Assembly: GCA_020186115.1 (NCBI GenBank)
Contig: WSYJ01000133.1
Location: 62,001 to 126,000, forward strand
Direction: 5' to 3'
Source: Histomonas meleagridis
Lineage: Eukaryota > Parabasalia > Tritrichomonadida > Dientamoebidae
Length of the DNA stretch: 64,000 nucleotides
The notes beneath the pieces were generated by a model. The model was not told where the DNA came from and ran no database searches. It saw only the letters and a list, made by a program, of their open reading frames with translations. Below, piece by piece: positions 1 to 64,000 of the stretch. A program made the position numbers and the translations under genes. Each line of letters opens with the position of its first letter. Within the stretch, counting starts at the first letter, position 1.

Positions 1-2519
1 ATATTAATGTTAATAATAAAGATATTTATTTACATTATTTGTAGTTGATATTAAATATTTGATATATTAATATGAAATTTGGAATTTATATTTATGATTT
101 ATGACTGCTCTTATTTTAGCATCAAGAGAAGGTCATATAGATATAGTTAAATTACTTCTACAACAAAATGAAATTAGTTTTAATGATAAAGAAATTTTTT
201 CTTAATGTATAGAGATCATTCCAAATTTTTAAAATTTAATAATAATATTTGGAAATTGTTCAAAATATTTTATACAGCATTAATTTTTGCATCACAAAAT
301 GATCATACAGAAATAGTCAAATTATTACTCGAATGTAATGGAATAAATATCAATGAAAAAGAAATTTTTTCAACTTTTTAAGAAATCATTTCCATAATTT
401 AATGTCTCAATATTATATTAGGAAATTGTTCAAAATATTTGATACAGCACTTATTAAAGCTTCTCGAAATGGTAATACTGAAATAGCTAAATTGCTTATT
501 GAACAAAAAGGAATTGATATCAATACTAAAAACTTTTGTTTCACTTATTTAATATTTGATTGCATAATTTGATATCTCAAATTCAATTTTGAAGTTATTT
601 TAAGTCGTTTTGTACAGCGCTTATGTGCGCATCTTCATATGGCCATTTAGAAATTGTTAAAATCCTTACAAAGAAAGATGCAAATATTTCAACTAGAGAT
701 ATTAATTTTTATAATTTGAAGTAAATTTTAAAGTATTGAAGTTATTTTATATTTTATGGAATTTCTTTACAATTAATAGAACAGCATTTATGTATGCATG
801 TAAATTTGGACAATATGAAGTTGTCGATTTTTATATTAAGAATAATATAGTTAATGTTAATGATAAAGATATTTATATATTTTTATTAATGTTTATTTTA
901 AAAATTTAATATATTCAAAAAATATTTAAAAATTATTCAAATAATTTTATACAGCCCTTATGATTGCATCTGATGAAGGTCAAACAAATGTTGTTAAAAT
1001 ACTTCTTGATCAAAGAATAATTGATGAAAATACCAAAGATATTAAATAGATTTATTTAATGTTTGTTTTCATTATATTTTGTTTCAAAATAATATTTGGA
1101 AATTATTTTAAATATTTCAAACATCACTAATTTTAGCAGCTAAAAAAGGATATATTGAAATAGTAAAATTACTTCTTGGACAAAAAGCAATCAAAGTTAA
1201 TGAAAAAGATGTTTATTTGTTTTATTTAATATTCATTATAATGATTTAATATTTATAAATAACATTTGGTATTCATTTTAATTACCTCAAAAAGCATTTA
1301 TGGTTGCAGCTGCAAATGGTCATATTGAAATTGTTAAATTACTTCTTGAGAAAAAAGGAATCAAAATCAATGACAAAGATATTTATTTGTTTTGTTTAAT
1401 ATATCTTAAAATGGTTTAATATTTGATAATAAAATTTGGAAATTAATGAAATTATTTGAAACAATCTTTATGAAAGCAGCCAAAAATGGTCATATTGAAC
1501 TTGTTAAATATCTACTTGAACAAAAAGGAATTAATATCAAATCCAAAGATATTAATTTGTTTTATTTAATGTATCTTTTAATGGTTTAATCTTCCATAAT
1601 AATATTTGGACTTTATTTATACGATTTGAAACGGCATTTATAAAAGCAGCTGGAAATGGCTATGTTGAAATTGTTAAATTACTTCTTGAAAAAGGAGCCA
1701 AAATCAATTACAAAACTATTAATTTGTTTTATTTAAAGCTTATTTAAATAATTTGAAGTTTCAAAGAAATATTCGGAAAATATTCAATTTATTTTGGACC
1801 GCACTTATTAGTGCAGCAGAAAGAGGTCGTATATCAGTTGTTAAATTTCTTCTTAATCAAACAGGAGTTGACATTAATGCGAGAAATAATATTTATTTCG
1901 ATAATTTAATATTTCAAAAACATATTTAAAAAATAATCATTTTATTTGATACAGCACTTCAGTTTGCATCAGCAAATGGTCATACTGAAACAGTTAAATT
2001 ACTTCTTGAACAAAGAGGAATTGAAGTCAATACTAAAAACAATATTTATTTACATAATTTTTTGTTTTAATTTTATTTTTGGAATTTATTGATATTATTA
2101 TGGACACCTCTCATTGCAGCATCTGAAAAAGGACACACGGCAGTAGTTAAATTGATTCTTAATCAAAAAGGTACAGCAATCATTGACATCAATGCTAAGA
2201 ATATTTATTTGTTTTATTATGTATTTAATTTGTGATTTTTGTTTTTCAACGTAATATTTGGAATTCATTTAATGTATTTGATACAGCACTTATGAAGGCA
2301 TCTTTACTTGGATATAAAGAAATAGTTAAATTACTTCTTGAACAAAGAAGAATTGATGTCAATGCTAAAGAAATTTATTTATTTTGCTTAAAATTTATTT
2401 CGATTATTTGCAATATCAAAATAATATTTGGAAATTGTTTAAATTATTTAAAACAGCACTAATGAAGGCATCGCAAAATGATTATACAGAAATAGCTAAA
2501 TTACTTCAATAAAAAAAGG
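1..2519 (+). CDS. Ankyrin-repeat array, 3' part, interrupted by 77-nt spacers
   Basis: About sixteen ankyrin units begin with a TAL-like tripeptide (ACA GCA CTT or variants) at 104, 274, 444, 614, 781, 951, 1121, 1291, 1461, 1631, 1798, 1951, 2104, 2283 and 2453. Each unit is about 31 codons and stays open, with the pattern TAL..AS..G..EIVKLLLEQ.GI..N.KDI. Between units lies a non-coding spacer with stops: 13 of 15 are exactly 77 nt and two (before 1951 and 2104) are 57 nt. The last unit ends with TAA at 2517-2519, possibly a natural end. The 5' part, expected to carry a DUF3447 domain as at 13.6 kb, lies outside the window. Ankyrin arrays normally act as protein-binding scaffolds; no specific partner can be inferred. 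It needs removal of the spacers to be translated, otherwise it is a decayed cassette array. Confidence 0.6.
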
Positions 2520-2777
2520 AGAGTAGGGTGCCTTAATAAACATAAAATAAAAAAAACTTTGCATTTAAGAAAAGGCTTACAATTGTATCGATTTTTTGAT
2601 TAAAATTTTTTTTCTATGTCATAATGAATCATATAGATGAATGAATTGAATGTATGTTGTTTATATGAACTATTGTATAAAGTCTTATGATATAGGTTGT
2701 GTTTTAGCTTTGGTTGTCATTTTATTTCCGTTAATTATATTATTACTGGTGATTTGCACGTATGATTTAATGAAAGA
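2520..2777. other. AT-rich spacer between ankyrin array and element debris
   Basis: No open frame, RNA-like fold or repeat is recognised here. It marks the change from the periodic ankyrin array to unrelated decayed coding sequence. Confidence 0.4.
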
Positions 2778-3345
2778 TTTGGCAGTTAATTCATAAACGT
2801 TCAACATTTCCAAAAAATAGCCGTTTAAAAAAGACGTTACGATTAAAAATAGAAAAATTATGTACCAGAATTGTTGATGATGTTAACCTAAATGGTTCAA
2901 TTTATTCAGATGTAAAACCTCAAATCAATGATTTTAAAATATTCAAAACAATTTCAAAAAGTATCAGAAAATATAAAAAATTCTCGAATCGAATAATTAA
3001 GGAGAAAAGCATTTAAAACATTTAAAATAATTTAAAATCTAAAGCTGGAGAATTCGTTAAATCAGAAATAAGAGATCTTGAAACTAATATTCTGAATAAA
3101 TCAATTTCGCAATTATATGAATACACTATAGGAGAAGTAAGTAAACTTATTATAGAAAAATGTAAGCCAAAGCTTCAGCAAGCATATGAACAAGACATTA
3201 ATACTTCTATTTTAAATTTTAAAAATGAAATTTTCTCCGATGTTATAAATGAATATGGAAGATAAAATTAGAAAAGAACTCAAAAATAAAAATTACGATG
3301 CAAATGAAACAGTCAAAAATTGTGTTGACTAATATCTTATGAGTT
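2778..3345 (+). pseudogene. Broken unknown ORF, basic helical protein
   Basis: Frame 2778-3015 reads as a basic stretch (about 75 residues, containing KIEKLCTRIVDDVN) without an ATG and stops at TAA. A second frame from about 3038 to 3265 continues with a helical segment (EIRDLETNILNKSISQLYEY) and also stops. Composition and spacing suggest one former gene broken by stops and a frameshift. I do not recognise the family. Its position upstream of the integrase-like frame suggests it belonged to the same element. Confidence 0.35.
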
Positions 3346-3880
3346 AAAGAAAAGATAAATTATTGTAAGTAAAATTCAAACGTTATAACTTTTTTGAATT
3401 ATGTTTTAATAATAGTTTTACGAAAGGATATAGTGCATCAATAGTAGTATAATATAAATATAAATTTGGTGATTAAAAAATTAATTTTACAGACATTTAT
3501 GCAAATTGATTAATCGAAAGTATTTTTTGGTTCTAGCTCTTAAAAAGATACATATCATTTGTCAAAATAAAGTATTTAAATGATCTTTGATTAAAGGGAG
3601 CCTCGAATAATAAACGGTTGTATTTTATAATTAAAATTCATTTTTCTCTGTTATTTAAGAAAATATTAAATTTTTATATAAAATTTTACACTTACCTATA
3701 CAAAGATAGTAATATACTTTGATTAATCCTAATAATTATCAAAAAAGTATTCTAAAAATCACACAATCACAATTAAAGCATGAACAATTTCTCATGCAAA
3801 ATATTAAATTTTTGAGCTCAAATATGCTAAAAACTAGCAAAAAATAAAATAATAATTCAAGTGAAGTATATGAATTGTTT
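3346..3880. other. AT-rich non-coding stretch within element debris
   Basis: No frame longer than about 40 codons and no recognisable signal or repeat. It is probably degraded element sequence. Confidence 0.3.
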
Positions 3881-4110
3881 TTGAAATCTGAAATAATTGC
3901 TATAATTTTTCATAAGCAAAATTTCAAAAATATGTCTTGTGAAAATCTTATTTCGAGAGATATTACTATGAAATTGGTGATGTAGTATTATTTGATGGTA
4001 ATAAATTATCAGATGATTTAGTAATAACTACTAAAATATTAAATTCAATAGTTGGTAAAGTAACAGGAAAAATAGATGATAATTTATTGAGTATATTTAA
4101 AGAATAAAAG
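3881..4110 (+). pseudogene. Short broken ORF upstream of the 129-aa ORF
   Basis: Frame 3960-4107 encodes about 49 residues with coherent, soluble-protein-like composition (EIGDVVLFDGNKLSDDLVIT) and ends at TAA. The sequence just before it is in other frames and broken. No family is recognised. It is probably the tail of an element gene. Confidence 0.3.
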
Positions 4111-4136
4111 AAAATATATATATTTTCAATTTTTTA

Positions 4137-4526
4137 ATGGAAATATCTAAATTAAAAACAAAACCAAAGATAGATAGATTAAAAGAAATTAGAAGAAACA
4201 TAGGCAATATCGATATCCAAGATTCCGCTCATTATTTAACCAAAAATTTTACATCTTTGTCAAAAGTAATAAATAATGAACTAACAATTTGTGAATTCAT
4301 CAAAATAATAAATGAAAAATATAGATTAGTGAAAAATAAAATTGGTAATAAAACCTTAATAGAATGGTATCAATTTTTTATGAATTTAATCATTAAATAC
4401 AGAATACAAACATTAGTTAAAAAAAATAAGAAATTCGATTATGAAACTATTATAGATGAATTTATTTCAATGATAAAAGGATATAAATTATTATTATATA
4501 TTCTGACGTCAGCATATAGAATATAA
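4137..4526 (+). pseudogene. Unknown 129-aa ORF of element debris, truncated
   Basis: The frame opens at an ATG and encodes a lysine- and isoleucine-rich, mostly helical protein with no recognised domain. It ends at TAA, but coding-like sequence continues to about 4760 in another frame (for example NITGFKFLAKNKYLF), interrupted by TAA codons at places where CAA (Gln) would keep the frame. That pattern suggests a longer ancestral protein now broken. It lies 287 nt upstream of the integrase-like fragment on the same strand. Confidence 0.35.
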
Positions 4527-4813
4527 TCTATATGAAGATCCTATTTGTAATATTACAGGTTTTAAATTTTTAGCTAAAAATAAATATTTATTTAATAGTG
4601 CAAATATTCCTTATCATGTTGATTATTAAAATATAGGTAAAATAAAACCAAATTTAAAATAAATTCCTTATGAATCAAATAAAAAATATCAATCAAAATA
4701 TATCGGAAATGAAGGAGAGTATCAAATGAATTTATTTTTTTCTAATAAAAATCCATTTTAATAACAATATTGTTATTTATTTACAAATTAAAACTAGATA
4801 TTTATTTGATACT

Positions 4814-5425
4814 ATGACTAATATAAGATTAAATGGCAAGTATAGTAAAAAATCAATAGAAAGTATAGCTAAAGCTTTATATAAATTTAACAGTACAGAA
4901 CTTCTTAATTATAGAATTATACATTGTGATTCAGAAAAAACATTTTTATCGAAACCTTTACAATATATTGCAGCACATTTAATTGATACTAAAATAATTC
5001 CAGTAAAAAAAATAATATTTAAAAATAAATCTTATCCTATACATATTTCTTTAGCTATAATTAATAGAATTTGTAGAACTATTAGAGATATGGCTGATAA
5101 TATGGGTTTAGAGTGTATTGAACGCCAAGATATGGATAAAATTATTCATAATTATGATCATGCTTATCATCATAAAACATTATCTAAATTAAATCATAAA
5201 AAAATCTCACCTTATGAAGATAAAATTAACAATAAATCTTTTGGTTTACCTTTACATGAATTAAATTATGAAATTATGAAACAAGAAAAATATTATTTAC
5301 CTCCTGGTACTCAAGTAGCTGTTTATAATACAGATCAATTACAAAAGCGAACCAAAATTCTTAAGAATGAAAATTTCGTGGGCTTAATTAGAAGCTATTG
5401 TCGAAACACTTTTATAAAAAAATAG
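4814..5425 (+). pseudogene. Integrase-like fragment (retroviral/Maverick type, C-terminal half)
   Basis: The 203-residue frame carries features seen in the second half of DDE integrases: an IIHCDSEKTF motif near residues 36-45 (an Asp followed by an S/T..F segment), then a helix INRICRTIRDM near 82-92, a histidine-rich YDHAYHHKTLSKLNHKKISP segment as in the N-terminal part of many integrase tails, and LPPGTQVAVYN (about residues 162-172), which resembles the start of an SH3-like tail. The N-terminal zinc-binding part and the first catalytic Asp are absent, and the usual third acid is not evident. It is therefore most likely an inactive remnant. The assignment is by motif resemblance only. Confidence 0.45.
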
Positions 5426-5473
5426 CAATTTCACGTCACAATCTAATAAAAATTTCATAATTTCCCTTTTACT

Positions 5474-8400
5474 TTACTCAGAATTTTGTTCGATACCTTT
5501 CATCTTCTCTTCGAGGTACTCCATCTTCCACCTACACAAGTGCACTCTTGATTCCAATTGCAGCCTCTTCATTAAGTGGTCTCTTGCAGCGGCCAAATTG
5601 ATACCTTTTCCAGAGCTTGCTGAGTTCTTTGACTTTTCCATTGTTTCGCATAATTTTTCGAATCCTCCATTTATTATATTTAATTGTTCTTTCATTTGAG
5701 TAATTTCATTTGTCACGTTTTCGAAATCGATATTTTTCACTGATTCGCCAAATATTTCATTTAATTTCTTTGAGAATTCGATTAATTTGTTCAAAGTTGG
5801 TAAACCATTTTGTATTACATCATTAATTTCCTTAATAAAATCGATAATTTTATTACCCTTTTCCAATAATCCATTCAAGTCCTTCACATCCTTTAAATGA
5901 TCTTTAGTATATAATAATAAATTAATATAAGCAGAAGCTCCAGAAGAACATAAGTTCAACAAAGTAATTGTGAATTCTCTTGTAGCTGATGGAATATTTT
6001 GTTTAATTTCATTAATTCTTTCATTAATGATTGTATATTGTTCTTGTAAAGGTTTAGATACAGCAAATATTTTATCCCTTAATTCACCTAAAGTTGCATC
6101 TTCATTATTAGCAAATGTTATAGCTTCATCACATAATGTTAAAATTAAATCTAAATCTTCAAGTATCGATTGCGTTGAAGAATCAAATTGTATTCTCCAA
6201 TTAGGATTACTATGACATTTAGATTTTAATGATTTATTCATTAAGTCACAATTATTACATAATGAATTTGCAGCTTTAGATAAATTCATTTTGTTTTGTA
6301 AGTTCACTGAACTTAATGAAGTTTTAAGTGTATTAATAAGTGTTAAATCAATTTGTTCATAAATTTTGGTGATCTTTTCTACAATTTCGGAATTCTCTGG
6401 TGACGTTTGAATGAACAATGAAAACTTTTGTATGATTTCTTTGGTTTCATTAATGATATTAATTGTCTCTTTACATATTTCTTGTGTATTTAAGTTAGAT
6501 GAATCATTTGTAAGTCGTGGCATCTTGATTTTAGATGGAAGTTTATTAGCTAATTCTGGTTCATAAGGTAAATATTCAATGTTTGTTGTTTGTTTAATGA
6601 TTGTCGATAATTTAAATAATGTTTCATATATTGGAAATTCTTTGGTAATAATCGAATTAATATCATCATTTGTTATTAATGTAATAAATGAATTAATTTG
6701 TTCTTGAAGTTGATTAGTTAATGTATTAAATTGTTCATTTAATTGTTTCATTGTATTTTGTTGTAATAATTCAATTGATGATGGAATAATTTTATTAATT
6801 TCTTCTTTAAGTAATGGACTCTTTTGTGATAATATTAATAAGAATGATTCCTTAAGTTTAGAATTAGTGAAACCTGCGTTAATTAATGAGATATATAATA
6901 TAATATTTATTAATATTTCTAATAATATTTTTTGTAATTTAATTATTTCATTAGTTTCTTCTTCATTATTAACGAATGACAAATCTTCAACAATATCTCC
7001 AATATTATCAACATATCTTCTAAATAATCTTAAGTTAATATTTGAGAAATCTTTAATATATGTTAATAAAACTTTAATCGATTGATATGATAAACGAATA
7101 AATTCACTATAAAATTGGATATCTGGTTTATTCTTAAGGATAATTCCATGTTCACTCATTATTTGTACATTAGATGTGATTAATAATAATTGTTTTTGAT
7201 CAACAATTTCTGTTAAGTTTTGTGCATATAAATTATTATCTGTACGAATATCTAATAATTCATCAATATTTTGTACATTAATTATTGAATTAGTAATAAT
7301 ATTTGATATGTCTGTAACATATGAAATAATTTTCATTCGTAATTCTTTAATATTATCTTCATTTAATTGTTCAATTTTATCAATTTCATCAATAGTTGGT
7401 AATATATTCTCTAATAATTGATCTTTAACTTTCTTTTCTATAGCTGACGCTTGTAATGACTTAATTTCAATGATTTTATAATGGACTTCTTCTGTTTTAT
7501 ATTCTGATAATAAATGTATTAATTCAATTGATTTCTCATTCGATTTATCTTTAATTTCATTCTCTTTAAGTGACCTAAATTCAATAAATGATGAAATCTT
7601 TTTAAGTTCATCAAATACTTTCTTAAGTGATTCTTCATTATTAGAATTCTCAATAAGTTTTATGATTTTAATTAATGAAATATCTAAAAGTTCTTTAGAA
7701 TCTTTTTGAATTGTAGGTAATATACCCATAAATGTTGATAATATTATCGGTAAATATTTAATGAAACTTTCTTTGTTTGTAACTTTCTTATTATATTTGA
7801 CCATTTTCTTTTCGATTTTAGATAATTCAATTGATGTATAAGTTGGAATTAATTCAACAAAACTCTTTAATGATTGATAATATTCATTATTATAATTAAT
7901 ATGTTCTTTAATATAATTAATGACTTCTTTAGTTTCATCATAATATTGTGTACCTTCCATATAATTTAACACTTGTAAAAATTGTTTATTCGATGTATTA
8001 TTAAATTCTGGAATTTCTTTATAATTTGGTTCTTCATATTTATCAATAATTTTAATGATTTCATCTAATAAATTATTTAAATGTGGTATCCATGCTTGAA
8101 GTTTAATATCTGCTTTATAACTCTTTTCTTCATTACATAAAATAGAGAATTGTTGATCAATATTATATATTAATTGATAAAGAACATTAAACTTATCCAT
8201 AAATTCTTTAATATGATCTTGAATAGAATTAGATAATGATACAACAAATGATAAATATGAAATGATTTTACGTAAGAACATTGGGACTTTCATTGTATCA
8301 GTTTGTAATGTTTCAATTATTTTCTCCATTTCTTTCTTAGATTGTAATAAAAATGATAATGCCATTGATCGATATTGTACTTTCGAAAATTCCATTAATG

Positions 8401-11400
8401 GATTTAACCAAAATTGAGTTATTAGTTTAAATTGTTTCATTCTTTGTGTAGAATCTATTTCTTGAATATAACGTGAAATGAAACATAAATTAATGAAATT
8501 AGCCGTGATAATTAATGAAGGATTTTCAAAGATAATTATCGATTGTTTAATGTTTTCATCATCAGGTTTTTGATGTAAATATTCTTTAATTAATATTTCA
8601 GAATTAGAATAATAATATAATGAAATAGTTAAATCTAATTGAATCATAAATGAATTATATTTTTCGATCAAATTAATTATTTTTTCTTCTTTAATTCCTT
8701 GTAATAATAATGTAGAATAACATTGGATTTCATGTAATGAATCATATTTTAATGTAATTGATGGGAAACTTTTAGAATCAACTATAACATCCACATTAAA
8801 TGAATTTAATGAATTCTTTAGATATTGTAAATAATAATTTGCTTTAATATCTTCTACTTTAAATGAATTAATTTCTGTTCGTAATTCATTAATTATATTA
8901 CATAATGTTATAGAAAAGCCAATGATCATTTTTTGTATTAAATTATTCTTAAGTTCTTTATTAGCTTGTGCTTGAATTAATGTACGTAATTCATCATAAT
9001 AAAATTTACCTTTTTCATGTGCTTTAATAAATGTTATAGAAGCTATTAAATTAGTTGACATTAAATCAGTATTTTGTGATAATAATTCGAATTTATCATC
9101 AATTATATCAATAATATCTTTAGATAAATTATCAAATGATTCAATTCGATCAAATATTTTTTGGATATCTATTGAATGCAAAACATTAGTAAAGAAATGT
9201 GATGAAGAAGATTGACGTATAATATTTGTAGATGTTGAAATATCAGTATATTTACTTAAGTTATCACAATATTCAATTAATATATTTAATAATGTCTTTA
9301 ATGCTGAATCTTCTTTAATGATTGGTATGATTTCAACAATCATTTGATATATTTTATTAACATTTTGTTGTTGTGATTCTCCTCCTTCATTTGTAGATAA
9401 TAAAGAACTTTGTAATAATCTAATTTTTGTAATAATATCAGTATTCTTAATTGTAGTTTGTGATAATATACTGTTAAGTTTATTAAATAATATATCTGTA
9501 GTTTGTTTAAAGATTTCAATATCATTTTCTCCAATATGAGGTTTAAGTATTTTCTCATTTATCATTTCACAATTCGAAAAGAATGTTTCAAGTTGTTTTG
9601 TATATGAATTAATTTCATTTACAAATGGCTTTGTAATTAATGTAAATACTTTAACTTGTTCTTTCTTCCTAAAGACTTCTTTTAATTTAGATAATAATTG
9701 TGATTCATTAGATTTAACTTCTTTAATAACTTTAGACATATTATCGAAATATAATTTCCAATATTTCATATTCATTAATATGTTTTTATGTTTAGAAAAG
9801 ATTTCAATGTTTGCAAAATCATTAAAGAAACGTGATACTTCTTCAAATTGTGGTATAATATCTTCAACCATTAACTTAATTTCTTTTCCTGAGAAAAATG
9901 GTATTATTGTTAATGTAGGTGGTTTAATAGTTTCATATTCAGGTAATTGATTTATACATGAAATGATTAAATCAATTTGATCAATTACATTTTGTATTTT
10001 TGTGAATTTCTCTTCATTCGGTTGAGTTTTATCTTGTGAATCAGAAAGGATTTTTCTCATTTCTTGGAATGTTTCAATTTCTCGATCAATATTTTGAGAT
10101 TCATTAATATAAGTTAAATCTTTTAATAATTTAGAAGAATCATTAGTTAAATTTGAAACATTTTTAATATTTGTAGTTAATTCTTCAAATATTTTATTTA
10201 ATTCTTTAGTCGTAGCGATATGATTAGATAATATTTCTTCAATAATACGATTAATATTATTAAAGTAATAAATATTTGAAGCATCTGATAAAATTGTTGA
10301 TAATTCTCTAATTGGTGACATTATTTCTTTAAGAATTGATAATGTTCGATTAATAGAAACAAAGATTGCACGTGTAGATTGTTTTAATTCTAAGTTAAAT
10401 ATTGTTGTTATAGTCTTTAATTCTAAAATCTTATCTTTAATTTGTTTATAAAGTTCATTAGCTTTAGAATCATTATTTTGTTCTTCATAACTTAAGAACT
10501 TAGTAATAGTTTCATTAAGTGCATCAATTAATGTTTTAATTTGTTTCTTTGTAGGAATTACATGATAAGGATCAATTTTAATTTCGTTTAATAATGTAAT
10601 AAAGATATCAACTTTCTTCTTAGAAAAGATTAAAGCTTGTTGGAATGTTTTATCAGATGTAATTGAAGTTACCATTTCAGTAATACTTTTACAATCAATA
10701 ATAGCTCTTTGTAATACTATAGTTTGTTCTTTAATCTGTTCAAAGTATGGTATCGAATAAGGACGAATTGTAAGTTGTTGACGTATTTTATGAACATTTG
10801 AATATGCATTACCTAATGATATTAATGCACTTTCAATCTTATCAACTAATTCTTGATTATTAATAATCTTTTGATCATTTTTAATAGTATTTCCTACTGT
10901 TAATAAAATTGCTACTGAAAATAATGCTTGATGAAGTATATAAATATGTTTTAATCGTTCATTTGGTTCATGTGGAATTAAAGGTCTTAATACATCTTTG
11001 ATTATAATAGTGAAATGTTCAATTGCTGGTAAAAAGACTGATCCTTGACATAATGGTAATACACTTTCAGCAAATTCAGTTAATGACTTTAATTCTTTTA
11101 ATAAGTTAATTAAATGGAATTGTGTATTATATAAAATTGTACCATTAGTAGGACATTGTTTAAGTTGTTTAAGACTATCTTGAAATGTTTCACGATATTT
11201 CTTTAAGAAGTTAACCCAATTTTCAATGATTATTTTACGTTTACCTTCAACTTTAACCATAATTTCAGATCGTATTAATTTTTGACATTTAATTAATATG
11301 TCAAGATTCGATAATATTATTTCAAGATTTCCGACAGTAATATTAGAAGTTGATATCATTAATAATGAATTAATAATTTCTTCTTTATCATTATCAGGTA

Positions 11401-12787
11401 ATTTACCTTTTTTAATAATTTCATTTGTATTATATATTAATTGTAATAATGAATCTTGTTCAAACATATTCTTCATACATTTAAGTAATACTTCTTGAAT
11501 TTGATTAACTTCATTAGGGAATTCATTAGCATAATTAGGTAATAATGGGACAACTTTAGTTTGATAAGGTTCTAATGTACCCGGATAATATAAATATTTC
11601 CCAGCGCCACTTAATGTATAATAATATGTGAAATTCGATATATCAATTTCTTCTGCATTATTTAATGATTCTTCTTTCATAAATCCATCAGTAATTAATT
11701 CTGATCCAAGTTCTTTAACAAATGTCGCATACGCTGAAATTATTGCATAAATTGTTGTGTAATTCTTATGATGGATTTTAAGTTTTTGTTCTTGGCCATC
11801 AGGTAATAAGAACTTAATGGTAACTGTCCCTTTAGATTTATGGACTGATACATATCGGAAATATGGTATTGAGTATAAAAGTTCTTTTGATTCACCATCA
11901 AGTAAATCAATTTTACTTGGACCAACAAATAACTCGGATGGTACATAATTCTTATCTTCGCCAATGGCATATTTACATTTGAAACTTTCGCTGCCAAAAT
12001 TCGGTATCGATAATGAGATGGTGATGTATTGGCCAATCGATTCTTCTTTGGTAGGTGGCTTTCGTTCCTTAAGAAAATCAATGACTAAAGCTTTGACTTC
12101 TTCAGAAGTGTCCGCTGGAATCGATTCTTCTGTAACTTGGGAAATATCTGCGGATGTGATATATAATGAATAATAACAAAGTTCGGCTTTCTTTTCATCT
12201 GATATTGTAAGACTACTCTTCTTAAGATACTCGGATACATCATTATAAGCTAACATTGATGAAGATGGATCCATTAATTGTGATTTGGTGAAAACAAAAT
12301 AACGTCTCTTAAATACAACTTTGTCATAATTGGTACACTGTTGAGGTAAGGATAGTTCTAAGTTAAGTGGGACATGTTCACCATCAGATGATATGGTAAA
12401 TAATGAGTAACCAATTGCATTACCGATTCTAAACTTTTCTGCAATGAAAGAAACAAGCTCCTTAACGGTCTTTGAAATATCAATCATAAGTTTCTTGGTA
12501 GTTCCATCAGATGTTAGAACAGATATGGCTAAACTTGTCCTTAAAACAAATATTGTCATCCCATCCTGTGGATGGTAATGAGAAATTTCCTTGTCTGGAT
12601 TTACCCACTTGAATTCCTTGTCTTTCTTACGGATAAGTAAACGAAGATTTTTAGCTTCAGGAATTTGCAAATTTTTAAGTGCAAGAGAAAGAAGTTGAGA
12701 GCCCTTGATGTCGCCCGGGTATTCAAACTCTTTTGCGTTTTTTCCATGTATGTTATCGCAGGTAAGAAGGCGGATTGTTGCGGACAT
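5474..12787 (-). CDS. Talin-like FERM-domain protein with long helical rod
   Basis: A protein of about 2437 aa. The frame extends to 12802 only through a GTG; the first ATG (MSATIRLLTC) is at 12787. The N-terminal ~370 residues look like a linear talin-type FERM: an F0-like ubiquitin fold (1-85), F1 (86-165, ending FKRRYFVF), F2 helical lobe (170-255) and a PTB-like F3 (about 300-370, YSIPYFRYVSVHKSKGTV). The remaining 2000 residues are almost wholly alpha-helical bundles without other domains, as in a talin rod. The last ~45 residues form a charged helix (HLMKRLQLESRVHLCRWKM) as at talin C-termini. Talins link membrane receptors to actin; that fits the amoeboid adhesion of trichomonads. Rod repeats are not alignable by eye to animal R1-R13, so the name is by architecture. 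A long FERM-coiled-coil protein of another kind is the alternative. Confidence 0.65.
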   Translation of the reverse strand: MSATIRLLTCDNIHGKNAKEFEYPGDIKGSQLLSLALKNLQIPEAKNLRLLIRKKDKEFKWVNPDKEISHYHPQDGMTIFVLRTSLAISVLTSDGTTKKLMIDISKTVKELVSFIAEKFRIGNAIGYSLFTISSDGEHVPLNLELSLPQQCTNYDKVVFKRRYFVFTKSQLMDPSSSMLAYNDVSEYLKKSSLTISDEKKAELCYYSLYITSADISQVTEESIPADTSEEVKALVIDFLKERKPPTKEESIGQYITISLSIPNFGSESFKCKYAIGEDKNYVPSELFVGPSKIDLLDGESKELLYSIPYFRYVSVHKSKGTVTIKFLLPDGQEQKLKIHHKNYTTIYAIISAYATFVKELGSELITDGFMKEESLNNAEEIDISNFTYYYTLSGAGKYLYYPGTLEPYQTKVVPLLPNYANEFPNEVNQIQEVLLKCMKNMFEQDSLLQLIYNTNEIIKKGKLPDNDKEEIINSLLMISTSNITVGNLEIILSNLDILIKCQKLIRSEIMVKVEGKRKIIIENWVNFLKKYRETFQDSLKQLKQCPTNGTILYNTQFHLINLLKELKSLTEFAESVLPLCQGSVFLPAIEHFTIIIKDVLRPLIPHEPNERLKHIYILHQALFSVAILLTVGNTIKNDQKIINNQELVDKIESALISLGNAYSNVHKIRQQLTIRPYSIPYFEQIKEQTIVLQRAIIDCKSITEMVTSITSDKTFQQALIFSKKKVDIFITLLNEIKIDPYHVIPTKKQIKTLIDALNETITKFLSYEEQNNDSKANELYKQIKDKILELKTITTIFNLELKQSTRAIFVSINRTLSILKEIMSPIRELSTILSDASNIYYFNNINRIIEEILSNHIATTKELNKIFEELTTNIKNVSNLTNDSSKLLKDLTYINESQNIDREIETFQEMRKILSDSQDKTQPNEEKFTKIQNVIDQIDLIISCINQLPEYETIKPPTLTIIPFFSGKEIKLMVEDIIPQFEEVSRFFNDFANIEIFSKHKNILMNMKYWKLYFDNMSKVIKEVKSNESQLLSKLKEVFRKKEQVKVFTLITKPFVNEINSYTKQLETFFSNCEMINEKILKPHIGENDIEIFKQTTDILFNKLNSILSQTTIKNTDIITKIRLLQSSLLSTNEGGESQQQNVNKIYQMIVEIIPIIKEDSALKTLLNILIEYCDNLSKYTDISTSTNIIRQSSSSHFFTNVLHSIDIQKIFDRIESFDNLSKDIIDIIDDKFELLSQNTDLMSTNLIASITFIKAHEKGKFYYDELRTLIQAQANKELKNNLIQKMIIGFSITLCNIINELRTEINSFKVEDIKANYYLQYLKNSLNSFNVDVIVDSKSFPSITLKYDSLHEIQCYSTLLLQGIKEEKIINLIEKYNSFMIQLDLTISLYYYSNSEILIKEYLHQKPDDENIKQSIIIFENPSLIITANFINLCFISRYIQEIDSTQRMKQFKLITQFWLNPLMEFSKVQYRSMALSFLLQSKKEMEKIIETLQTDTMKVPMFLRKIISYLSFVVSLSNSIQDHIKEFMDKFNVLYQLIYNIDQQFSILCNEEKSYKADIKLQAWIPHLNNLLDEIIKIIDKYEEPNYKEIPEFNNTSNKQFLQVLNYMEGTQYYDETKEVINYIKEHINYNNEYYQSLKSFVELIPTYTSIELSKIEKKMVKYNKKVTNKESFIKYLPIILSTFMGILPTIQKDSKELLDISLIKIIKLIENSNNEESLKKVFDELKKISSFIEFRSLKENEIKDKSNEKSIELIHLLSEYKTEEVHYKIIEIKSLQASAIEKKVKDQLLENILPTIDEIDKIEQLNEDNIKELRMKIISYVTDISNIITNSIINVQNIDELLDIRTDNNLYAQNLTEIVDQKQLLLITSNVQIMSEHGIILKNKPDIQFYSEFIRLSYQSIKVLLTYIKDFSNINLRLFRRYVDNIGDIVEDLSFVNNEEETNEIIKLQKILLEILINIILYISLINAGFTNSKLKESFLLILSQKSPLLKEEINKIIPSSIELLQQNTMKQLNEQFNTLTNQLQEQINSFITLITNDDINSIITKEFPIYETLFKLSTIIKQTTNIEYLPYEPELANKLPSKIKMPRLTNDSSNLNTQEICKETINIINETKEIIQKFSLFIQTSPENSEIVEKITKIYEQIDLTLINTLKTSLSSVNLQNKMNLSKAANSLCNNCDLMNKSLKSKCHSNPNWRIQFDSSTQSILEDLDLILTLCDEAITFANNEDATLGELRDKIFAVSKPLQEQYTIINERINEIKQNIPSATREFTITLLNLCSSGASAYINLLLYTKDHLKDVKDLNGLLEKGNKIIDFIKEINDVIQNGLPTLNKLIEFSKKLNEIFGESVKNIDFENVTNEITQMKEQLNIINGGFEKLCETMEKSKNSASSGKGINLAAARDHLMKRLQLESRVHLCRWKMEYLEEKMKGIEQNSE

Positions 12788-13592
12788 ATTTTTTTGAAAC
12801 ACTGATTAAACTTTTTCAATTGCTGTTTTGAAAACTGCCATTGAAAAGTGCCAAAAGAGAAGAGTTGGAGAAAAGATAGATATAAAAAAACATTTCAATT
12901 AATTAGTTAAATATGTTTGTAATCGAAATTTATGTAAAAAAACAAAATTAAATTTATATAGTATTCATGAAAGTTCATTATATGAATTAAATTCTTGAAG
13001 CCTCGCCGTTAAAAAAAATATCGTGAAGTGAACAAAACAAAGAAACAATAAAATTCTAATTGAAAAATTGAAACAATTTTTTTGATAGTGGAAATATAAA
13101 TATTTCATTAAATTAGTTTATAAATTATAATTTTTTGATAATATATAAATAATAATACATTTGTATTATATATTTAATTTTATATTATGATATATTAATT
13201 TCTTTCATTAAAAATTTAGTTTAATTTGATTTGACATTAAAAATTTGACAACGGTTTGTATCATCGTTTTGTCTGTTTTTTGTATCAGCGTGGTAAATTT
13301 TTTTTTTAATAATGAAAAATTTATTTTTAACCTAAAGAAATTTATTGACGTCTTTTCTGCTTCATTTTTAGTTGTCATCTTAATTAAGTTTAATTATTTT
13401 ATTATTGATTAATCAAAAGGAACATAAATCCAAAACATGAAAAAAATCTTTAATAAAAATTCACTTATTTCCTAGTATTTTCATATTATCATTTTTGATA
13501 TTTATTTCCATTGTGTTAATCCCCAATTGAATCTCCGAGCATTCGTAAGTAAATATCTCAAAAATCTATCGTTTAGCTAAAGCACAAACGTT
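12788..13592. other. Intergenic region upstream of talin-like and ankyrin genes
   Basis: About 800 bp of very AT-rich DNA lies between the divergent talin-like (-) and DUF3447 (+) genes. It presumably carries both promoters. I see no convincing initiator for either and no coding frame or RNA fold. Confidence 0.4.
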
Positions 13593-15436
13593 TTGCATGA
13601 CTTGCAAGTGAAAGATAAAAAATATATAACATATCTCATATTATTAGAAAGTATTGTTTTTGAATTAAATGACGAAAATATTGAGGCTTTAGTTGAAAAA
13701 TTATTAAATGTTTTTGATGCAGATAATTCATATTCTTTTTTTATTATAATATTCCATTTGTCATTTTCAGCATTTACTTCTAAAAAGATAAATACAAATG
13801 TAATTTTTACATTTTTAAATATGATTTTTACAAAGAAAGAAGAAATTGTAAAAAGCAAATTTCCTATTAAAAATATTCTTTCTCTGTTAAACATTGCATA
13901 TAATCCTCAAGAATCATATTATTTTCTTCAATGGTTGATAGATCAAAAATTTATTGAGCCTGGTTCCATTCAAAATATAGAAACTTTATATTTCTCTCAT
14001 TATAAATCACAACAAAAAGTTTTATTTTCATATAAAGCTCTTCCATCATTTAGTAAGTTCAAAGAAAATTTCGAAGAGCTTAGTAAGAATGATTGTGAAC
14101 TTCATAAGAAATTAATTCGTGAAGGAGTTAACCCAAATGAAATTGCAAAAATAATTAGAAATGATGATATCGAAAAATTACAAGAAATAGTATCAAGCCC
14201 AAATTTTGATTTTAATCAAGTAATTGAACCATCTCTTTATGAAAAATTTACATTTATTAATCAAAATAATGTTAAACTTATTGAATATGCAGCATTTTTT
14301 GGATCTATTAAATGTTTTAAATTATTAAAACTAAGTGGTTCTAATTTAGAAAATATTGGGAAGTATGCAATTGCTGGTGGTAACCTTGAAATAATTCATA
14401 TTTGTGAGCAAAGTAATATATCTTTTTTTGATTCATTTGAAATTGCGGTTGAATTTCACCAAAAAGAAATTTTTTATTATCTTTATGAAAATAAAATTGC
14501 TGAAATTAAAGATATAAATGAATTGGGAAAGAAATGTATTAAATATAACAACTTTGAAATTTTCTCATTTTTAGAAGATAAAGGAATGAAAGTAAATGAT
14601 ACCCTTTTTATGGAAGCAGCTTCAAATGGAAATTTATATCTAATTAAGCATTTTCAAAAAGAAAAACATTTCCCGAATGATATTTTATATTATGCGATAA
14701 TTTCAAAAAATTTCGAACTTGTTAAATTTATAGCTGAGCAAAATAAAAGTTATATTAGTGCCAAAAATATTTATTATTTTGTAATAAAGTTTATTTTGTT
14801 AAATATATGTTTCAAATTAATAATTGGAATTTGTTTTAATAATTTGAAACTCCAATAATTTTTGCAACGTCATGTGGTTCTGTTGAAATCGTAAAATTTC
14901 TTCTTGATGGAAAAATTTCAAATATTAATGCTAAAGCTATTTGTTCAATTTATAAAGAGTTTATTTCAATTGTTTGGTAATTCATCGTTTTTAATGGTGT
15001 ACATAAAAATTATTTAAAACTGCATTGATTATTGCAGCCGAAAAAGGTAACACTGAAATTGTTGAGTTACTTCTTAATCAAAAAAGTATAAATGTAAATG
15101 CAAAAGATGTCTTTTTTTCATATTCAATGTATATTTGAATAAAAAGCGATTTCCATATCATATTCAAAATTAAAATATATTATTTAAAACAGCACTTATG
15201 TATGCTACTACAAATGGTAATGTTGAAATTGTTAAATTACTTGTCAAACAAAAAGATATCAATATTAATGCAAAAGATATTTGTTTAATTAATTTAATGG
15301 TTATTTCATTTAATTAGTAAATTATAATATCATTTGGAATTAATTTAAAAAATTTTTTACAGCCTTAAATTATACATCAAATGAAGAAATTAAAGCATTA
15401 ATTTCACATTATTCAAAGGACAAAAATAAAAGTTGA
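13593..15436 (+). CDS. DUF3447/ankyrin-repeat protein with four 77-nt spacers
   Basis: The N-terminal ~390 residues (13593-14771) are the trichomonad DUF3447 type, with ELHKKLIREGVNPNEIAKII, LIEYAAFFGSIKCFK and YAIAGGNLEIIHICEQ. They are followed by three full ankyrin units at 14849-14941, 15019-15111 and 15189-15281 and a last exon at 15359-15436 ending in a natural KNKS-TGA tail. The four spacers (14772-14848, 14942-15018, 15112-15188, 15282-15358) are each exactly 77 nt and contain stops or shift the frame. All units are open. No in-frame ATG exists: the frame begins after TAA at 13578 and the nearest ATG (13597) is out of frame, so the start is unresolved (lost ATG, TTG, or an upstream exon). 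Such proteins are probably scaffolds; no function is assigned. Confidence 0.6.
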
Positions 15437-16019
15437 TTAATTTCTTACCAATAAATATAAATAACAACTTAGAAAGTAAAATTTATGTTAGAAAATATCC
15501 CCTTGATAACCTAAAGTAATAAAAATATCAGATGAAAATAGATCTTTTTTAATGTTTTCCTATCTTGAAAGCTAACATATAATATTTTTATTATGTTTTG
15601 AGGTTTAACATCATCACCAGGTTCCTCAAAAAGATACAAATAATAAAACCATAATTTCGTAGAAATAAAAACGAAAATTATCTCATGTAAATAATGAAGA
15701 TATTGTTCAGAAGCAAATCATTAATGATTCGCCCAGGTGTAAGAAAAACAAAAATATAATGAACCATATTATTAGGATAAGAAGGTGAGCAACTACTTTC
15801 TTTTGCGCCTTTTTCACGTTTATATTTAAATGTGGTTCTTATTCCAATATTTTATAAATATAAACTAAATTCACAAAAAATCATTTTGAAATTTAAATTT
15901 ATAAAAAATTATTTATCTTTAGCCAAAATACATGTACATCAACAAATTATAAAATCGATACATTTAAGCAATAAATAAATTTTATGTTTTTTAACCTTGA
16001 AAAATTAAATAGTTTATAT
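15437..16019. other. Intergenic, AT-rich
   Basis: Between the ankyrin gene and the GC-richer island. No frame of note, no repeat and no RNA fold is seen. Confidence 0.35.
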
Positions 16020-16021
16020 TA

Positions 16022-16112
16022 ACGGTGATTTGCCTCCAGAGATTTTGTAAAGTATTCAATTTCGTACGGCTTTCCGATTTCTGGGGGGAACATCCCGTTC
16101 AGTACGATCGCT
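16022..16112 (+). other. GC-rich island: candidate structured RNA or micro-ORF
   Basis: About 90 bp stand out from the AT-rich flanks. On the + strand CGTAC and GTACG can pair across two small hairpins (CGG-CTTT-CCG and GGG-AACAT-CCC), with an ATTTCTGG between them that resembles an Sm site. On the - strand the same bases hold a 24-codon ATG frame (MFPPEIGKPYEIEYFTKSLE...) ending in TAA. Neither reading is secure. No snRNA hallmark sequence (U1, U2, U5 or U6) is recognised. Confidence 0.25.
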
Positions 16113-16243
16113 TATTACTTTTTCAATGCTTTAACCAAATTTGAGAGATCTATCAAATTTGAAAAAAAGATTGAAATTGAAAAGGGGTTTTTCCGGCATC
16201 CTTTGAAAAATACCCATTTTTACCCTTAGACCATAAATCTTGT

Positions 16244-16552
16244 ATGGAGAACGAAACAACGAACCTTAGAAGCAGTATGCTTGAATCTAGTAAAAGCGAT
16301 GGTGACATCGGCGAAGATAGTGAACCTCCACTTGATATATCCCAAAAATTGTTTTATGGATGCTTTAAATATCATCCATCAAAGTACTTAGCAAAGTATA
16401 AACGGCAACCAGTGGGAGTTACTAGAAGGGACTTTAATTGGGACTTAGGTGAATCAAAAGCTGTCCAAATTAAAAGCGAATCATTCCCAGAAGTTGGCCC
16501 ACTTGATGCTTTCCACAGAAGCAACCACCTATGTGAAATTGATGTTTTTTGA
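16244..16552 (+). CDS. Small hypothetical protein, 102 aa
   Basis: An ATG-initiated frame with balanced composition unlike the AT-driven random frames nearby (residues include Trp, Pro, His, Arg and Cys). The N-terminal ~35 residues are acidic and serine-rich (SSKSDGDIGEDSEPP). The rest is a compact segment containing FKYHPSKYLAKYKR and VGVTRRDFNWDLGES. There is no signal peptide or membrane segment. No family is recognised. The opposite-strand frame at 16372-16623 is considered its shadow. Confidence 0.5.
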   Translation: MENETTNLRSSMLESSKSDGDIGEDSEPPLDISQKLFYGCFKYHPSKYLAKYKRQPVGVTRRDFNWDLGESKAVQIKSESFPEVGPLDAFHRSNHLCEIDVF

Positions 16553-16889
16553 ATATTAACCATGTAATTATTAAAAAATAAATTCATAATATAAATTTGA
16601 AGAGGAATTCTTTCCGATCGCAAATTGTGATCCCATTTGGAATTCCATCAACCAAACTCATGAGTTCGGTTTAAAGCACGTTTTATCTTCTGTGTTTCCA
16701 AAAAAAAATTTTATATACATAACTTTAATATCAATCAATGATTAGTCATTTACTTTCTTGAGGAGTTACAAAACGACACAAATTCTTGCTGAATTAAATA
16801 AAAACTTATGATTTTTGCTAGCAAAATAAAACAATTAAGAATAAAGAGATAAAAGTTACTTTGGGCTTCATCTTGTGTCAGATATATTG

Positions 16890-16894
16890 TCATT
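16890..16894 (+). promoter_or_regulatory. Putative initiator TCATT of carboxypeptidase gene
   Basis: TCATT matches the trichomonad initiator TCAYW and lies 43 nt before the ATG at 16937. Confidence 0.4.
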
Positions 16895-16936
16895 GAAAAC
16901 TGAATGACAAATTAATTGGTGCTCTTAAGGTAACAA

Positions 16937-18691
16937 ATGGAATCCCAAACTCTTCCTGATTATCAATGTAAACCAAAAACAAGATTGGAAATCCCTATTT
17001 CATTGCAAAACCCAAATAGCCATCCAGGAGCGCCAATGATTCCATGTGTTTTTAAGCAAGAAAATCCTGATGAACTGCGGGAACAAAATGAACTAATTTA
17101 TGATCCAATGGATCCAAATGTGTGTAAGAGTGATATAAAGTTCTCTGGTAATTTTGAATGTGGAAACCTTGGTAAAGTCTATCAAATTGGAGATAACAAG
17201 TATGAAATTCATATACTACCAGATCCTAATGATCAGCAAAGTGCACAATGGTTTTTTTTCAAAGTTGAATCACTTAAGCCAGGTGTTTATTACTTTATTA
17301 TTGTTGGTTTTTATCGTCAATGCAATTTACATTTCAAAGGATCACAAGCTTGCGCTTATTCTCAATTTAAATCTAAACGAGGAATAGGGTGGCATCGTAT
17401 TGGTGAAGAAATGAATTACTTTCGATGGAAAACAGGCAAATTTCCAGAATGGGCATGGAGCTTCAAATTTACTGTTGAGCAACCAGACACCATGTACTTT
17501 GCCCACAGTTATCCATACACATATACAGACATGCTTAACTGCGTTGGTAAGCTTCAGCCACTTTGCAAATCATCGACATTATGCCAATCAGTTGGCGGCT
17601 TAAAAGTTCCCGTTGTTTTCTGGGATGCTGACCAAGAGAGTTGTGTTGATGTTGCTCCGTATCTTGAGGAAGGTAAGCAACTCACACATGAAGCTCCACC
17701 AATTCGCGAGGAAAATATTGAAGAATTTTCACAGACAATTATTGATAAACTCAAACAGTGGGGTCGAAATGACCTTAATGATGGCGTAAAATCAGATAAG
17801 AAGCCAGTTATTGTGATAGCAGCACGTACGCACCCTGGAGAAACGAATTCGTCATTTGCAATCGAAGGTTTGATGCAAACGGTTTTTGCGAATAACGAAT
17901 TCGGTGTAAAGCTCAGAAAAAGTTACTCGTGGTTAATAATACCTATGATTAATCCAGATGGTGTAATATGTGGGTTTTATAGGCCATCTCTTTCTGGTGA
18001 TGATATTAATAGAGTTTGGCAAAAGCCAGATCCATTATCACATCCAATTGCTCATAATGTTCTTAACTTATTAACAGTTCTTCGACGTACAAGACCTATT
18101 CCATTCTTTTTAGATTTCCATGGCCATACCGGCGTATGCAATAGCTTTGTTTATGGATTTATGAATGATAATAATCCCGCGATTTATAAAGCTGAAAGAA
18201 TCTTCCCATTGCTTATGACAAAACACACGAATTTGTTTTCGAATGAAATGTGTTCATATCTTAAGCAGGAAGCATATGAGGGAACAATGAGAGTTGTGTT
18301 GAGAAGGAAGTTTTTGATTTTGTTCGCTTATACACTTGAAATGAGCTTTGGCGGTTCAGACTTTGGTCCAAGACATGATACACAGTTCACGCCGCATGAC
18401 TTTAGGGAAATTGGCGTTGCAACTGCTCATGCATTGGATGAAATGTTTTCAGAGCCAACAACACTCGCGTCAAGGGAAGTGTTTGAGTTGTTGAAATTCC
18501 CCGAAAATGTGAAAAATGACTTAAGTAGTAAAACAAATACGAAAATTGAAATTGAGGGAACTGTTATGGAAGGAAAACGCGAATTTTTCAGGTTCAACAT
18601 AGACGACATAAGCACAAGTCCACCTAAAAAAGAAATGACATTAAAGTTAAAGCAACTTGTTTATGACAAAAATTATATAAATGTGTTGTAA
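16937..18691 (+). CDS. Cytosolic carboxypeptidase (M14 family, tubulin deglutamylase type)
   Basis: 584 aa. The N-terminal beta-sandwich domain characteristic of cytosolic carboxypeptidases (about 65-185) precedes the M14 catalytic domain. Zinc ligands are visible in RTHPGE (H299, E302) and DFHGH (H395). The substrate-binding NPDGV..GFYR lies at 339-349 and the general base in TLEMSFGG (E468). The family removes glutamates from polyglutamylated tubulin and other proteins, relevant to a flagellate with large microtubule arrays. All catalytic residues are present, so it is probably active. No signal peptide is present, consistent with a cytosolic enzyme. Which glutamate linkage it prefers (CCP5-like or CCP1-like) cannot be told from the sequence. 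Confidence 0.88.
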   Translation: MESQTLPDYQCKPKTRLEIPISLQNPNSHPGAPMIPCVFKQENPDELREQNELIYDPMDPNVCKSDIKFSGNFECGNLGKVYQIGDNKYEIHILPDPNDQQSAQWFFFKVESLKPGVYYFIIVGFYRQCNLHFKGSQACAYSQFKSKRGIGWHRIGEEMNYFRWKTGKFPEWAWSFKFTVEQPDTMYFAHSYPYTYTDMLNCVGKLQPLCKSSTLCQSVGGLKVPVVFWDADQESCVDVAPYLEEGKQLTHEAPPIREENIEEFSQTIIDKLKQWGRNDLNDGVKSDKKPVIVIAARTHPGETNSSFAIEGLMQTVFANNEFGVKLRKSYSWLIIPMINPDGVICGFYRPSLSGDDINRVWQKPDPLSHPIAHNVLNLLTVLRRTRPIPFFLDFHGHTGVCNSFVYGFMNDNNPAIYKAERIFPLLMTKHTNLFSNEMCSYLKQEAYEGTMRVVLRRKFLILFAYTLEMSFGGSDFGPRHDTQFTPHDFREIGVATAHALDEMFSEPTTLASREVFELLKFPENVKNDLSSKTNTKIEIEGTVMEGKREFFRFNIDDISTSPPKKEMTLKLKQLVYDKNYINVL

Positions 18692-18873
18692 TAAACTTTT
18701 ATATATTATCCGAAACTTTATTAAAAAAAATATTTTTGTAATTTATAAATCGTTGTGATGACTTACAACAAAGTTGAAAAAAGAAATATCAATATAATAA
18801 AAAGGAAATATCAAAAGTTGTAAAAAAAGTATGAAATAGAACAAACATTTATTATAAATATATCTATAGGTTT

Positions 18874-19842
18874 TCATTTCTTAGGCAATGAATGATCTTT
18901 TAGTTTCTGTATCTTAGCGATCCATTCGAATTCTTTCTTGCTGATTTCACTTCTCTTTGCTTGAATCTTTTGCTTCATTTCATCTTCCTCTTTTTTGTAT
19001 AGTTTCTGTAGTATTTTTAATTCTTTTTGCTTCTTATTAATCGCGTTAATTATTTCTGTGTTTTGGTTGATGTGATTCTGAACTTTTACATTTTCATCGC
19101 CTTTAACTTGAGAATTCTCAAGAAGAAGTTGATCAATCCTTTGAAGGAGTTCATCTGCTGTTTCATCTGGTACGTAATCAGGAAATGGAAGATTTTCCTT
19201 TGCGTATTTGAAATATCGAGAAAATTTTTGTTCAAGTATTACTGATGTTGAATGTACTTTTTCGATTTTCCTTTGTAACTTAACAAGTGTCTTTTCCATT
19301 TCCTTAACTTGTGTTTGAAGATCCATTGCATCGATTTCGACTGAATCAATATTTGGTTCATCAAAAATTTTTAATAATTCTTGATCTTCCTCACTAAATG
19401 TAATTGGCTTGTTAAATGATAATTGAGAAATTCGAATTTCATTCTGTAGTTTTGTAATATTTGATTCAGAATTTCTAATTTCATTTTCAAGATATAAAAG
19501 TATATCATCTGATGAACGAAAATCAGTAGGCGCACTCATTTCTTGACTTTCTTCTTGGATAGCATCTGAAATTTCAAAGTCAATATTTATACTAATTTTT
19601 TCTTCGATTTCTTTTATATGACTATTGATCTCTTGAATTAGTTTTTTGTTTGTTGCTTGGAGTTTTTCTAATTGTTCTTCCTTTAAATAAATGTCTTTTT
19701 TGATTTTGAAAATAGCTTCTTCACTATTTTTAAATTTATTCGAAGCCACGGTTATTTGATTAATTTTTTGTTGAATTTGCCTTATTTCTTCTTTTTTATT
19801 TCTTATTTTTTGCTGAATTGATTTGAATTCATTCTCATACAT
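18874..19842 (-). CDS. Coiled-coil protein, 322 aa, unknown
   Basis: Nearly the whole protein is predicted coiled coil, rich in Lys, Glu, Gln and Ile with heptad-like spacing. A less regular part near residues 95-125 (EEMSAPTDFRSSDDILLYL region) and a proline-containing break near 210-225 (LPFPDYVPDE) interrupt it. There is no membrane segment or known motif. It is divergently transcribed from the GCN5 gene with only 24 bp between start codons. A cytoskeletal or kinetochore/basal-body role is possible, but nothing specific shows it. Confidence 0.6.
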   Translation of the reverse strand: MYENEFKSIQQKIRNKKEEIRQIQQKINQITVASNKFKNSEEAIFKIKKDIYLKEEQLEKLQATNKKLIQEINSHIKEIEEKISINIDFEISDAIQEESQEMSAPTDFRSSDDILLYLENEIRNSESNITKLQNEIRISQLSFNKPITFSEEDQELLKIFDEPNIDSVEIDAMDLQTQVKEMEKTLVKLQRKIEKVHSTSVILEQKFSRYFKYAKENLPFPDYVPDETADELLQRIDQLLLENSQVKGDENVKVQNHINQNTEIINAINKKQKELKILQKLYKKEEDEMKQKIQAKRSEISKKEFEWIAKIQKLKDHSLPKK

Positions 19843-19844
19843 TA

Positions 19845-19866
19845 TTTCACATCACATTTCACCTCA
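19845..19866 (+). promoter_or_regulatory. Compact promoter with repeated TCAC initiators
   Basis: The 24-bp gap between two divergent ATGs contains TCACA, TCACA and TCACC (19847, 19852, 19859), each starting TCAC as in the TCAYW initiator, just before the GCN5 ATG. No equivalent lies on the other strand, so the coiled-coil gene must start transcription inside the GCN5 coding region or use another element. Confidence 0.45.
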
Positions 19867-21060
19867 ATGGAAAAAGATCATTTAACATGGTTTCATAGAC
19901 CACCTAAATATGTAAACAGAGCAGTTGCACCCGGAAATCGTCATTTATCACGAATATATACAAAACCAAAAGCGGCAGTTAGATTACCTGATTTTTATCC
20001 AGAAGGTCAATTAAAAATCGCACGCAATTATTATGGCGCTCACCCACAGCTACTCATGACACTCATTGGTGTTAAAGAAGTATTCAATAAACAACTTCCA
20101 AATATGGGTTCCTCATATATTACCAGACTTGTTTTCGACTTTCAAGCCGAATCAGTCATAATTCTACACAAAGGAATTCCCACAGCTGCCATTTCCTCAC
20201 GTCTTTTTCCAGAACAAGGTTTTATTGAAATAGTATTTCTTGCTGTTGATATGTCCTATCAATTATGTGGCTATGGTAGACTCATTATGAACTTCCAAAA
20301 GAATGTTAATCTTGCACGCGGAATGACAGACATATTAACATGTGCCGACAATGATGCAGTTGGGTATTTCAAGAAACAAGGTTTCAATTCAAAAGACATC
20401 AGAATGAATCCTGACCGATGGGTTGGCTACATCAAAGATTATGATGGAGTCACACTTGTTCATTGTCGACTTCATCCTGAAATTGATTATATCAATTATC
20501 AGGATCATGTCCTTTCGGTTCAAATGCGAGAACTCGAGAAAAGAACCGGATTTCGAGTCTCGAAGCCCATCCCCGAATTTGCCAAGGAGACTCCAACTCT
20601 TCCTGATGGAGTTGTGCATCAATCATTGCCTCTGCCGGTTATTTTTAACCGCTGCATTCCAAAAGTGACAAGCAATGGGGTGACCCGTCTTCTTACTAAC
20701 TATAATGAACACATGGAGACGATTAGAAACAAATTAAGAAAAATATTAAAGGCATTGAAAGCAGATCGTTATAACTCTGAGATATTCCTAAGGCCAGTAA
20801 CAGAAGAAATTGCACCTGACTATTTTGAAACTATTGCATCGCCAATGGATTTGTTTTCTATTGAGAATAGATTGAATAAGTTTTATGATTATTATAAAAG
20901 ACCTGAGATATTTGCAACAGATATGACGTTGATGTGCCAAAATGCTAAAAAATATAATGGACCGGAATCGCCGTTCTATACTAACGCAGTTGACATATTT
21001 CGGAAGTTCAAGAGACTCTATCACGAAGAGTTTCCGAATGCGATACTTCCAAGTACATAG
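19867..21060 (+). CDS. GCN5: GCN5/PCAF-type histone acetyltransferase with bromodomain
   Basis: 397 aa. Residues about 60-205 form the GNAT acetyltransferase domain: the catalytic Glu is E121 in FIEIVFLAV, followed by the acetyl-CoA loop QLCGYG (132-137) and the CADNDAVGYFKKQGF segment. A bromodomain occupies about 285-390, with PMDLFSIENRL and the acetyl-lysine-binding Asn N364 in KKYNGPESPFY. GCN5 acetylates histone H3 tails in SAGA-like complexes in the nucleus. It is shorter than animal GCN5 (no PCAF N-terminal domain) and close to the yeast size. It is divergent from the coiled-coil gene and convergent with an MCRS1-like chromatin gene. Confidence 0.93.
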   Translation: MEKDHLTWFHRPPKYVNRAVAPGNRHLSRIYTKPKAAVRLPDFYPEGQLKIARNYYGAHPQLLMTLIGVKEVFNKQLPNMGSSYITRLVFDFQAESVIILHKGIPTAAISSRLFPEQGFIEIVFLAVDMSYQLCGYGRLIMNFQKNVNLARGMTDILTCADNDAVGYFKKQGFNSKDIRMNPDRWVGYIKDYDGVTLVHCRLHPEIDYINYQDHVLSVQMRELEKRTGFRVSKPIPEFAKETPTLPDGVVHQSLPLPVIFNRCIPKVTSNGVTRLLTNYNEHMETIRNKLRKILKALKADRYNSEIFLRPVTEEIAPDYFETIASPMDLFSIENRLNKFYDYYKRPEIFATDMTLMCQNAKKYNGPESPFYTNAVDIFRKFKRLYHEEFPNAILPST

Positions 21061-21644
21061 GAAATATATGTGTGTTACATTTTATTATGTAGATTTATAA
21101 ATAATACAATTTCGATTAGTTTTGTCTTGTTGGTTTTATTTGGTGTATAAAATTCGAAGAAATATGTAAAGAACGAAAGTAATAACAATTTTAAAAATGA
21201 AAATTTTAATTATTTCCTCAATTTTTACATAAATAAAATAGGTGTTTGATGAAAATCTTTTGACTATGTTCCTCCCAAATTTATGTTTTTATTTCATAGA
21301 ATTTTATTTATGAGTTCACTCTAAATGTAGGTTCATGTATTTAATATTATTTTTAACAATGCAAAAAATGAATATTTTAATATGTTAGAACAAATTATTT
21401 GAAACAAAAAATCTTCAAGTTACTTCTAAAAAAATGTAAAGACAATATAAAAAAATATTAAATTTACATCCATAAACTTAATGTTATTTTAAAAACTTAA
21501 TAATAGAAGAAAATTTGATCTTTTTCTTCTCTTTTATAAAAAAAATTTTACACATATAAATTAACAAAACATTAAAAAAAAATTCAAAATTTGTATATAA
21601 ATTTTAACTTTATTCCACAATCTGTACATTACATCTTTAAAAAA
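21061..21644. other. Intergenic between convergent GCN5 and FHA genes
   Basis: AT-rich 3'-end DNA of two convergent genes. No frame, RNA or repeat is seen. Confidence 0.4.
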
Positions 21645-22676
21645 TCATTTCTTTATCTTATTTTGTGTTCCAGCATTTTCGCAAGCAGTTTTAAGATCGG
21701 AAATAAATTTCATGTTCGGTATAAATATCAGCAGCGCGTCCATGAAGTCAAGTATAGCGCCCGGCTTCAAAATGCACGAGCATCCGCAAGGAATTAGTTT
21801 GCCATTAACCCTAAACTGACGATTACCAATATTCTCCAAGTAGAAGTTGAAGTCGTCCATAAATGACAGCAGCGCTTGATTTCTTGACACGTGTGTACAT
21901 GATGTCAAACCTGCGCTGGTCAAATCGACATCAACGTCAAAGTCAGCTGTACCTCTACCAATCATTACAGATTCACGGCACATACGATATTCGAAATTTT
22001 CGCCTCGAAGAATTGCTAAACAATCTTTCATCGATGATGAAAAAATTTGAAGATTGGATTCTAACATGTTAATTTCTGCATCAACTTTCTCCTTTTCGTA
22101 TTCAATATTGACATTGTTTGGAATACATCTGTTGTGCCCATAAAATGATGCATTTTTTGTGTTAACGGTCGACAGGTGGAATTTGTATTCATTTGTGACT
22201 TTTTGTACATACTCATTCAAAAATTCAGAGGGGTCTAAGTTTCTGATTTCATTCAATCTGTCGATGATCGACTTCATGCTTCTGCACGGCTTGAACACGA
22301 AGCCAAATTTATTCATAAAGTCGGGAAATGATATCTCATTTTCATTACGAATGTATGTAAGAAGTGCAAAATCTTCATCTTGTGTAAAAGGGACTGTTGG
22401 AATATTATCTGGCTCAAATAAAATTTCTGGAGGTGTGTGTAGATATTGGAGCCAAAACGACCTAAGCTCTCCCTTGGAATATTTGTAAAGTGGACTCATT
22501 GATACTTGTAAATAATCAAAAGGTACACTCATTGCAGATATAATCAATGATTTTTTGGATTCATTGTCAAAATTTATGGGGATAATAATTTCTGGAGGGG
22601 CCAAAGGGGGAACAAATGGCCTTGATGTGTTTTCTTGAGTTTCTTCTGTGGGAGCTGTCGTTTCTTCTTCAGCCAT
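21645..22676 (-). CDS. FHA-domain protein, MCRS1-like
   Basis: 343 aa from the ATG at 22676 (MAEEETTAPTEE). An upstream in-frame ATG at 22796 lies beyond a likely initiator at 22735-22739 and is rejected. Residues about 55-170 resemble the MCRS1 N-terminal domain (SPLYKYSKGELRSFWLQYL, then an acidic FPDFMNKFGFVFKPCRS helix region). The C-terminal ~95 residues are an FHA domain: IGRGTADFDVDVDL, HVSRNQALL and the NG turn before the conserved GAILDF. MCRS1 is a subunit of INO80 and NSL chromatin complexes, so a nuclear role is likely. FHA domains bind phosphothreonine; the GR and SR..N residues needed are present. Confidence 0.75.
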   Translation of the reverse strand: MAEEETTAPTEETQENTSRPFVPPLAPPEIIIPINFDNESKKSLIISAMSVPFDYLQVSMSPLYKYSKGELRSFWLQYLHTPPEILFEPDNIPTVPFTQDEDFALLTYIRNENEISFPDFMNKFGFVFKPCRSMKSIIDRLNEIRNLDPSEFLNEYVQKVTNEYKFHLSTVNTKNASFYGHNRCIPNNVNIEYEKEKVDAEINMLESNLQIFSSSMKDCLAILRGENFEYRMCRESVMIGRGTADFDVDVDLTSAGLTSCTHVSRNQALLSFMDDFNFYLENIGNRQFRVNGKLIPCGCSCILKPGAILDFMDALLIFIPNMKFISDLKTACENAGTQNKIKK

Positions 22677-22734
22677 TTTTGTCAGGTAATTCAGAGACTT
22701 TGTTTCAAAAAACGAGAAATAAATAAACGTTTCA

Positions 22735-22739
22735 AATGA
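22735..22739 (-). promoter_or_regulatory. Putative initiator TCATT of MCRS1-like gene
   Basis: On the - strand TCATT lies about 60 nt before the ATG at 22676 and downstream of the longer-frame ATG at 22796. It supports the shorter start. Confidence 0.4.
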
Positions 22740-22940
22740 AAAAAATTCCTCATTAAGTATCAATCCTTTGACAAAGTGTAAAAGGCGTATGGTCATAATT
22801 CGTCAAATGAATAAATTCATAATTTTGATGAAATGTACTATTTAACTAATGTCCAAAAATTTTCAAAAAGAAGTGCTTAACCCCAAATGAATAAAAAGAA
22901 TTACTTATTATCCTTTATTAACACAAAAAATTCGAGTTAT

Positions 22941-23795
22941 TCATTGGTTTTTCCTATACATTTCGTGCTTGATGTTGTAAACCGTCGTTACAACACACAA
23001 AATTGAAAGAAAAGATGCCAACGTTGTAAATGTTATAAAAACAGGACGTTTCGACCAGTCTGGAGCCTTCCTACAGTTTATAGCTGGAAGCAAAGGATAG
23101 CTGTAGTTTGATTTTGGATTTTTGTTTTCCATTTTTGTTTGGAATTTGAGTATGAAGCTATCTGATTTGGAAACATCGTTTGTTGTCAACTGAATGATTG
23201 GAGGAGCAATAGCAGAACCTAAAATTCTTTGGTATGTGAAGGATCCTATTTGCATGAAAACATTGGAACCATGTTCATAAATTGTGAGTGATGAAGATTT
23301 CGTTTCTAGAAATGCATTAATTTCTTGACTTGCTGGTGTGATAAAAACAAAACACTTGTCTTGATGCGCTTCAAGCCTTTGAAAACCTTGACCATTTGGA
23401 CTCATTTCAATGTATTCTGTTGAATTGGATGAAATATAAATTCCATTAGTACATATTCCCAATGTTGGAATTAACGAAAAATTTAACACCATTTCAACAC
23501 GGGATTTTATTGTTATTTCTGCAAAAGGATGTTGATAAAAATGCATGAGTTGAATTGAAGAACCAGTAAATTCTTTTTTATGGACAATGCTTTTATTTGT
23601 GGAAGCATGCCGATACTCTGTAAGTGTGATATCTTCTGTTGGACTATAAAACGCGATATAGAATGGATAAATAGTCGAATTAATACAAATTTCCTGACCT
23701 GTATTAATATTTTTTTGATAGTGAAGAGCATCATCAGTAACATTAATAGAAATATCACATATGTTTAAACAAAATCCAAAAAAAATACTTAACAT
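22941..23795 (-). CDS. Type I membrane protein, unknown, 284 aa
   Basis: A short hydrophobic N-terminus (MLSIFFGFCLNIC) looks like a signal peptide. About 225 residues of beta-rich ectodomain with several N-glycosylation sites (NVT, NST, NYS) follow. A single membrane segment lies near 250-272 (FITFTTLASFLSILCVVTTV), then a 12-residue basic tail ending KHEMYRKNQ. No domain is recognised. The architecture resembles other small trichomonad surface or endomembrane proteins, including those at 41.1 and 57.5 kb, but no sequence similarity to them is evident. Confidence 0.65.
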   Translation of the reverse strand: MLSIFFGFCLNICDISINVTDDALHYQKNINTGQEICINSTIYPFYIAFYSPTEDITLTEYRHASTNKSIVHKKEFTGSSIQLMHFYQHPFAEITIKSRVEMVLNFSLIPTLGICTNGIYISSNSTEYIEMSPNGQGFQRLEAHQDKCFVFITPASQEINAFLETKSSSLTIYEHGSNVFMQIGSFTYQRILGSAIAPPIIQLTTNDVSKSDSFILKFQTKMENKNPKSNYSYPLLPAINCRKAPDWSKRPVFITFTTLASFLSILCVVTTVYNIKHEMYRKNQ

Positions 23796-23944
23796 AAAAA
23801 AGATGAATAATTTCGCTATATAAACGGTCGAATCTCATGAACGCGACCGTTAATCGTTCAAAAAATTCAGTAGGAAATAATCGTTAATTTTTATAAAATT
23901 TGTCAAACAAAAACTCTTCTTCAAAATGCCACTTTTTATTAAAC

Positions 23945-25081
23945 ATGAGTGAGCAGCAAAGACTTATCACAAAGTATATTTCAAAATTAAATAATATTAT
24001 GCTCGCTTGTTACTCCTTCCATTTTCTTGATACTCAACACGATGAAGCAGCTCAAGTAATGTTACGAGAAAGTTTGAGCAATCTTTCAACTCAGTGTTCA
24101 AATGAAGCAATAAAAAAAGCAATTTCTGCTACCATACTGACAAAATCAAGAGTACCATTCGGAAAACGTGCTAAAACAGTAGACCAAAGTTTGAAATCTA
24201 ATGAACCAAGGGAAGCAGTCAAAAAGACAAAATTGGATGAACTAAGAACTAGTTTTCTTTCTCTTTATGTTGAAGATGCACTTAAATTTTACAAAGAATA
24301 TCGAGAAGAAAATCGAAAAAATCAAGACAAAATCGATAAATGTTACCGAATCAGAGCTACATGTCACTTAGCGCTTGGTAACTATACTCAAGCTCTTTCA
24401 CTAGCGCAAAAAGGGAATATTTTTGACATTGCTTTTATATCTTCAATTGTCGAACAACAATATGATGTTGCGGAAAAGATGATACCTCTTGCTATCAGAA
24501 CCATCAACTCTGTTACAAAAGTACCTGATTCATCAGTATCAATGTATGAATTAATCATATTAACAACAGTTGTTGTGCTTGCCACCAGTACCACTGGCAA
24601 AGCCGAGAATCAACTTGCAAATTTATTTACAGCCACAAACTATGAGTTTCCATTACTTGTCAAATTAAGGGATGCTTTTATCGATCGTAAATTTAAAGAT
24701 TTTTTACGGCTTTTAAAGCAACTCCGTCCTATTCTTGAGGTATCTCTTTACACAGCCCATGTTGTTAAACCGATCATTAATGCGATCAAATTAAATGCGA
24801 TTTTTAATTGCGTCCAAGTTTTTGCCGAGATCACATTTAATGAGATTTTTGATCAAACAGGTGTCAAACAAAGCAAAATTTTGGGTTTTCTTTTGACATT
24901 AATTCGCAGTGGAAAATTAAACGGAAAAATTGATATGGTCCAACAAAAGTTTATTGGAGGAATTTGTGATCTTCAATATAAAGAGAATGTCAACTTTCTA
25001 GATAGGGTCACCACTGTTAAGGACAATTATTTATTGAATCAATTTATTCAAGAGTATAACAAAACTAAAAAACCAAAATAA
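23945..25081 (+). CDS. PCI-domain protein, COP9 signalosome subunit 1-like (or Rpn7)
   Basis: 378 aa from ATG 23945; the frame extends upstream to 23900 only via TTG. The N-terminal half is helical TPR-like. The C-terminal ~170 residues form an Rpn7/PCI module: SMYELIILTTVVVLAT, then a KFKDFLRLLKQLRPILEVSL helix pair and the winged-helix end LLTLIRSGKLNGKIDMVQQK. That order is typical of CSN1 and its proteasome paralogue Rpn7. The extended N-terminal helical region and the weak match to the Rpn7 core favour CSN1, but both remain possible. Such subunits scaffold cullin deneddylation (CSN) or the proteasome lid. Confidence 0.7.
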   Translation: MSEQQRLITKYISKLNNIMLACYSFHFLDTQHDEAAQVMLRESLSNLSTQCSNEAIKKAISATILTKSRVPFGKRAKTVDQSLKSNEPREAVKKTKLDELRTSFLSLYVEDALKFYKEYREENRKNQDKIDKCYRIRATCHLALGNYTQALSLAQKGNIFDIAFISSIVEQQYDVAEKMIPLAIRTINSVTKVPDSSVSMYELIILTTVVVLATSTTGKAENQLANLFTATNYEFPLLVKLRDAFIDRKFKDFLRLLKQLRPILEVSLYTAHVVKPIINAIKLNAIFNCVQVFAEITFNEIFDQTGVKQSKILGFLLTLIRSGKLNGKIDMVQQKFIGGICDLQYKENVNFLDRVTTVKDNYLLNQFIQEYNKTKKPK

Positions 25082-25159
25082 GTAAAAAAAAAAACGTTTA
25101 TTTTTTGAGATAACTTTTTTATAAAAGTGTCAAGTTTTTGTCAAAAATTGAAAGTATCG

Positions 25160-25164
25160 TCATA
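25160..25164 (+). promoter_or_regulatory. Putative initiator TCATA of RasGEF gene
   Basis: TCATA fits TCAYW and lies 36 nt before the ATG at 25200, in the 118-bp gap after the PCI-protein stop. Confidence 0.4.
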
Positions 25165-25199
25165 ATTCGAACAGACACTGTCAAAACCACATAAACAAA

Positions 25200-27101
25200 A
25201 TGTCAGGCAAAGTCTCTCTATCAAGATCCTATAATCCGATTAAGCAACAGCTTAACACCCGCAAGAATGGAAGCGTAGTCGACTCATCTGTCCTCACAAC
25301 GAAGAAAGAAACAGATCCTAAACTTCAAAAGGCACCACTTCCTATTTCTCACGAATTTGATCTCCTTTGCGCTCAACATCGTAGTGAAGAGAATGTCGAT
25401 CGTTCAGATTGGCTTCAAAGGGTTCTTGATAAGCATCAAAACATTCGTGAGCTTCGAGAATGTGTTAACCCTGTTGTCCGTGCAGCAACATTTGCACGTC
25501 TTTATCTTCCATCAACACGTTTAATCTCACATGAAATGCTTCTTGCCCTTATTTCTCAACATTTCCGAACATTAGGTCTATCTGAAGCACAAGCTTCACT
25601 TCACTCAGAATGGGGATCAGATTTCAACATACCACCACATAAGCTTTATTCACAATTAGCACTTCTTATTCAACGTGGAGTTCATCGAGCCGAAAGATTT
25701 TGGGAACTTTCAATGCCATCAGTTCATGCATGTGCCACTGAGAAACTTACCCAACAAGCACTTGATGAAGAAATCTCCAGGACGATTGGAGCTGCTCCTA
25801 ACATCAATGAAGATGATCAATCCTTATTAAATGAGACACCTGGCGATCCCAACTTCATTAAATATGATGAGAATGGCGAACCAGTTGAAGCCAGTCTTAA
25901 CCAAATCATCTATTATGTCACCACGAATCTTGTCAAGAAAGATGAAGGTTCATCAGAGACCAGCAAATACAACAACACATCCATGTCTGAGCTCACCAGT
26001 GCGTTATGCTTAACCATTTCCTCCTATGCCTCAGCCAAAGTCTTTTTCAAGAAGATCCGCGATCGATTTGAAATGTTATTAGCAGATGACACACAAAAGA
26101 CGAATCAATTGTTATGTGTTAAGCTATTTAAAGAATGGATCCATGGTGCGATTAATGATATTGAGCCACAAGTCTTAGATGCGGCAATGCAATTTACAGA
26201 AGAACATTTAATGTCACGTTTCCCATCATATTGCCGAAACATCTTTGAAGGACGTTCAGATAACACCACACAGCGCCAAAAAGACTTTGAAAGCAAAGCG
26301 AAGCCCGTTGAGTTAGGTAATTGCACAGGCATTTGGACTGGTGATTTTACATTATTTGATTTACCAGTTAAAGAATTAGCGCGACAACTTACAGTGTGGA
26401 GCTCAAACAAATACTATGCGATCAAGCGATGCGAACTTTTAGATTGCGCATGGGATAAACCACGTCTTAAGTATCGAGCGCCTAATGTCATTGCGTTAAC
26501 TGAACATTATAATCGTTTCTCACGTTGGATCGAATATTCGATATTATCAGAGAAGAAGTTACAAGATCGAATATATCGTATGGAATGGTTCATCTCATTA
26601 GCGCAAGAGTTATTTGACTTGAATAACTTTTATGATGCGATGTGTGTTCTTTCAAGTTTCGAAGCAAATTCTATTTATCGATTAAGAGAACATCGAAAGT
26701 TATTATCACCACAATCACAAGAAAGATTACAAGACTTACAAACAAAGATGGATATCAATGGTAACTTCGTATCGCTAAGAAACCTTTATAACAAATGTTT
26801 GACATCTTCTACACCCGCATTACCTTACATCGGAGTATTGTTGTCCGACTTGTTTAAGTATTACGAAGGTACACAGGAATACGTCAATAAGCTAATTAAC
26901 ATTAGGAAGTTTAAGGGAGTGTACAAAATGATAGCAAAGATAGAAGAGTTCATGAGAGATAAGTATTGCATATACGCAATCGATCAGGTCCAGGCAGAGA
27001 TAGATAAGTTCGAGGAGCAGGACGAGGACGTATTGTACGAAATGTCAAACGACGTCGAAAAGGAAGGCGCCAAAGGAAAAGAAGACCTTAAGGATGAATA
27101 A
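25200..27101 (+). CDS. Ras guanine-nucleotide exchange factor with LisH and RasGEF_N
   Basis: 633 aa. Order of domains: a basic Ser/Thr-rich N-terminus, a LisH-like helix pair at about 108-138 (LISHEMLLALISQHFRTLGL), a RasGEF_N/REM module at about 227-345 (LNQIIYYVTTNLVKK ... LLCVKLFKEWIHGAI), then the CDC25 catalytic domain at about 378-590. The latter shows FTLFDLPVKELARQLT, the FNRFSRWIEYSIL-type helix, NNFYDAMCVLSSFEANSIYR and PYIGVLLSDLFKYYEG. RasGEFs load GTP onto Ras-family proteins at membranes. An acidic lysine-rich tail follows. The stop is TAAAA, overlapping a TAAA poly(A) signal. LisH-RasGEF fusions are common in amoebozoans and trichomonads. Confidence 0.88.
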   Translation: MSGKVSLSRSYNPIKQQLNTRKNGSVVDSSVLTTKKETDPKLQKAPLPISHEFDLLCAQHRSEENVDRSDWLQRVLDKHQNIRELRECVNPVVRAATFARLYLPSTRLISHEMLLALISQHFRTLGLSEAQASLHSEWGSDFNIPPHKLYSQLALLIQRGVHRAERFWELSMPSVHACATEKLTQQALDEEISRTIGAAPNINEDDQSLLNETPGDPNFIKYDENGEPVEASLNQIIYYVTTNLVKKDEGSSETSKYNNTSMSELTSALCLTISSYASAKVFFKKIRDRFEMLLADDTQKTNQLLCVKLFKEWIHGAINDIEPQVLDAAMQFTEEHLMSRFPSYCRNIFEGRSDNTTQRQKDFESKAKPVELGNCTGIWTGDFTLFDLPVKELARQLTVWSSNKYYAIKRCELLDCAWDKPRLKYRAPNVIALTEHYNRFSRWIEYSILSEKKLQDRIYRMEWFISLAQELFDLNNFYDAMCVLSSFEANSIYRLREHRKLLSPQSQERLQDLQTKMDINGNFVSLRNLYNKCLTSSTPALPYIGVLLSDLFKYYEGTQEYVNKLINIRKFKGVYKMIAKIEEFMRDKYCIYAIDQVQAEIDKFEEQDEDVLYEMSNDVEKEGAKGKEDLKDE

Positions 27102-27149
27102 AAGTCGTAATGCCATTTGCAGTTTATACAAACTTTGGACGTTTTGGTA

Positions 27150-27297
27150 ATGGAATTAATGTGTTGAGTATTATGAATAGGAATAAATGGAATTAATGTG
27201 TTGAGTATTATGAATAGGAATGAATGGAATTAATGTGTTGAGTATTATGAATAGGAATGAATGGAATTAATGTGTTGAGTATTATGAATAGGAATAA
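27150..27297. repeat. 37-bp tandem repeat, four copies
   Basis: Four head-to-tail copies at 27150, 27187, 27224 and 27261 with unit core TGGAATTAATGTGTTGAGTA. They differ only at one A/G near the end of the unit. The array begins 48 bp after the RasGEF stop and may lie in its 3' UTR. Near identity suggests recent expansion. Confidence 0.9.
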
Positions 27298-27374
27298 GTT
27301 GAATGAATTATTAATGACGATATCTGCGTTTAACTTTTGTTTGGAATTTATTACTGTTCGATTCTTCATCAATA

Positions 27375-27907
27375 TCATCGACTCAGGCACAACATATTTC
27401 CAATAATTGCTACTTCATTCATAATATCATCATTGATTTTCATTCCTTCTTTAAGTAAAAATGAAAATATTTCATAATTACGATATAATATACAAAGCTT
27501 TCCTAATTCTTCTAAATTATTAATTTCATCTAATTCATTTTCATAAATATGTTTAAAAATATTATTTCGATGAAACCCAATTGCTGTTTCAGATGCATCT
27601 TCAAATGATGAAGTATTTTGTTCACATAAATGAATGATTTCTTCATTTCCACCTGCAACTTCATATTTACCTGTATTATTTACATTTGCATTGTTCATAA
27701 GTAAATATTTGAAACACTTAATGAATCCAAAGAATGCTGCATAATCAATTAATGTAACATTTTTTTGTTAATAAATGAACATCTTTCATAAAGTGATGGA
27801 TCAATGCTTTGATCAAAATCAAAATTTGTATGTGATGATATTTTTTGAAGTTTTTCTATTTCATCATTTCAAATTATTTTCGAAATTTCATTTGGATTAT
27901 GTCCTTG
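27375..27907 (-). pseudogene. DUF3447/ankyrin gene fragment, broken
   Basis: The - strand reads through DUF3447 landmarks: a decayed NPNEISKII, DEIEKLQKISSHTNFDFDQ, PSLYERCSFIN, then KCFKYLLMNNANV and YEVAGGNEEIIHLCEQ. It is broken by a TGA in the NPNEI segment and by loss of one A in a poly-A run near 27770 that shifts the frame before the DYAAFF motif. No ankyrin units follow and no N-terminus precedes it. It is an isolated 0.5-kb remnant abutting the RasGEF 3' repeat. Confidence 0.75.
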
Positions 27908-28231
27908 TTATTACATACAAATATTTTTGTTATTTGGCAAATATAGATTATTTGACATATTTAAGCGTTATGTTTTATTCATCTTTTAATTTTTATCAAA
28001 TAATTAAATCGAAAAATCAGTCTGTACTTAGTACAAATTATGTCGAAGATGATCCATTTGCAAAAGATTTTAAAGAAGAAACATTTATAAAAGTATAAAT
28101 TTCCATTAATGATTAATCATTAATAACCTATAAAATATGATTTAATGTTAAAAAAAGGCTCTAGTTTCATTAATTAATCTTTCAATTTTGATCTTATTTA
28201 GATATTAAATAAAATTTATTTAAATATAATT
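27908..28231. other. Intergenic, AT-rich
   Basis: Only shadow frames of the ankyrin remnant reach into this stretch. Nothing else is recognised. Confidence 0.3.
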
Positions 28232-28400
28232 AATTATTAAGAATAGAATAAGGGCACTTCGTTGCAATATGCTGATCTGATCCACATATGCTACATCTAT
28301 GTTTTTGGTTCTTCGTTCTCCAGGTTTATCTACATTTCTTCATGGTTGAGTGTTTGGCGTTCTTGGGATTAATAATGTTGAAGGAGGGAAAATATCTTCA
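28232..28400 (-). pseudogene. CCHC zinc-knuckle remnant, probably of a transposase
   Basis: On the - strand a short frame encodes TWRTKNQKHR followed by CSICGSDQHIATKC, a perfect C-x2-C-x4-H-x4-C knuckle (28254-28295), and stops 8 codons later. An in-frame TAA precedes it. Such knuckles close many MULE-type transposases and retroelement proteins. No catalytic part remains nearby. Confidence 0.4.
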
Positions 28401-28595
28401 TTAACCAAGAGTTCTTAAAATATAATAATTTATACGACGTAAGTGTATTATGAGCATGTGATTTAAATATAAAATTTCATATAATATATTGATTACACAC
28501 AATGAGTTTTTTGTTCGTAAGGATTTTTCTTCTTCGTTATATTCATTAATTGCACAGAATATAAAGCCAAAAATTATAACAAATTACAGTTATAT
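28401..28595. other. Short intergenic stretch
   Basis: AT-rich, no supported feature. The frame at 28489-28821 on + is mostly a shadow of the thioredoxin-fold gene. Confidence 0.3.
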
Positions 28596-29699
28596 TTATT
28601 CAACTTTTTTTGTTACTGAATTCACATTTTTATACAAAACAGCAAACAATGTAAATATTGATCCAGATGCAACAAGAGCCAACAGAACTATTTTTGTATT
28701 AGCCTTCATATACGCAAATGTTTTTACTTCAATTCTTTTCCATTTTGCATGTTTTGGTTTAAAACTTTTGATCCATTTCGGAAATTCATTAATATCATTT
28801 GGCCCTTCTGAAAATTTCTGATGAACTGGATCGATGACAACAATTTTTGGAGTATTATCTTTGTTTATATTACACCCACGTGCAAACTCTGGATTTTCAT
28901 TGACGTCAACATAATAAACGCGATCTGTTTCATGAAGTTCTTTCTCAACGATGGAGAGAACGTTATCGTATTCATTTGATGCGCCGATAAAAGCGGTTAT
29001 ACACATTTGATGCGATTCTTTGAATGACGCAAAAAGAGAATCAGTTAACGGAGGGAGAACAGGAAGAATGTTGTGTAAGATAAATGATATTATCGATTCT
29101 GTAGTAAAGTGATCTGGTTTATATGTGATATTTGTTGATTTGGATCGAAACGCTATAAGTTTTGTTTCACTAGAATTCAAATAGAGAAAAAGCGAAGAAG
29201 TGTTTTGAAATGTCTCAACAGCTGTTTTATAAGAATTTAATGTTAGCTTGTCGTCTGTGTAAAGAATAAATAAAGAAAAAATTTTTGTTGTGTTGAGATA
29301 TGATTGAATTAAATCAGAAGAGTTGATAATGATTAATGGATATAATAACTGTTTCTCAATGAATGCATTGATGGATTCAAAGGAATAGATGCCATCATAG
29401 GAAAGGGTCTTATTATCAACACTTAAATAAATGATCTGTGGATATTTAGATATATTAGTAAGTTTACGACATAGCTTTCTATCTGTGTCGCAATTTATAT
29501 CATTGAAAATTATGTTTTCTTTGTATTGTGAATGATTTATAATATTTTCCCAAATAGGATTGAAATTAAGGCAGTGTGGACAAAAAGGATTCCATAATTT
29601 GATGACCATCGGCTTTCTTTCTGTACTTTTAATATTTTCTTCAAAATTATCATGCGTAAGTTGGATACAGCAAAAGCTGTACACCAAAAAACATAACAT
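28596..29699 (-). CDS. Membrane-anchored PDI-like thioredoxin-fold protein
   Basis: 367 aa. A signal peptide (MLCFLVYSFCCIQL) is followed by a thioredoxin domain at about 15-115 with active site C40-P-H-C43 in WNPFCPHCLNFNPIW and the cis-Pro segment SKYPQIIYL. Two further thioredoxin-like but catalytically empty regions may occupy 120-300. A membrane segment near 338-360 (KIVLLALVASGSIFTLFAVL) and a short tail close the protein. This is the plan of TMX/PDI-type oxidoreductases that form or isomerise disulfides in the ER. CPHC is the DsbA-like version of the usual CGHC and suggests a more oxidising site. Confidence 0.78.
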   Translation of the reverse strand: MLCFLVYSFCCIQLTHDNFEENIKSTERKPMVIKLWNPFCPHCLNFNPIWENIINHSQYKENIIFNDINCDTDRKLCRKLTNISKYPQIIYLSVDNKTLSYDGIYSFESINAFIEKQLLYPLIIINSSDLIQSYLNTTKIFSLFILYTDDKLTLNSYKTAVETFQNTSSLFLYLNSSETKLIAFRSKSTNITYKPDHFTTESIISFILHNILPVLPPLTDSLFASFKESHQMCITAFIGASNEYDNVLSIVEKELHETDRVYYVDVNENPEFARGCNINKDNTPKIVVIDPVHQKFSEGPNDINEFPKWIKSFKPKHAKWKRIEVKTFAYMKANTKIVLLALVASGSIFTLFAVLYKNVNSVTKKVE

Positions 29700-30014
29700 T
29701 CAGTAAAGTTATCAATTATTTTTTGCATAGTTTACAAAATATGTTCGTGAACAAAGAGAAACAATTCATCCTCTCAACATTGCAAGAAAATAAATATGTA
29801 AAAATAAGGTTTAATTTACCTTGCTATCAATGAAACTAAATAGATAATGTTTTTAACAAATTCAATATTGAAAACAAATATCTTCTAATTCATTTTTATT
29901 TACTATAATATAATGAACAATAATAATAAAATGTTATAGAAACAAATATAATTCTGCATTATTTAAATATCTCTAATTTATTAGTAGTAAAATGATTTTG
30001 TGGATCCACAAATA
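29700..30014. other. Intergenic, AT-rich
   Basis: Upstream of the thioredoxin-fold gene and downstream of the phosphatase gene, both on the - strand. No feature is recognised. Confidence 0.3.
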
Positions 30015-30962
30015 TCAGAAATCAAAGAATTCATCTGTATCCGATTCAACGAATTCAAATGAGCAAGAAAGCTTTGCGTCTATTTTGAGCATTGCTCCTT
30101 TATTTCCATAATGTCCACAATAATTTGATGCTGAAAATACTGTAACAACAGTTTGTTGTGGATAGAATGGAAACTCATATCCATCAGGAACAACTTGATG
30201 AGCCCGACAAATGAGATCGAAATCATATTTGTAAAGAAAATCATTTGCAACATCGGCACCAAACGTATACGAAGTACCACGCTCGCTCTCTTGGAATCCA
30301 CTGTAAACAGTAGATGGGTCAGCCCATACCAAATCTGTAACCAAACCGCTTTCTGGAATATCGAGTGGCCGAGATAGTTTTTCAATCATTTCAAGACTTG
30401 CCATTTCACCAGATATGCCGCCGTGAACACAAAATATGCGGTTACTGACTATAGCGGCTAAAGGAAGATAGCGAAATACTTCATTAAATTTTTTCCATAT
30501 ACTCACATCGTGCTTTTGTTTGCACTCAGTAAGGAATCCATAAAGTTCCGAGATGGCTTCGGTTTCATGATTACCACGGAGTAAATATACATTTTGTGGA
30601 AAAAGGATTTTCATGCAAAAAAGTGTGGTAACAGTTTCAATGGAGTGATCTCCACGATCAACATAATCGCCCAAAAAAAGGTATTTGGTATTTTCTGGAT
30701 CTCCACCTTTCTCAAGATATTGTAATAAATCATTAAATTGTCCGTGAAGATCACCAACAACACAGACAGGCGCTTGAAGGTGAATAAGAGTTGAGTCTTT
30801 TAGAAGAGTTTTTGTTGTTAGATCGCATACAAGTTTTAAGTCTTCCGTGGTGATTGGGACATCTTGAATTCTTTGAAGCCCACGACTATTCATAAGTTGT
30901 TTATATATTTCTTGGATTGTTGATTTTTCAACAGGAGAAAAAATAGAATCTTGCTGAGACAT
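30015..30962 (-). CDS. PP1-like serine/threonine protein phosphatase catalytic subunit
   Basis: 315 aa, the size of PP1 catalytic subunits. The metal-binding and catalytic signatures of PPP phosphatases are all present: GDLHG (70-74), GDYVDRG (98-104), GNHE (130-133), a VHGG and RAHQ. The C-terminal half (LVWADPS, FTFGADVANDFL, LICRAHQVVPDGYEF) is closer to PP1 than to PP2A. The PP1 FSAPNYCGEFDN loop is altered to FSASNYCGHYGN, which would affect the toxin-sensitive beta12-13 loop region. It removes phosphate from Ser/Thr with two metal ions and usually works with targeting subunits. Confidence 0.92.
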   Translation of the reverse strand: MSQQDSIFSPVEKSTIQEIYKQLMNSRGLQRIQDVPITTEDLKLVCDLTTKTLLKDSTLIHLQAPVCVVGDLHGQFNDLLQYLEKGGDPENTKYLFLGDYVDRGDHSIETVTTLFCMKILFPQNVYLLRGNHETEAISELYGFLTECKQKHDVSIWKKFNEVFRYLPLAAIVSNRIFCVHGGISGEMASLEMIEKLSRPLDIPESGLVTDLVWADPSTVYSGFQESERGTSYTFGADVANDFLYKYDFDLICRAHQVVPDGYEFPFYPQQTVVTVFSASNYCGHYGNKGAMLKIDAKLSCSFEFVESDTDEFFDF

Positions 30963-30992
30963 TTGTAAATTGAGTTACAATTTTCCGATTTA

Positions 30993-30997
30993 AATGA
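30993..30997 (-). promoter_or_regulatory. Putative initiator TCATT of PP1-like gene
   Basis: TCATT on the - strand lies 31 nt before the ATG at 30962. Confidence 0.4.
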
Positions 30998-31264
30998 ATT
31001 ATTTTCGGTTTTATCCAATTTTTTGAATAATGTTTTGGGCTTGCTCAGAAGAAAGATTGAGCCTAAAAGTTAAACGCTTTAGCAAGCTGAAAATACTTTT
31101 TCACCATAACGTCCGAAATAACTATCATAAAAATGGATGATCATCAATTTAAAATGGTTATACCATAACTAATTAATAAGAAATATTAAATTACAATATT
31201 GAGTAAAAAAAGGTGAAATATCGAGAACGTTTATTACCATGGCTTATGAAGCCGTTTATTTCAA

Positions 31265-31489
31265 ATGAACCAACAAAACAATCATTTCAGCATAGTTATA
31301 CAAAACGAAGCAAGAAATGTATATGAACAAATTAATAGTAGGCAGAGGCTTTCGATTGATCAAATGTTAAATGAAATCCAACAGGCCTTGGATTTTATTG
31401 GATACGTAGAAGTGCCTAACCAAGCAACAGATGAAGAACATGCAAATAGTTCAAACTTTGATTCTGACTCAGATATAATTTGTCTTTAA
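31265..31489 (+). CDS. Small hypothetical protein, 74 aa
   Basis: An ATG frame with polar, non-random composition. Residues 10-45 are a probable helix (IVIQNEARNVYEQI...RQRLSIDQMLNEIQQAL) and the tail is acidic and Asp/Ser-rich (SSNFDSDSDIICL). No family is recognised. It is convergent with the DEAD-box gene, 31 bp away, and no other gene could explain the frame. Confidence 0.45.
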   Translation: MNQQNNHFSIVIQNEARNVYEQINSRQRLSIDQMLNEIQQALDFIGYVEVPNQATDEEHANSSNFDSDSDIICL

Positions 31490-31520
31490 ATTGTTTATTA
31501 CATAATTAATTTTATTGTTT

Positions 31521-32267
31521 TCAAAGATTTCCATAATTCCAAAAATATGTATTACCATCACCACTAAGACTTTGATGTTCATCTGGTTGGAAACTTGCTG
31601 ATTTTATGACATTTGGTGGTTGAGAAAGAATGTTTGAAACGAGCATTTTTTCATCTAAAGTAGCACTATATAGTAAAGTTTGTCGTGTTTCAGGCAAATA
31701 TTTGACTATATCTTCAATATCTTTCCAAATGCTTTCATTCATTTGAAAAAGTATGTCAATTTCATCAAGAACAAGAAATCGTAGATGGTCGAAAGGAACT
31801 CGTGTTGCAGATTTGAGATATCGAAGAAGATGCCCAGGAGTAGCAACTAAAATATGTGGATTTCTTTCAATAATAGATTCCTGTTGATCATGTGAAAGAC
31901 CACCAATGATTTCGGCGACATCAATTTTTATTCCACTTCCAAATAAATTAAATTGAGCAGAAATTTGTTTTACAAATTCACGTGTTGAAGTTAAAATTAA
32001 ACAACAAATTCCGTGTGAATCTTTGGATAGTTCTGAGATTATAGGTAATACGTATGCTGCTGTTTTCCCACTACCAGTCGGTGCAATCGCAACGACATTT
32101 CTTCCAGATAAAATCTGTGGAATTGTTGCCAATTGAACAGGAGTTGGGCTTGTGAACAGGAGTTGGGCTTGTGAACAGGAGTTGGGGACCCCAACCTGTT
32201 CGCATGCTTTTAATATAAAATCTGAAAGTTCTAAGGAAGAAAAAGATTTGCTGATGCAATTATCCAT
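31521..32267 (-). CDS. DEAD-box helicase, N-terminal RecA domain only (DEID box)
   Basis: 248 aa from the ATG at 32267; the frame reaches 32315 via TTG only. Helicase motifs: Q motif SPTPVQLATIP (40-50), motif I APTGSGKT (62-69), Ia STREF, Ib TPGH (143-146, normally TPGR), motif II DEID (168-171, normally DEAD) and motif III SAT (201-203). The protein stops about 45 residues later, before the second RecA domain with motifs IV-VI. There is no helicase C-terminal sequence up to the next gene, which ends 31 bp away. ATP binding may persist, but unwinding is unlikely. A 19-bp tandem duplication just before the Q motif inserts extra residues. Either a truncated pseudo-copy or a one-domain derivative. 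Confidence 0.7.
   Translation of the reverse strand: MDNCISKSFSSLELSDFILKACEQVGVPNSCSQAQLLFTSPTPVQLATIPQILSGRNVVAIAPTGSGKTAAYVLPIISELSKDSHGICCLILTSTREFVKQISAQFNLFGSGIKIDVAEIIGGLSHDQQESIIERNPHILVATPGHLLRYLKSATRVPFDHLRFLVLDEIDILFQMNESIWKDIEDIVKYLPETRQTLLYSATLDEKMLVSNILSQPPNVIKSASFQPDEHQSLSGDGNTYFWNYGNL
32135..32190. repeat. 19-bp tandem repeat inside DEAD-box gene
   Basis: GAACAGGAGTTGGGCTTGT occurs at 32135 and 32154, and a third partial copy starts at 32173. On the coding strand it lies immediately N-terminal to the Q motif, so it duplicates part of the coding sequence and keeps the main frame open. Confidence 0.85.
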
Positions 32268-32337
32268 GGGGAAAAAATCAGAACGTACATTCAATTTTAC
32301 CCTTTTTGAATCCAAACGTAAATTTTTGTTTTGCTGA

Positions 32338-33423
32338 ATGGAAAAATCTTCTCCAAGGAGAAAGAATTATGATCTCATTGATTTGAACATGGGGTTTGAT
32401 CCTATAGTACCTGAAGTTCCATTTTCTCTACAAAAACCAAATTTTAATAAAAGTCAAAAACATTCTGATTCTGATATTCAGGGAAATAAAATTTTACCAA
32501 AAAAAATCGGAAGTGGAAGTGAAACTGAGTCAGATCCACACAAGAAATCAAAACCACGTAAAACAAAAAAAGTCAAAAAAATTTTACATCCATTCAAACG
32601 AAAAAATGCCGAGCAAGGGCTTGGACGTACATCACCAGAGAAACCAGAAATTAGTGAAATTTTGGAGTCAGTTAATTCAAAAAAAATCAGTACATCAAGT
32701 AGTGATTTTGATGAAACTAATATGCAAAAACCAATACCAGAACCAGTTCATGAGAAAGTTAACCTCAATCCATCCATCTCTAATCAACTATCTGAAAAAG
32801 TAATAATTCCCAAAGAATCGCCAAACGTCCAACAAGATAACCAAAAAGCAAGAAATGAGAAGCGTACTAAAAGGGCTTCCTCGAACCATATTGTTTTAGA
32901 GAGGAATTATTATATTAATTCTTCAATAGTTGACAACTTTTTCGACGCATACAAAGCAGACGTCAAGGCTGTTTTCAAGCAAACAGACGTTGATGTTTCA
33001 ATTCTTGAAACGCTTTCATCCAATTTTCAAAAAGTGACAGAGAAAACGGTCGAATCGCATCAAATGCTTATGCAGGAAACGGAAAACCTTGGCAACAATC
33101 TTGATAATCTCATTATATCTGTTAAATCCACAACTAATTCCATTGATAATATTAATGGGAAAGCTAAAATGTTGCAAAATGATTTACAAACATTTCGAAG
33201 TGAAATTAAAAATTGCGAAAATGAACAATATACACAAAATAACATACTGGAAAAGATACTTTTGTTTTTCCTTTCCAAGCTTATGATAATTTTCGTGCTG
33301 ATTAAGCATGTTTTGATTTTCCCGTTCAGAGCAACGAAAAAGCCAAAAGAGAAACAAATGGAAAATGCGAACACTCCAAACGAAAGAATTCATACAACAA
33401 ATGCTTCGAATAATGCGGATTAG
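32338..33423 (+). CDS. Unknown protein with disordered N-terminus and C-terminal membrane segment
   Basis: 361 aa. Residues 1-190 are basic, Ser/Lys/Pro-rich and probably disordered (for example KKSKPRKTKKVKKILHPF). Residues about 195-300 are helical and may form a coiled coil (VTEKTVESHQMLMQETENLG). A hydrophobic segment follows near 305-332 (ILLFFLSKLMIIFVLIKHVL), then a short polar tail. It resembles a tail-anchored endomembrane or tether protein. No family is recognised. It is divergent from the DEAD-box gene with 70 bp between ATGs. Confidence 0.6.
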   Translation: MEKSSPRRKNYDLIDLNMGFDPIVPEVPFSLQKPNFNKSQKHSDSDIQGNKILPKKIGSGSETESDPHKKSKPRKTKKVKKILHPFKRKNAEQGLGRTSPEKPEISEILESVNSKKISTSSSDFDETNMQKPIPEPVHEKVNLNPSISNQLSEKVIIPKESPNVQQDNQKARNEKRTKRASSNHIVLERNYYINSSIVDNFFDAYKADVKAVFKQTDVDVSILETLSSNFQKVTEKTVESHQMLMQETENLGNNLDNLIISVKSTTNSIDNINGKAKMLQNDLQTFRSEIKNCENEQYTQNNILEKILLFFLSKLMIIFVLIKHVLIFPFRATKKPKEKQMENANTPNERIHTTNASNNAD

Positions 33424-34088
<665 letters not shown>

Positions 34089-34296
34089 AATTCCTTTCAC
34101 AACTTTTTCCCTCTAAAAATTGAAATATAGTTTATAATATTATAAACATTTCTTAATACTTAATTTACAATATAAATATTATGGTCAATCGAAAGGAATT
34201 AGTATCAATAAATTTAAGTCAGCACAATAATATTTTCTTTATCCTCATTCCAAACTAAAATATTATCACTAAAACATTTATTACCAAAATTGGCTC

Positions 34297-35460
34297 TTAT
34301 CCCGGGTAATACGCCATAATTCTTTCATTATAATTATTTTCATTATTCATTTGTCCCATATTATAACCATAGTAATGTTGTTGTTCATTACTTCTTCTTC
34401 TCCCACTTTCATTTTGCATCAATTGCTGTAACTCATCTTCCAATTCCTTTTCATCCTCCATCGAATACTGTTGCTGCTGATTTGCAACAGCATTTGTTAC
34501 TTCTCCGTATTGATACATTTCGTCCATGTTTTTATATAATTCGTCTTCGTTAATTTGCGATGTCACTTGTTGCAAATATTTTGTGTTTTCTTCATAATGT
34601 GAGGCAACACGCATTGCTATTTCATTGTCAACTTTCTGATATAGAAGTTGCATTTGCTTCGTGTATAATTGATTCGTTTGATATTCTTGTTGCTCGAGAA
34701 TTTTCATCATTTTAAGATGCGTCTTGGCTTCAGACTTATGTCCACGCTTAGCACACTTAACTGCAAGTGATTTTTGGATGTTGATTTTGTCTTGAAGTTC
34801 ATTGATTTGTTTGACAAGTGAAAACATGTTTTTCTTATCGTTAAGAATCACTTGAACAAGTTCATTCGTAACATGTTGGATACGTTTGGTAGGAAAGTAA
34901 AAACCATTTTCATACTTCTTGACGCCGCGTGATCGTTCAAGCTCGCTAAATAATATATCTTGACTTATACCGGGAACCTTTTCAATGATCTCTTCATTGG
35001 TAAGAACAGTATCAAGAAGCCCTGATGCATGATTAAGAATTCCATGGATAAGTTCATCAACGAGTAAACGAAGATTATTGACAAAAACATACTCGTCACA
35101 ATCTCGACTAACAACAAGCCCAATTAAGGCATTAGCAATGGAGCGTACAAGAGACTTGCTTTTTACATCATCTTTCTTTTTAATTACTTTTTGCGATTCT
35201 AAATATTGAATGGATGGTTTGATTGTTGGAATGACGGATTGATATTTGAATGCTTCTTGAAGCTTTGTAACAGAAAACTCTACAACCCTGGTCTCTGCGC
35301 CCCATTTTTTTATTATTGTAGACCAAAATTTTATTTGATCATCCCATTGAGATGTATTAACTGAACGATTTGGAAGAACCCTAAACAAATATTGAAAGTC
35401 TTCTGGGTGAAACCTTGTGTTGAAAATTATTGTTGCTTTGAGATAATCTTCCTCGTCCAT
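34297..35460 (-). CDS. ESCRT-III protein, CHMP7-like
   Basis: 387 aa. The N-terminal ~200 residues contain winged-helix-like segments (FHPEDFQYLFRVLP, LRLLVDELIHGIL, FYFPTKRIQHV). The following ~150 residues are a Snf7-type helical hairpin (NMFSLVKQINELQDKINIQKSL..., KCAKRGHKSEAKTHLKMMKILEQQ). It ends with an acidic helix (MEDEKELEDELQQLM) where MIM sequences sit in CHMP proteins. This N-terminal-winged-helix plus Snf7 layout is that of CHMP7, which seeds ESCRT-III at the nuclear envelope. The tail is Asn/Gln-rich. Confidence 0.75.
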   Translation of the reverse strand: MDEEDYLKATIIFNTRFHPEDFQYLFRVLPNRSVNTSQWDDQIKFWSTIIKKWGAETRVVEFSVTKLQEAFKYQSVIPTIKPSIQYLESQKVIKKKDDVKSKSLVRSIANALIGLVVSRDCDEYVFVNNLRLLVDELIHGILNHASGLLDTVLTNEEIIEKVPGISQDILFSELERSRGVKKYENGFYFPTKRIQHVTNELVQVILNDKKNMFSLVKQINELQDKINIQKSLAVKCAKRGHKSEAKTHLKMMKILEQQEYQTNQLYTKQMQLLYQKVDNEIAMRVASHYEENTKYLQQVTSQINEDELYKNMDEMYQYGEVTNAVANQQQQYSMEDEKELEDELQQLMQNESGRRRSNEQQHYYGYNMGQMNNENNYNERIMAYYPG

Positions 35461-36321
35461 GTTTATTCAACCAGATATACAACGGTTTTCCGGTAGAAAA
35501 GTTTGTGTCACTTTTAGCTGGCAATGAATTTGAATTTGTAAGCTTTTAAAATGCATTTTAACAACAGTACCCATTAGGAATACATGGATTTTTATTTTAA
35601 TATATTTCTCATCATCTTTCCATTGATTTGATCTAATATTAATTTAAAGAATAAAGCTCTTTATTTTTATTCTTTGCTTAAAGAATAGTTTCAAGTGTAC
35701 TCAGTTTCATGATCTGATTTGCAGCTTCCTAATTTTAATTCTTATTTATTATCATTTAAAATATTATTAAGTTGAATATTTATTTATTTTATTTTCAAAA
35801 TCCACAATGTTATTATCAATGAATTATCCTCTCCTTTTTTATTTAGTTTGTTAGTTAGCGCTGTATCATAATTAGTTGTTGAGATGGTGCATGTGCTAAA
35901 GATTTCAGACTTGTTAATGGTGGTGATTTCGATGCTAAAACTGATTCAGTGAGTGAAATTTGCGTTGATGGTGATTGTGTAATGTTAGAAAAAAGTAATT
36001 CATATTGACTGCGATCTACTGAAAAAATAATCATTATCTTGAAACTTTCCAAGTGTTAATTCCATAATTGGTGAACAAGTTTTTGTAATTAATATCTTCC
36101 ATTTTATCTTGCGATTTCCCCTACAACATAAATATTTTCTCCAAGGCACTCCTTTGTATTTTGAGAATAATACTTTTTTTTTTGATTACTTAAAATATTA
36201 AACATAAAACTTTTAATTAAAATATGCATTACATAAACAAAGGCTGTACTTAACACTTTAGAAACTTAATATTAAATTTAAATTTATTCATTACAATAAC
36301 AATTTGAACGATATTTTAAAA
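35461..36321. other. Intergenic, with putative CHMP7 initiator
   Basis: About 860 bp of AT-rich DNA between two - strand genes. TCATT on the - strand (35523-35527) lies about 63 nt before the CHMP7 ATG and fits the initiator. The 65-codon frame at 35855-36052 is Ser/Thr-rich and not convincing. Nothing else is recognised. Confidence 0.35.
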
Positions 36322-37455
36322 TTACGCGCATTCACTTAAAGGAACAAAAGCTTTTTCTTTAGAGAAAACTACAATGTGCAATCCATAGTGGATGTAGGCC
36401 TTTACCTTTTTTTCCTCAATCAAAAGGCATAAAATAGATTCTGTTTCCATGATTGTATAAGGGTGAAAGATCGAAAGCGACTGTTGAAAGACAGAGACAG
36501 GCACTTTTTCGCTGTTCCATTGGGCATGTGCCATCCGAAATATCTGGTAATACACTACGTTTCTTGATTTGCACATCAATTCGAACAGCCCGAGCTTAAT
36601 AAATAAAATTTGATTTCTTTCAAATGCATCATCAAATAATTTCAAATCTCCATTTTCAATAGCTATGACAAAATCATCAAAAATTTGGAGGTCATACTTG
36701 GTCAAGAAGCCATCTCGTATATTAGGTAATTCACCTAGTGGAAGTTGAACTGGAATTAAATATAATAAAATTAATCTCCTGTTTTGGTAAAGGTCAAGTG
36801 GGCACTTAAGAAGCGCGTCAGTAAGATTATCCCTAGCTTCCTTGAGTTCGCCCTTAATTGCAGAGATTCGACCTTTATAGAACCTGAAGCACGATACATC
36901 ACTTTTTGAGAAGAGGTTGTATTGAATTGGGTGCGTATCGTTGTCAACACTTGTCAACAGTTTTTCAGCGTGTGTGTACAAGTTTCTCATGAAGTATACA
37001 GCCATAAGTTCATTAACAATGGCTAATAATGGACTTTGACCTGGCTTAAATGTTTTGATTGAGAGTGCTAGTTTTAAAAGTTTTTGCATTTGTGAAACAC
37101 TTTCATTATAATCTACATTTGTAGCAAAATAACGAAGTGATTTTGCTATTGATATAATACAAGGAACTGATAAATGAGGAGGTATTGTTGAAAATTCACG
37201 AATTATTAGTGAAATTGATTGTAAATATTGCTCAAAACATTCTGCTTCTGTTTCTGCTTGTGCTGCTTGAAATAGTTCTGTTAAGGCATCTGCCCAAACT
37301 CCCCCAAGACCAGTAATTATGTTATTTCCGATGAGTGCTTGATACGAATTTTGAAATTGTCTTAAATGCTGTATACAAAAACATGTTGCAATAATCCCTC
37401 CATCTTTGTTCCTAATAGCGCTTACTATTTGTTGTGGAGTTTTTGGTTCATACAT
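36322..37455 (-). CDS. PCID2/Thp1-like PCI-domain protein (TREX-2)
   Basis: 377 aa. The C-terminal two-thirds follow the PCID2/Thp1 pattern: FRFYKGRISAIKGELKEARDNL, NRRLILLYLIPVQLPLGELPN, then FDDFVIAIENGDLKLFDDAF with the Asp-rich turn, an IKLGLFELM helix and the winged-helix end (ILCLLIEEKKVKAYI, VVFSKEKAFVPLS). In other eukaryotes the protein pairs with Sac3/GANP in the TREX-2 complex that couples transcription to mRNA export. Length is near the human 399 aa. An initiator-like TCATA (37460-37464) lies 5 nt before the ATG, so the 5' leader may be almost absent. Confidence 0.85.
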   Translation of the reverse strand: MYEPKTPQQIVSAIRNKDGGIIATCFCIQHLRQFQNSYQALIGNNIITGLGGVWADALTELFQAAQAETEAECFEQYLQSISLIIREFSTIPPHLSVPCIISIAKSLRYFATNVDYNESVSQMQKLLKLALSIKTFKPGQSPLLAIVNELMAVYFMRNLYTHAEKLLTSVDNDTHPIQYNLFSKSDVSCFRFYKGRISAIKGELKEARDNLTDALLKCPLDLYQNRRLILLYLIPVQLPLGELPNIRDGFLTKYDLQIFDDFVIAIENGDLKLFDDAFERNQILFIKLGLFELMCKSRNVVYYQIFRMAHAQWNSEKVPVSVFQQSLSIFHPYTIMETESILCLLIEEKKVKAYIHYGLHIVVFSKEKAFVPLSECA

Positions 37456-37459
37456 TTTT

Positions 37460-37464
37460 TATGA
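37460..37464 (-). promoter_or_regulatory. Putative initiator TCATA of PCID2 gene
   Basis: TCATA (- strand) ends 5 nt before the ATG. A second TCATT lies some 30 nt further upstream. Confidence 0.35.
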
Positions 37465-37936
37465 CCAATTTCTGAATTAACGTTCCCAAAATTGTTATAA
37501 TGAACAAAAAAAAGTCACATGATCCAGAAAGCTAATCCAAGAAGACTTTAAAGAGTTAATTGTTGAAGCAATAGTGCTTCGTCTTATGTAAATTGAAGTA
37601 GTAATGTTTTTAGATTTATAAATTATTCTAATGGAAACTAAAATTTATTACACTAAGCTAACGTTGCTTAGTGGTTCTTAGTACTAAGGAAGTATCTTTT
37701 GAGGAAAATTATAAATGTACCAACATTAAAATATTATTAGATTTTTTCTGGATGATGTTCTAACGAATTAATTAGATAATTTTTACACACGTGTGGGGTT
37801 GTTTATTTACATCATGTTCTGAAAAAGCCACGTTTGATAAGTTTACAAAAATATCGAAATTTTGCAAAATTTTATTTTTGAAAACTTTATATTTCCCAAA
37901 AAAAACTGTCAGCGCGCAACTTCAAAAAATTTTTCC
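37465..37936. other. Intergenic between divergent PCID2 and BspA-like genes
   Basis: No frame or RNA is recognised. The BspA-like frame extends a short way into this stretch via TTG only and is not adopted. Confidence 0.35.
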
Positions 37937-40726
37937 ATGTGTTTTCTTGCATTAATTTTAATATTCAACGCAAGATGTGATACAACTGAAACCCTTGTTA
38001 TTTCTAATCATGCAATTATTCAAAAGGGTGATTTTACTCAAACAGGAATTAAATATATTAACATTACAACAGGCGTTGATAAGATTGGCGATTCTGCGTT
38101 TTATAGCTGGGCATCTTTATTAAGTGTTGTCATTGGAGATTCAGTCACAGAAATTGGTTCAACAAGTTTTGCAAATTGTTCTCTTTTAGGATCCATAACA
38201 ATTGGTCCAAATGTATTCAAAATATTAGGCGCTTCATTCGCTGAATGCAAGTCATTAAAAACAGTAATATTTCAAGGAAATAAAATCAAATCATTTGAAT
38301 ATGAATTATTTAAATTCTGTAATCACTTACCAGAAATTGAGCTTCCGGACTCATTAGTAGAGATTGGGGACAGGGTATTCTACCGTTGCATTTTTTTAAC
38401 ATCCATTAAATTTAGTCCAAATCTAAATAAAATTGGGGCCTCTGCGTTTTATTCAACAGGCTTACAGGAACTTACGATACCACCACTTGTTACAAACATT
38501 AGTGAACAAGCGTTTACATATTGTAATAATTTAAGGAGTGTTAATCTCTGTAATGTTCGAATTATTAAAGAATACGCATTTAATTATTGTGGTTTATTAT
38601 GGAACGTCACATTTCCGGCAACAGTTGAAGTCATTGGAGCATATGCTTTTCAGCAAAGTTCTATAGAAGAACTTAATTTTACGGACAAGTTAACGACAAT
38701 AGGTTCATATGCATTTTATTATTGTGACTATCTTGCCACTGTTACATTTGGGAATGGGTTAAAGACAATTGGTGATAATGGGTTTTCAATGTGCACAAGT
38801 TTAAGGAATATTATGATTCCGAACAATGTTTTAACAATTGGGCCTGATGTATTTAATACATGTGAGCATTTAAAGAAAGTTATTATTGGAAATGGAATAA
38901 CTGTCATTAGTTCTCATGCGTTTTCTTCATGTAAGGCATTAACTGAAATCATTTTGCCTGATACAATTACAGAAATTGGAATTGAAGCATTCTATTATTG
39001 TGCGTCTTTATTATCTATTAATTTTAGTCCTAATTTAATGTCGATTAACAAAAATGCATTTTATGCATGTAGTTCATTGAAAAGTATTATAATTCCGGAC
39101 AAAATCGAAATAATCAATGAATATTTATTTGCTTTTTGTTATGATATTAGTTCTTTGACACTTGGGAAAAGTGTTAAAAAGATTAATGATCAAGCATTTT
39201 CATATGATTATTCAATTAAAGAATTAATATTACCTGAACCTCTTGAAGAGATTGGCGTATCTGCATTTTCTTATTGTAGTAGTATTTCGAATTTAGTTAT
39301 AAATGATAATATTAAAACGATTTCATCAAGAGCATTTTTATATTGTTCATCAATAAAAAGTTTAACATTTCCTGATTCACTTCAATCGATTGGTGATGAA
39401 GTGTTTGCACAATGTGCTTCTATTACAGAAGTTAATTTTGGAACAGGTTTAAAATCACTTGGTACATCTGTATTTTATTTATGTCAAATGCGAAATGTTA
39501 TAATACCAAAAGCATTAAATATAATACCAAACTATACTTTTTATTGTTGTTATCGTTTAGAGTCAGCTGTTATTAATGAAAATATTAATATAATTGGACA
39601 AAGTTCTTTTTGTTATTGCAAAAACTTAACACAAATCGAAATACCTAAGTCAGTAACTGAAATATATTTTGGTTCATTTCAATATTGCACTAATTTATCG
39701 AAGTTAGTATTAAACGAAGGATTAGAAATAATTGGTTCCGAATCATTTTCATGGTGTTCTTTTACTAATTTAACAATACCAAATACAGTTAAAATAATTA
39801 AAGGTTATGCATTTGGGAAATGTAATTTATTAAAATCAGTTGAACTTAATCCAAATATCGAACGAATTTGCGAAGAAACATTTTATATGTGTTCTTCATT
39901 AAAGAAGATTACAATTCCACATAAAATTACTGTATTAGAACATTCATTATTTGCTTATTGTTTTCAACTTACAACAGTAGAATTTACATCAAACATTACT
40001 GAGATACATGCGTTTGTATTTTGCCAATGTTATCTTTTAGGCAATATAACATTATCTGATAATATTACATCGATTGGTGAATATGCTTTTTATTATTGTA
40101 CATGTTTAACAGATATAATACTTCCGCCTTTAATTACTATTATTAGTGATCGATTATTTTCTTCTTGCGAAAGTTTAACTTCTGTTGATATTGGAGAAAA
40201 TGTACAAACAATTGGAGCAAATGCATTTTATTCTTGTAAATTCACTACAATAACATTACCTAAATCATTAACATTTATTAACTCTAATGCATTTTTAAGA
40301 TGTTTTAAGTTAAAAACTGTTATTGTTTTAGGTGATAACTTAAAAATTATTAGCGATAAAGCATTTGGTAATTGTACAAAGTTAAAATGCTTTTATTATA
40401 ATGGTACAAATGAGCCTTCAATTGCTTCAAATGCTTTTAACGATTGCGCGTTAACGAAGGTTTACACGCCTGAAAATTATTACGGAAATGTATTCGGTGA
40501 TTTCCCTATTGTAAGAGGAGAAACTTTAGAGGAATGTAATAATACAGACGAAAAACCAAAAATAAGAATTTTGTACGTCATAATACCAGTCGCGTTGGTA
40601 GGCGTACTATTGATTACGGGAATAGTAATTTTAGTAAGGTTTTTGCATAAGAAAAGATTGCAAAGAAGAGATAGTATATATAGCGAATCTTTACTCGATA
40701 TTTTAAGGGAAGATAGCGTCGGCTAA
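37937..40726 (+). CDS. BspA-like leucine-rich-repeat surface protein (LRR_5)
   Basis: 929 aa from ATG 37937 (MCFLALILIFNARCDTTE), which gives a good signal peptide; the longer frame from 37862 starts at TTG. About 35 LRR_5 repeats of 22-24 residues follow, of the form IG..AF..C..L..I.IP, with TpLRR-type cysteines. Near 880-900 lies a membrane segment (YVIIPVALVGVLLITGIVIL), then a basic stop and a ~30-residue tail with DSIYSESLLDIL. BspA-like proteins form a very large trichomonad family of surface proteins implicated in adherence and phagocytosis. The tail may carry a sorting signal; Tyr in SIYSES is not a clear YxxPhi or NPxY. Confidence 0.9.
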   Translation: MCFLALILIFNARCDTTETLVISNHAIIQKGDFTQTGIKYINITTGVDKIGDSAFYSWASLLSVVIGDSVTEIGSTSFANCSLLGSITIGPNVFKILGASFAECKSLKTVIFQGNKIKSFEYELFKFCNHLPEIELPDSLVEIGDRVFYRCIFLTSIKFSPNLNKIGASAFYSTGLQELTIPPLVTNISEQAFTYCNNLRSVNLCNVRIIKEYAFNYCGLLWNVTFPATVEVIGAYAFQQSSIEELNFTDKLTTIGSYAFYYCDYLATVTFGNGLKTIGDNGFSMCTSLRNIMIPNNVLTIGPDVFNTCEHLKKVIIGNGITVISSHAFSSCKALTEIILPDTITEIGIEAFYYCASLLSINFSPNLMSINKNAFYACSSLKSIIIPDKIEIINEYLFAFCYDISSLTLGKSVKKINDQAFSYDYSIKELILPEPLEEIGVSAFSYCSSISNLVINDNIKTISSRAFLYCSSIKSLTFPDSLQSIGDEVFAQCASITEVNFGTGLKSLGTSVFYLCQMRNVIIPKALNIIPNYTFYCCYRLESAVINENINIIGQSSFCYCKNLTQIEIPKSVTEIYFGSFQYCTNLSKLVLNEGLEIIGSESFSWCSFTNLTIPNTVKIIKGYAFGKCNLLKSVELNPNIERICEETFYMCSSLKKITIPHKITVLEHSLFAYCFQLTTVEFTSNITEIHAFVFCQCYLLGNITLSDNITSIGEYAFYYCTCLTDIILPPLITIISDRLFSSCESLTSVDIGENVQTIGANAFYSCKFTTITLPKSLTFINSNAFLRCFKLKTVIVLGDNLKIISDKAFGNCTKLKCFYYNGTNEPSIASNAFNDCALTKVYTPENYYGNVFGDFPIVRGETLEECNNTDEKPKIRILYVIIPVALVGVLLITGIVILVRFLHKKRLQRRDSIYSESLLDILREDSVG

Positions 40727-40837
40727 AATATGTTTAATAAAATGTATTATATATTTCTTCATTCTAAATATTTAATACTTCTTCTAATTAAAATGAAAAT
40801 GTTCCTTTTGATACCCTCATAAAATGTAAAAAATAAT

Positions 40838-40842
40838 AAAAA
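40838..40842 (-). terminator. Pol III terminator of tRNA-Met
   Basis: Five T on the - strand, one nt after the tRNA 3' end. Confidence 0.75.
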
Positions 40843-40843
40843 G

Positions 40844-40917
40844 ACCACCGGGAAGACTCGAACTTCCAACCTTGAGGTTATGAGCCTCACGAACTAAACC
40901 AATTGTTCCACGGTGAT
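40844..40917 (-). tRNA. tRNA-Met(CAT)
   Basis: 74 nt on the - strand. Acceptor ATCACCG pairs with CGGTGGT (one G-T pair). D stem GAAC/GTTC, anticodon stem TGAGG/CCTCA with loop CTCATAA and anticodon CAT, variable loop AGGTT, T stem GGAAG/CTTCC with loop TTCGAGT. The T-loop (T54) and the lack of three G-C pairs in the anticodon stem favour elongator over initiator, though the A1-T72 pair is initiator-like. The base after the acceptor is C, unusual as discriminator for Met. No intron. Confidence 0.95.
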
Positions 40918-41091
40918 TTCGATTTTTAATGAAAAATAGTGCTTTTGATATAATTTTTTAAGTTTGATGGAATTCTAAATCTCCCAATTAAATTTAAGAT
41001 TCGCTTCATCCGGAAGACGTTATGTCATGTGCTTTGAAAATGATTAACGTGCACTTGATAGTTCAAAAATTGAACAGTTTATTTGTACGTT

Positions 41092-41772
41092 ATGTTTACG
41101 ATGCTTCTTTTTATTTATTTTGTAATATCTAAAGAAATTATAAATGAACCCAAACCACTTCCTGAATTAATAGTTGGAGAATGGGACATAGCTGGAAATA
41201 ATACTGGAAAACCAGAAATTTATTATAATATGCAATTTCAAAGAAATCTTGATAGAGGAACAACCACATGTTTTTTACGACACAAAAAAGGGTGGAATTT
41301 TTTGGGTCTTGGTGGTTCTGATTTACCTATCATTCAATTTGACTTAATTTTCCTTTCTGATTTATCTGGAAAATTATTATTTGATAACAATTACCAAATT
41401 CCTTTTACATTCCGTAAATCACATATCGGGGGTGTAGCGGCTGGTTTTAAAATACAAGACCTTGGAATCCATATATCTCTTATCAACAATACTTTCTTTT
41501 TTATAAATATACACAATCAATCAAAATCAACTCGGTATGTTGCTTTCCGATCTATTCAAGGTACTCAGGGCCTTAATCCCAAAGTTAAAATGATCTTGAA
41601 AATATGTGTAATTGTACTAATTGTGCAAATTGTAATTTTTGGTCTTTTAAAATTTGCACATTCATTCATAGAAAAGAAATTGAACATAAAGAATGATGAA
41701 GGTGTAATTGATTTGGACAAATATGGGGAGATATTGAAATATCAACAAATGAAAAAATCAAAAAAAGATTAA
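41092..41772 (+). CDS. Small type I membrane protein, unknown, 226 aa
   Basis: ATG 41092 (the frame reaches 41083 via TTG). Signal peptide MFTMLLFIYFVIS, then a beta-rich lumenal part beginning LPELIVGEWDI, with N-glycosylation sites, a membrane segment near 167-189 (LKICVIVLIVQIVIFGLL) and a Lys-rich 35-residue cytosolic tail ending MKKSKKD. The Lys-rich end resembles an ER-retrieval dilysine-type tail but the exact KKxx position does not fit. Its length, layout and the GEW motif near residue 35 match the protein at 57548-58228. Function unknown. Confidence 0.65.
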   Translation: MFTMLLFIYFVISKEIINEPKPLPELIVGEWDIAGNNTGKPEIYYNMQFQRNLDRGTTTCFLRHKKGWNFLGLGGSDLPIIQFDLIFLSDLSGKLLFDNNYQIPFTFRKSHIGGVAAGFKIQDLGIHISLINNTFFFINIHNQSKSTRYVAFRSIQGTQGLNPKVKMILKICVIVLIVQIVIFGLLKFAHSFIEKKLNIKNDEGVIDLDKYGEILKYQQMKKSKKD

Positions 41773-42109
41773 TGTGTAAAATGATTTTGTTTTGAATAAA
41801 ATAAATCAATTTAATAATTTTTCATGGTTAAAACAAATGTATATTCATTTTTTTATACAACATTTCTAGTTAGTAGAAAAGAATAATGAATATCATTAAG
41901 TTATAAAAAATATTTTAAAAATGATATGAATGGATATGGTTGATTGATCCATTCATATTTTTTATCTTCAACAAATTTTAGAAGTAAAACTTCTTTTACA
42001 ATTTTTTATATATCAATTTCATATATCAAATGAACCACAAATATTAAAACAGCAATATCGCTTTGTATAATGTTTATTTAAATCTAATTGAAAATAAGTA
42101 AAACTTATT
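41773..42109. other. Intergenic between convergent genes
   Basis: AT-rich. No feature is recognised. Confidence 0.35.
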
Positions 42110-43321
42110 TTAAACATTCAAATCCTCTCCCATTTCCTTACCAGAAGTTTCAGGCAATAACAATAAGCCGAATAAGAAAGACAACACCATCAAAATAGAG
42201 AATGTCAAAAATGTATATCTCATTGTTAATCCGCTAATCATTTCTGGTATAACGAAAATTACACATGAGCACAAGATTGAGTTCACAGCTTGCACAATAG
42301 AATAAGCTTTAGATCTCACATCATCAGTGAATAACTCAGGGGATATGAACCATGGCAAAGGACCAAGTCCAAGTCCGAACAAAAACACATATAAAAACAG
42401 GAAAATGATTGGGAAATAATTCGAAATAGAAATTACATCATCAAGAAATATCACAAAAAGAGAAATGGCAGTTCCGATAGAAGAAATAGACCAAAGAATA
42501 CGACGCCCAAACTTATCAACAATAAATGAGGATACAATTGTAGAAATAACTTGTGCACAACTTACAATAGCGGCAGAAATAGAAGGTGACAAAACAAGAC
42601 CGACATTATTAAATATGGTTTGGAGATTGGTAAGGAGGCCATTGAAGCCAGAAAATTGTTGGAAGAAAACTGTGGCAATAGAAAGTAAAAGTGGCTTAAC
42701 ATATTTCTTTCGGAAAATTGTGACTTTATCAAATGACTTAAAGCCATTGTTATCAATTGAGACTTTGGAATCTGGGAAAAAGAATATAGTAATGCAAAGA
42801 ATCATGGAAGGAACCATGGAGATGAATGCAATTTTCCAGTAATCAAGCCAAACACCCATAAGATAAATAAATACACAACCAATGGATACAAATAGTTGGC
42901 TCATTACACCGTAAGCACCACGATATTCGGTTGGTGAGATTTCTGAAAGAAAAATAGGAGAGATGGTCATGACCAACCCAATACCAACACCTGAAACGGA
43001 ACGAGATACAAAAAGAAGCCATTTCTGTTGGCCTACAGGACATACAATCAAAAGAACCCACCCTACTAATACGACAATTGATGATATAAAGACTAATAAG
43101 CGACGACCTGTTCGACCAACTAAAAGTTGAACTAATGGAGCGCCTAAAACAGCAAGGAATGAGGTAATTGCATTGAACAATGTTGATTCAATAGAAGATA
43201 GATTCCATTTTAGAGTAATTTCAGGTAAACCAGGGGAAGTATATGAAAGAGTCATTCCAACTGCCATTGTTCCGAAACTAATGAAAACTGCATGAAGAAA
43301 TGCAAGAGAAAAAAATCCCAT
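42110..43321 (-). CDS. MFS sugar transporter (GLUT/SP family)
   Basis: 403 aa, 11-12 predicted membrane helices. Family motifs: GRTGRR between TM2 and TM3, RSVSGVGIGLVMTISPIFLSE (the R..xG.G.G....P.Y..E signature, Tyr replaced by Phe), DKFGRR in the second half, and PETSGKEMGED at the C-terminus. The QQFSGFNGL region of TM7 (QQ.SG.N) supports hexose specificity. It is about 50-90 residues shorter than typical GLUT proteins: the PESPRWL motif after TM6 is reduced to FFPDSK and both ends are short. It probably imports glucose or related hexoses at the plasma membrane or endosome. Confidence 0.85.
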   Translation of the reverse strand: MGFFSLAFLHAVFISFGTMAVGMTLSYTSPGLPEITLKWNLSSIESTLFNAITSFLAVLGAPLVQLLVGRTGRRLLVFISSIVVLVGWVLLIVCPVGQQKWLLFVSRSVSGVGIGLVMTISPIFLSEISPTEYRGAYGVMSQLFVSIGCVFIYLMGVWLDYWKIAFISMVPSMILCITIFFFPDSKVSIDNNGFKSFDKVTIFRKKYVKPLLLSIATVFFQQFSGFNGLLTNLQTIFNNVGLVLSPSISAAIVSCAQVISTIVSSFIVDKFGRRILWSISSIGTAISLFVIFLDDVISISNYFPIIFLFLYVFLFGLGLGPLPWFISPELFTDDVRSKAYSIVQAVNSILCSCVIFVIPEMISGLTMRYTFLTFSILMVLSFLFGLLLLPETSGKEMGEDLNV

Positions 43322-43446
43322 TTCCCAAATTCTCTGTAAAACAACCCATTGCTCTCAATTTACCTTTCAAAATTTGAATTAATATTTTCAGGCTAACCTC
43401 ATTGAAAAGTATTTAAACGTGCTGGCAAAAAAGCCGATAGAATATT

Positions 43447-43905
43447 TCATAGTTTTTCTCCATCAATTTATTCCACTATAATGGATGTAAAGTACCAAAA
43501 AACCAATACACAAACTGTTTTATCCCAGTAAAACCTTTTGATGTCTTATCTGGAATGTATAATGCAAAAGAAAATGAGGAAAATATATATTTCATTGATA
43601 TCAGAAAAAAAATTGTAATAAAAACCTTTGAAAAAAATGGAATTGTAGTGTATAAACAATCTGGTTATGATAAAATGCATCTAAAATTTATATTTATTTG
43701 ATGAAACATTAGATAGAATCAAATCATTTCAGAAAAACTTTCTGATCTCAGTAAAAATTTATTTGAAACAAAAAGAAATGATCAATGATCTGATTCATTT
43801 CTTTCTTCACACATTGGACAAAAATAGCCATTACATTACATTACAGCGCAGAATGATTTCTTATTTTTTAATTGTCCATCACATTAATGCGCGTGCGCTA
43901 AAATA
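43447..43905 (+). pseudogene. Frameshifted coding remnant, unknown
   Basis: An open frame without ATG from about 43447 to 43702 (containing VPKNQYTNCFIPVKPFDVLS, then NIYFIDIRKKIVI) stops at TGA. Coding-like sequence continues in another frame (LFDETLDRIKSFQKNFLIS ...) to TAA near 43905. The two parts read as one protein of about 145 residues broken by a single frameshift near 43700. No family is recognised. It lies between the divergent-end regions of the transporter and neurofibromin genes. Confidence 0.35.
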
Positions 43906-43939
43906 ATTATTAAAACTTCATTCATAACCAGAATTTTAC

Positions 43940-46900
43940 TTAACCAAAGATTAATGCCAACAAATAATTGCATTGTTCGATATTGAGTTTCACTTCTTTC
44001 ATTCCCTCATAGTAGTAAGGCAATAGCATTGGCTCCAATGTGTACTTCTGCGATGGGAACTGCGCAGTCATCACCAGCAGCGACAAGAAACTCGAGTTCT
44101 TCACGTTTTCGAAGAGCTCTCTGATGAACTTTGCGTTCAGCACTGGAAATGCGCTGAAACTTTCTCTGCTTGCTCGGAGTCGTTTTTCGAGATATTCGGC
44201 TAATGAATCAGAGTTTGTCATTCGTAACAGCATTAGCAATGCAGCGTTTATTGAAGCTGATTTGTCCCCGAATTCAACGTTACATAACTCATTAATAGTT
44301 TCCTTATTTTGATAATTTGCAAGACAGAAAACTTTGACAAAATAATTGTTAATGTTCGACATTTCCAATTTTTTGATATCTGCAGCTACAACGGAATCGC
44401 AATAAATCGATACAATTATTAATGCGGAATAAATTATATCATTTATGAATGGTAAAGAAGTACATTCATTTAAGTAATTTAAGACATCATTTGATATATG
44501 ATTAATGATATTATTACAATCGTCGAATTTTGAATATTGATATAATGATGAAAATATTAAATCAATACCTGAACTAGAACATAATGTTAATGTCATAATA
44601 ATTCCAGTGATGAATAGTTTGGCAGAAAGTGTTTGGTCCATTTTAATTAATGATAAACCAATACATACAGCATTAGTAATTATCGGATCTACGAAACCTG
44701 TTGGGTCAATCAACACACGTGTCAAAGATTCTGCATTAGATTGAGCTGCGAAAGCGCACGCGAATATAATTGATTGAGATTTCCTTAACTTATTATCAGA
44801 ATCGAAATCATTTGAAAATATTTCCAACAAATTATTTTGAATGGTACGCTCAGGTAAAGTACTCAAAACGTTATTGAAAACCGAAGCGATAGCAGCGGTG
44901 TTTTTGAGCCATGGATAACAACGACCAAATTCCTTTAAGTCATCAGGCTGAGGGTTATTCGCGAAAGCTTTAGTGATCACAGAGGTATCCATTGGCAAAG
45001 AGGAGCCGGAAATATAAATTATGAAATGAATAGCGTTCACGAAAGCAGGAGCACATTTTCTTAATACGTTTGATGAATATTCCAATCTCATTTGAGATAT
45101 ATTATATATTAACCAAGGAATATAATTCACGTCAAACAAATGGTTACTAAATAATACGTTCCATACTCTACAAATGAATAATATTGTTGAGTCATCATTC
45201 TTATATGGTGGCTTAAAGACAGTATCACACCAAAACTTAGAGATTAAGTCAGGTTTGATCGAAGCAAATCCAGTGACCATTTCGATGTATTCATCATTCT
45301 TTAATTTGTATACATTATTCATAAACAATTCGATGGAATGTGAATTAATACATATACTTGGCCATATGAACTTAACAAAAGCGTGTGAATCATAAGCCAA
45401 TTCCTTAAATGTTTCGAAGATATTCTTCATGAATTGAGGATATTTATCAATATTTAATGAATAATATTCGATCCAACTCTTTAAATATAACAAAGTTGAG
45501 TTTTTATATTTATCGATATATTGATAAGCCTTAAAATATTCAGTTAAGAATGAACTAAATGAATCGGAATTATTCTTTGCTAAATCGTCAGATAATAATT
45601 GTGCATAACCAATCATATTTAATGGTAATGCTTCTGTTGTAGCATTTGCAATATTAATTGTATGATTAAATTGGAATGATGCATAAGTAGCTGATATTAA
45701 ATCTAATGCAGCTTTCTTAACTATGTTCTTTACGTCATCATTCATTAAGTTAATAAATGCTATGTTTAACATTAACCAATGTAATGTTGATGAATCAATT
45801 TTAACATATGATTGTGATTCAACATTTTTAATGATCTTAGAACGATTATATAAGTTTAAGAAACTTTCTGCTAATGGCGAATTCTTTGTTATTGTTATAC
45901 TATATACCATTTCTTTAGTAGAAAACCCAAATTCAACTAAATTAGAATTAGTTTGTGATAAATGTGGTTTAATCCGTGATTTAATTTCATCTAATAGTAT
46001 AACTTTTAATGGAGTAATCTTATAATTACCTAATGTTTCTGTTTGCCCTGCAAATTGGATTGAATGTGAATGTAATCGAACATTAGTTTCGATTGTATTA
46101 ATTATAGCTTTATGGACTGAATCTGGTTGTGATAATCCTTCAATAACTTTTAATGGTAATTTAGTTGATGGTGTACCTAATAATTCGGTATAATTATTGA
46201 TTGAATTTATGAAATAATATTGCTTGTTTTTGTTTTGGATTAATGATGGAGCTGAACTAATCCATTTAATAAATGATAAAGGTGTTAATAAGAAAATATG
46301 TTTGGTTACTTTTTGTACTGGTTTCATTTTTGCTAAAATTGATATTTCATTTAATGATGGTACTTTATTTTCATCAAATCCATCTAATATATGTACTAAT
46401 GTAATATTTTGATCATTTGAATTATGTAATTCTTTAATTATTAAATGTGAAACTATTTTAATGTTTTTAACATTAATTAATTTATTATAAAAGATATAAT
46501 ATATTCCATTATTATCATTAGGTGATTTATGATCATCTTTAATTATAAAATCATTTAATTCTAAGATTTGATCTTCTGGGAATTCCATTGTTAATAACTT
46601 TTCTAATTGTGAATTATTATTATTATTACTATTATCTTCTTCTATTAAATTATTTTTACTATTAGTTTTAGTTAAGTTTTTAGGTTCACCTAATGTTTGT
46701 ATCTTTTGTATTAATCGTAGTCCTTGAATTTTAATTGGATTTGTATCTTCCATTTCATTAATACCACTAGTTATTTGACTTAAAACAGAATATAATTCAC
46801 TATGTAAAATTGAGATTTCTTCTTTTTCATCAAATTTCAATTTATTACTTGGTCGATTTAATTCTGTTTGAACTATTTCTAAGAACATTTCTTTAAAGAC

Positions 46901-49900
46901 TTTATTAGCTCTTTCTGCTATATCATTAAATACCATTAAATGTTTACCTTTTTGATTTAAATGCCCATGTAATGTAGCAGCCATTAATACTGTCGATACC
47001 ATTAATAAAGCTGCTCTAGGCTTTGGAGGTAATACATCTGGTAATCCTACTAATTTAGGAACACTAAATGCTGGTAATAAAAATCGTAAGAACAAAAACC
47101 CACTTAATATTTGTATTGAGAAATCTCCATATTTTTCACTAACCTTTTGATATATCATTTGTGATTCATATACTAAACTTTCAGGCATTGAATTACGTGC
47201 TGAAAGGATTTTATCAATACATTCATTTAATAAGTCTCTAAAGTTTTGTTGATTCTTTTCTAAGTTTTCTCCTGCTTCTAATTTATTTGGATCAATTTGA
47301 TAACTAACACCATTTTTACATTTCTCAATAACTTCTTCAAATACTGGTCGTAATGTTTGTGTCATCCATTCAGTACCTACAATTTTAGGGAAATGTCCTA
47401 CCGCACGTGCAGGTACTGCATTACCTCTAAATAATGTATTTTTACTTGCTTCATCTGATGATTCTACTTCTACACTTATCATCTTCTCTAAGAATTCATA
47501 TTCAACTTTCCGGATAATGGCTGATTCAACCATAGCTGCACCAAATATTTCTGCTCGACTATAAGGTATACAACTACAGATGAATTCAACAAATTCCCAA
47601 TTACCAGTAAATATGAAATCTATTAATGTATCATTAGTTTGTTCAGAAGTTTCATCCAAAATTTTTGCTTCTGGTACTTTAAAGACTGAAGCTACAGCTG
47701 ATATAAATGCTGCTCGAACATTATCATTATTAGCAAATCCCATCGATATACAATGTTCAATACCAATACTTAAATTCTTTTTAAGTAAAGAAGCTAAAAC
47801 TGGAATAATTTCAGATGCTATAGTTTGAGGTAAATCTAATCTATTCTTAATTGAAGCAAAATAAAATAAGAATTGTGAACTCGCTTGTTGTTCTGGTGTT
47901 TTAGGATCATTAGAATCAATACAATCGATTAATGATAAATTATCTAAAAGTAATGATAATGCTTCATATATTAATGATTCATAATGTTTTGATGGATTAT
48001 CTTTAGTAGGTAACCAACCAATGAAAGTTTTAGCTATTTGATGTTTAATTATAGGTTCAATATCTTTAGAATTCTTATTTAATAATTTGATTAATGAAAT
48101 TATAGCTTGAACACAAGGTAATCGTAATATTTCTCCTTGAACTAATCCACAATATGATACTATTCGTTTCATAAATGGTCCAAAAATATTAACTGCAATT
48201 AAATTAGGTGTCCATTGTTTTTGTTCTGCTAAACCTCGTACTACTTTTAATGCATTTTGTATAAATGTAGATGTAGAATGATTAACATCAAATGATCCAT
48301 CTGGATGTTGAAATGCTGCTACCCAATTATTAATTAATCCCATAATAGGATTAAAATCTTTCACTGAAAATGCAGTAGGGACTGCACTAGAAATACATGC
48401 ACCTAAATCTCCATCATCATGTAAGATAATTTTCATTTGTTTAGATAACATATAAAATTGTTGAAAAACTATTGTAAATAAAATAGATATTGTACCTATC
48501 CATTCTTCTTGTAACATTTCAATCGGATGTTGAACTTGTAATTGTGGTTGTTGTACTAATTCAATCTTTGGATTAATGGCTTTAGTTAATGCTAAGAAAT
48601 ATGGGAATAATGTATTAAATGCATTATCCATTGCTTCTCTTTCTTCATATATAACTTTCAAATGGATTTTTATCGAATTATCAGCTGTCTTTAATATCGG
48701 TACACGATGTGCTTCTGTTACAAGTGATTGATATTCAGAAACAGGTAAATTAAAATCAAGAAACATTTCAGATGAATGAACAATTTCTAATAATGATGAA
48801 AGTATTGAGACACCTTTTAATCGAATATCTTTATTAGAACTTGCTAAAAAGAGTATTGCATCATTCTCTAAATATGTTAATATCTTAAAAACTATAGTTT
48901 TGTTTTCTTTATCTTGAAATTGTTCATTTTGGAAATGTAATGTTAAGAACTCAGTGATTTGTAATAATACTTCTGGAATAGAATGTGAAAAACTTGTTCT
49001 CCGATATAATGTAATCTTTTGATAAGTTTCATTTAAAAATTCTAAAATTTGTGATACAATATCATAAAATGTTTGATTAGCTATAGTACTTTCAACATAT
49101 TTCGAATCAAAGAAACATAAAAATGCATTTTGTGGTGTTAATGATTCTTCTTTTTGGATAACTTTAAATAATAACTTTAATGTTTCTGGTTTTTGGAATA
49201 TAATCATTCTAAAGAAATCAGGTGAAGCTTGAAATGCTATTAAAAGTTGTTGAATACAAAAAATAGACTTTGAATCACTTGTAGTTCTCGAAATGATAGT
49301 TATTGTTGGTTCAATTAATGGTTGTAAGAAGTCTTTATCAATGTTTTGGAAAAATGATATTTGCTTACAAATACGTCGAATCATTCTAGATAAATAAATA
49401 CGCATTTCATATGATTTCTCATTAAAATATATTGGAATTAATTTGGTATTAAAGTCATCCGGATGACGCCATAAACAATACATAGGGAAATCAATATGCG
49501 CCATTTGATTAAGTTCACTTTCTTTATATTCACGTTTTCCACTTGTATAATACTTGAGAAATGAATCATAAAAATGATCCATAAATTGACATAATGAATC
49601 ATTACAATTGGAATAAACTGTGGCACGAAAACCTGTTAATAATGTGGCTATCGCAGTGTCTTTCTTAGAGCCTTTGATGTTTTTGATATTAACTAATCGG
49701 CCATGAAATGATTTCTTGTTACTAAAATCATATGTTCCAAGTTTGGATGGAATTAACATTTCTAATAAAAGTTGAGTGGGCCACGCAAAATAATTGCTCT
49801 TCTCATTCCAGGTGACAATAGTATCAATAATAGATTGGACACATGTAAGTTCTTCGCCCTTATTTAGGAAATCTACTAAAGCAACTATATCACGCTTAAA

Positions 49901-50596
49901 TGCCATTAAAACAGTCTCTGTGATCATGTTACAGTAGGGTTGTCGAAAACTTTTAGGAACTTCGCCTAATTTGGTCGATATTGGCTCAAGTGAATAATGT
50001 AAATATTTGACACTATAGCTCATATGGATCCACGGCTTAAGCATTTGGTAGAGTTGCTTGGCTGATACATTGGAAACAAAGTCATGTTGAAGTTTTTGGA
50101 AAAATAAATTATAAACATTACGTGAATGTGACCCAAAGGAACCTAGAAAGGCTGAAAAGTGTGCATGAACAAAATATGTATTCCGACCAAAATCACTTGA
50201 AAGAATAATTGTTGATTGTTTTATGACTAATTCACATAGTTTTGGATCGGCAATTTCCTCTGCACCTGGTTCTTTGGTATTAATGCAGCTTGAGGCTATC
50301 CTATAATAGATACAAAGTTGATATAAAACATTAAAATCCCATGTTTTTTGCTTTTGTGACATTAGAATACTATCGGTCTTTTCAAGAAGTTGCTTTATGA
50401 TTTCCCCAATCCATGCATTACTAAATTTATGTAAGAGTATGAGTTGTTTTTGATAAAATTTCTCAACAAATTGTGATGGTAAAACTGGATCAGTATTTTG
50501 GGAAGCATGACTTATGGCATTTGTATCAATAGCTACTGTGAGTTCATCTATAACATTTTTTATTGCCTTTTCGGGGGTGAGGCTATTTTTTCCCAT
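43940..50596 (-). CDS. Neurofibromin-type RasGAP
   Basis: 2218 aa from ATG 50596 (MGKNSLTPEKAIKNVIDELT); the frame extends to 50617 via TTG. The N-terminal ~1000 residues are helical HEAT-like. The RasGAP domain is at about 1050-1330: the arginine-finger segment TLFRGNAVPARAVG (near 1055) and the FLRFLLPAFSVPKLVGLP segment that corresponds to FLRFINPA. Then a Sec14-like lipid-binding region around 1390-1500 (TLVHILDGFDE ... IFLLTPLSFIKWI) and a PH-like part, the neurofibromin signature order, then another ~700 helical residues. Neurofibromin turns off Ras by stimulating GTP hydrolysis. A RasGEF gene lies 17 kb away in the same window. Confidence 0.83.
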   Translation of the reverse strand: MGKNSLTPEKAIKNVIDELTVAIDTNAISHASQNTDPVLPSQFVEKFYQKQLILLHKFSNAWIGEIIKQLLEKTDSILMSQKQKTWDFNVLYQLCIYYRIASSCINTKEPGAEEIADPKLCELVIKQSTIILSSDFGRNTYFVHAHFSAFLGSFGSHSRNVYNLFFQKLQHDFVSNVSAKQLYQMLKPWIHMSYSVKYLHYSLEPISTKLGEVPKSFRQPYCNMITETVLMAFKRDIVALVDFLNKGEELTCVQSIIDTIVTWNEKSNYFAWPTQLLLEMLIPSKLGTYDFSNKKSFHGRLVNIKNIKGSKKDTAIATLLTGFRATVYSNCNDSLCQFMDHFYDSFLKYYTSGKREYKESELNQMAHIDFPMYCLWRHPDDFNTKLIPIYFNEKSYEMRIYLSRMIRRICKQISFFQNIDKDFLQPLIEPTITIISRTTSDSKSIFCIQQLLIAFQASPDFFRMIIFQKPETLKLLFKVIQKEESLTPQNAFLCFFDSKYVESTIANQTFYDIVSQILEFLNETYQKITLYRRTSFSHSIPEVLLQITEFLTLHFQNEQFQDKENKTIVFKILTYLENDAILFLASSNKDIRLKGVSILSSLLEIVHSSEMFLDFNLPVSEYQSLVTEAHRVPILKTADNSIKIHLKVIYEEREAMDNAFNTLFPYFLALTKAINPKIELVQQPQLQVQHPIEMLQEEWIGTISILFTIVFQQFYMLSKQMKIILHDDGDLGACISSAVPTAFSVKDFNPIMGLINNWVAAFQHPDGSFDVNHSTSTFIQNALKVVRGLAEQKQWTPNLIAVNIFGPFMKRIVSYCGLVQGEILRLPCVQAIISLIKLLNKNSKDIEPIIKHQIAKTFIGWLPTKDNPSKHYESLIYEALSLLLDNLSLIDCIDSNDPKTPEQQASSQFLFYFASIKNRLDLPQTIASEIIPVLASLLKKNLSIGIEHCISMGFANNDNVRAAFISAVASVFKVPEAKILDETSEQTNDTLIDFIFTGNWEFVEFICSCIPYSRAEIFGAAMVESAIIRKVEYEFLEKMISVEVESSDEASKNTLFRGNAVPARAVGHFPKIVGTEWMTQTLRPVFEEVIEKCKNGVSYQIDPNKLEAGENLEKNQQNFRDLLNECIDKILSARNSMPESLVYESQMIYQKVSEKYGDFSIQILSGFLFLRFLLPAFSVPKLVGLPDVLPPKPRAALLMVSTVLMAATLHGHLNQKGKHLMVFNDIAERANKVFKEMFLEIVQTELNRPSNKLKFDEKEEISILHSELYSVLSQITSGINEMEDTNPIKIQGLRLIQKIQTLGEPKNLTKTNSKNNLIEEDNSNNNNNSQLEKLLTMEFPEDQILELNDFIIKDDHKSPNDNNGIYYIFYNKLINVKNIKIVSHLIIKELHNSNDQNITLVHILDGFDENKVPSLNEISILAKMKPVQKVTKHIFLLTPLSFIKWISSAPSLIQNKNKQYYFINSINNYTELLGTPSTKLPLKVIEGLSQPDSVHKAIINTIETNVRLHSHSIQFAGQTETLGNYKITPLKVILLDEIKSRIKPHLSQTNSNLVEFGFSTKEMVYSITITKNSPLAESFLNLYNRSKIIKNVESQSYVKIDSSTLHWLMLNIAFINLMNDDVKNIVKKAALDLISATYASFQFNHTINIANATTEALPLNMIGYAQLLSDDLAKNNSDSFSSFLTEYFKAYQYIDKYKNSTLLYLKSWIEYYSLNIDKYPQFMKNIFETFKELAYDSHAFVKFIWPSICINSHSIELFMNNVYKLKNDEYIEMVTGFASIKPDLISKFWCDTVFKPPYKNDDSTILFICRVWNVLFSNHLFDVNYIPWLIYNISQMRLEYSSNVLRKCAPAFVNAIHFIIYISGSSLPMDTSVITKAFANNPQPDDLKEFGRCYPWLKNTAAIASVFNNVLSTLPERTIQNNLLEIFSNDFDSDNKLRKSQSIIFACAFAAQSNAESLTRVLIDPTGFVDPIITNAVCIGLSLIKMDQTLSAKLFITGIIMTLTLCSSSGIDLIFSSLYQYSKFDDCNNIINHISNDVLNYLNECTSLPFINDIIYSALIIVSIYCDSVVAADIKKLEMSNINNYFVKVFCLANYQNKETINELCNVEFGDKSASINAALLMLLRMTNSDSLAEYLEKRLRASRESFSAFPVLNAKFIRELFENVKNSSFLSLLVMTAQFPSQKYTLEPMLLPYYYEGMKEVKLNIEQCNYLLALIFG

Positions 50597-51194
50597 TGAT
50601 ATTTTATTACCGTTCAAAAAGTCAGTTTAAAAAGTGGCACTTGTCAATTAGCCGCTTATGGTAGTATAAAACATTGAAATTGACTTTTGCTAAAATCCAA
50701 ACCAGTGAAACACATTCAAACAAAGTTTCAGAATTTGAATTTAATACCGGTCTCTTTTAACGTTCTCGTTTTTTTTCATCTTTGTTATAAACATTTTGAT
50801 CTTACTCAAAGAATTAGGTAGTGTTTAATATAAACATTAAGATTATATGAAATTTTCCTAAATTCAGAATTACTTATGAAATATCTAGTTGATAATTATC
50901 ATTCTTCATTAATAATAGTTTTATTTTATCTTTTGTGTTAATGTGGTTTTTGATACAAAATCATTTTATATTTCTTATCGTTGTTTTTGCTAAGATATTA
51001 AATTTCAATTGATAAATCTATTTAGAAAACTTATTTAAGAAAAAATTCATATAAATATTGTACTTTAACTTTATTAATTTTCTAAAAAAAAAATTATTTT
51101 CAACAATTTGATAAAATTTACACGGTGAAAACTATATGATAAATAATAATTATTTCTTGTAGAAAGAAAAAAAATATTTGAAATTTATTTACTT
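50597..51194. other. Intergenic upstream of RasGAP
   Basis: Very AT-rich. Promoter of the RasGAP gene is expected here. No coding or RNA signal is seen. Confidence 0.35.
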
Positions 51195-52456
51195 TTAATG
51201 AATTAAACATTTGTTTTTATTTTTTGATGCTTTTTCTTCTAACATTTTTTCCTCAATTATTTTTACGATTTCATTGTTTTCATTTTCAGTAGCATACATA
51301 ATTGCTGTTTTAAATAATACATTATAATTTTCAATTTGAAACATTAATTTACTTATATAAATATCACTTACTCTTATATCTTCCTGTTCAAGAAGTAATT
51401 TAGCAATTTCAGTATTGTTTCGTGCACAAGCCCACATTAATGCTGTCCAAAATAATTTAGTTTAATTCCAATTTTTAATTTGAAACATAAAATTTAATAA
51501 AAATATTGAGAAAAATATAATTTAATATCAATCTTGTTTTGTTCAAGAAGTAATTTAACAATTTCAAAATCACCTTTTTATCCTCAAATCATAAACGCTG
51601 TCCAAAATAATTGCTTTTTCATATGCACTTTTAAATGATGAATGATTTTGTTCACATAAATGAATGATTTCTTCATTTCCACCTGCAACTGCATATTTAC
51701 CTGTATTTTCTACATTTACATTATTCATAATCAAATATTTGAAACATTTAATTGAACCAAAAAATGCTGCATAATCAATTAATGAAACATTTTCTTTGTT
51801 AATGAATGAACGTCTTTCATATAATGATGGTTCAATTGTTTGATTAAAATCAAAGTTATTTTGTGAAGATATTTCTTGAAGTTTTTCGATTTCATCATTT
51901 CGAATTATTTTTGCAATTTCATTTGGATTAACTCATTCTTTAATTAATTTCTTATGAAGTTCCCAATCATTCTTTGAAAGTTCTTCATAATTTTTTATAA
52001 AAAAAATTCTTTTGGGTCGTATAGTTTAAATCTCATATTTTGAATTTTCTTTAAATGAGAAAAATGTATTGAATCATTTCTAATATAGCTTATATCAATG
52101 AAATTTAGTTCAATAAATTTTTGTATTAAATAGTTTGTTTCATTGACTTTATAATCTAGATAACTCAAAAGTTTAATGCCGAAAGTTTGAGAAACATTAA
52201 TTTCATTTTGACCTTTATCTAATTCAGAAAGTAAACGAAAAAACAACACATCATCTGTATAATGTATTGTATAAAATATCAAAGCAATATGTAACACAGT
52301 ATAATAATAAGAAAATAAATGCTTGTTGGGAGACATTTCTATGATAGATTTAACAAATAGTTCAATATTTTCTTCATTCATATCAAAAATTAGTTTTTCC
52401 AGGGATACTAGAAAATCTATTATTTGTTTGCTATGTAATTTTTGAGATGGAGGCAT
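51195..52456 (-). pseudogene. DUF3447/ankyrin gene, decayed
   Basis: The start is intact (MPPSQKLHSKQIIDFLVSLE, 153-codon frame), but the frame shifts in a T/A run near 51998. It then has a TGA in place of GGA in the KE(G)VNPNEIAKII segment, and stops (TGA, TAA) inside the first ankyrin unit near 51580. A five-codon loss lies in that unit. Downstream are one 77-nt spacer and one 51-nt spacer, the latter in frame, followed by a last unit and a Lys-rich end (KASKNKNKCLIH). The 51617-52000 part is almost identical to the + strand locus at 53391-53754. Confidence 0.8.
51617..52000 (-). repeat. Arm of ~99% inverted repeat (partner 53391-53754)
   Basis: Reverse-complementing this arm gives the DUF3447 core of the + strand locus with only about two substitutions in the parts compared (G/A in TTTATAAARAATT and T/G in the premature stop) plus a 22-nt difference near one end. 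The flanks on both sides are unalike at this level. Confidence 0.8.
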
Positions 52457-52772
52457 GAATAATTCTGATGGAGAAAAAATTCAATATTTTTTCATTTTCA
52501 ATATTTTGTAGTTGCAAACATTCCTTATAAGAATTTCTTATATAAGGTTTAAGTGTTATTCGCACGTTAGCATAAAACACTTCACTTTTTGCCAACAGAA
52601 CTTTGAAAGAGCATTAACTTTAATCTCCTTATTTTTTTTTTCCTTGGTGTTTAACTTAAACTTATTTTGTGGTTTGCAAGACAATTATTGTATATTAAAA
52701 AATTTTAATCCCAAATGAAATTCTTGTGTTGGTTATTAATACCCTAAAATTTTTCGGTTAAATCGTTTTCAC
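52457..52772. other. Intergenic between divergent ankyrin loci
   Basis: 316 bp, T-rich. It should contain promoters of both loci. A TTCACAT (initiator-like) is just before 52773. No other feature. Confidence 0.35.
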
Positions 52773-53390
52773 ATGTTAAAAATAAAAGAGAATTTGGAAT
52801 GGCCAATTATTTCCAAAAACGATTGGGTTTTTCTTATATTGGTCAAATCATTGGTTTATCGTCTTCTCATTGAAAAATTGAACGTTCTCAAATTATCTGA
52901 TTTTTCATCTATTTATATGGGAGGTAATCAAAGTCAAGCAATCAATTATAATGAAAATCTTCAAAACCTTCAGAACATTGAGAAAATTATTTTCGATTTA
53001 AACGAAAAAAACATCAATGAATCAGTAGAATCTTCATTATCCAACTTTCCAAAGGAATCTGCATATTCATTCATATTTATTGTTTGCAGAATTGTATATT
53101 CATTTTTTGTTTCAAAAGGTCTTGAAAAATTATGTTTTGAGTATTTACAGACATTTGAAAGGAAATTAAAAGAAAATAGTAACATTTCATTCAACAAAGT
53201 AATTGATGTTTTTGCACAATTATTATTATCTATTAATAACCAAGAAACAAAATATCTTCTTGAAAGAATGGTTGAGAATAAAATGATAGATCAAAAAATT
53301 TGCACAAAGAAAAAACATCAATATTTTGCTCATTACATAGGCAGAGAAGGAAATGGAAATATGTTTGATTATGAACAAATATACCAAGAT

Positions 53391-53754
53391 TTTATAAAGA
53401 ATTATGAAGAACTTTCAAAGAATGATTGGGAACTTCATAAGAAATTAATTAAAGAAGGAGTTAATCCAAATGAAATTGCAAAAATAATTCGAAATGATGA
53501 AATCGAAAAACTTCAAGAAATATCTTCACAAAATAACTTTGATTTTAATCAAACAATTGAACCATCATTATATGAAAGACGTTCATTCATTAACAAAGAA
53601 AATGTTTCATTAATTGATTATGCAGCATTTTTTGGTTCAATTAAATGTTTCAAATATTTGATTATGAATAATGTAAATGTAGAAAATACAGGTAAATATG
53701 CAGTTGCAGGTGGAAATGAAGAAATCATTCATCATTTAAAAGTGCATATGAAAC
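53391..53754 (+). repeat. Arm of ~99% inverted repeat (partner 51617-52000)
   Basis: DUF3447 core shared with the - strand pseudogene 1.4 kb away. Identity begins at TTTATAAA and ends at GCATATGAAA. Beyond both points the copies differ strongly. Confidence 0.8.
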
Positions 53755-55866
53755 AGCAATTGAATTCCATCGAAATGATATCTTTAAATATTTTTATGAT
53801 AATAAAATTGTTGAAATTAATGACATCGAAGAATTAGGAAGATTATGCCTTCTATATGATAATTATGAAATTTTATCGTTTTTGCAAGAAACTGGTATGA
53901 AGATCAATGAATTTATGATTATTAATTCAATTAAAACAAGTAATTTGTTTACTACACAATATTTTCTTGAAAAAAATCCAATATCAATAAACTTTTTGAA
54001 GCTCACAACTATCTCTGGGAATGAAGAACTTTTAAACTTTCTTATTAATAACAAATATATTAATTGTAGACAAGAAATTGTTTATTTATTTTTTTCGAAA
54101 TCCTTTTGAAATTATTAATAATTCAATAAAACGTTTAAAATATATTTATAATTTTCGAAAAAGAACTATTAAATGCATCTGAAGCTGGTTATATTGTAAT
54201 TGCCAAATTACTTCTTTTACAAAAAGAAATTGATGTTAATGCTAAAAATATTTTTTTGTTTTATTCGAGGTGTGTTTTAATGATTTGATATTTCAAAACA
54301 ATATTAGGAAATTATATAAATTATTTAATACTGCGCTTATTTTGGCATCAGAAAGAGGAAATATAGAAATTGTTAAATTACTTCTTGAACAAAAAGGAAT
54401 TGATATAAATACTCAAAATATTTAATTGTTTTATTTAAAATCTATTTTAATTTTTTTAATGATTTAATATAATATTTGGAAATTATTTATAATATTTGAA
54501 ACATCATTAATGAAAGCATCAGGAAATGGGCATATAGAAATCGTTCAATTGCTTCTTGAACAAAAAGGAATTGATATTAATTCTAAAACTATTTCTTTCC
54601 TTTATATAATATTTCATTTATTAAATTTATATTTCAAAATAATATTTGGAAACCAAATAAAATATTTAGAACAGCACTCATTTGTGCATCTGAAAGAGGT
54701 AACGTGGAAATTGTTAAATTACTTTTTGAAAAAGAAGGGATAGATATTAATGCTAAAACTATTTATTTGTTTTATTTAAAATTTAAATTAATATTTTAAA
54801 ATTTCCCAAAAATACTTGGAAATTATACAAATAACTTGAAACATCACTTATGTTTGCATCTCGAAAGGGATATATTAATATTGTAAAAATGCTTCTTGAA
54901 CAAAAAGGAATAGAAATTAATGCTAAAAATAATTGTTTGTTTTATTTAATATTTGCTTTTATAATTTGATATTTCAAAAATATTTTTGAAATTTATTCGA
55001 AATATTTGAAACAGCACTTATGAGGGCATCTCTTTATAGTAATCCAACAATGGTCAAATTACTTCTTGAAAAAGAAGGAATTGATATTAATATTCAAAAC
55101 ATTGATTTGTTTTATTTAAAATTTATTTTAATAATTTAAAACATCAAAACAATATTTGGAAATTATTTATGATATTTTATACAGCACTTATTTTGGCATC
55201 AGAAAGAGGAAATATAGAAATCGTTCAATTGCTTCTTGAACAAAAAGGAATTGATATTAATTCTAAAACTATTTCTTTCCTTTATATAATATTTCATTTA
55301 TTAAATTTATATTTCAAAATAATATTTGGAAATTATATTAAATATTTAGAACAGCACTCATTTATGCTACTTGTAATGGTCATTTAGAAATTGTTAAATT
55401 AATTCTTGAACAAGAGGTGGTAGATTTCAATTCTAAAGATATATATTTCTTTAATATGAATTATATTTGATAAATTTAGTGTTTAAATATAATGTTTGGA
55501 AATTATTTAAAATATTCGATACAGCTCTTATGTTTGCATCTTCAAAAGATGACACAGAAATAGTTAAATTACTTCTTGAACAAGAAGGAATTGATATAAA
55601 TGAGAAAAATATTTATTTGTTTTAGTTAATATTTACATTAATAATTTAATATTTCAAAATAATATTTGGAATATTTTTTATTTATTTGAAACAGCTTTGA
55701 TTTTGGCTTCTAAAAATGGACAAACAAAAACAGTTAAATTACTTCTTAAGCACAAAGGAATCGATATTAATGCAAAAGATATTTATTTATTTTATTTTTA
55801 TTTTATATAGGCAATTTGATGTTTTATTATTTTATTTGGAAATCATTAGAAATATTTTATACATCA

Positions 55867-56518
55867 TATAATTAAACTTAAGGAAGGTTTTGTTTGTAAA
55901 TATTGTAAAACTTATTGGACTTCTGATTCTAAAGGTTTACATAATCATTGTAAAAAGAATCATGCATTAAATACTATTGAAGGTACAAATTTACCGTATT
56001 ATAGAATTAAATGTTGTCCTTTAATGTATTTAAATTTTAATGAAACAGAATTAGAAGTAATTAAAAAAGATATTAAAGATTATGAAGATAAAGTGTTTAT
56101 GAGTAGAACAATCACAGAAAGAGAAAGATTAGCGGTCAGAGAAATTCCTTTCATTTTAAATAACGAACAAACAAATGCTATGGAACAAAGACAAAGAAGA
56201 GAAGAAAATGACCGTATTGATTTCAATAGAGATTTACAATTACAAGCGATTCAAAATTCCCGAACATTATATTCTACTCTTCCAGATCAAATACCTCTTC
56301 CAGTAAATTTAAATTTAATTAATAATGAATTTGATTTAAATAAAATTAAAAATTTAAATAGAGACCAATTATTAATTTTAGCTAGGAAATGGACTTCTGA
56401 TAATCAAGAACAAGAATCTCAATTTATATCATTGCCTAAAACTTGGGGTAAAAATAAATTTAAAATTAGAGCTAAATTACCAGATTTATTTAAATATAAA
56501 ATTGAACCTTTAATAGAA
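55867..56518 (+). mobile_element. Zinc-finger ORF fragment inserted in the ankyrin array
   Basis: An open frame of about 215 codons crosses this segment. It begins with a C2H2 finger (CKYCKTYWTSDSKGLHNH, C-x2-C-x13-H-x4-H), then a charged helical part and a Leu/Asn-rich domain (SLPKTWGKNKFKIRAKLPDL near the end). It is unlike ankyrin. The left junction falls just after ACATCA of an ankyrin unit, the right junction at AATGCTAAAAATATT of another unit, so most of one unit is replaced. No terminal repeats are visible. Probably a piece of a trichomonad mobile element; family not recognised. Confidence 0.5.
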
Positions 56519-56523
56519 ATGCT

Positions 56524-57027
56524 AAAAATATTTATTTTAATAATTTTGGAATATTTCAAAATAATATTTAGAAATTGTTTAAATTATTTGAAACAGCACT
56601 TATTTTAGCTTCTGAAAAAGGTTATACAGAAATAGTTAAATTACTTCTTGAACAAGAAGGAAATGATATTAATGCTAAAAATATTTATTTGTTTTATTTG
56701 AAATTTATTTTAATAATTTTGGATTTCAATATAATTTTTGAAAATTATTTAAATTGTTTAAAACAGCACTTAATATTGCATCTTCAAAAGGTTATACAGA
56801 AATAGTTAAAATAATTCTTGAACAAGAAGGAATTGATATTAATGCTAAAAATATTTATTTTAATAATTTTGGAATATTTCAAAATAATATTTAGAAATTG
56901 TTTAAATTATTTGAAACAGCACTTATTTTAGCTTCTGAAAAAGGTTATACAGAAATAGTTAAATTACTTCTTGAACAAGAAGGAAATGATATTAATGCTA
57001 AAAATATTTATTTGTTTTATTTGAAAT
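56524..57027 (+). repeat. 323-bp tandem duplication within the array
   Basis: About 185 nt are essentially identical in the pair of copies offset by 323 nt (units starting 56593 and 56916, including their unusual 60-nt upstream spacer). It marks a recent two-unit duplication of one 170-nt and one 153-nt period. Confidence 0.7.
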
Positions 57028-57547
57028 TAATATTAATAATTTGATATTATAAAGTAATATTCGGAAACTATTTAAATAATTTTATACAGCACTAATATTA
57101 GCGTCAGAAAAAGGTTATACAGAAATAGTTCAATTACTTCTTGAACAAGAAGGAATTGATATTAACGCTAAAAATATTTATTTGTTTTATTTAATATTTA
57201 TTGTAATAATTTAATATTTTAAAATTATATTTGGTAATTATTTAAAACATTTCAAACAGCTCTTGCTATCGCAACTAGAAATGATAACAAAGATATAATC
57301 AATTTGTTTAATGAACATGAAACTAATGAGTAAAAATGTCCATTATTGGAATTTTATGTGTTTATTGTTATGAGTGTTACATGATTTGAATTACCATAAA
57401 ATAGTGAACTTCTTTTTGTTGTAGATAATAGAATTATAATTAACGAAAAGAAGATTATGGCAAATGAAGTGTATTTTTCGAAATCATTTGTTGTGAAGAT
57501 TAACGGTCTCTTGTATGCGTTGCTATCGTTCGATTGGCACTTTTTAA

Positions 57548-58228
57548 ATGTTGGTTGGATTGTTCTTCTTATTTGAAATCGTTTTTTGTGTTCACAAAGA
57601 GTTAAATATATCAACATTCGTTGAAGGAGAATGGAATGCTACAATAAGTCATATTAATAGTGAAGGCGAAATTGGTCAATCTGAAGGATTAATATTCATT
57701 AATTTTACAAAAGAATCTGAAATGAAAAACTCTTTCATAGGAACTCTTAAAGGATATGACTATGAATTTGATGTTAGAATCATAATTAGTGATGAAAATC
57801 CTCAACAGTTCACAATTGAAAAAGATTTTCCTCTTATGCCACACCAATTTGTTACCAAAGCAGAAATGACCTATGGAAAGAGGAACATGCCATATGCAAG
57901 AGGTAAATGGCAAAACTCGACTCAACATTTTCAGATTTTGGTTTTCACTCAATTTCGTTTTGAACTATCTATTTATAGAACTCATGAAAAAACGGTTGAG
58001 GTCATTAGATTTGTTAAGACTCCAAAACCACAATATCCATCAATATTTTCTGCCATTTTACCATCAATACTTATTGGTATTCTTTTCATAATATATAAAT
58101 TATATCGCGTTCATGAATATATAGAGGATCAAGAAGCAAAATCTAAGCAGGCTGCTGCTAAAAAGAAGGGTGAAGAAGGTAAATCACCAAATCAAGATAA
58201 GATATCAAATAAGCAAAAAACCGAATAA
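57548..58228 (+). CDS. Small type I membrane protein, unknown, 226 aa
   Basis: Signal peptide MLVGLFFLFEIVFCVHKE. The ectodomain begins STFVEGEWNATIS and is beta-rich with N-glycosylation sites. A membrane segment lies near 173-191 (FSAILPSILIGILFIIYKL), followed by an Ala/Lys/Gln-rich cytosolic tail (RVHEYIEDQEAKSKQAAAKK ...). The EGEW motif and the coding length of exactly 681 nt match the gene at 41092-41772, suggesting distant paralogues. It could be an ER protein; nothing proves function. Confidence 0.65.
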   Translation: MLVGLFFLFEIVFCVHKELNISTFVEGEWNATISHINSEGEIGQSEGLIFINFTKESEMKNSFIGTLKGYDYEFDVRIIISDENPQQFTIEKDFPLMPHQFVTKAEMTYGKRNMPYARGKWQNSTQHFQILVFTQFRFELSIYRTHEKTVEVIRFVKTPKPQYPSIFSAILPSILIGILFIIYKLYRVHEYIEDQEAKSKQAAAKKKGEEGKSPNQDKISNKQKTE

Positions 58229-58427
58229 ATACATAAAATATTTTACTATTTTAATAAATATTTATATTTTTGTAATTTAATAATGTTAAATATTTATTGA
58301 TTTATCTCTTTTGATATATTAAAAGAAATTGATTCGTTTTTTTATTGATATAGTTTTGATGTTTGTTTGTAAATTTGCCTTAATAATTGAATATATATAT
58401 AAAAATGAAAAATATTACATCATTTTA

Positions 58428-59291
58428 TTATGTTTTGCCTTTCTCTATAAGTAAATCAGCTACTTCATTGCGTTTATGTATAATTGTAAACTTGAATGCG
58501 GTACCGCATTCGATAATAATATATTCACCAATTTTCATTCCATTTTTTAATAAAAATAAAAGAATTTCATAGTTTCCACATTGAATGCAATAATATTCAA
58601 TTATATTCAAAATACTGTAGTTTTGGATTCGTTGTTGATAGTTTTCGCCTAATTTTTCTTATTATTAATATCTAATTTTTCTAATTTATTTTCATAAATA
58701 TATTTAAAAATATCATTTCGATGAAATTGAATTGCTGCTTCATATGCACCTTCAAATATTGAATGATTTTGTTCACATAAATGAATGATTTCTTCATTTC
58801 CACCTGCAACTGCATATTTACCTGTGTTTTTTACATTAGAGCCTTTCGCAAGCAAATATTTAAAACATATAATAGCAGAAAAAAAATGCTGCATAATCAA
58901 TTAATGTAACATTCTTTTGATTAATCAAAGAACATCTTTCATAAAGTGATGGTTTAATATATTGATTAAAATTAAAATTTGTTTGTGATGATATTTCTTG
59001 AAGTTTTTCTATTTCATCATTTCGAATTATTTTCGCAATTTCTAATTGATTAATTCCTTCACGAATTAATTTCTTATGAAGTTCCCAATTGTTCTTTGAA
59101 AGTTCTTCATAATTCTCAATAAAATTGTTTTCCGTTATCATATAACTCATCATTTTATTTTTTTTTTCTGTTTTATATTGTGCAAAGTATTTTATTGTTT
59201 CCTGAACTATTGATTCAAGGTTCCCTTGAGTTAGGTTAAATATGTTTTTATAAAGTGGACATAGTAGTTGTGAGAATATATTTGATTCCAT
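58428..59291 (-). pseudogene. DUF3447 gene, broken in three frames
   Basis: The first frame (59291-58860) starts MESNIFSQ and holds LHKKLIREGINQLEIAKII and the DYAAFF segment, where one extra base in a T run shifts the frame. The second (58900-58649) continues FKYLLAKGSNV, YAVAGGNEEIIHLCEQ and EAAIQFHRNDIF. A further shift near 58650 leads to a third (58610-58428) that ends with GNYEILLFLLKNGMK and VADLLIEKGKT. No ankyrin units with spacers follow. Clear pseudogene, orientation opposite to the long array. Confidence 0.78.
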
Positions 59292-59366
59292 TTTATGAAA
59301 AAAACTTGTTTACAAGCCGTTTAATTGTACGGTCAATTTCAATTGAAAATATTCTAAACGTAAAAA

Positions 59367-61247
59367 ATGGTTGAACTGGTTATTCCAGATTTTCTTTTAA
59401 TTGACACACCTCCAGTTTTAACCAAAGATACACTAGAATGTGAACCTGCTGATCTATCTGAACTACCAATATCAGTTGAAGAAAAAGCTTTAATTTCTGA
59501 TCTTTTTTATTGCCTAATTGGTTGTGATGGTATTTATATCAAAAGAAATGAAAACGGAAACTTCAAAATGGCTTCAAATGCACGTGAGTCAGCTACAAAT
59601 TTTATTGAAAAAATGTTACCTTCATGTGATAATTTTTTGATTGTTCAAAAGTATTCCGAGTCACATCTTGAATTTAAATATGGTAGAACATCTCACGCTT
59701 TGTGTGCTGCCTTAAGGACTTTTCTTCATGATTATATTCAACAGATTGCTGATTTAGAAGTCCAACCAAACATGACGCTTTCATTATTGCTTATACATCT
59801 TCAAATTCCTGCAGAAATTTTAAAAATTGCAGCTACTCTTGTTAAGAAAATTCAAAATTTACATGGAACTCAGATCACAATAGTAATCTACAAAATGCTT
59901 CTTTCTTTAAGAGGTAATCCGCATCTCAACAAATTTCTTTCGTTTTTATTTAACGAATCCATACAACCTTTACTTGAATTCATTGATAAATGGGTTTTCC
60001 TAGGTGAAGTTGATGATCCTCATAATGAATTTTTCATTCGTGTGAACCGAAAAGTCACACGTAAAGACACCATTCCTGATAGTTTTTGGGATGATCGATA
60101 TTCGATAATTCATGATATGGTTCCCAACTTCATTCCTCGTAGCGTTATCGATCGAATTTTCTCGTCTGGTAAATCCCAATCAATTCTAAGTAAGTTTGGC
60201 AACATTAAATTATCGATCACTCGTCACCTCACATTTAAAGATTTACAATTTGAATCTCTGCTTACCAAAATATGGAAAATTTCTGCGACCACTCTTATTA
60301 ATTTATTTGTTCATGAGCATCGACTTCTTTCATGTTTAGGGGCACTTAAAGATGTCTTTTTATGTCAACGTGGTGATTGGTTATCATTATTTTTACGAGC
60401 AGCAGATTCAACACTTCGAAAACCACGTGAGCAAATAACGCCACAAGATTTCGAGCCATATATTTTAGCCATTTTCAACAAAGATTATTATAAATTCATC
60501 ACTGCATCTATTGAACAAGATCAACTTCCATTTTCATTACAAGTTATACATTCATTTGGGAAATCAATTGTATCAAAGAATGCGCGAAAAGCTAAAGTTA
60601 CTTCAAGTAAATCATTATGGGAATATTTCACATTTAAGCCAAAGATTCCGGAGCCATTAAATTTACTTTTCACGGAAGCAGCGCAACAAAAGTATACATT
60701 TCTATTCAGACATATGTTGTTATGGAGAAGACTTGAACAAAAGTTTTGTCACGATTGGAAACTTAAAAAGACTATAAAAGAAATTAGTGTTGCGCGACAC
60801 TCAATGCATGTGTTTATTACCGCTTATTTAAACTTCATGACAACTATAATCGTGCATCCTTATTGGAGTACGTTCGAAAAACAAATCCAAGAAGTCGATG
60901 ATATCGAACACTTATGTTCTGCTCATGAACAATTATTACAACAGTTGATAAAAGGATGCTTCATCTTGAATGAAAAGATTTATAAAAGATTAACTTATAT
61001 ATCAACACTTTGTTGGCATTTCGCAAAGGAGTTGAAAAAATGGAACAGATCAATAGCTAATGAAATGACAGAAATAGAAACAATGAAAAAACTGGCTGAA
61101 CCTGTGCTGAAGTTTTATGAGAGATTTAAAAAGGCTGTGAAGGATTTGATTCAAGAATTAACTGTTCAGGCCGAAAGAGACGTCGATCAATGCTATTTGA
61201 ACTTCGTTTTGTTGTGTATCACTGTAAATCCGGAATTCCAAAAGTAA
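59367..61247 (+). CDS. Gamma-tubulin complex component (GCP2/GCP3, Spc97/98 family)
   Basis: 626 aa. The N-terminal GRIP1 region has the signature FLDKWVF-type helix followed by GEVDDPHNEFFIRVN and DSFWDDRYSIIHDMVPNFIP (about 200-250), as in GCP2 and GCP3. The C-terminal GRIP2 region (about 300-620) includes LTFKDLQFES..., GDWLSLFLRAADSTLRKP, PLNLLFTEAAQQKYTFLFRH and LLWRRLEQKF. GCPs bind gamma-tubulin and nucleate microtubules at basal bodies and spindle poles. It lacks long N-terminal extensions. The choice between GCP2 and GCP3 is open. The stop is TAAA. Confidence 0.88.
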   Translation: MVELVIPDFLLIDTPPVLTKDTLECEPADLSELPISVEEKALISDLFYCLIGCDGIYIKRNENGNFKMASNARESATNFIEKMLPSCDNFLIVQKYSESHLEFKYGRTSHALCAALRTFLHDYIQQIADLEVQPNMTLSLLLIHLQIPAEILKIAATLVKKIQNLHGTQITIVIYKMLLSLRGNPHLNKFLSFLFNESIQPLLEFIDKWVFLGEVDDPHNEFFIRVNRKVTRKDTIPDSFWDDRYSIIHDMVPNFIPRSVIDRIFSSGKSQSILSKFGNIKLSITRHLTFKDLQFESLLTKIWKISATTLINLFVHEHRLLSCLGALKDVFLCQRGDWLSLFLRAADSTLRKPREQITPQDFEPYILAIFNKDYYKFITASIEQDQLPFSLQVIHSFGKSIVSKNARKAKVTSSKSLWEYFTFKPKIPEPLNLLFTEAAQQKYTFLFRHMLLWRRLEQKFCHDWKLKKTIKEISVARHSMHVFITAYLNFMTTIIVHPYWSTFEKQIQEVDDIEHLCSAHEQLLQQLIKGCFILNEKIYKRLTYISTLCWHFAKELKKWNRSIANEMTEIETMKKLAEPVLKFYERFKKAVKDLIQELTVQAERDVDQCYLNFVLLCITVNPEFQK

Positions 61248-61500
61248 ACAAATGTTTTCATATTAATTTTTATCCTGTTTTAAGCTTCGGAATTAGGAGG
61301 CAGAAGAAGAATAAAAGAAGTAAAATTTATGCATTTTATGATCAATTTAAAGTTACTTTATGTAATTCATGCCAATTTGTTGATTAAAAATACTTCTAAA
61401 GAATACATTTATAAATGATGAAAAAATTTCAGAGGTAAATGCAAAACTGACATGGCCAATTCGGAGGAGGTTTGAGCGGTTATTGTAGGCATTGCAAAAA

Positions 61501-61872
61501 ATGACGTCGAACCCAACCGATATCCGATTTCGTCTTAAGTTTCACAAACCTCATTACCAAATATTTGTTGGTGGTGTTAGATACTCAGCAAAAGAGGAAG
61601 AAATACGAAATCTTTTTTCGCAATTTGGAAAAGTTATATCCGTGATAATCCCCCTCTCGAGATCAGGATATACAAAAGGATGTGCTTACGTAACTTTCAC
61701 AAAAGAAGCTGATGCAAAGGAAGCTATTGCACACCTTGATAAAACAACCTTCCAAGGGAGAACTATCTATGTCGAAGAGAAAAGAGAGTACGATGAAAAT
61801 CTCCCAAGGATAGATCCTAGAAATCCCGATCAACCAGGAAAATATTTCCCTCGAAAAAAATCTGATGATTAA
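61501..61872 (+). CDS. RRM-domain RNA-binding protein, 123 aa
   Basis: Start at ATG 61501 (the frame reaches 61492 via TTG). One RRM spans about 19-92: RNP2 IFVGGV (21-26), RNP1 KGCAYVTF (59-66), and VEEKRE at the end. A short tail with DPRNPDQPGKYFPRKK follows. Single-RRM size and tail suit an snRNP or mRNA-processing factor, but no orthologue can be named. It lies 250 bp after the GCP gene, same strand. Confidence 0.85.
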   Translation: MTSNPTDIRFRLKFHKPHYQIFVGGVRYSAKEEEIRNLFSQFGKVISVIIPLSRSGYTKGCAYVTFTKEADAKEAIAHLDKTTFQGRTIYVEEKREYDENLPRIDPRNPDQPGKYFPRKKSDD

Positions 61873-62346
61873 AAAATTGTTATTGAAACTTTACAATAAA
61901 CTTCCATATATTACCTGTTTTCTCCAGGGTTTGTTCATTAAGGAAAATTTGTATTTTTAGATATGGTTGCATACTTATCATTTGATTTAAATTTCTATGC
62001 TTATTTGACATAATTGAAGAAGCTATATCCTGACTACATAATGATAAGAAAATTAAAATTTTGATTCAACATTATTTGGTATTATTTTTTTATTTTTCTA
62101 ATTTGAGCAATATTACACTGAGCCAAACTTAGTGTATTGTAAAATGGAAAAGGGCTTTGATTTGATGAAGAAATAATAAATATTAATTTTTTTAATCAAT
62201 TATCCAAAATGGTAATTTACTTAAAAAATTATTTATTTCGTGTCGTACGACTGAAATAAAATATATAAAGAGAAGCATATATTTCTAATTTTTATATACT
62301 AAAAATTAATATCGAGTGTTTTCAAAATAATTTTTACTGGCTAAAC
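61873..62346. other. Intergenic between convergent genes
   Basis: AT-rich. No feature is recognised. Confidence 0.35.
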
Positions 62347-62787
62347 TTAAGACTTAATTTCACGCATCAACAAGTAAACATTACGAGCAATTGGGATTTG
62401 ACTTAATGCATGTTGTTCGCCAGTCAACTTCATTAATAATCCGCCAAAAGAAACATACACAGTAGCTTTATGGTTAGCACTATCTTCTTCATAGCGGTAA
62501 ACTTTTCCATACATAATATAATCAAATTTTGAAGCAAACGTTGAGTTTTGTAACATTCCTGGATGCCAGTGTGTAGAATCACTTGGTGCTTCTGTTGATA
62601 TTTCTTGGGAAATAACAAGGGAAAAATATTCATCTTGCCTCATTTCATAGAGTTGTGAATTAATATCTAATATAAGTTGTGAATCACCGCTTTCGTTGCT
62701 GCAAACAATACGTTGGATGTTATCAAAAGATCTTCCTTCAGGATCTATGGCATTTACAGTGAAGTTATCAGTAAAAAGTTCAGTCAT
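62347..62787 (-). CDS. RPB8: RNA polymerase subunit RPB8 (RPABC3)
   Basis: 146 aa from ATG 62787 (MTELFTDNFTVNAIDPEGRSF); the frame extends to 62862 via TTG only, and the shorter form matches the usual 145-150 aa. The OB-fold pattern of RPB8 is clear: FTVNAIDPEGRSFDNIQRI, LILDINSQLYEM, FDYIMYGKVYRYEED and the final VYVSFGGLLMKLTGEQ ... NVYLLMRE. It is a shared subunit of RNA polymerases I, II and III. The TFIIE-beta gene follows upstream on the same strand with 300 bp between coding regions. Confidence 0.93.
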   Translation of the reverse strand: MTELFTDNFTVNAIDPEGRSFDNIQRIVCSNESGDSQLILDINSQLYEMRQDEYFSLVISQEISTEAPSDSTHWHPGMLQNSTFASKFDYIMYGKVYRYEEDSANHKATVYVSFGGLLMKLTGEQHALSQIPIARNVYLLMREIKS

Positions 62788-63086
62788 GTTGGAAAATGCC
62801 CGACCAATGCAATTGCCCTTAAAAGGGTAATTTCCTCGAGTCCGTTTATTATATCCAAACAAAAACAGCTTTCACCCACCAGAATCAAATGATTCCATGC
62901 AAACTTAGTCATTTTTGGTGATTGTTAATATTGGTACAATTTTTATTTAATTTCTTTTGAATCTTGTTAATTAATTTTCTATTCGAAAATTCAATATAAG
63001 ACATTACATGCCTGCTTTACTTCGAAAACACAAACCAACCATCAGATCTTAACAAGCAAGACAAAAAAATATTACCTTTATTTTAT
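62788..63086. other. Intergenic between TFIIE-beta and RPB8
   Basis: AT-rich, about 300 bp; expected to hold the RPB8 promoter. No clear initiator chosen. Confidence 0.3.
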
Positions 63087-63929
63087 CTACTTATTATCAT
63101 TTTCCAGTGAATCAAGTAACTCTTGGTTACGGGAGATTCTGTTAGTCCTTCTGACCCTCCTCTTTGTTCTTGTAATTTCTTGAGAATCATCATCAGTTGG
63201 AAATGGTTCTACCAATTCCATTGGCTTCCCACCGAGCTCCATGAGCCTTGTTTCGATCTGTTTCGGTGTGTCCGGGACTTCGGCCTTTTTCCACAAATCT
63301 CTAAAATATTGTGGCGCTTGTCTTGCTTTGAGCTCTGGGTCGAAGTAATAGTAAAGTTTGTTCTTTTTATCTTCGTCAGAGTTAAACTGACCAATTTTTC
63401 CTTCTTCTACAAGTGCAGCCAAATCTTTCTCAAATCCTTTGTATGCGCCTTGTAGGTCAGATAATTTGACGCTTTTCTCTTGTTCAAGAGTTTCTAGTAG
63501 TTGGTTGCGATCGAAAATTTCTAAATCAACACGATATGAATATAATTTTTCATTATATGTGATTCTTGGATTGTTCTTTAAAGCTTTTCGAAGACCTGGT
63601 ATTGACTTGATCTCGAATTTTTTGTTGCCCTTTTTTTGGAAATGTTCGTTGATTTCTTCTTCTGAAACTGGTGGTTGCCCATTTTCTGATCTTTCTTTTA
63701 AGTAATTTTGAATGTTCATAATATGATAAGTAGCCATAAGGCCTTCATCTTGCGCATCTTCGGCTTGCCTACGATTTATTCCTGAAAGAAATGCTCCAGC
63801 ATTCACAGGTAATTCTGTTGATTCTGAGTTTTTTCTCCTATGTGACTTCTTCTTTTTTCGTGAGCTCATGTTTGAGTTGATATCATTGAGAAATTGTTTT
63901 GTAATGTCTTCTGTTGATTTAGCTTTCAT
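63087..63929 (-). CDS. General transcription factor TFIIE beta subunit
   Basis: 280 aa. A basic, Ser-rich N-terminus (SRKKKKSHRRKNSEST) precedes two winged-helix modules: about 75-145 (ATYHIMNIQNYLKERSENGQ ... LRKALKNNPRITYNEKLYSY) and about 147-215 (RNQLLETLEQEKSVKLSDLQ ... KKNKLYYYFDPE). Then comes the QYFRDLWKKAEVPDTPKQIE segment, typical of TFIIE-beta, and a basic tail (TRTKRRVRRTNRIS). TFIIE recruits TFIIH to the RNA polymerase II preinitiation complex. Length agrees with the human 291 aa. Confidence 0.85.
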   Translation of the reverse strand: MKAKSTEDITKQFLNDINSNMSSRKKKKSHRRKNSESTELPVNAGAFLSGINRRQAEDAQDEGLMATYHIMNIQNYLKERSENGQPPVSEEEINEHFQKKGNKKFEIKSIPGLRKALKNNPRITYNEKLYSYRVDLEIFDRNQLLETLEQEKSVKLSDLQGAYKGFEKDLAALVEEGKIGQFNSDEDKKNKLYYYFDPELKARQAPQYFRDLWKKAEVPDTPKQIETRLMELGGKPMELVEPFPTDDDSQEITRTKRRVRRTNRISRNQELLDSLENDNK

Positions 63930-64000
63930 TTAGCACTTTTATTGAATAAACTAAACAAATATGTCACTTTTCAATAACCAGATGTGCACAAAAAGCGTTG

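Follow-up and report, generated by a model that had tools for sequence, protein, structure and literature searches.

How ankyrin repeats can be read from genes in which they are parted from one another by stop-containing spacers of near-constant length is the question raised by a 64-kb stretch of the genome of Histomonas meleagridis, a poultry parasite. This stretch, C70:62001-126000 and hereafter the window, belongs to a searched genome of 43,276,120 bases in 121 contigs, and it holds three arrays of ankyrin units on the forward strand together with a pair of units on the minus strand (Table 1). Spacer length within it runs from the last codon of a unit, which is KDI-like, to the next TAL codon. 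In these terms a sequence-only reading had described 77-nt spacers repeating with a period of 170 nt. The period is correct, as is the spacer count in the array at 1-2519, where 13 of the 15 spacers are 77 nt and the other two 57 nt; the gene at 13.6-15.4 kb likewise has 77 nt in four of four. For the 54-57 kb array the reading gave 13 of about 16, and here the lengths are indeed mostly 77 nt, but the recount, which omits the spacer in front of 56593, the unit upstream of it being lost, comes to 12 of 15, the rest being 80, 78 and 60 nt. A further 77-nt spacer reported from a pseudogene at 51 kb was not recovered, the minus-strand pair at 51.4-51.6 kb giving 62 nt with the unit model.

Table 1. 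Ankyrin arrays and their spacers in the 64-kb window (positions are those of the window).
Feature	Position	Strand	Remark
Ankyrin unit, 3' end	1-26	+	Whole unit is -66 to 26; a Lipase_3-domain ORF precedes the array, which starts upstream of the window
Spacer, 77 nt	27-103	+	
Ankyrin unit	104-196	+	TALILASREGHIDIVKLLLQQNEISFNDKEI
Spacer, 77 nt	197-273	+	
Spacer, 77 nt	367-443	+	
Spacer, 77 nt	537-613	+	
Spacer, 77 nt	704-780	+	Preceded by a 30-codon unit with RDI end; profile gives 74 (one codon too many)
Spacer, 77 nt	874-950	+	
Spacer, 77 nt	1044-1120	+	
Spacer, 77 nt	1214-1290	+	
Spacer, 77 nt	1384-1460	+	
Spacer, 77 nt	1554-1630	+	
Spacer, 77 nt	1721-1797	+	
Spacer, 57 nt	1894-1950	+	Minus one 20-nt module; preceding unit has an extra end codon (NNI)
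Spacer, 57 nt	2047-2103	+	Minus one module
Spacer, 77 nt	2206-2282	+	
Spacer, 77 nt	2376-2452	+	Last in array
Terminal unit, truncated	2453-2512	+	TALMKASQNDYTEIAKLLQ, then stop codon
Second gene, N-terminal exon (DUF3447 + ankyrin)	13593-14771	+	Ends ...SAKNI; ORF continues to 14858 within the first spacer
Second array	14772-15436	+	Three units and a weak terminal unit (KDKNKS-stop end, under the terminal-unit score threshold)
Second-array spacers, all 77 nt	14772-14848, 14942-15018, 15112-15188, 15282-15358	+	
Third array, part 1	54080-55860	+	10 units; spacers 80, 77, 78, then eight of 77
Third array, part 2	56593-57333	+	4 units; spacers 77, 60, 77, 77; terminal unit TALAIATRNDNKDIINLFNEHETNE, then stop codon
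Two units	51354-51601	-	One with stops; spacer 62 by profile

The sequence-only reading had also held that the length of the spacers was kept while their sequence was lost, and that 77 nt was the conserved quantity. Neither proposition holds up. The 77-nt spacers average 69% pairwise identity (41% when shuffled) and have a clear common consensus, and the quantity that is kept is a 20-nt module. A unit profile was run over 33 regions (222 kb) chosen non-randomly, namely 30 loci through a spacer-motif match, 20 through two ankyrin N-terminal proteins, and a further eight fetched around such matches or upstream of the window. It detected 297 units and 258 neighbouring gaps of less than 400 nt. 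The raw gaps are dominated by 77 nt (193), followed by 60 (14), 78 (11), 80 (8) and 97 nt (6), with one to three each of 17, 37, 57, 74, 117, 137, 157, 177 and 277 nt and some others off the lattice. If the boundary is shifted by one codon in units that are a residue too long or too short, lengths of 17+20n are found for 224 of 257 spacers, a count that omits the single gap above 300 nt and scores as a miss one 233-nt gap with an undetected unit; without the shift, 17 of the 54 raw lengths that are neither 77 nor 78 fall on this lattice. The longest spacer on it is 277 nt.

These lengths arise because the spacers are chains of diverged 20-nt modules, with a consensus of about TTTATTTTAATAATTTGAAA. 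Counted from two letters upstream to one letter past its end, a lattice spacer is exactly 20m nt for m modules. Autocorrelation at lag 20, measured against dinucleotide shuffles, reaches z=34 in 178 distinct 77-nt spacers and z=23 in 12 long ones, with z below 8 at lags 19 and 21; lags 9 and 13 are also raised in the 77-nt set (z 13 and 17). Distinct modules of the long spacers match the consensus at 11-19 of 20 places, and at 13-17 in 65 of 73, and in the spacer of 14 modules the 20-nt register is held from end to end. For the 193 spacers that measure 77 nt, a FastTree tree implies some 5,400 substitutions. Gap openings per mismatch, from an analysis that dropped alignments under 85 columns, are 0.002, 0.006 and 0.016 in spacer pairs of 95-99%, 90-95% and 85-90% identity, and 0.028 and 0.046 in the more distant pairs of 80-85% and 70-80%; the noncoding reference, six gap openings per 28, comes from just two alignments and is too small to set a factor. 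Chains of modules occur as 260 coding-strand runs adjoining ankyrin units, as against a single antisense run within an array and a single run elsewhere, in a count that covers the whole window and, for the rest of the sample, mostly arrays. The spacer motif gave no matches in IMG/VR.

Beyond the sample, the pattern GCTAAARATATT-N{62,92}-ACAGCNCTT has 1,623 exact matches genome-wide and its reversal none. Among the first 100 of these matches, 90 have 77 nt, four 78, four 80, and one each 63 and 68. With a gap of 3-33 nt the same anchors match once in the genome (a 4-nt gap, C86). With 85-115 nt they match 156 times, the reversed control giving three, and among the matches listed 22 have modules by eye and are each exactly 97 nt; one further 97-nt case is without modules, and many of the others listed are artefacts of a second KDI-like match further upstream. 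Scaling the anchor and motif counts gives a rough genome total of about 8,300-9,000 spacers. This scaling was calibrated on C1:850500-856500 and on the sampled regions of other contigs, where 171 spacers of 57-82 nt correspond to 31 matches of the anchors and 38 of the motif; one region among these (C5) had been chosen for its motif matches.

Judged by their substitution pattern, the ankyrin units look translated. A stop is present in 4 of the 271 units of 93 nt when these are read in frame, as against 253 and 271 of the 271 in the other two frames, and in 8 of all 297 detected units. For these 271 of the 297 units, about 139.5 stop-creating changes would be expected if half of the differences between each unit and its closest counterpart followed the mutation spectrum of the spacers; the proposal that the units stay coding is thereby borne out. 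The constraint extends through all array positions, units in fifth or later place having three stops against 65.5 expected. Codons with a single difference are synonymous in 639 cases and not so in 1,353, a share of 0.32 where random changes, stop-creating ones included, give 0.12, and entropy by codon position is 0.90, 0.53 and 0.91, that of the spacer being 0.88. Units within an array are related, such that these counts are non-independent. The ratio dN/dS (Nei-Gojobori, which ignores the strong AT bias) is 0.60-0.74 in more distant unit pairs and 1.06-1.16 in the closest ones; for recent change the latter points the other way, and we count it against both coding and a reading as split genes. 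A start codon of its own for each unit was considered and rejected, Met standing at unit codon 4 in just 105 of 271.

The depletion of stops switches on and off at the spacer edges. In spacers of 37-299 nt, to which the boundary scan and the join test apply, the codon immediately before TAL has 0 stops in 234 (20.5-35.0 expected), the next one upstream is uninformative, and the third has 36 in 234 (30.0-34.5 expected); after KDI, the first codon has 7 stops in 236 (10.7-16.0 expected) and the second 18 in 236 (15.0-24.0 expected). In this respect the spacers behave as the sequence-only reading supposed, like untranslated inserts that would need removal. Their lengths cover all residues modulo 3, and stops are present within them. 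Joining KDI directly to the 6 nt that precede TAL takes 71 nt out of 77 and gives 33-residue repeats with 0 stops in 240. The suggestion of units of about 33 codons less about 71 nt is thus one of those compatible with the stop-codon scan, and it is the one that has the usual ankyrin repeat length of 33 residues; several joins of 31 and 32 residues are likewise stop-free. When spacer halves are randomly re-paired the 33-residue join again has 0 stops and the counts are much the same overall, so the join test limits reading into the spacer and leaves the exact letters unfixed. A 34-residue repeat (68 nt removed) had at first been favoured from a contiguous 9-nt junction at C63, which yields 34 residues and is at odds with the 33-residue join, but each of the 34-residue joins tried has at least 7 stops in 240. 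Removal of all modules (80 nt) would leave 30-residue repeats and was rejected on the ankyrin length just given.

Many arrays also close with a terminal repeat. Among the 34 arrays not cut by the edge of a region, 19 have, after one more spacer, a truncated terminal repeat with a stop codon, which comes after 18 to about 54 residues and mostly before 32 (for example TALMLASEKGYTEIVKILNEKGAN, then stop). The remaining 15 have no further terminal unit, some having a stop within the last detected unit and others breaking off inside a spacer or without an end exon, and these weigh against a split-gene structure.

The explanation that we favour, and think probable, is that these are split genes of one-repeat mini-exons, the intervening sequences of which would be removed during expression, most likely from RNA, without GT-AG ends. 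Such a gene would begin with an N-terminal exon, of DUF3447 type at loci fetched through such proteins and the Lipase_3-domain ORF in the case of the 1-2519 array. Mini-exons would follow, with a single ankyrin repeat apiece that most likely has 33 residues (the unit plus F-x), and a truncated terminal repeat exon with its stop codon would often close the gene. Exons are predicted to end with the KDI-like codon and to resume with the F-x-TAL codons, giving a join of ...GAYATT to TTTNNNACAGC, and a spacer of m modules would lose 20m-9 nt (71 nt at m=4). Stops, terminal exons, boundary scan and joins together have the form by which a non-canonical intron is recognised, namely an untranslated insert whose removal restores the frame. 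Removal itself, RNA as its level, the exact ends and any importance of the 20-nt length to the machinery we infer from this pattern. More tentatively, and falling somewhat short of what we would call probable, the spacers may form a new kind of intron gauged by a ruler, for which, in place of GT-AG, branch motif or fold, the machinery reads 20-nt modules and so fixes the length removed at 20m-9 nt; such introns would occur roughly 8-9 thousand times within a single gene superfamily, in a genome that also has ordinary spliceosomal introns of 23-24 nt.

That the spacers are simply ordinary GT-AG spliceosomal introns with parabasalid motifs has the machinery of the organism in its favour. The genome has two copies of U2 with GUAGUA intact and one U6 (ACAGAG; 43.7 bits, 0.3 under Rfam's 44-bit cut-off), with no Rfam match to U1. 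A gene at C40, which by eye we take to be Rab-like, contains two canonical introns of 24 and 23 nt (GTATGTTTTTTCTCTAACCTTCAG, GTATGTTTTAATTATAACTCCAG) and codes for a complete GTPase once both are removed. A published protein measurement in H. meleagridis, moreover, includes PRPF8 (PMC10063853). The spacers themselves do not conform, however, and we regard this explanation as very unlikely. Frame-restoring GT..AG pairs are found in 48 of 193 spacers as against 68 of 193 shuffled once, and there are none in the consensus; branch-like YTRAC occurs in just 21 of the 193; the T. vaginalis pattern GTATGT-N8-38-ACTAACACACAG has no match genome-wide, and GTATGT-N3-33-TAACNNNCAG has 12 against 17 in the control. 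In the sampled regions there were no canonical introns joining ORFs with 60 open codons on each side, a scan that missed the Rab introns too because the exon there is short. Decayed 20-nt introns were also tried as a source of the modules, and the candidate at C88, GTATGTTGACTAACAAACAG, gave no joined ORF. Were the spacers instead left in the mRNA and skipped by the ribosome, as in the translational bypassing of Magnusiomyces mitochondria, no splice sites would be needed, and the ORFs of relatives do stop at the junction. Against such bypassing stand lengths of 17-277 nt in 20-nt steps, the lack of a fold (mean z +0.12 over 87 spacers, with an empty alifold consensus) and the more than a dozen hops required for a gene like that at 1-2519, such that we consider it improbable; the known phage and mitochondrial cases are far shorter.

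Other readings dispense with joining altogether. The arrays may be decaying, the N-terminal ORF alone being used and the rest being leftovers of tandem duplication with a 20-nt spacer minisatellite, and with this would agree the dN/dS of the nearest pairs, the abrupt ends of some arrays (C1:850500-856500, for example) and the few introns of the published gene models (PMC8529796). Yet stops are depleted throughout the array positions, close spacer pairs seldom differ by small indels (though the noncoding reference is two alignments), and the idea is in our judgement unlikely. Downstream units serving as silent cassettes, that is, as gene-conversion donors for an expressed contiguous copy, would explain why the spacers of recent pairs, like crossover platforms, are more alike than their units (p 0.007 vs 0.045-0.069), but there is one short-gap match against the 1,623 split ones, for exact anchors only, in-frame junctions of 9 or 18 nt number just 2 in 258 sampled (C63, C120), and terminal stop exons have no role in a donor store; we give it little credence. 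It is similarly hard to believe that the spacers are translated, through frameshifts or as in-frame linkers (57 nt being a multiple of 3): the downstream frame is open in 80 of 178 distinct 77-nt spacers, as against 8% shuffled, but it is closed in the other 98, none of the six spacers that reach 117 nt has an open frame, and stop depletion goes no further than the spacer edge. A cell stage in which the spacers are removed from the DNA itself would fit with a precise excision that uses no splice sites; the assembly from cultured cells is, by exact anchors, nearly all in the split form, we know of no nuclear dimorphism in H. meleagridis, and we hold such removal to be extremely unlikely.

Returning to split genes, the published record and the relatives of these proteins have a bearing. 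In the published, transcriptome-trained annotation of H. meleagridis no gene has more than one intron and the introns total 573, and the text of that paper does not use the word 'ankyrin' (PMC8529796); so few annotated introns must be counted against our explanation. Genome matches to the DUF3447-ankyrin N-terminal part come to at least 101 and at least 115 rows in two protein searches, in which some genes give two rows and the best candidates alone were scored. A search with units joined by X returned ankyrin proteins of many sources as the best 120 of 1,718 matches. Ten relatives of the N-terminal exon lie on contigs of 1.4-2.4 kb. The KDI-like codon is the exact end of seven of them, and an eighth stops one codon short of it; of the other two, one runs on for eleven residues beyond this codon, and the other joins two repeats and stops some residues beyond the second. 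If these contigs are transcripts, the early ends would represent retention of the spacer and would tell against split genes; a search with a thioredoxin-domain protein, by which the contigs might be typed as RNA, gave no match at 1e-40. For two relatives searched in the genome, identity to the best Histomonas locus is 60% (P0006) and 64% (P0002); their source is thus another organism or a gene that has diverged, and the interruption predates that split. The more distant P0026 and P0027 have several ankyrin repeats without interruption.

If removal is true, a genome held to be nearly free of introns (573) has thousands of intervening sequences that gene finders looking for GT-AG do not see, and the annotation of its ankyrin superfamily is incomplete. 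Intron definition by something other than splice-site letters would become directly testable, possibly from archived reads, in a non-canonical class that follows a 20-nt rule beside U2 and U6 of intact core. No class of intron is known to us whose length obeys a 20-nt rule, and no description of such spacers was found in the portions of the open PMC literature consulted.

Several known systems invite comparison. Like minisatellites, in which a unit of fixed period is repeated in tandem, the spacers show a fixed tandem period (lag 20) and a variable number of units; unlike them, the Histomonas modules, though diverged, appear to keep their length, and those sampled adjoin ankyrin units on the coding strand. 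In the nonconventional introns of euglenids a secondary structure brings the ends together, and no end-pairing structure of this kind, or of the hairpin kind of introners, was found in 87 spacers. The dinoflagellate Amoebophrya has non-canonical introns and introners, about 11% and 30% of which in two strains have hairpin-forming inverted repeats (PMC7789003); it shares with Histomonas many intervening sequences without GT-AG and a spliceosome in the same organism, but removal there is seen by RNA-seq, whereas the Histomonas spacers, known from DNA, have no fold, keep a 20-nt lattice and occupy one site, between ankyrin repeats. The 81 byps of Magnusiomyces capitatus mitochondria (PMC5009743) are, like the spacers, untranslated blocks of nucleotides that interrupt the frames of many genes, but they are mitochondrial and skipped by the ribosome rather than removed, and the Histomonas spacers reach 277 nt. 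Trichomonas vaginalis, also a parabasalid with short introns, has 63 active spliceosomal introns, down to 23 nt (PMC12316389), as compared with an estimated 8-9 thousand spacers of 17-277 nt in Histomonas that are without those motifs. Closest, together with Amoebophrya, is the tunicate Fritillaria, in which 95% of introns have escaped GT/AG with the core spliceosome conserved (PMC13326754). Histomonas, too, has kept a core spliceosome alongside intervening sequences without GT/AG, and differs in that at least one ordinary gene, the Rab-like one, retains two canonical short introns.

The array within window 1-2519 is preceded by an open reading frame whose domain is a class-3 lipase, not DUF3447, and which terminates with GININENI and a few spacer codons. 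In other words, the spacer system is the same behind different N-terminal domains. The number of 20-nt modules per spacer differs among arrays (see table), and in arrays of the C55 kind the modules are near-identical and take the form ATATGTTTTAATAATTTGAA, which constitutes a second module subfamily.

In recent duplicates, as represented by the 33 closest spacer pairs, the spacers are nearly identical (p 0.007), whereas the adjoining units show 0.045-0.069 differences per site. Unit change therefore outpaces spacer change, which suggests either that the ankyrin units are under diversifying selection or that whole repeats are shuffled.

The array at L053:3206-3300 (C1:850500-856500) contains 12 highly similar units and stops inside a spacer without a terminal exon, an abrupt end which is perhaps the result of a recent rearrangement. 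Near-complete loss of a spacer is seen at C86:303269-303293, the sole junction at which the exact anchors lie 3-33 nt apart; its gap is 4 nt and the frame is not preserved.

Coordinates of array-related and other features
Feature	Location	Details
Class-3 lipase-domain ORF	L051:5853-7202 = C70:60352-61701	449 codons; just upstream of window, array follows
Array	L055/L042 = C120:1700000-1707121	5 to 14-module spacers
Array	L041 = C55:259991-264184	spacers up to 6 modules
Array	L045 = C96:130060-134208	1 to 8-module spacers
Very long intact ORF	window 5474-12802 (-)	2,442 codons
RasGEF gene	window 25200-27101	
TAT trinucleotide repeat	window 33672-34087	138.7 copies, 99% match
Very long intact ORF	window 43940-50617 (-)	2,225 codons
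Presumed Rab-like GTPase gene	L063:635-1400 = C40:8934-9700	two canonical introns (24 nt + 23 nt)

Elsewhere in the window, one of the two very long ORFs has an RA-like domain and the other a RasGAP domain, and a 152-codon minus-strand ORF overlaps the TAT repeat.

Canonical introns occur in the same genome, as in the C40 gene, whose product we take to be a Rab-like GTPase. The published H. meleagridis annotation has at most one intron per gene (PMC8529796), a maximum despite which the C40 gene contains two.
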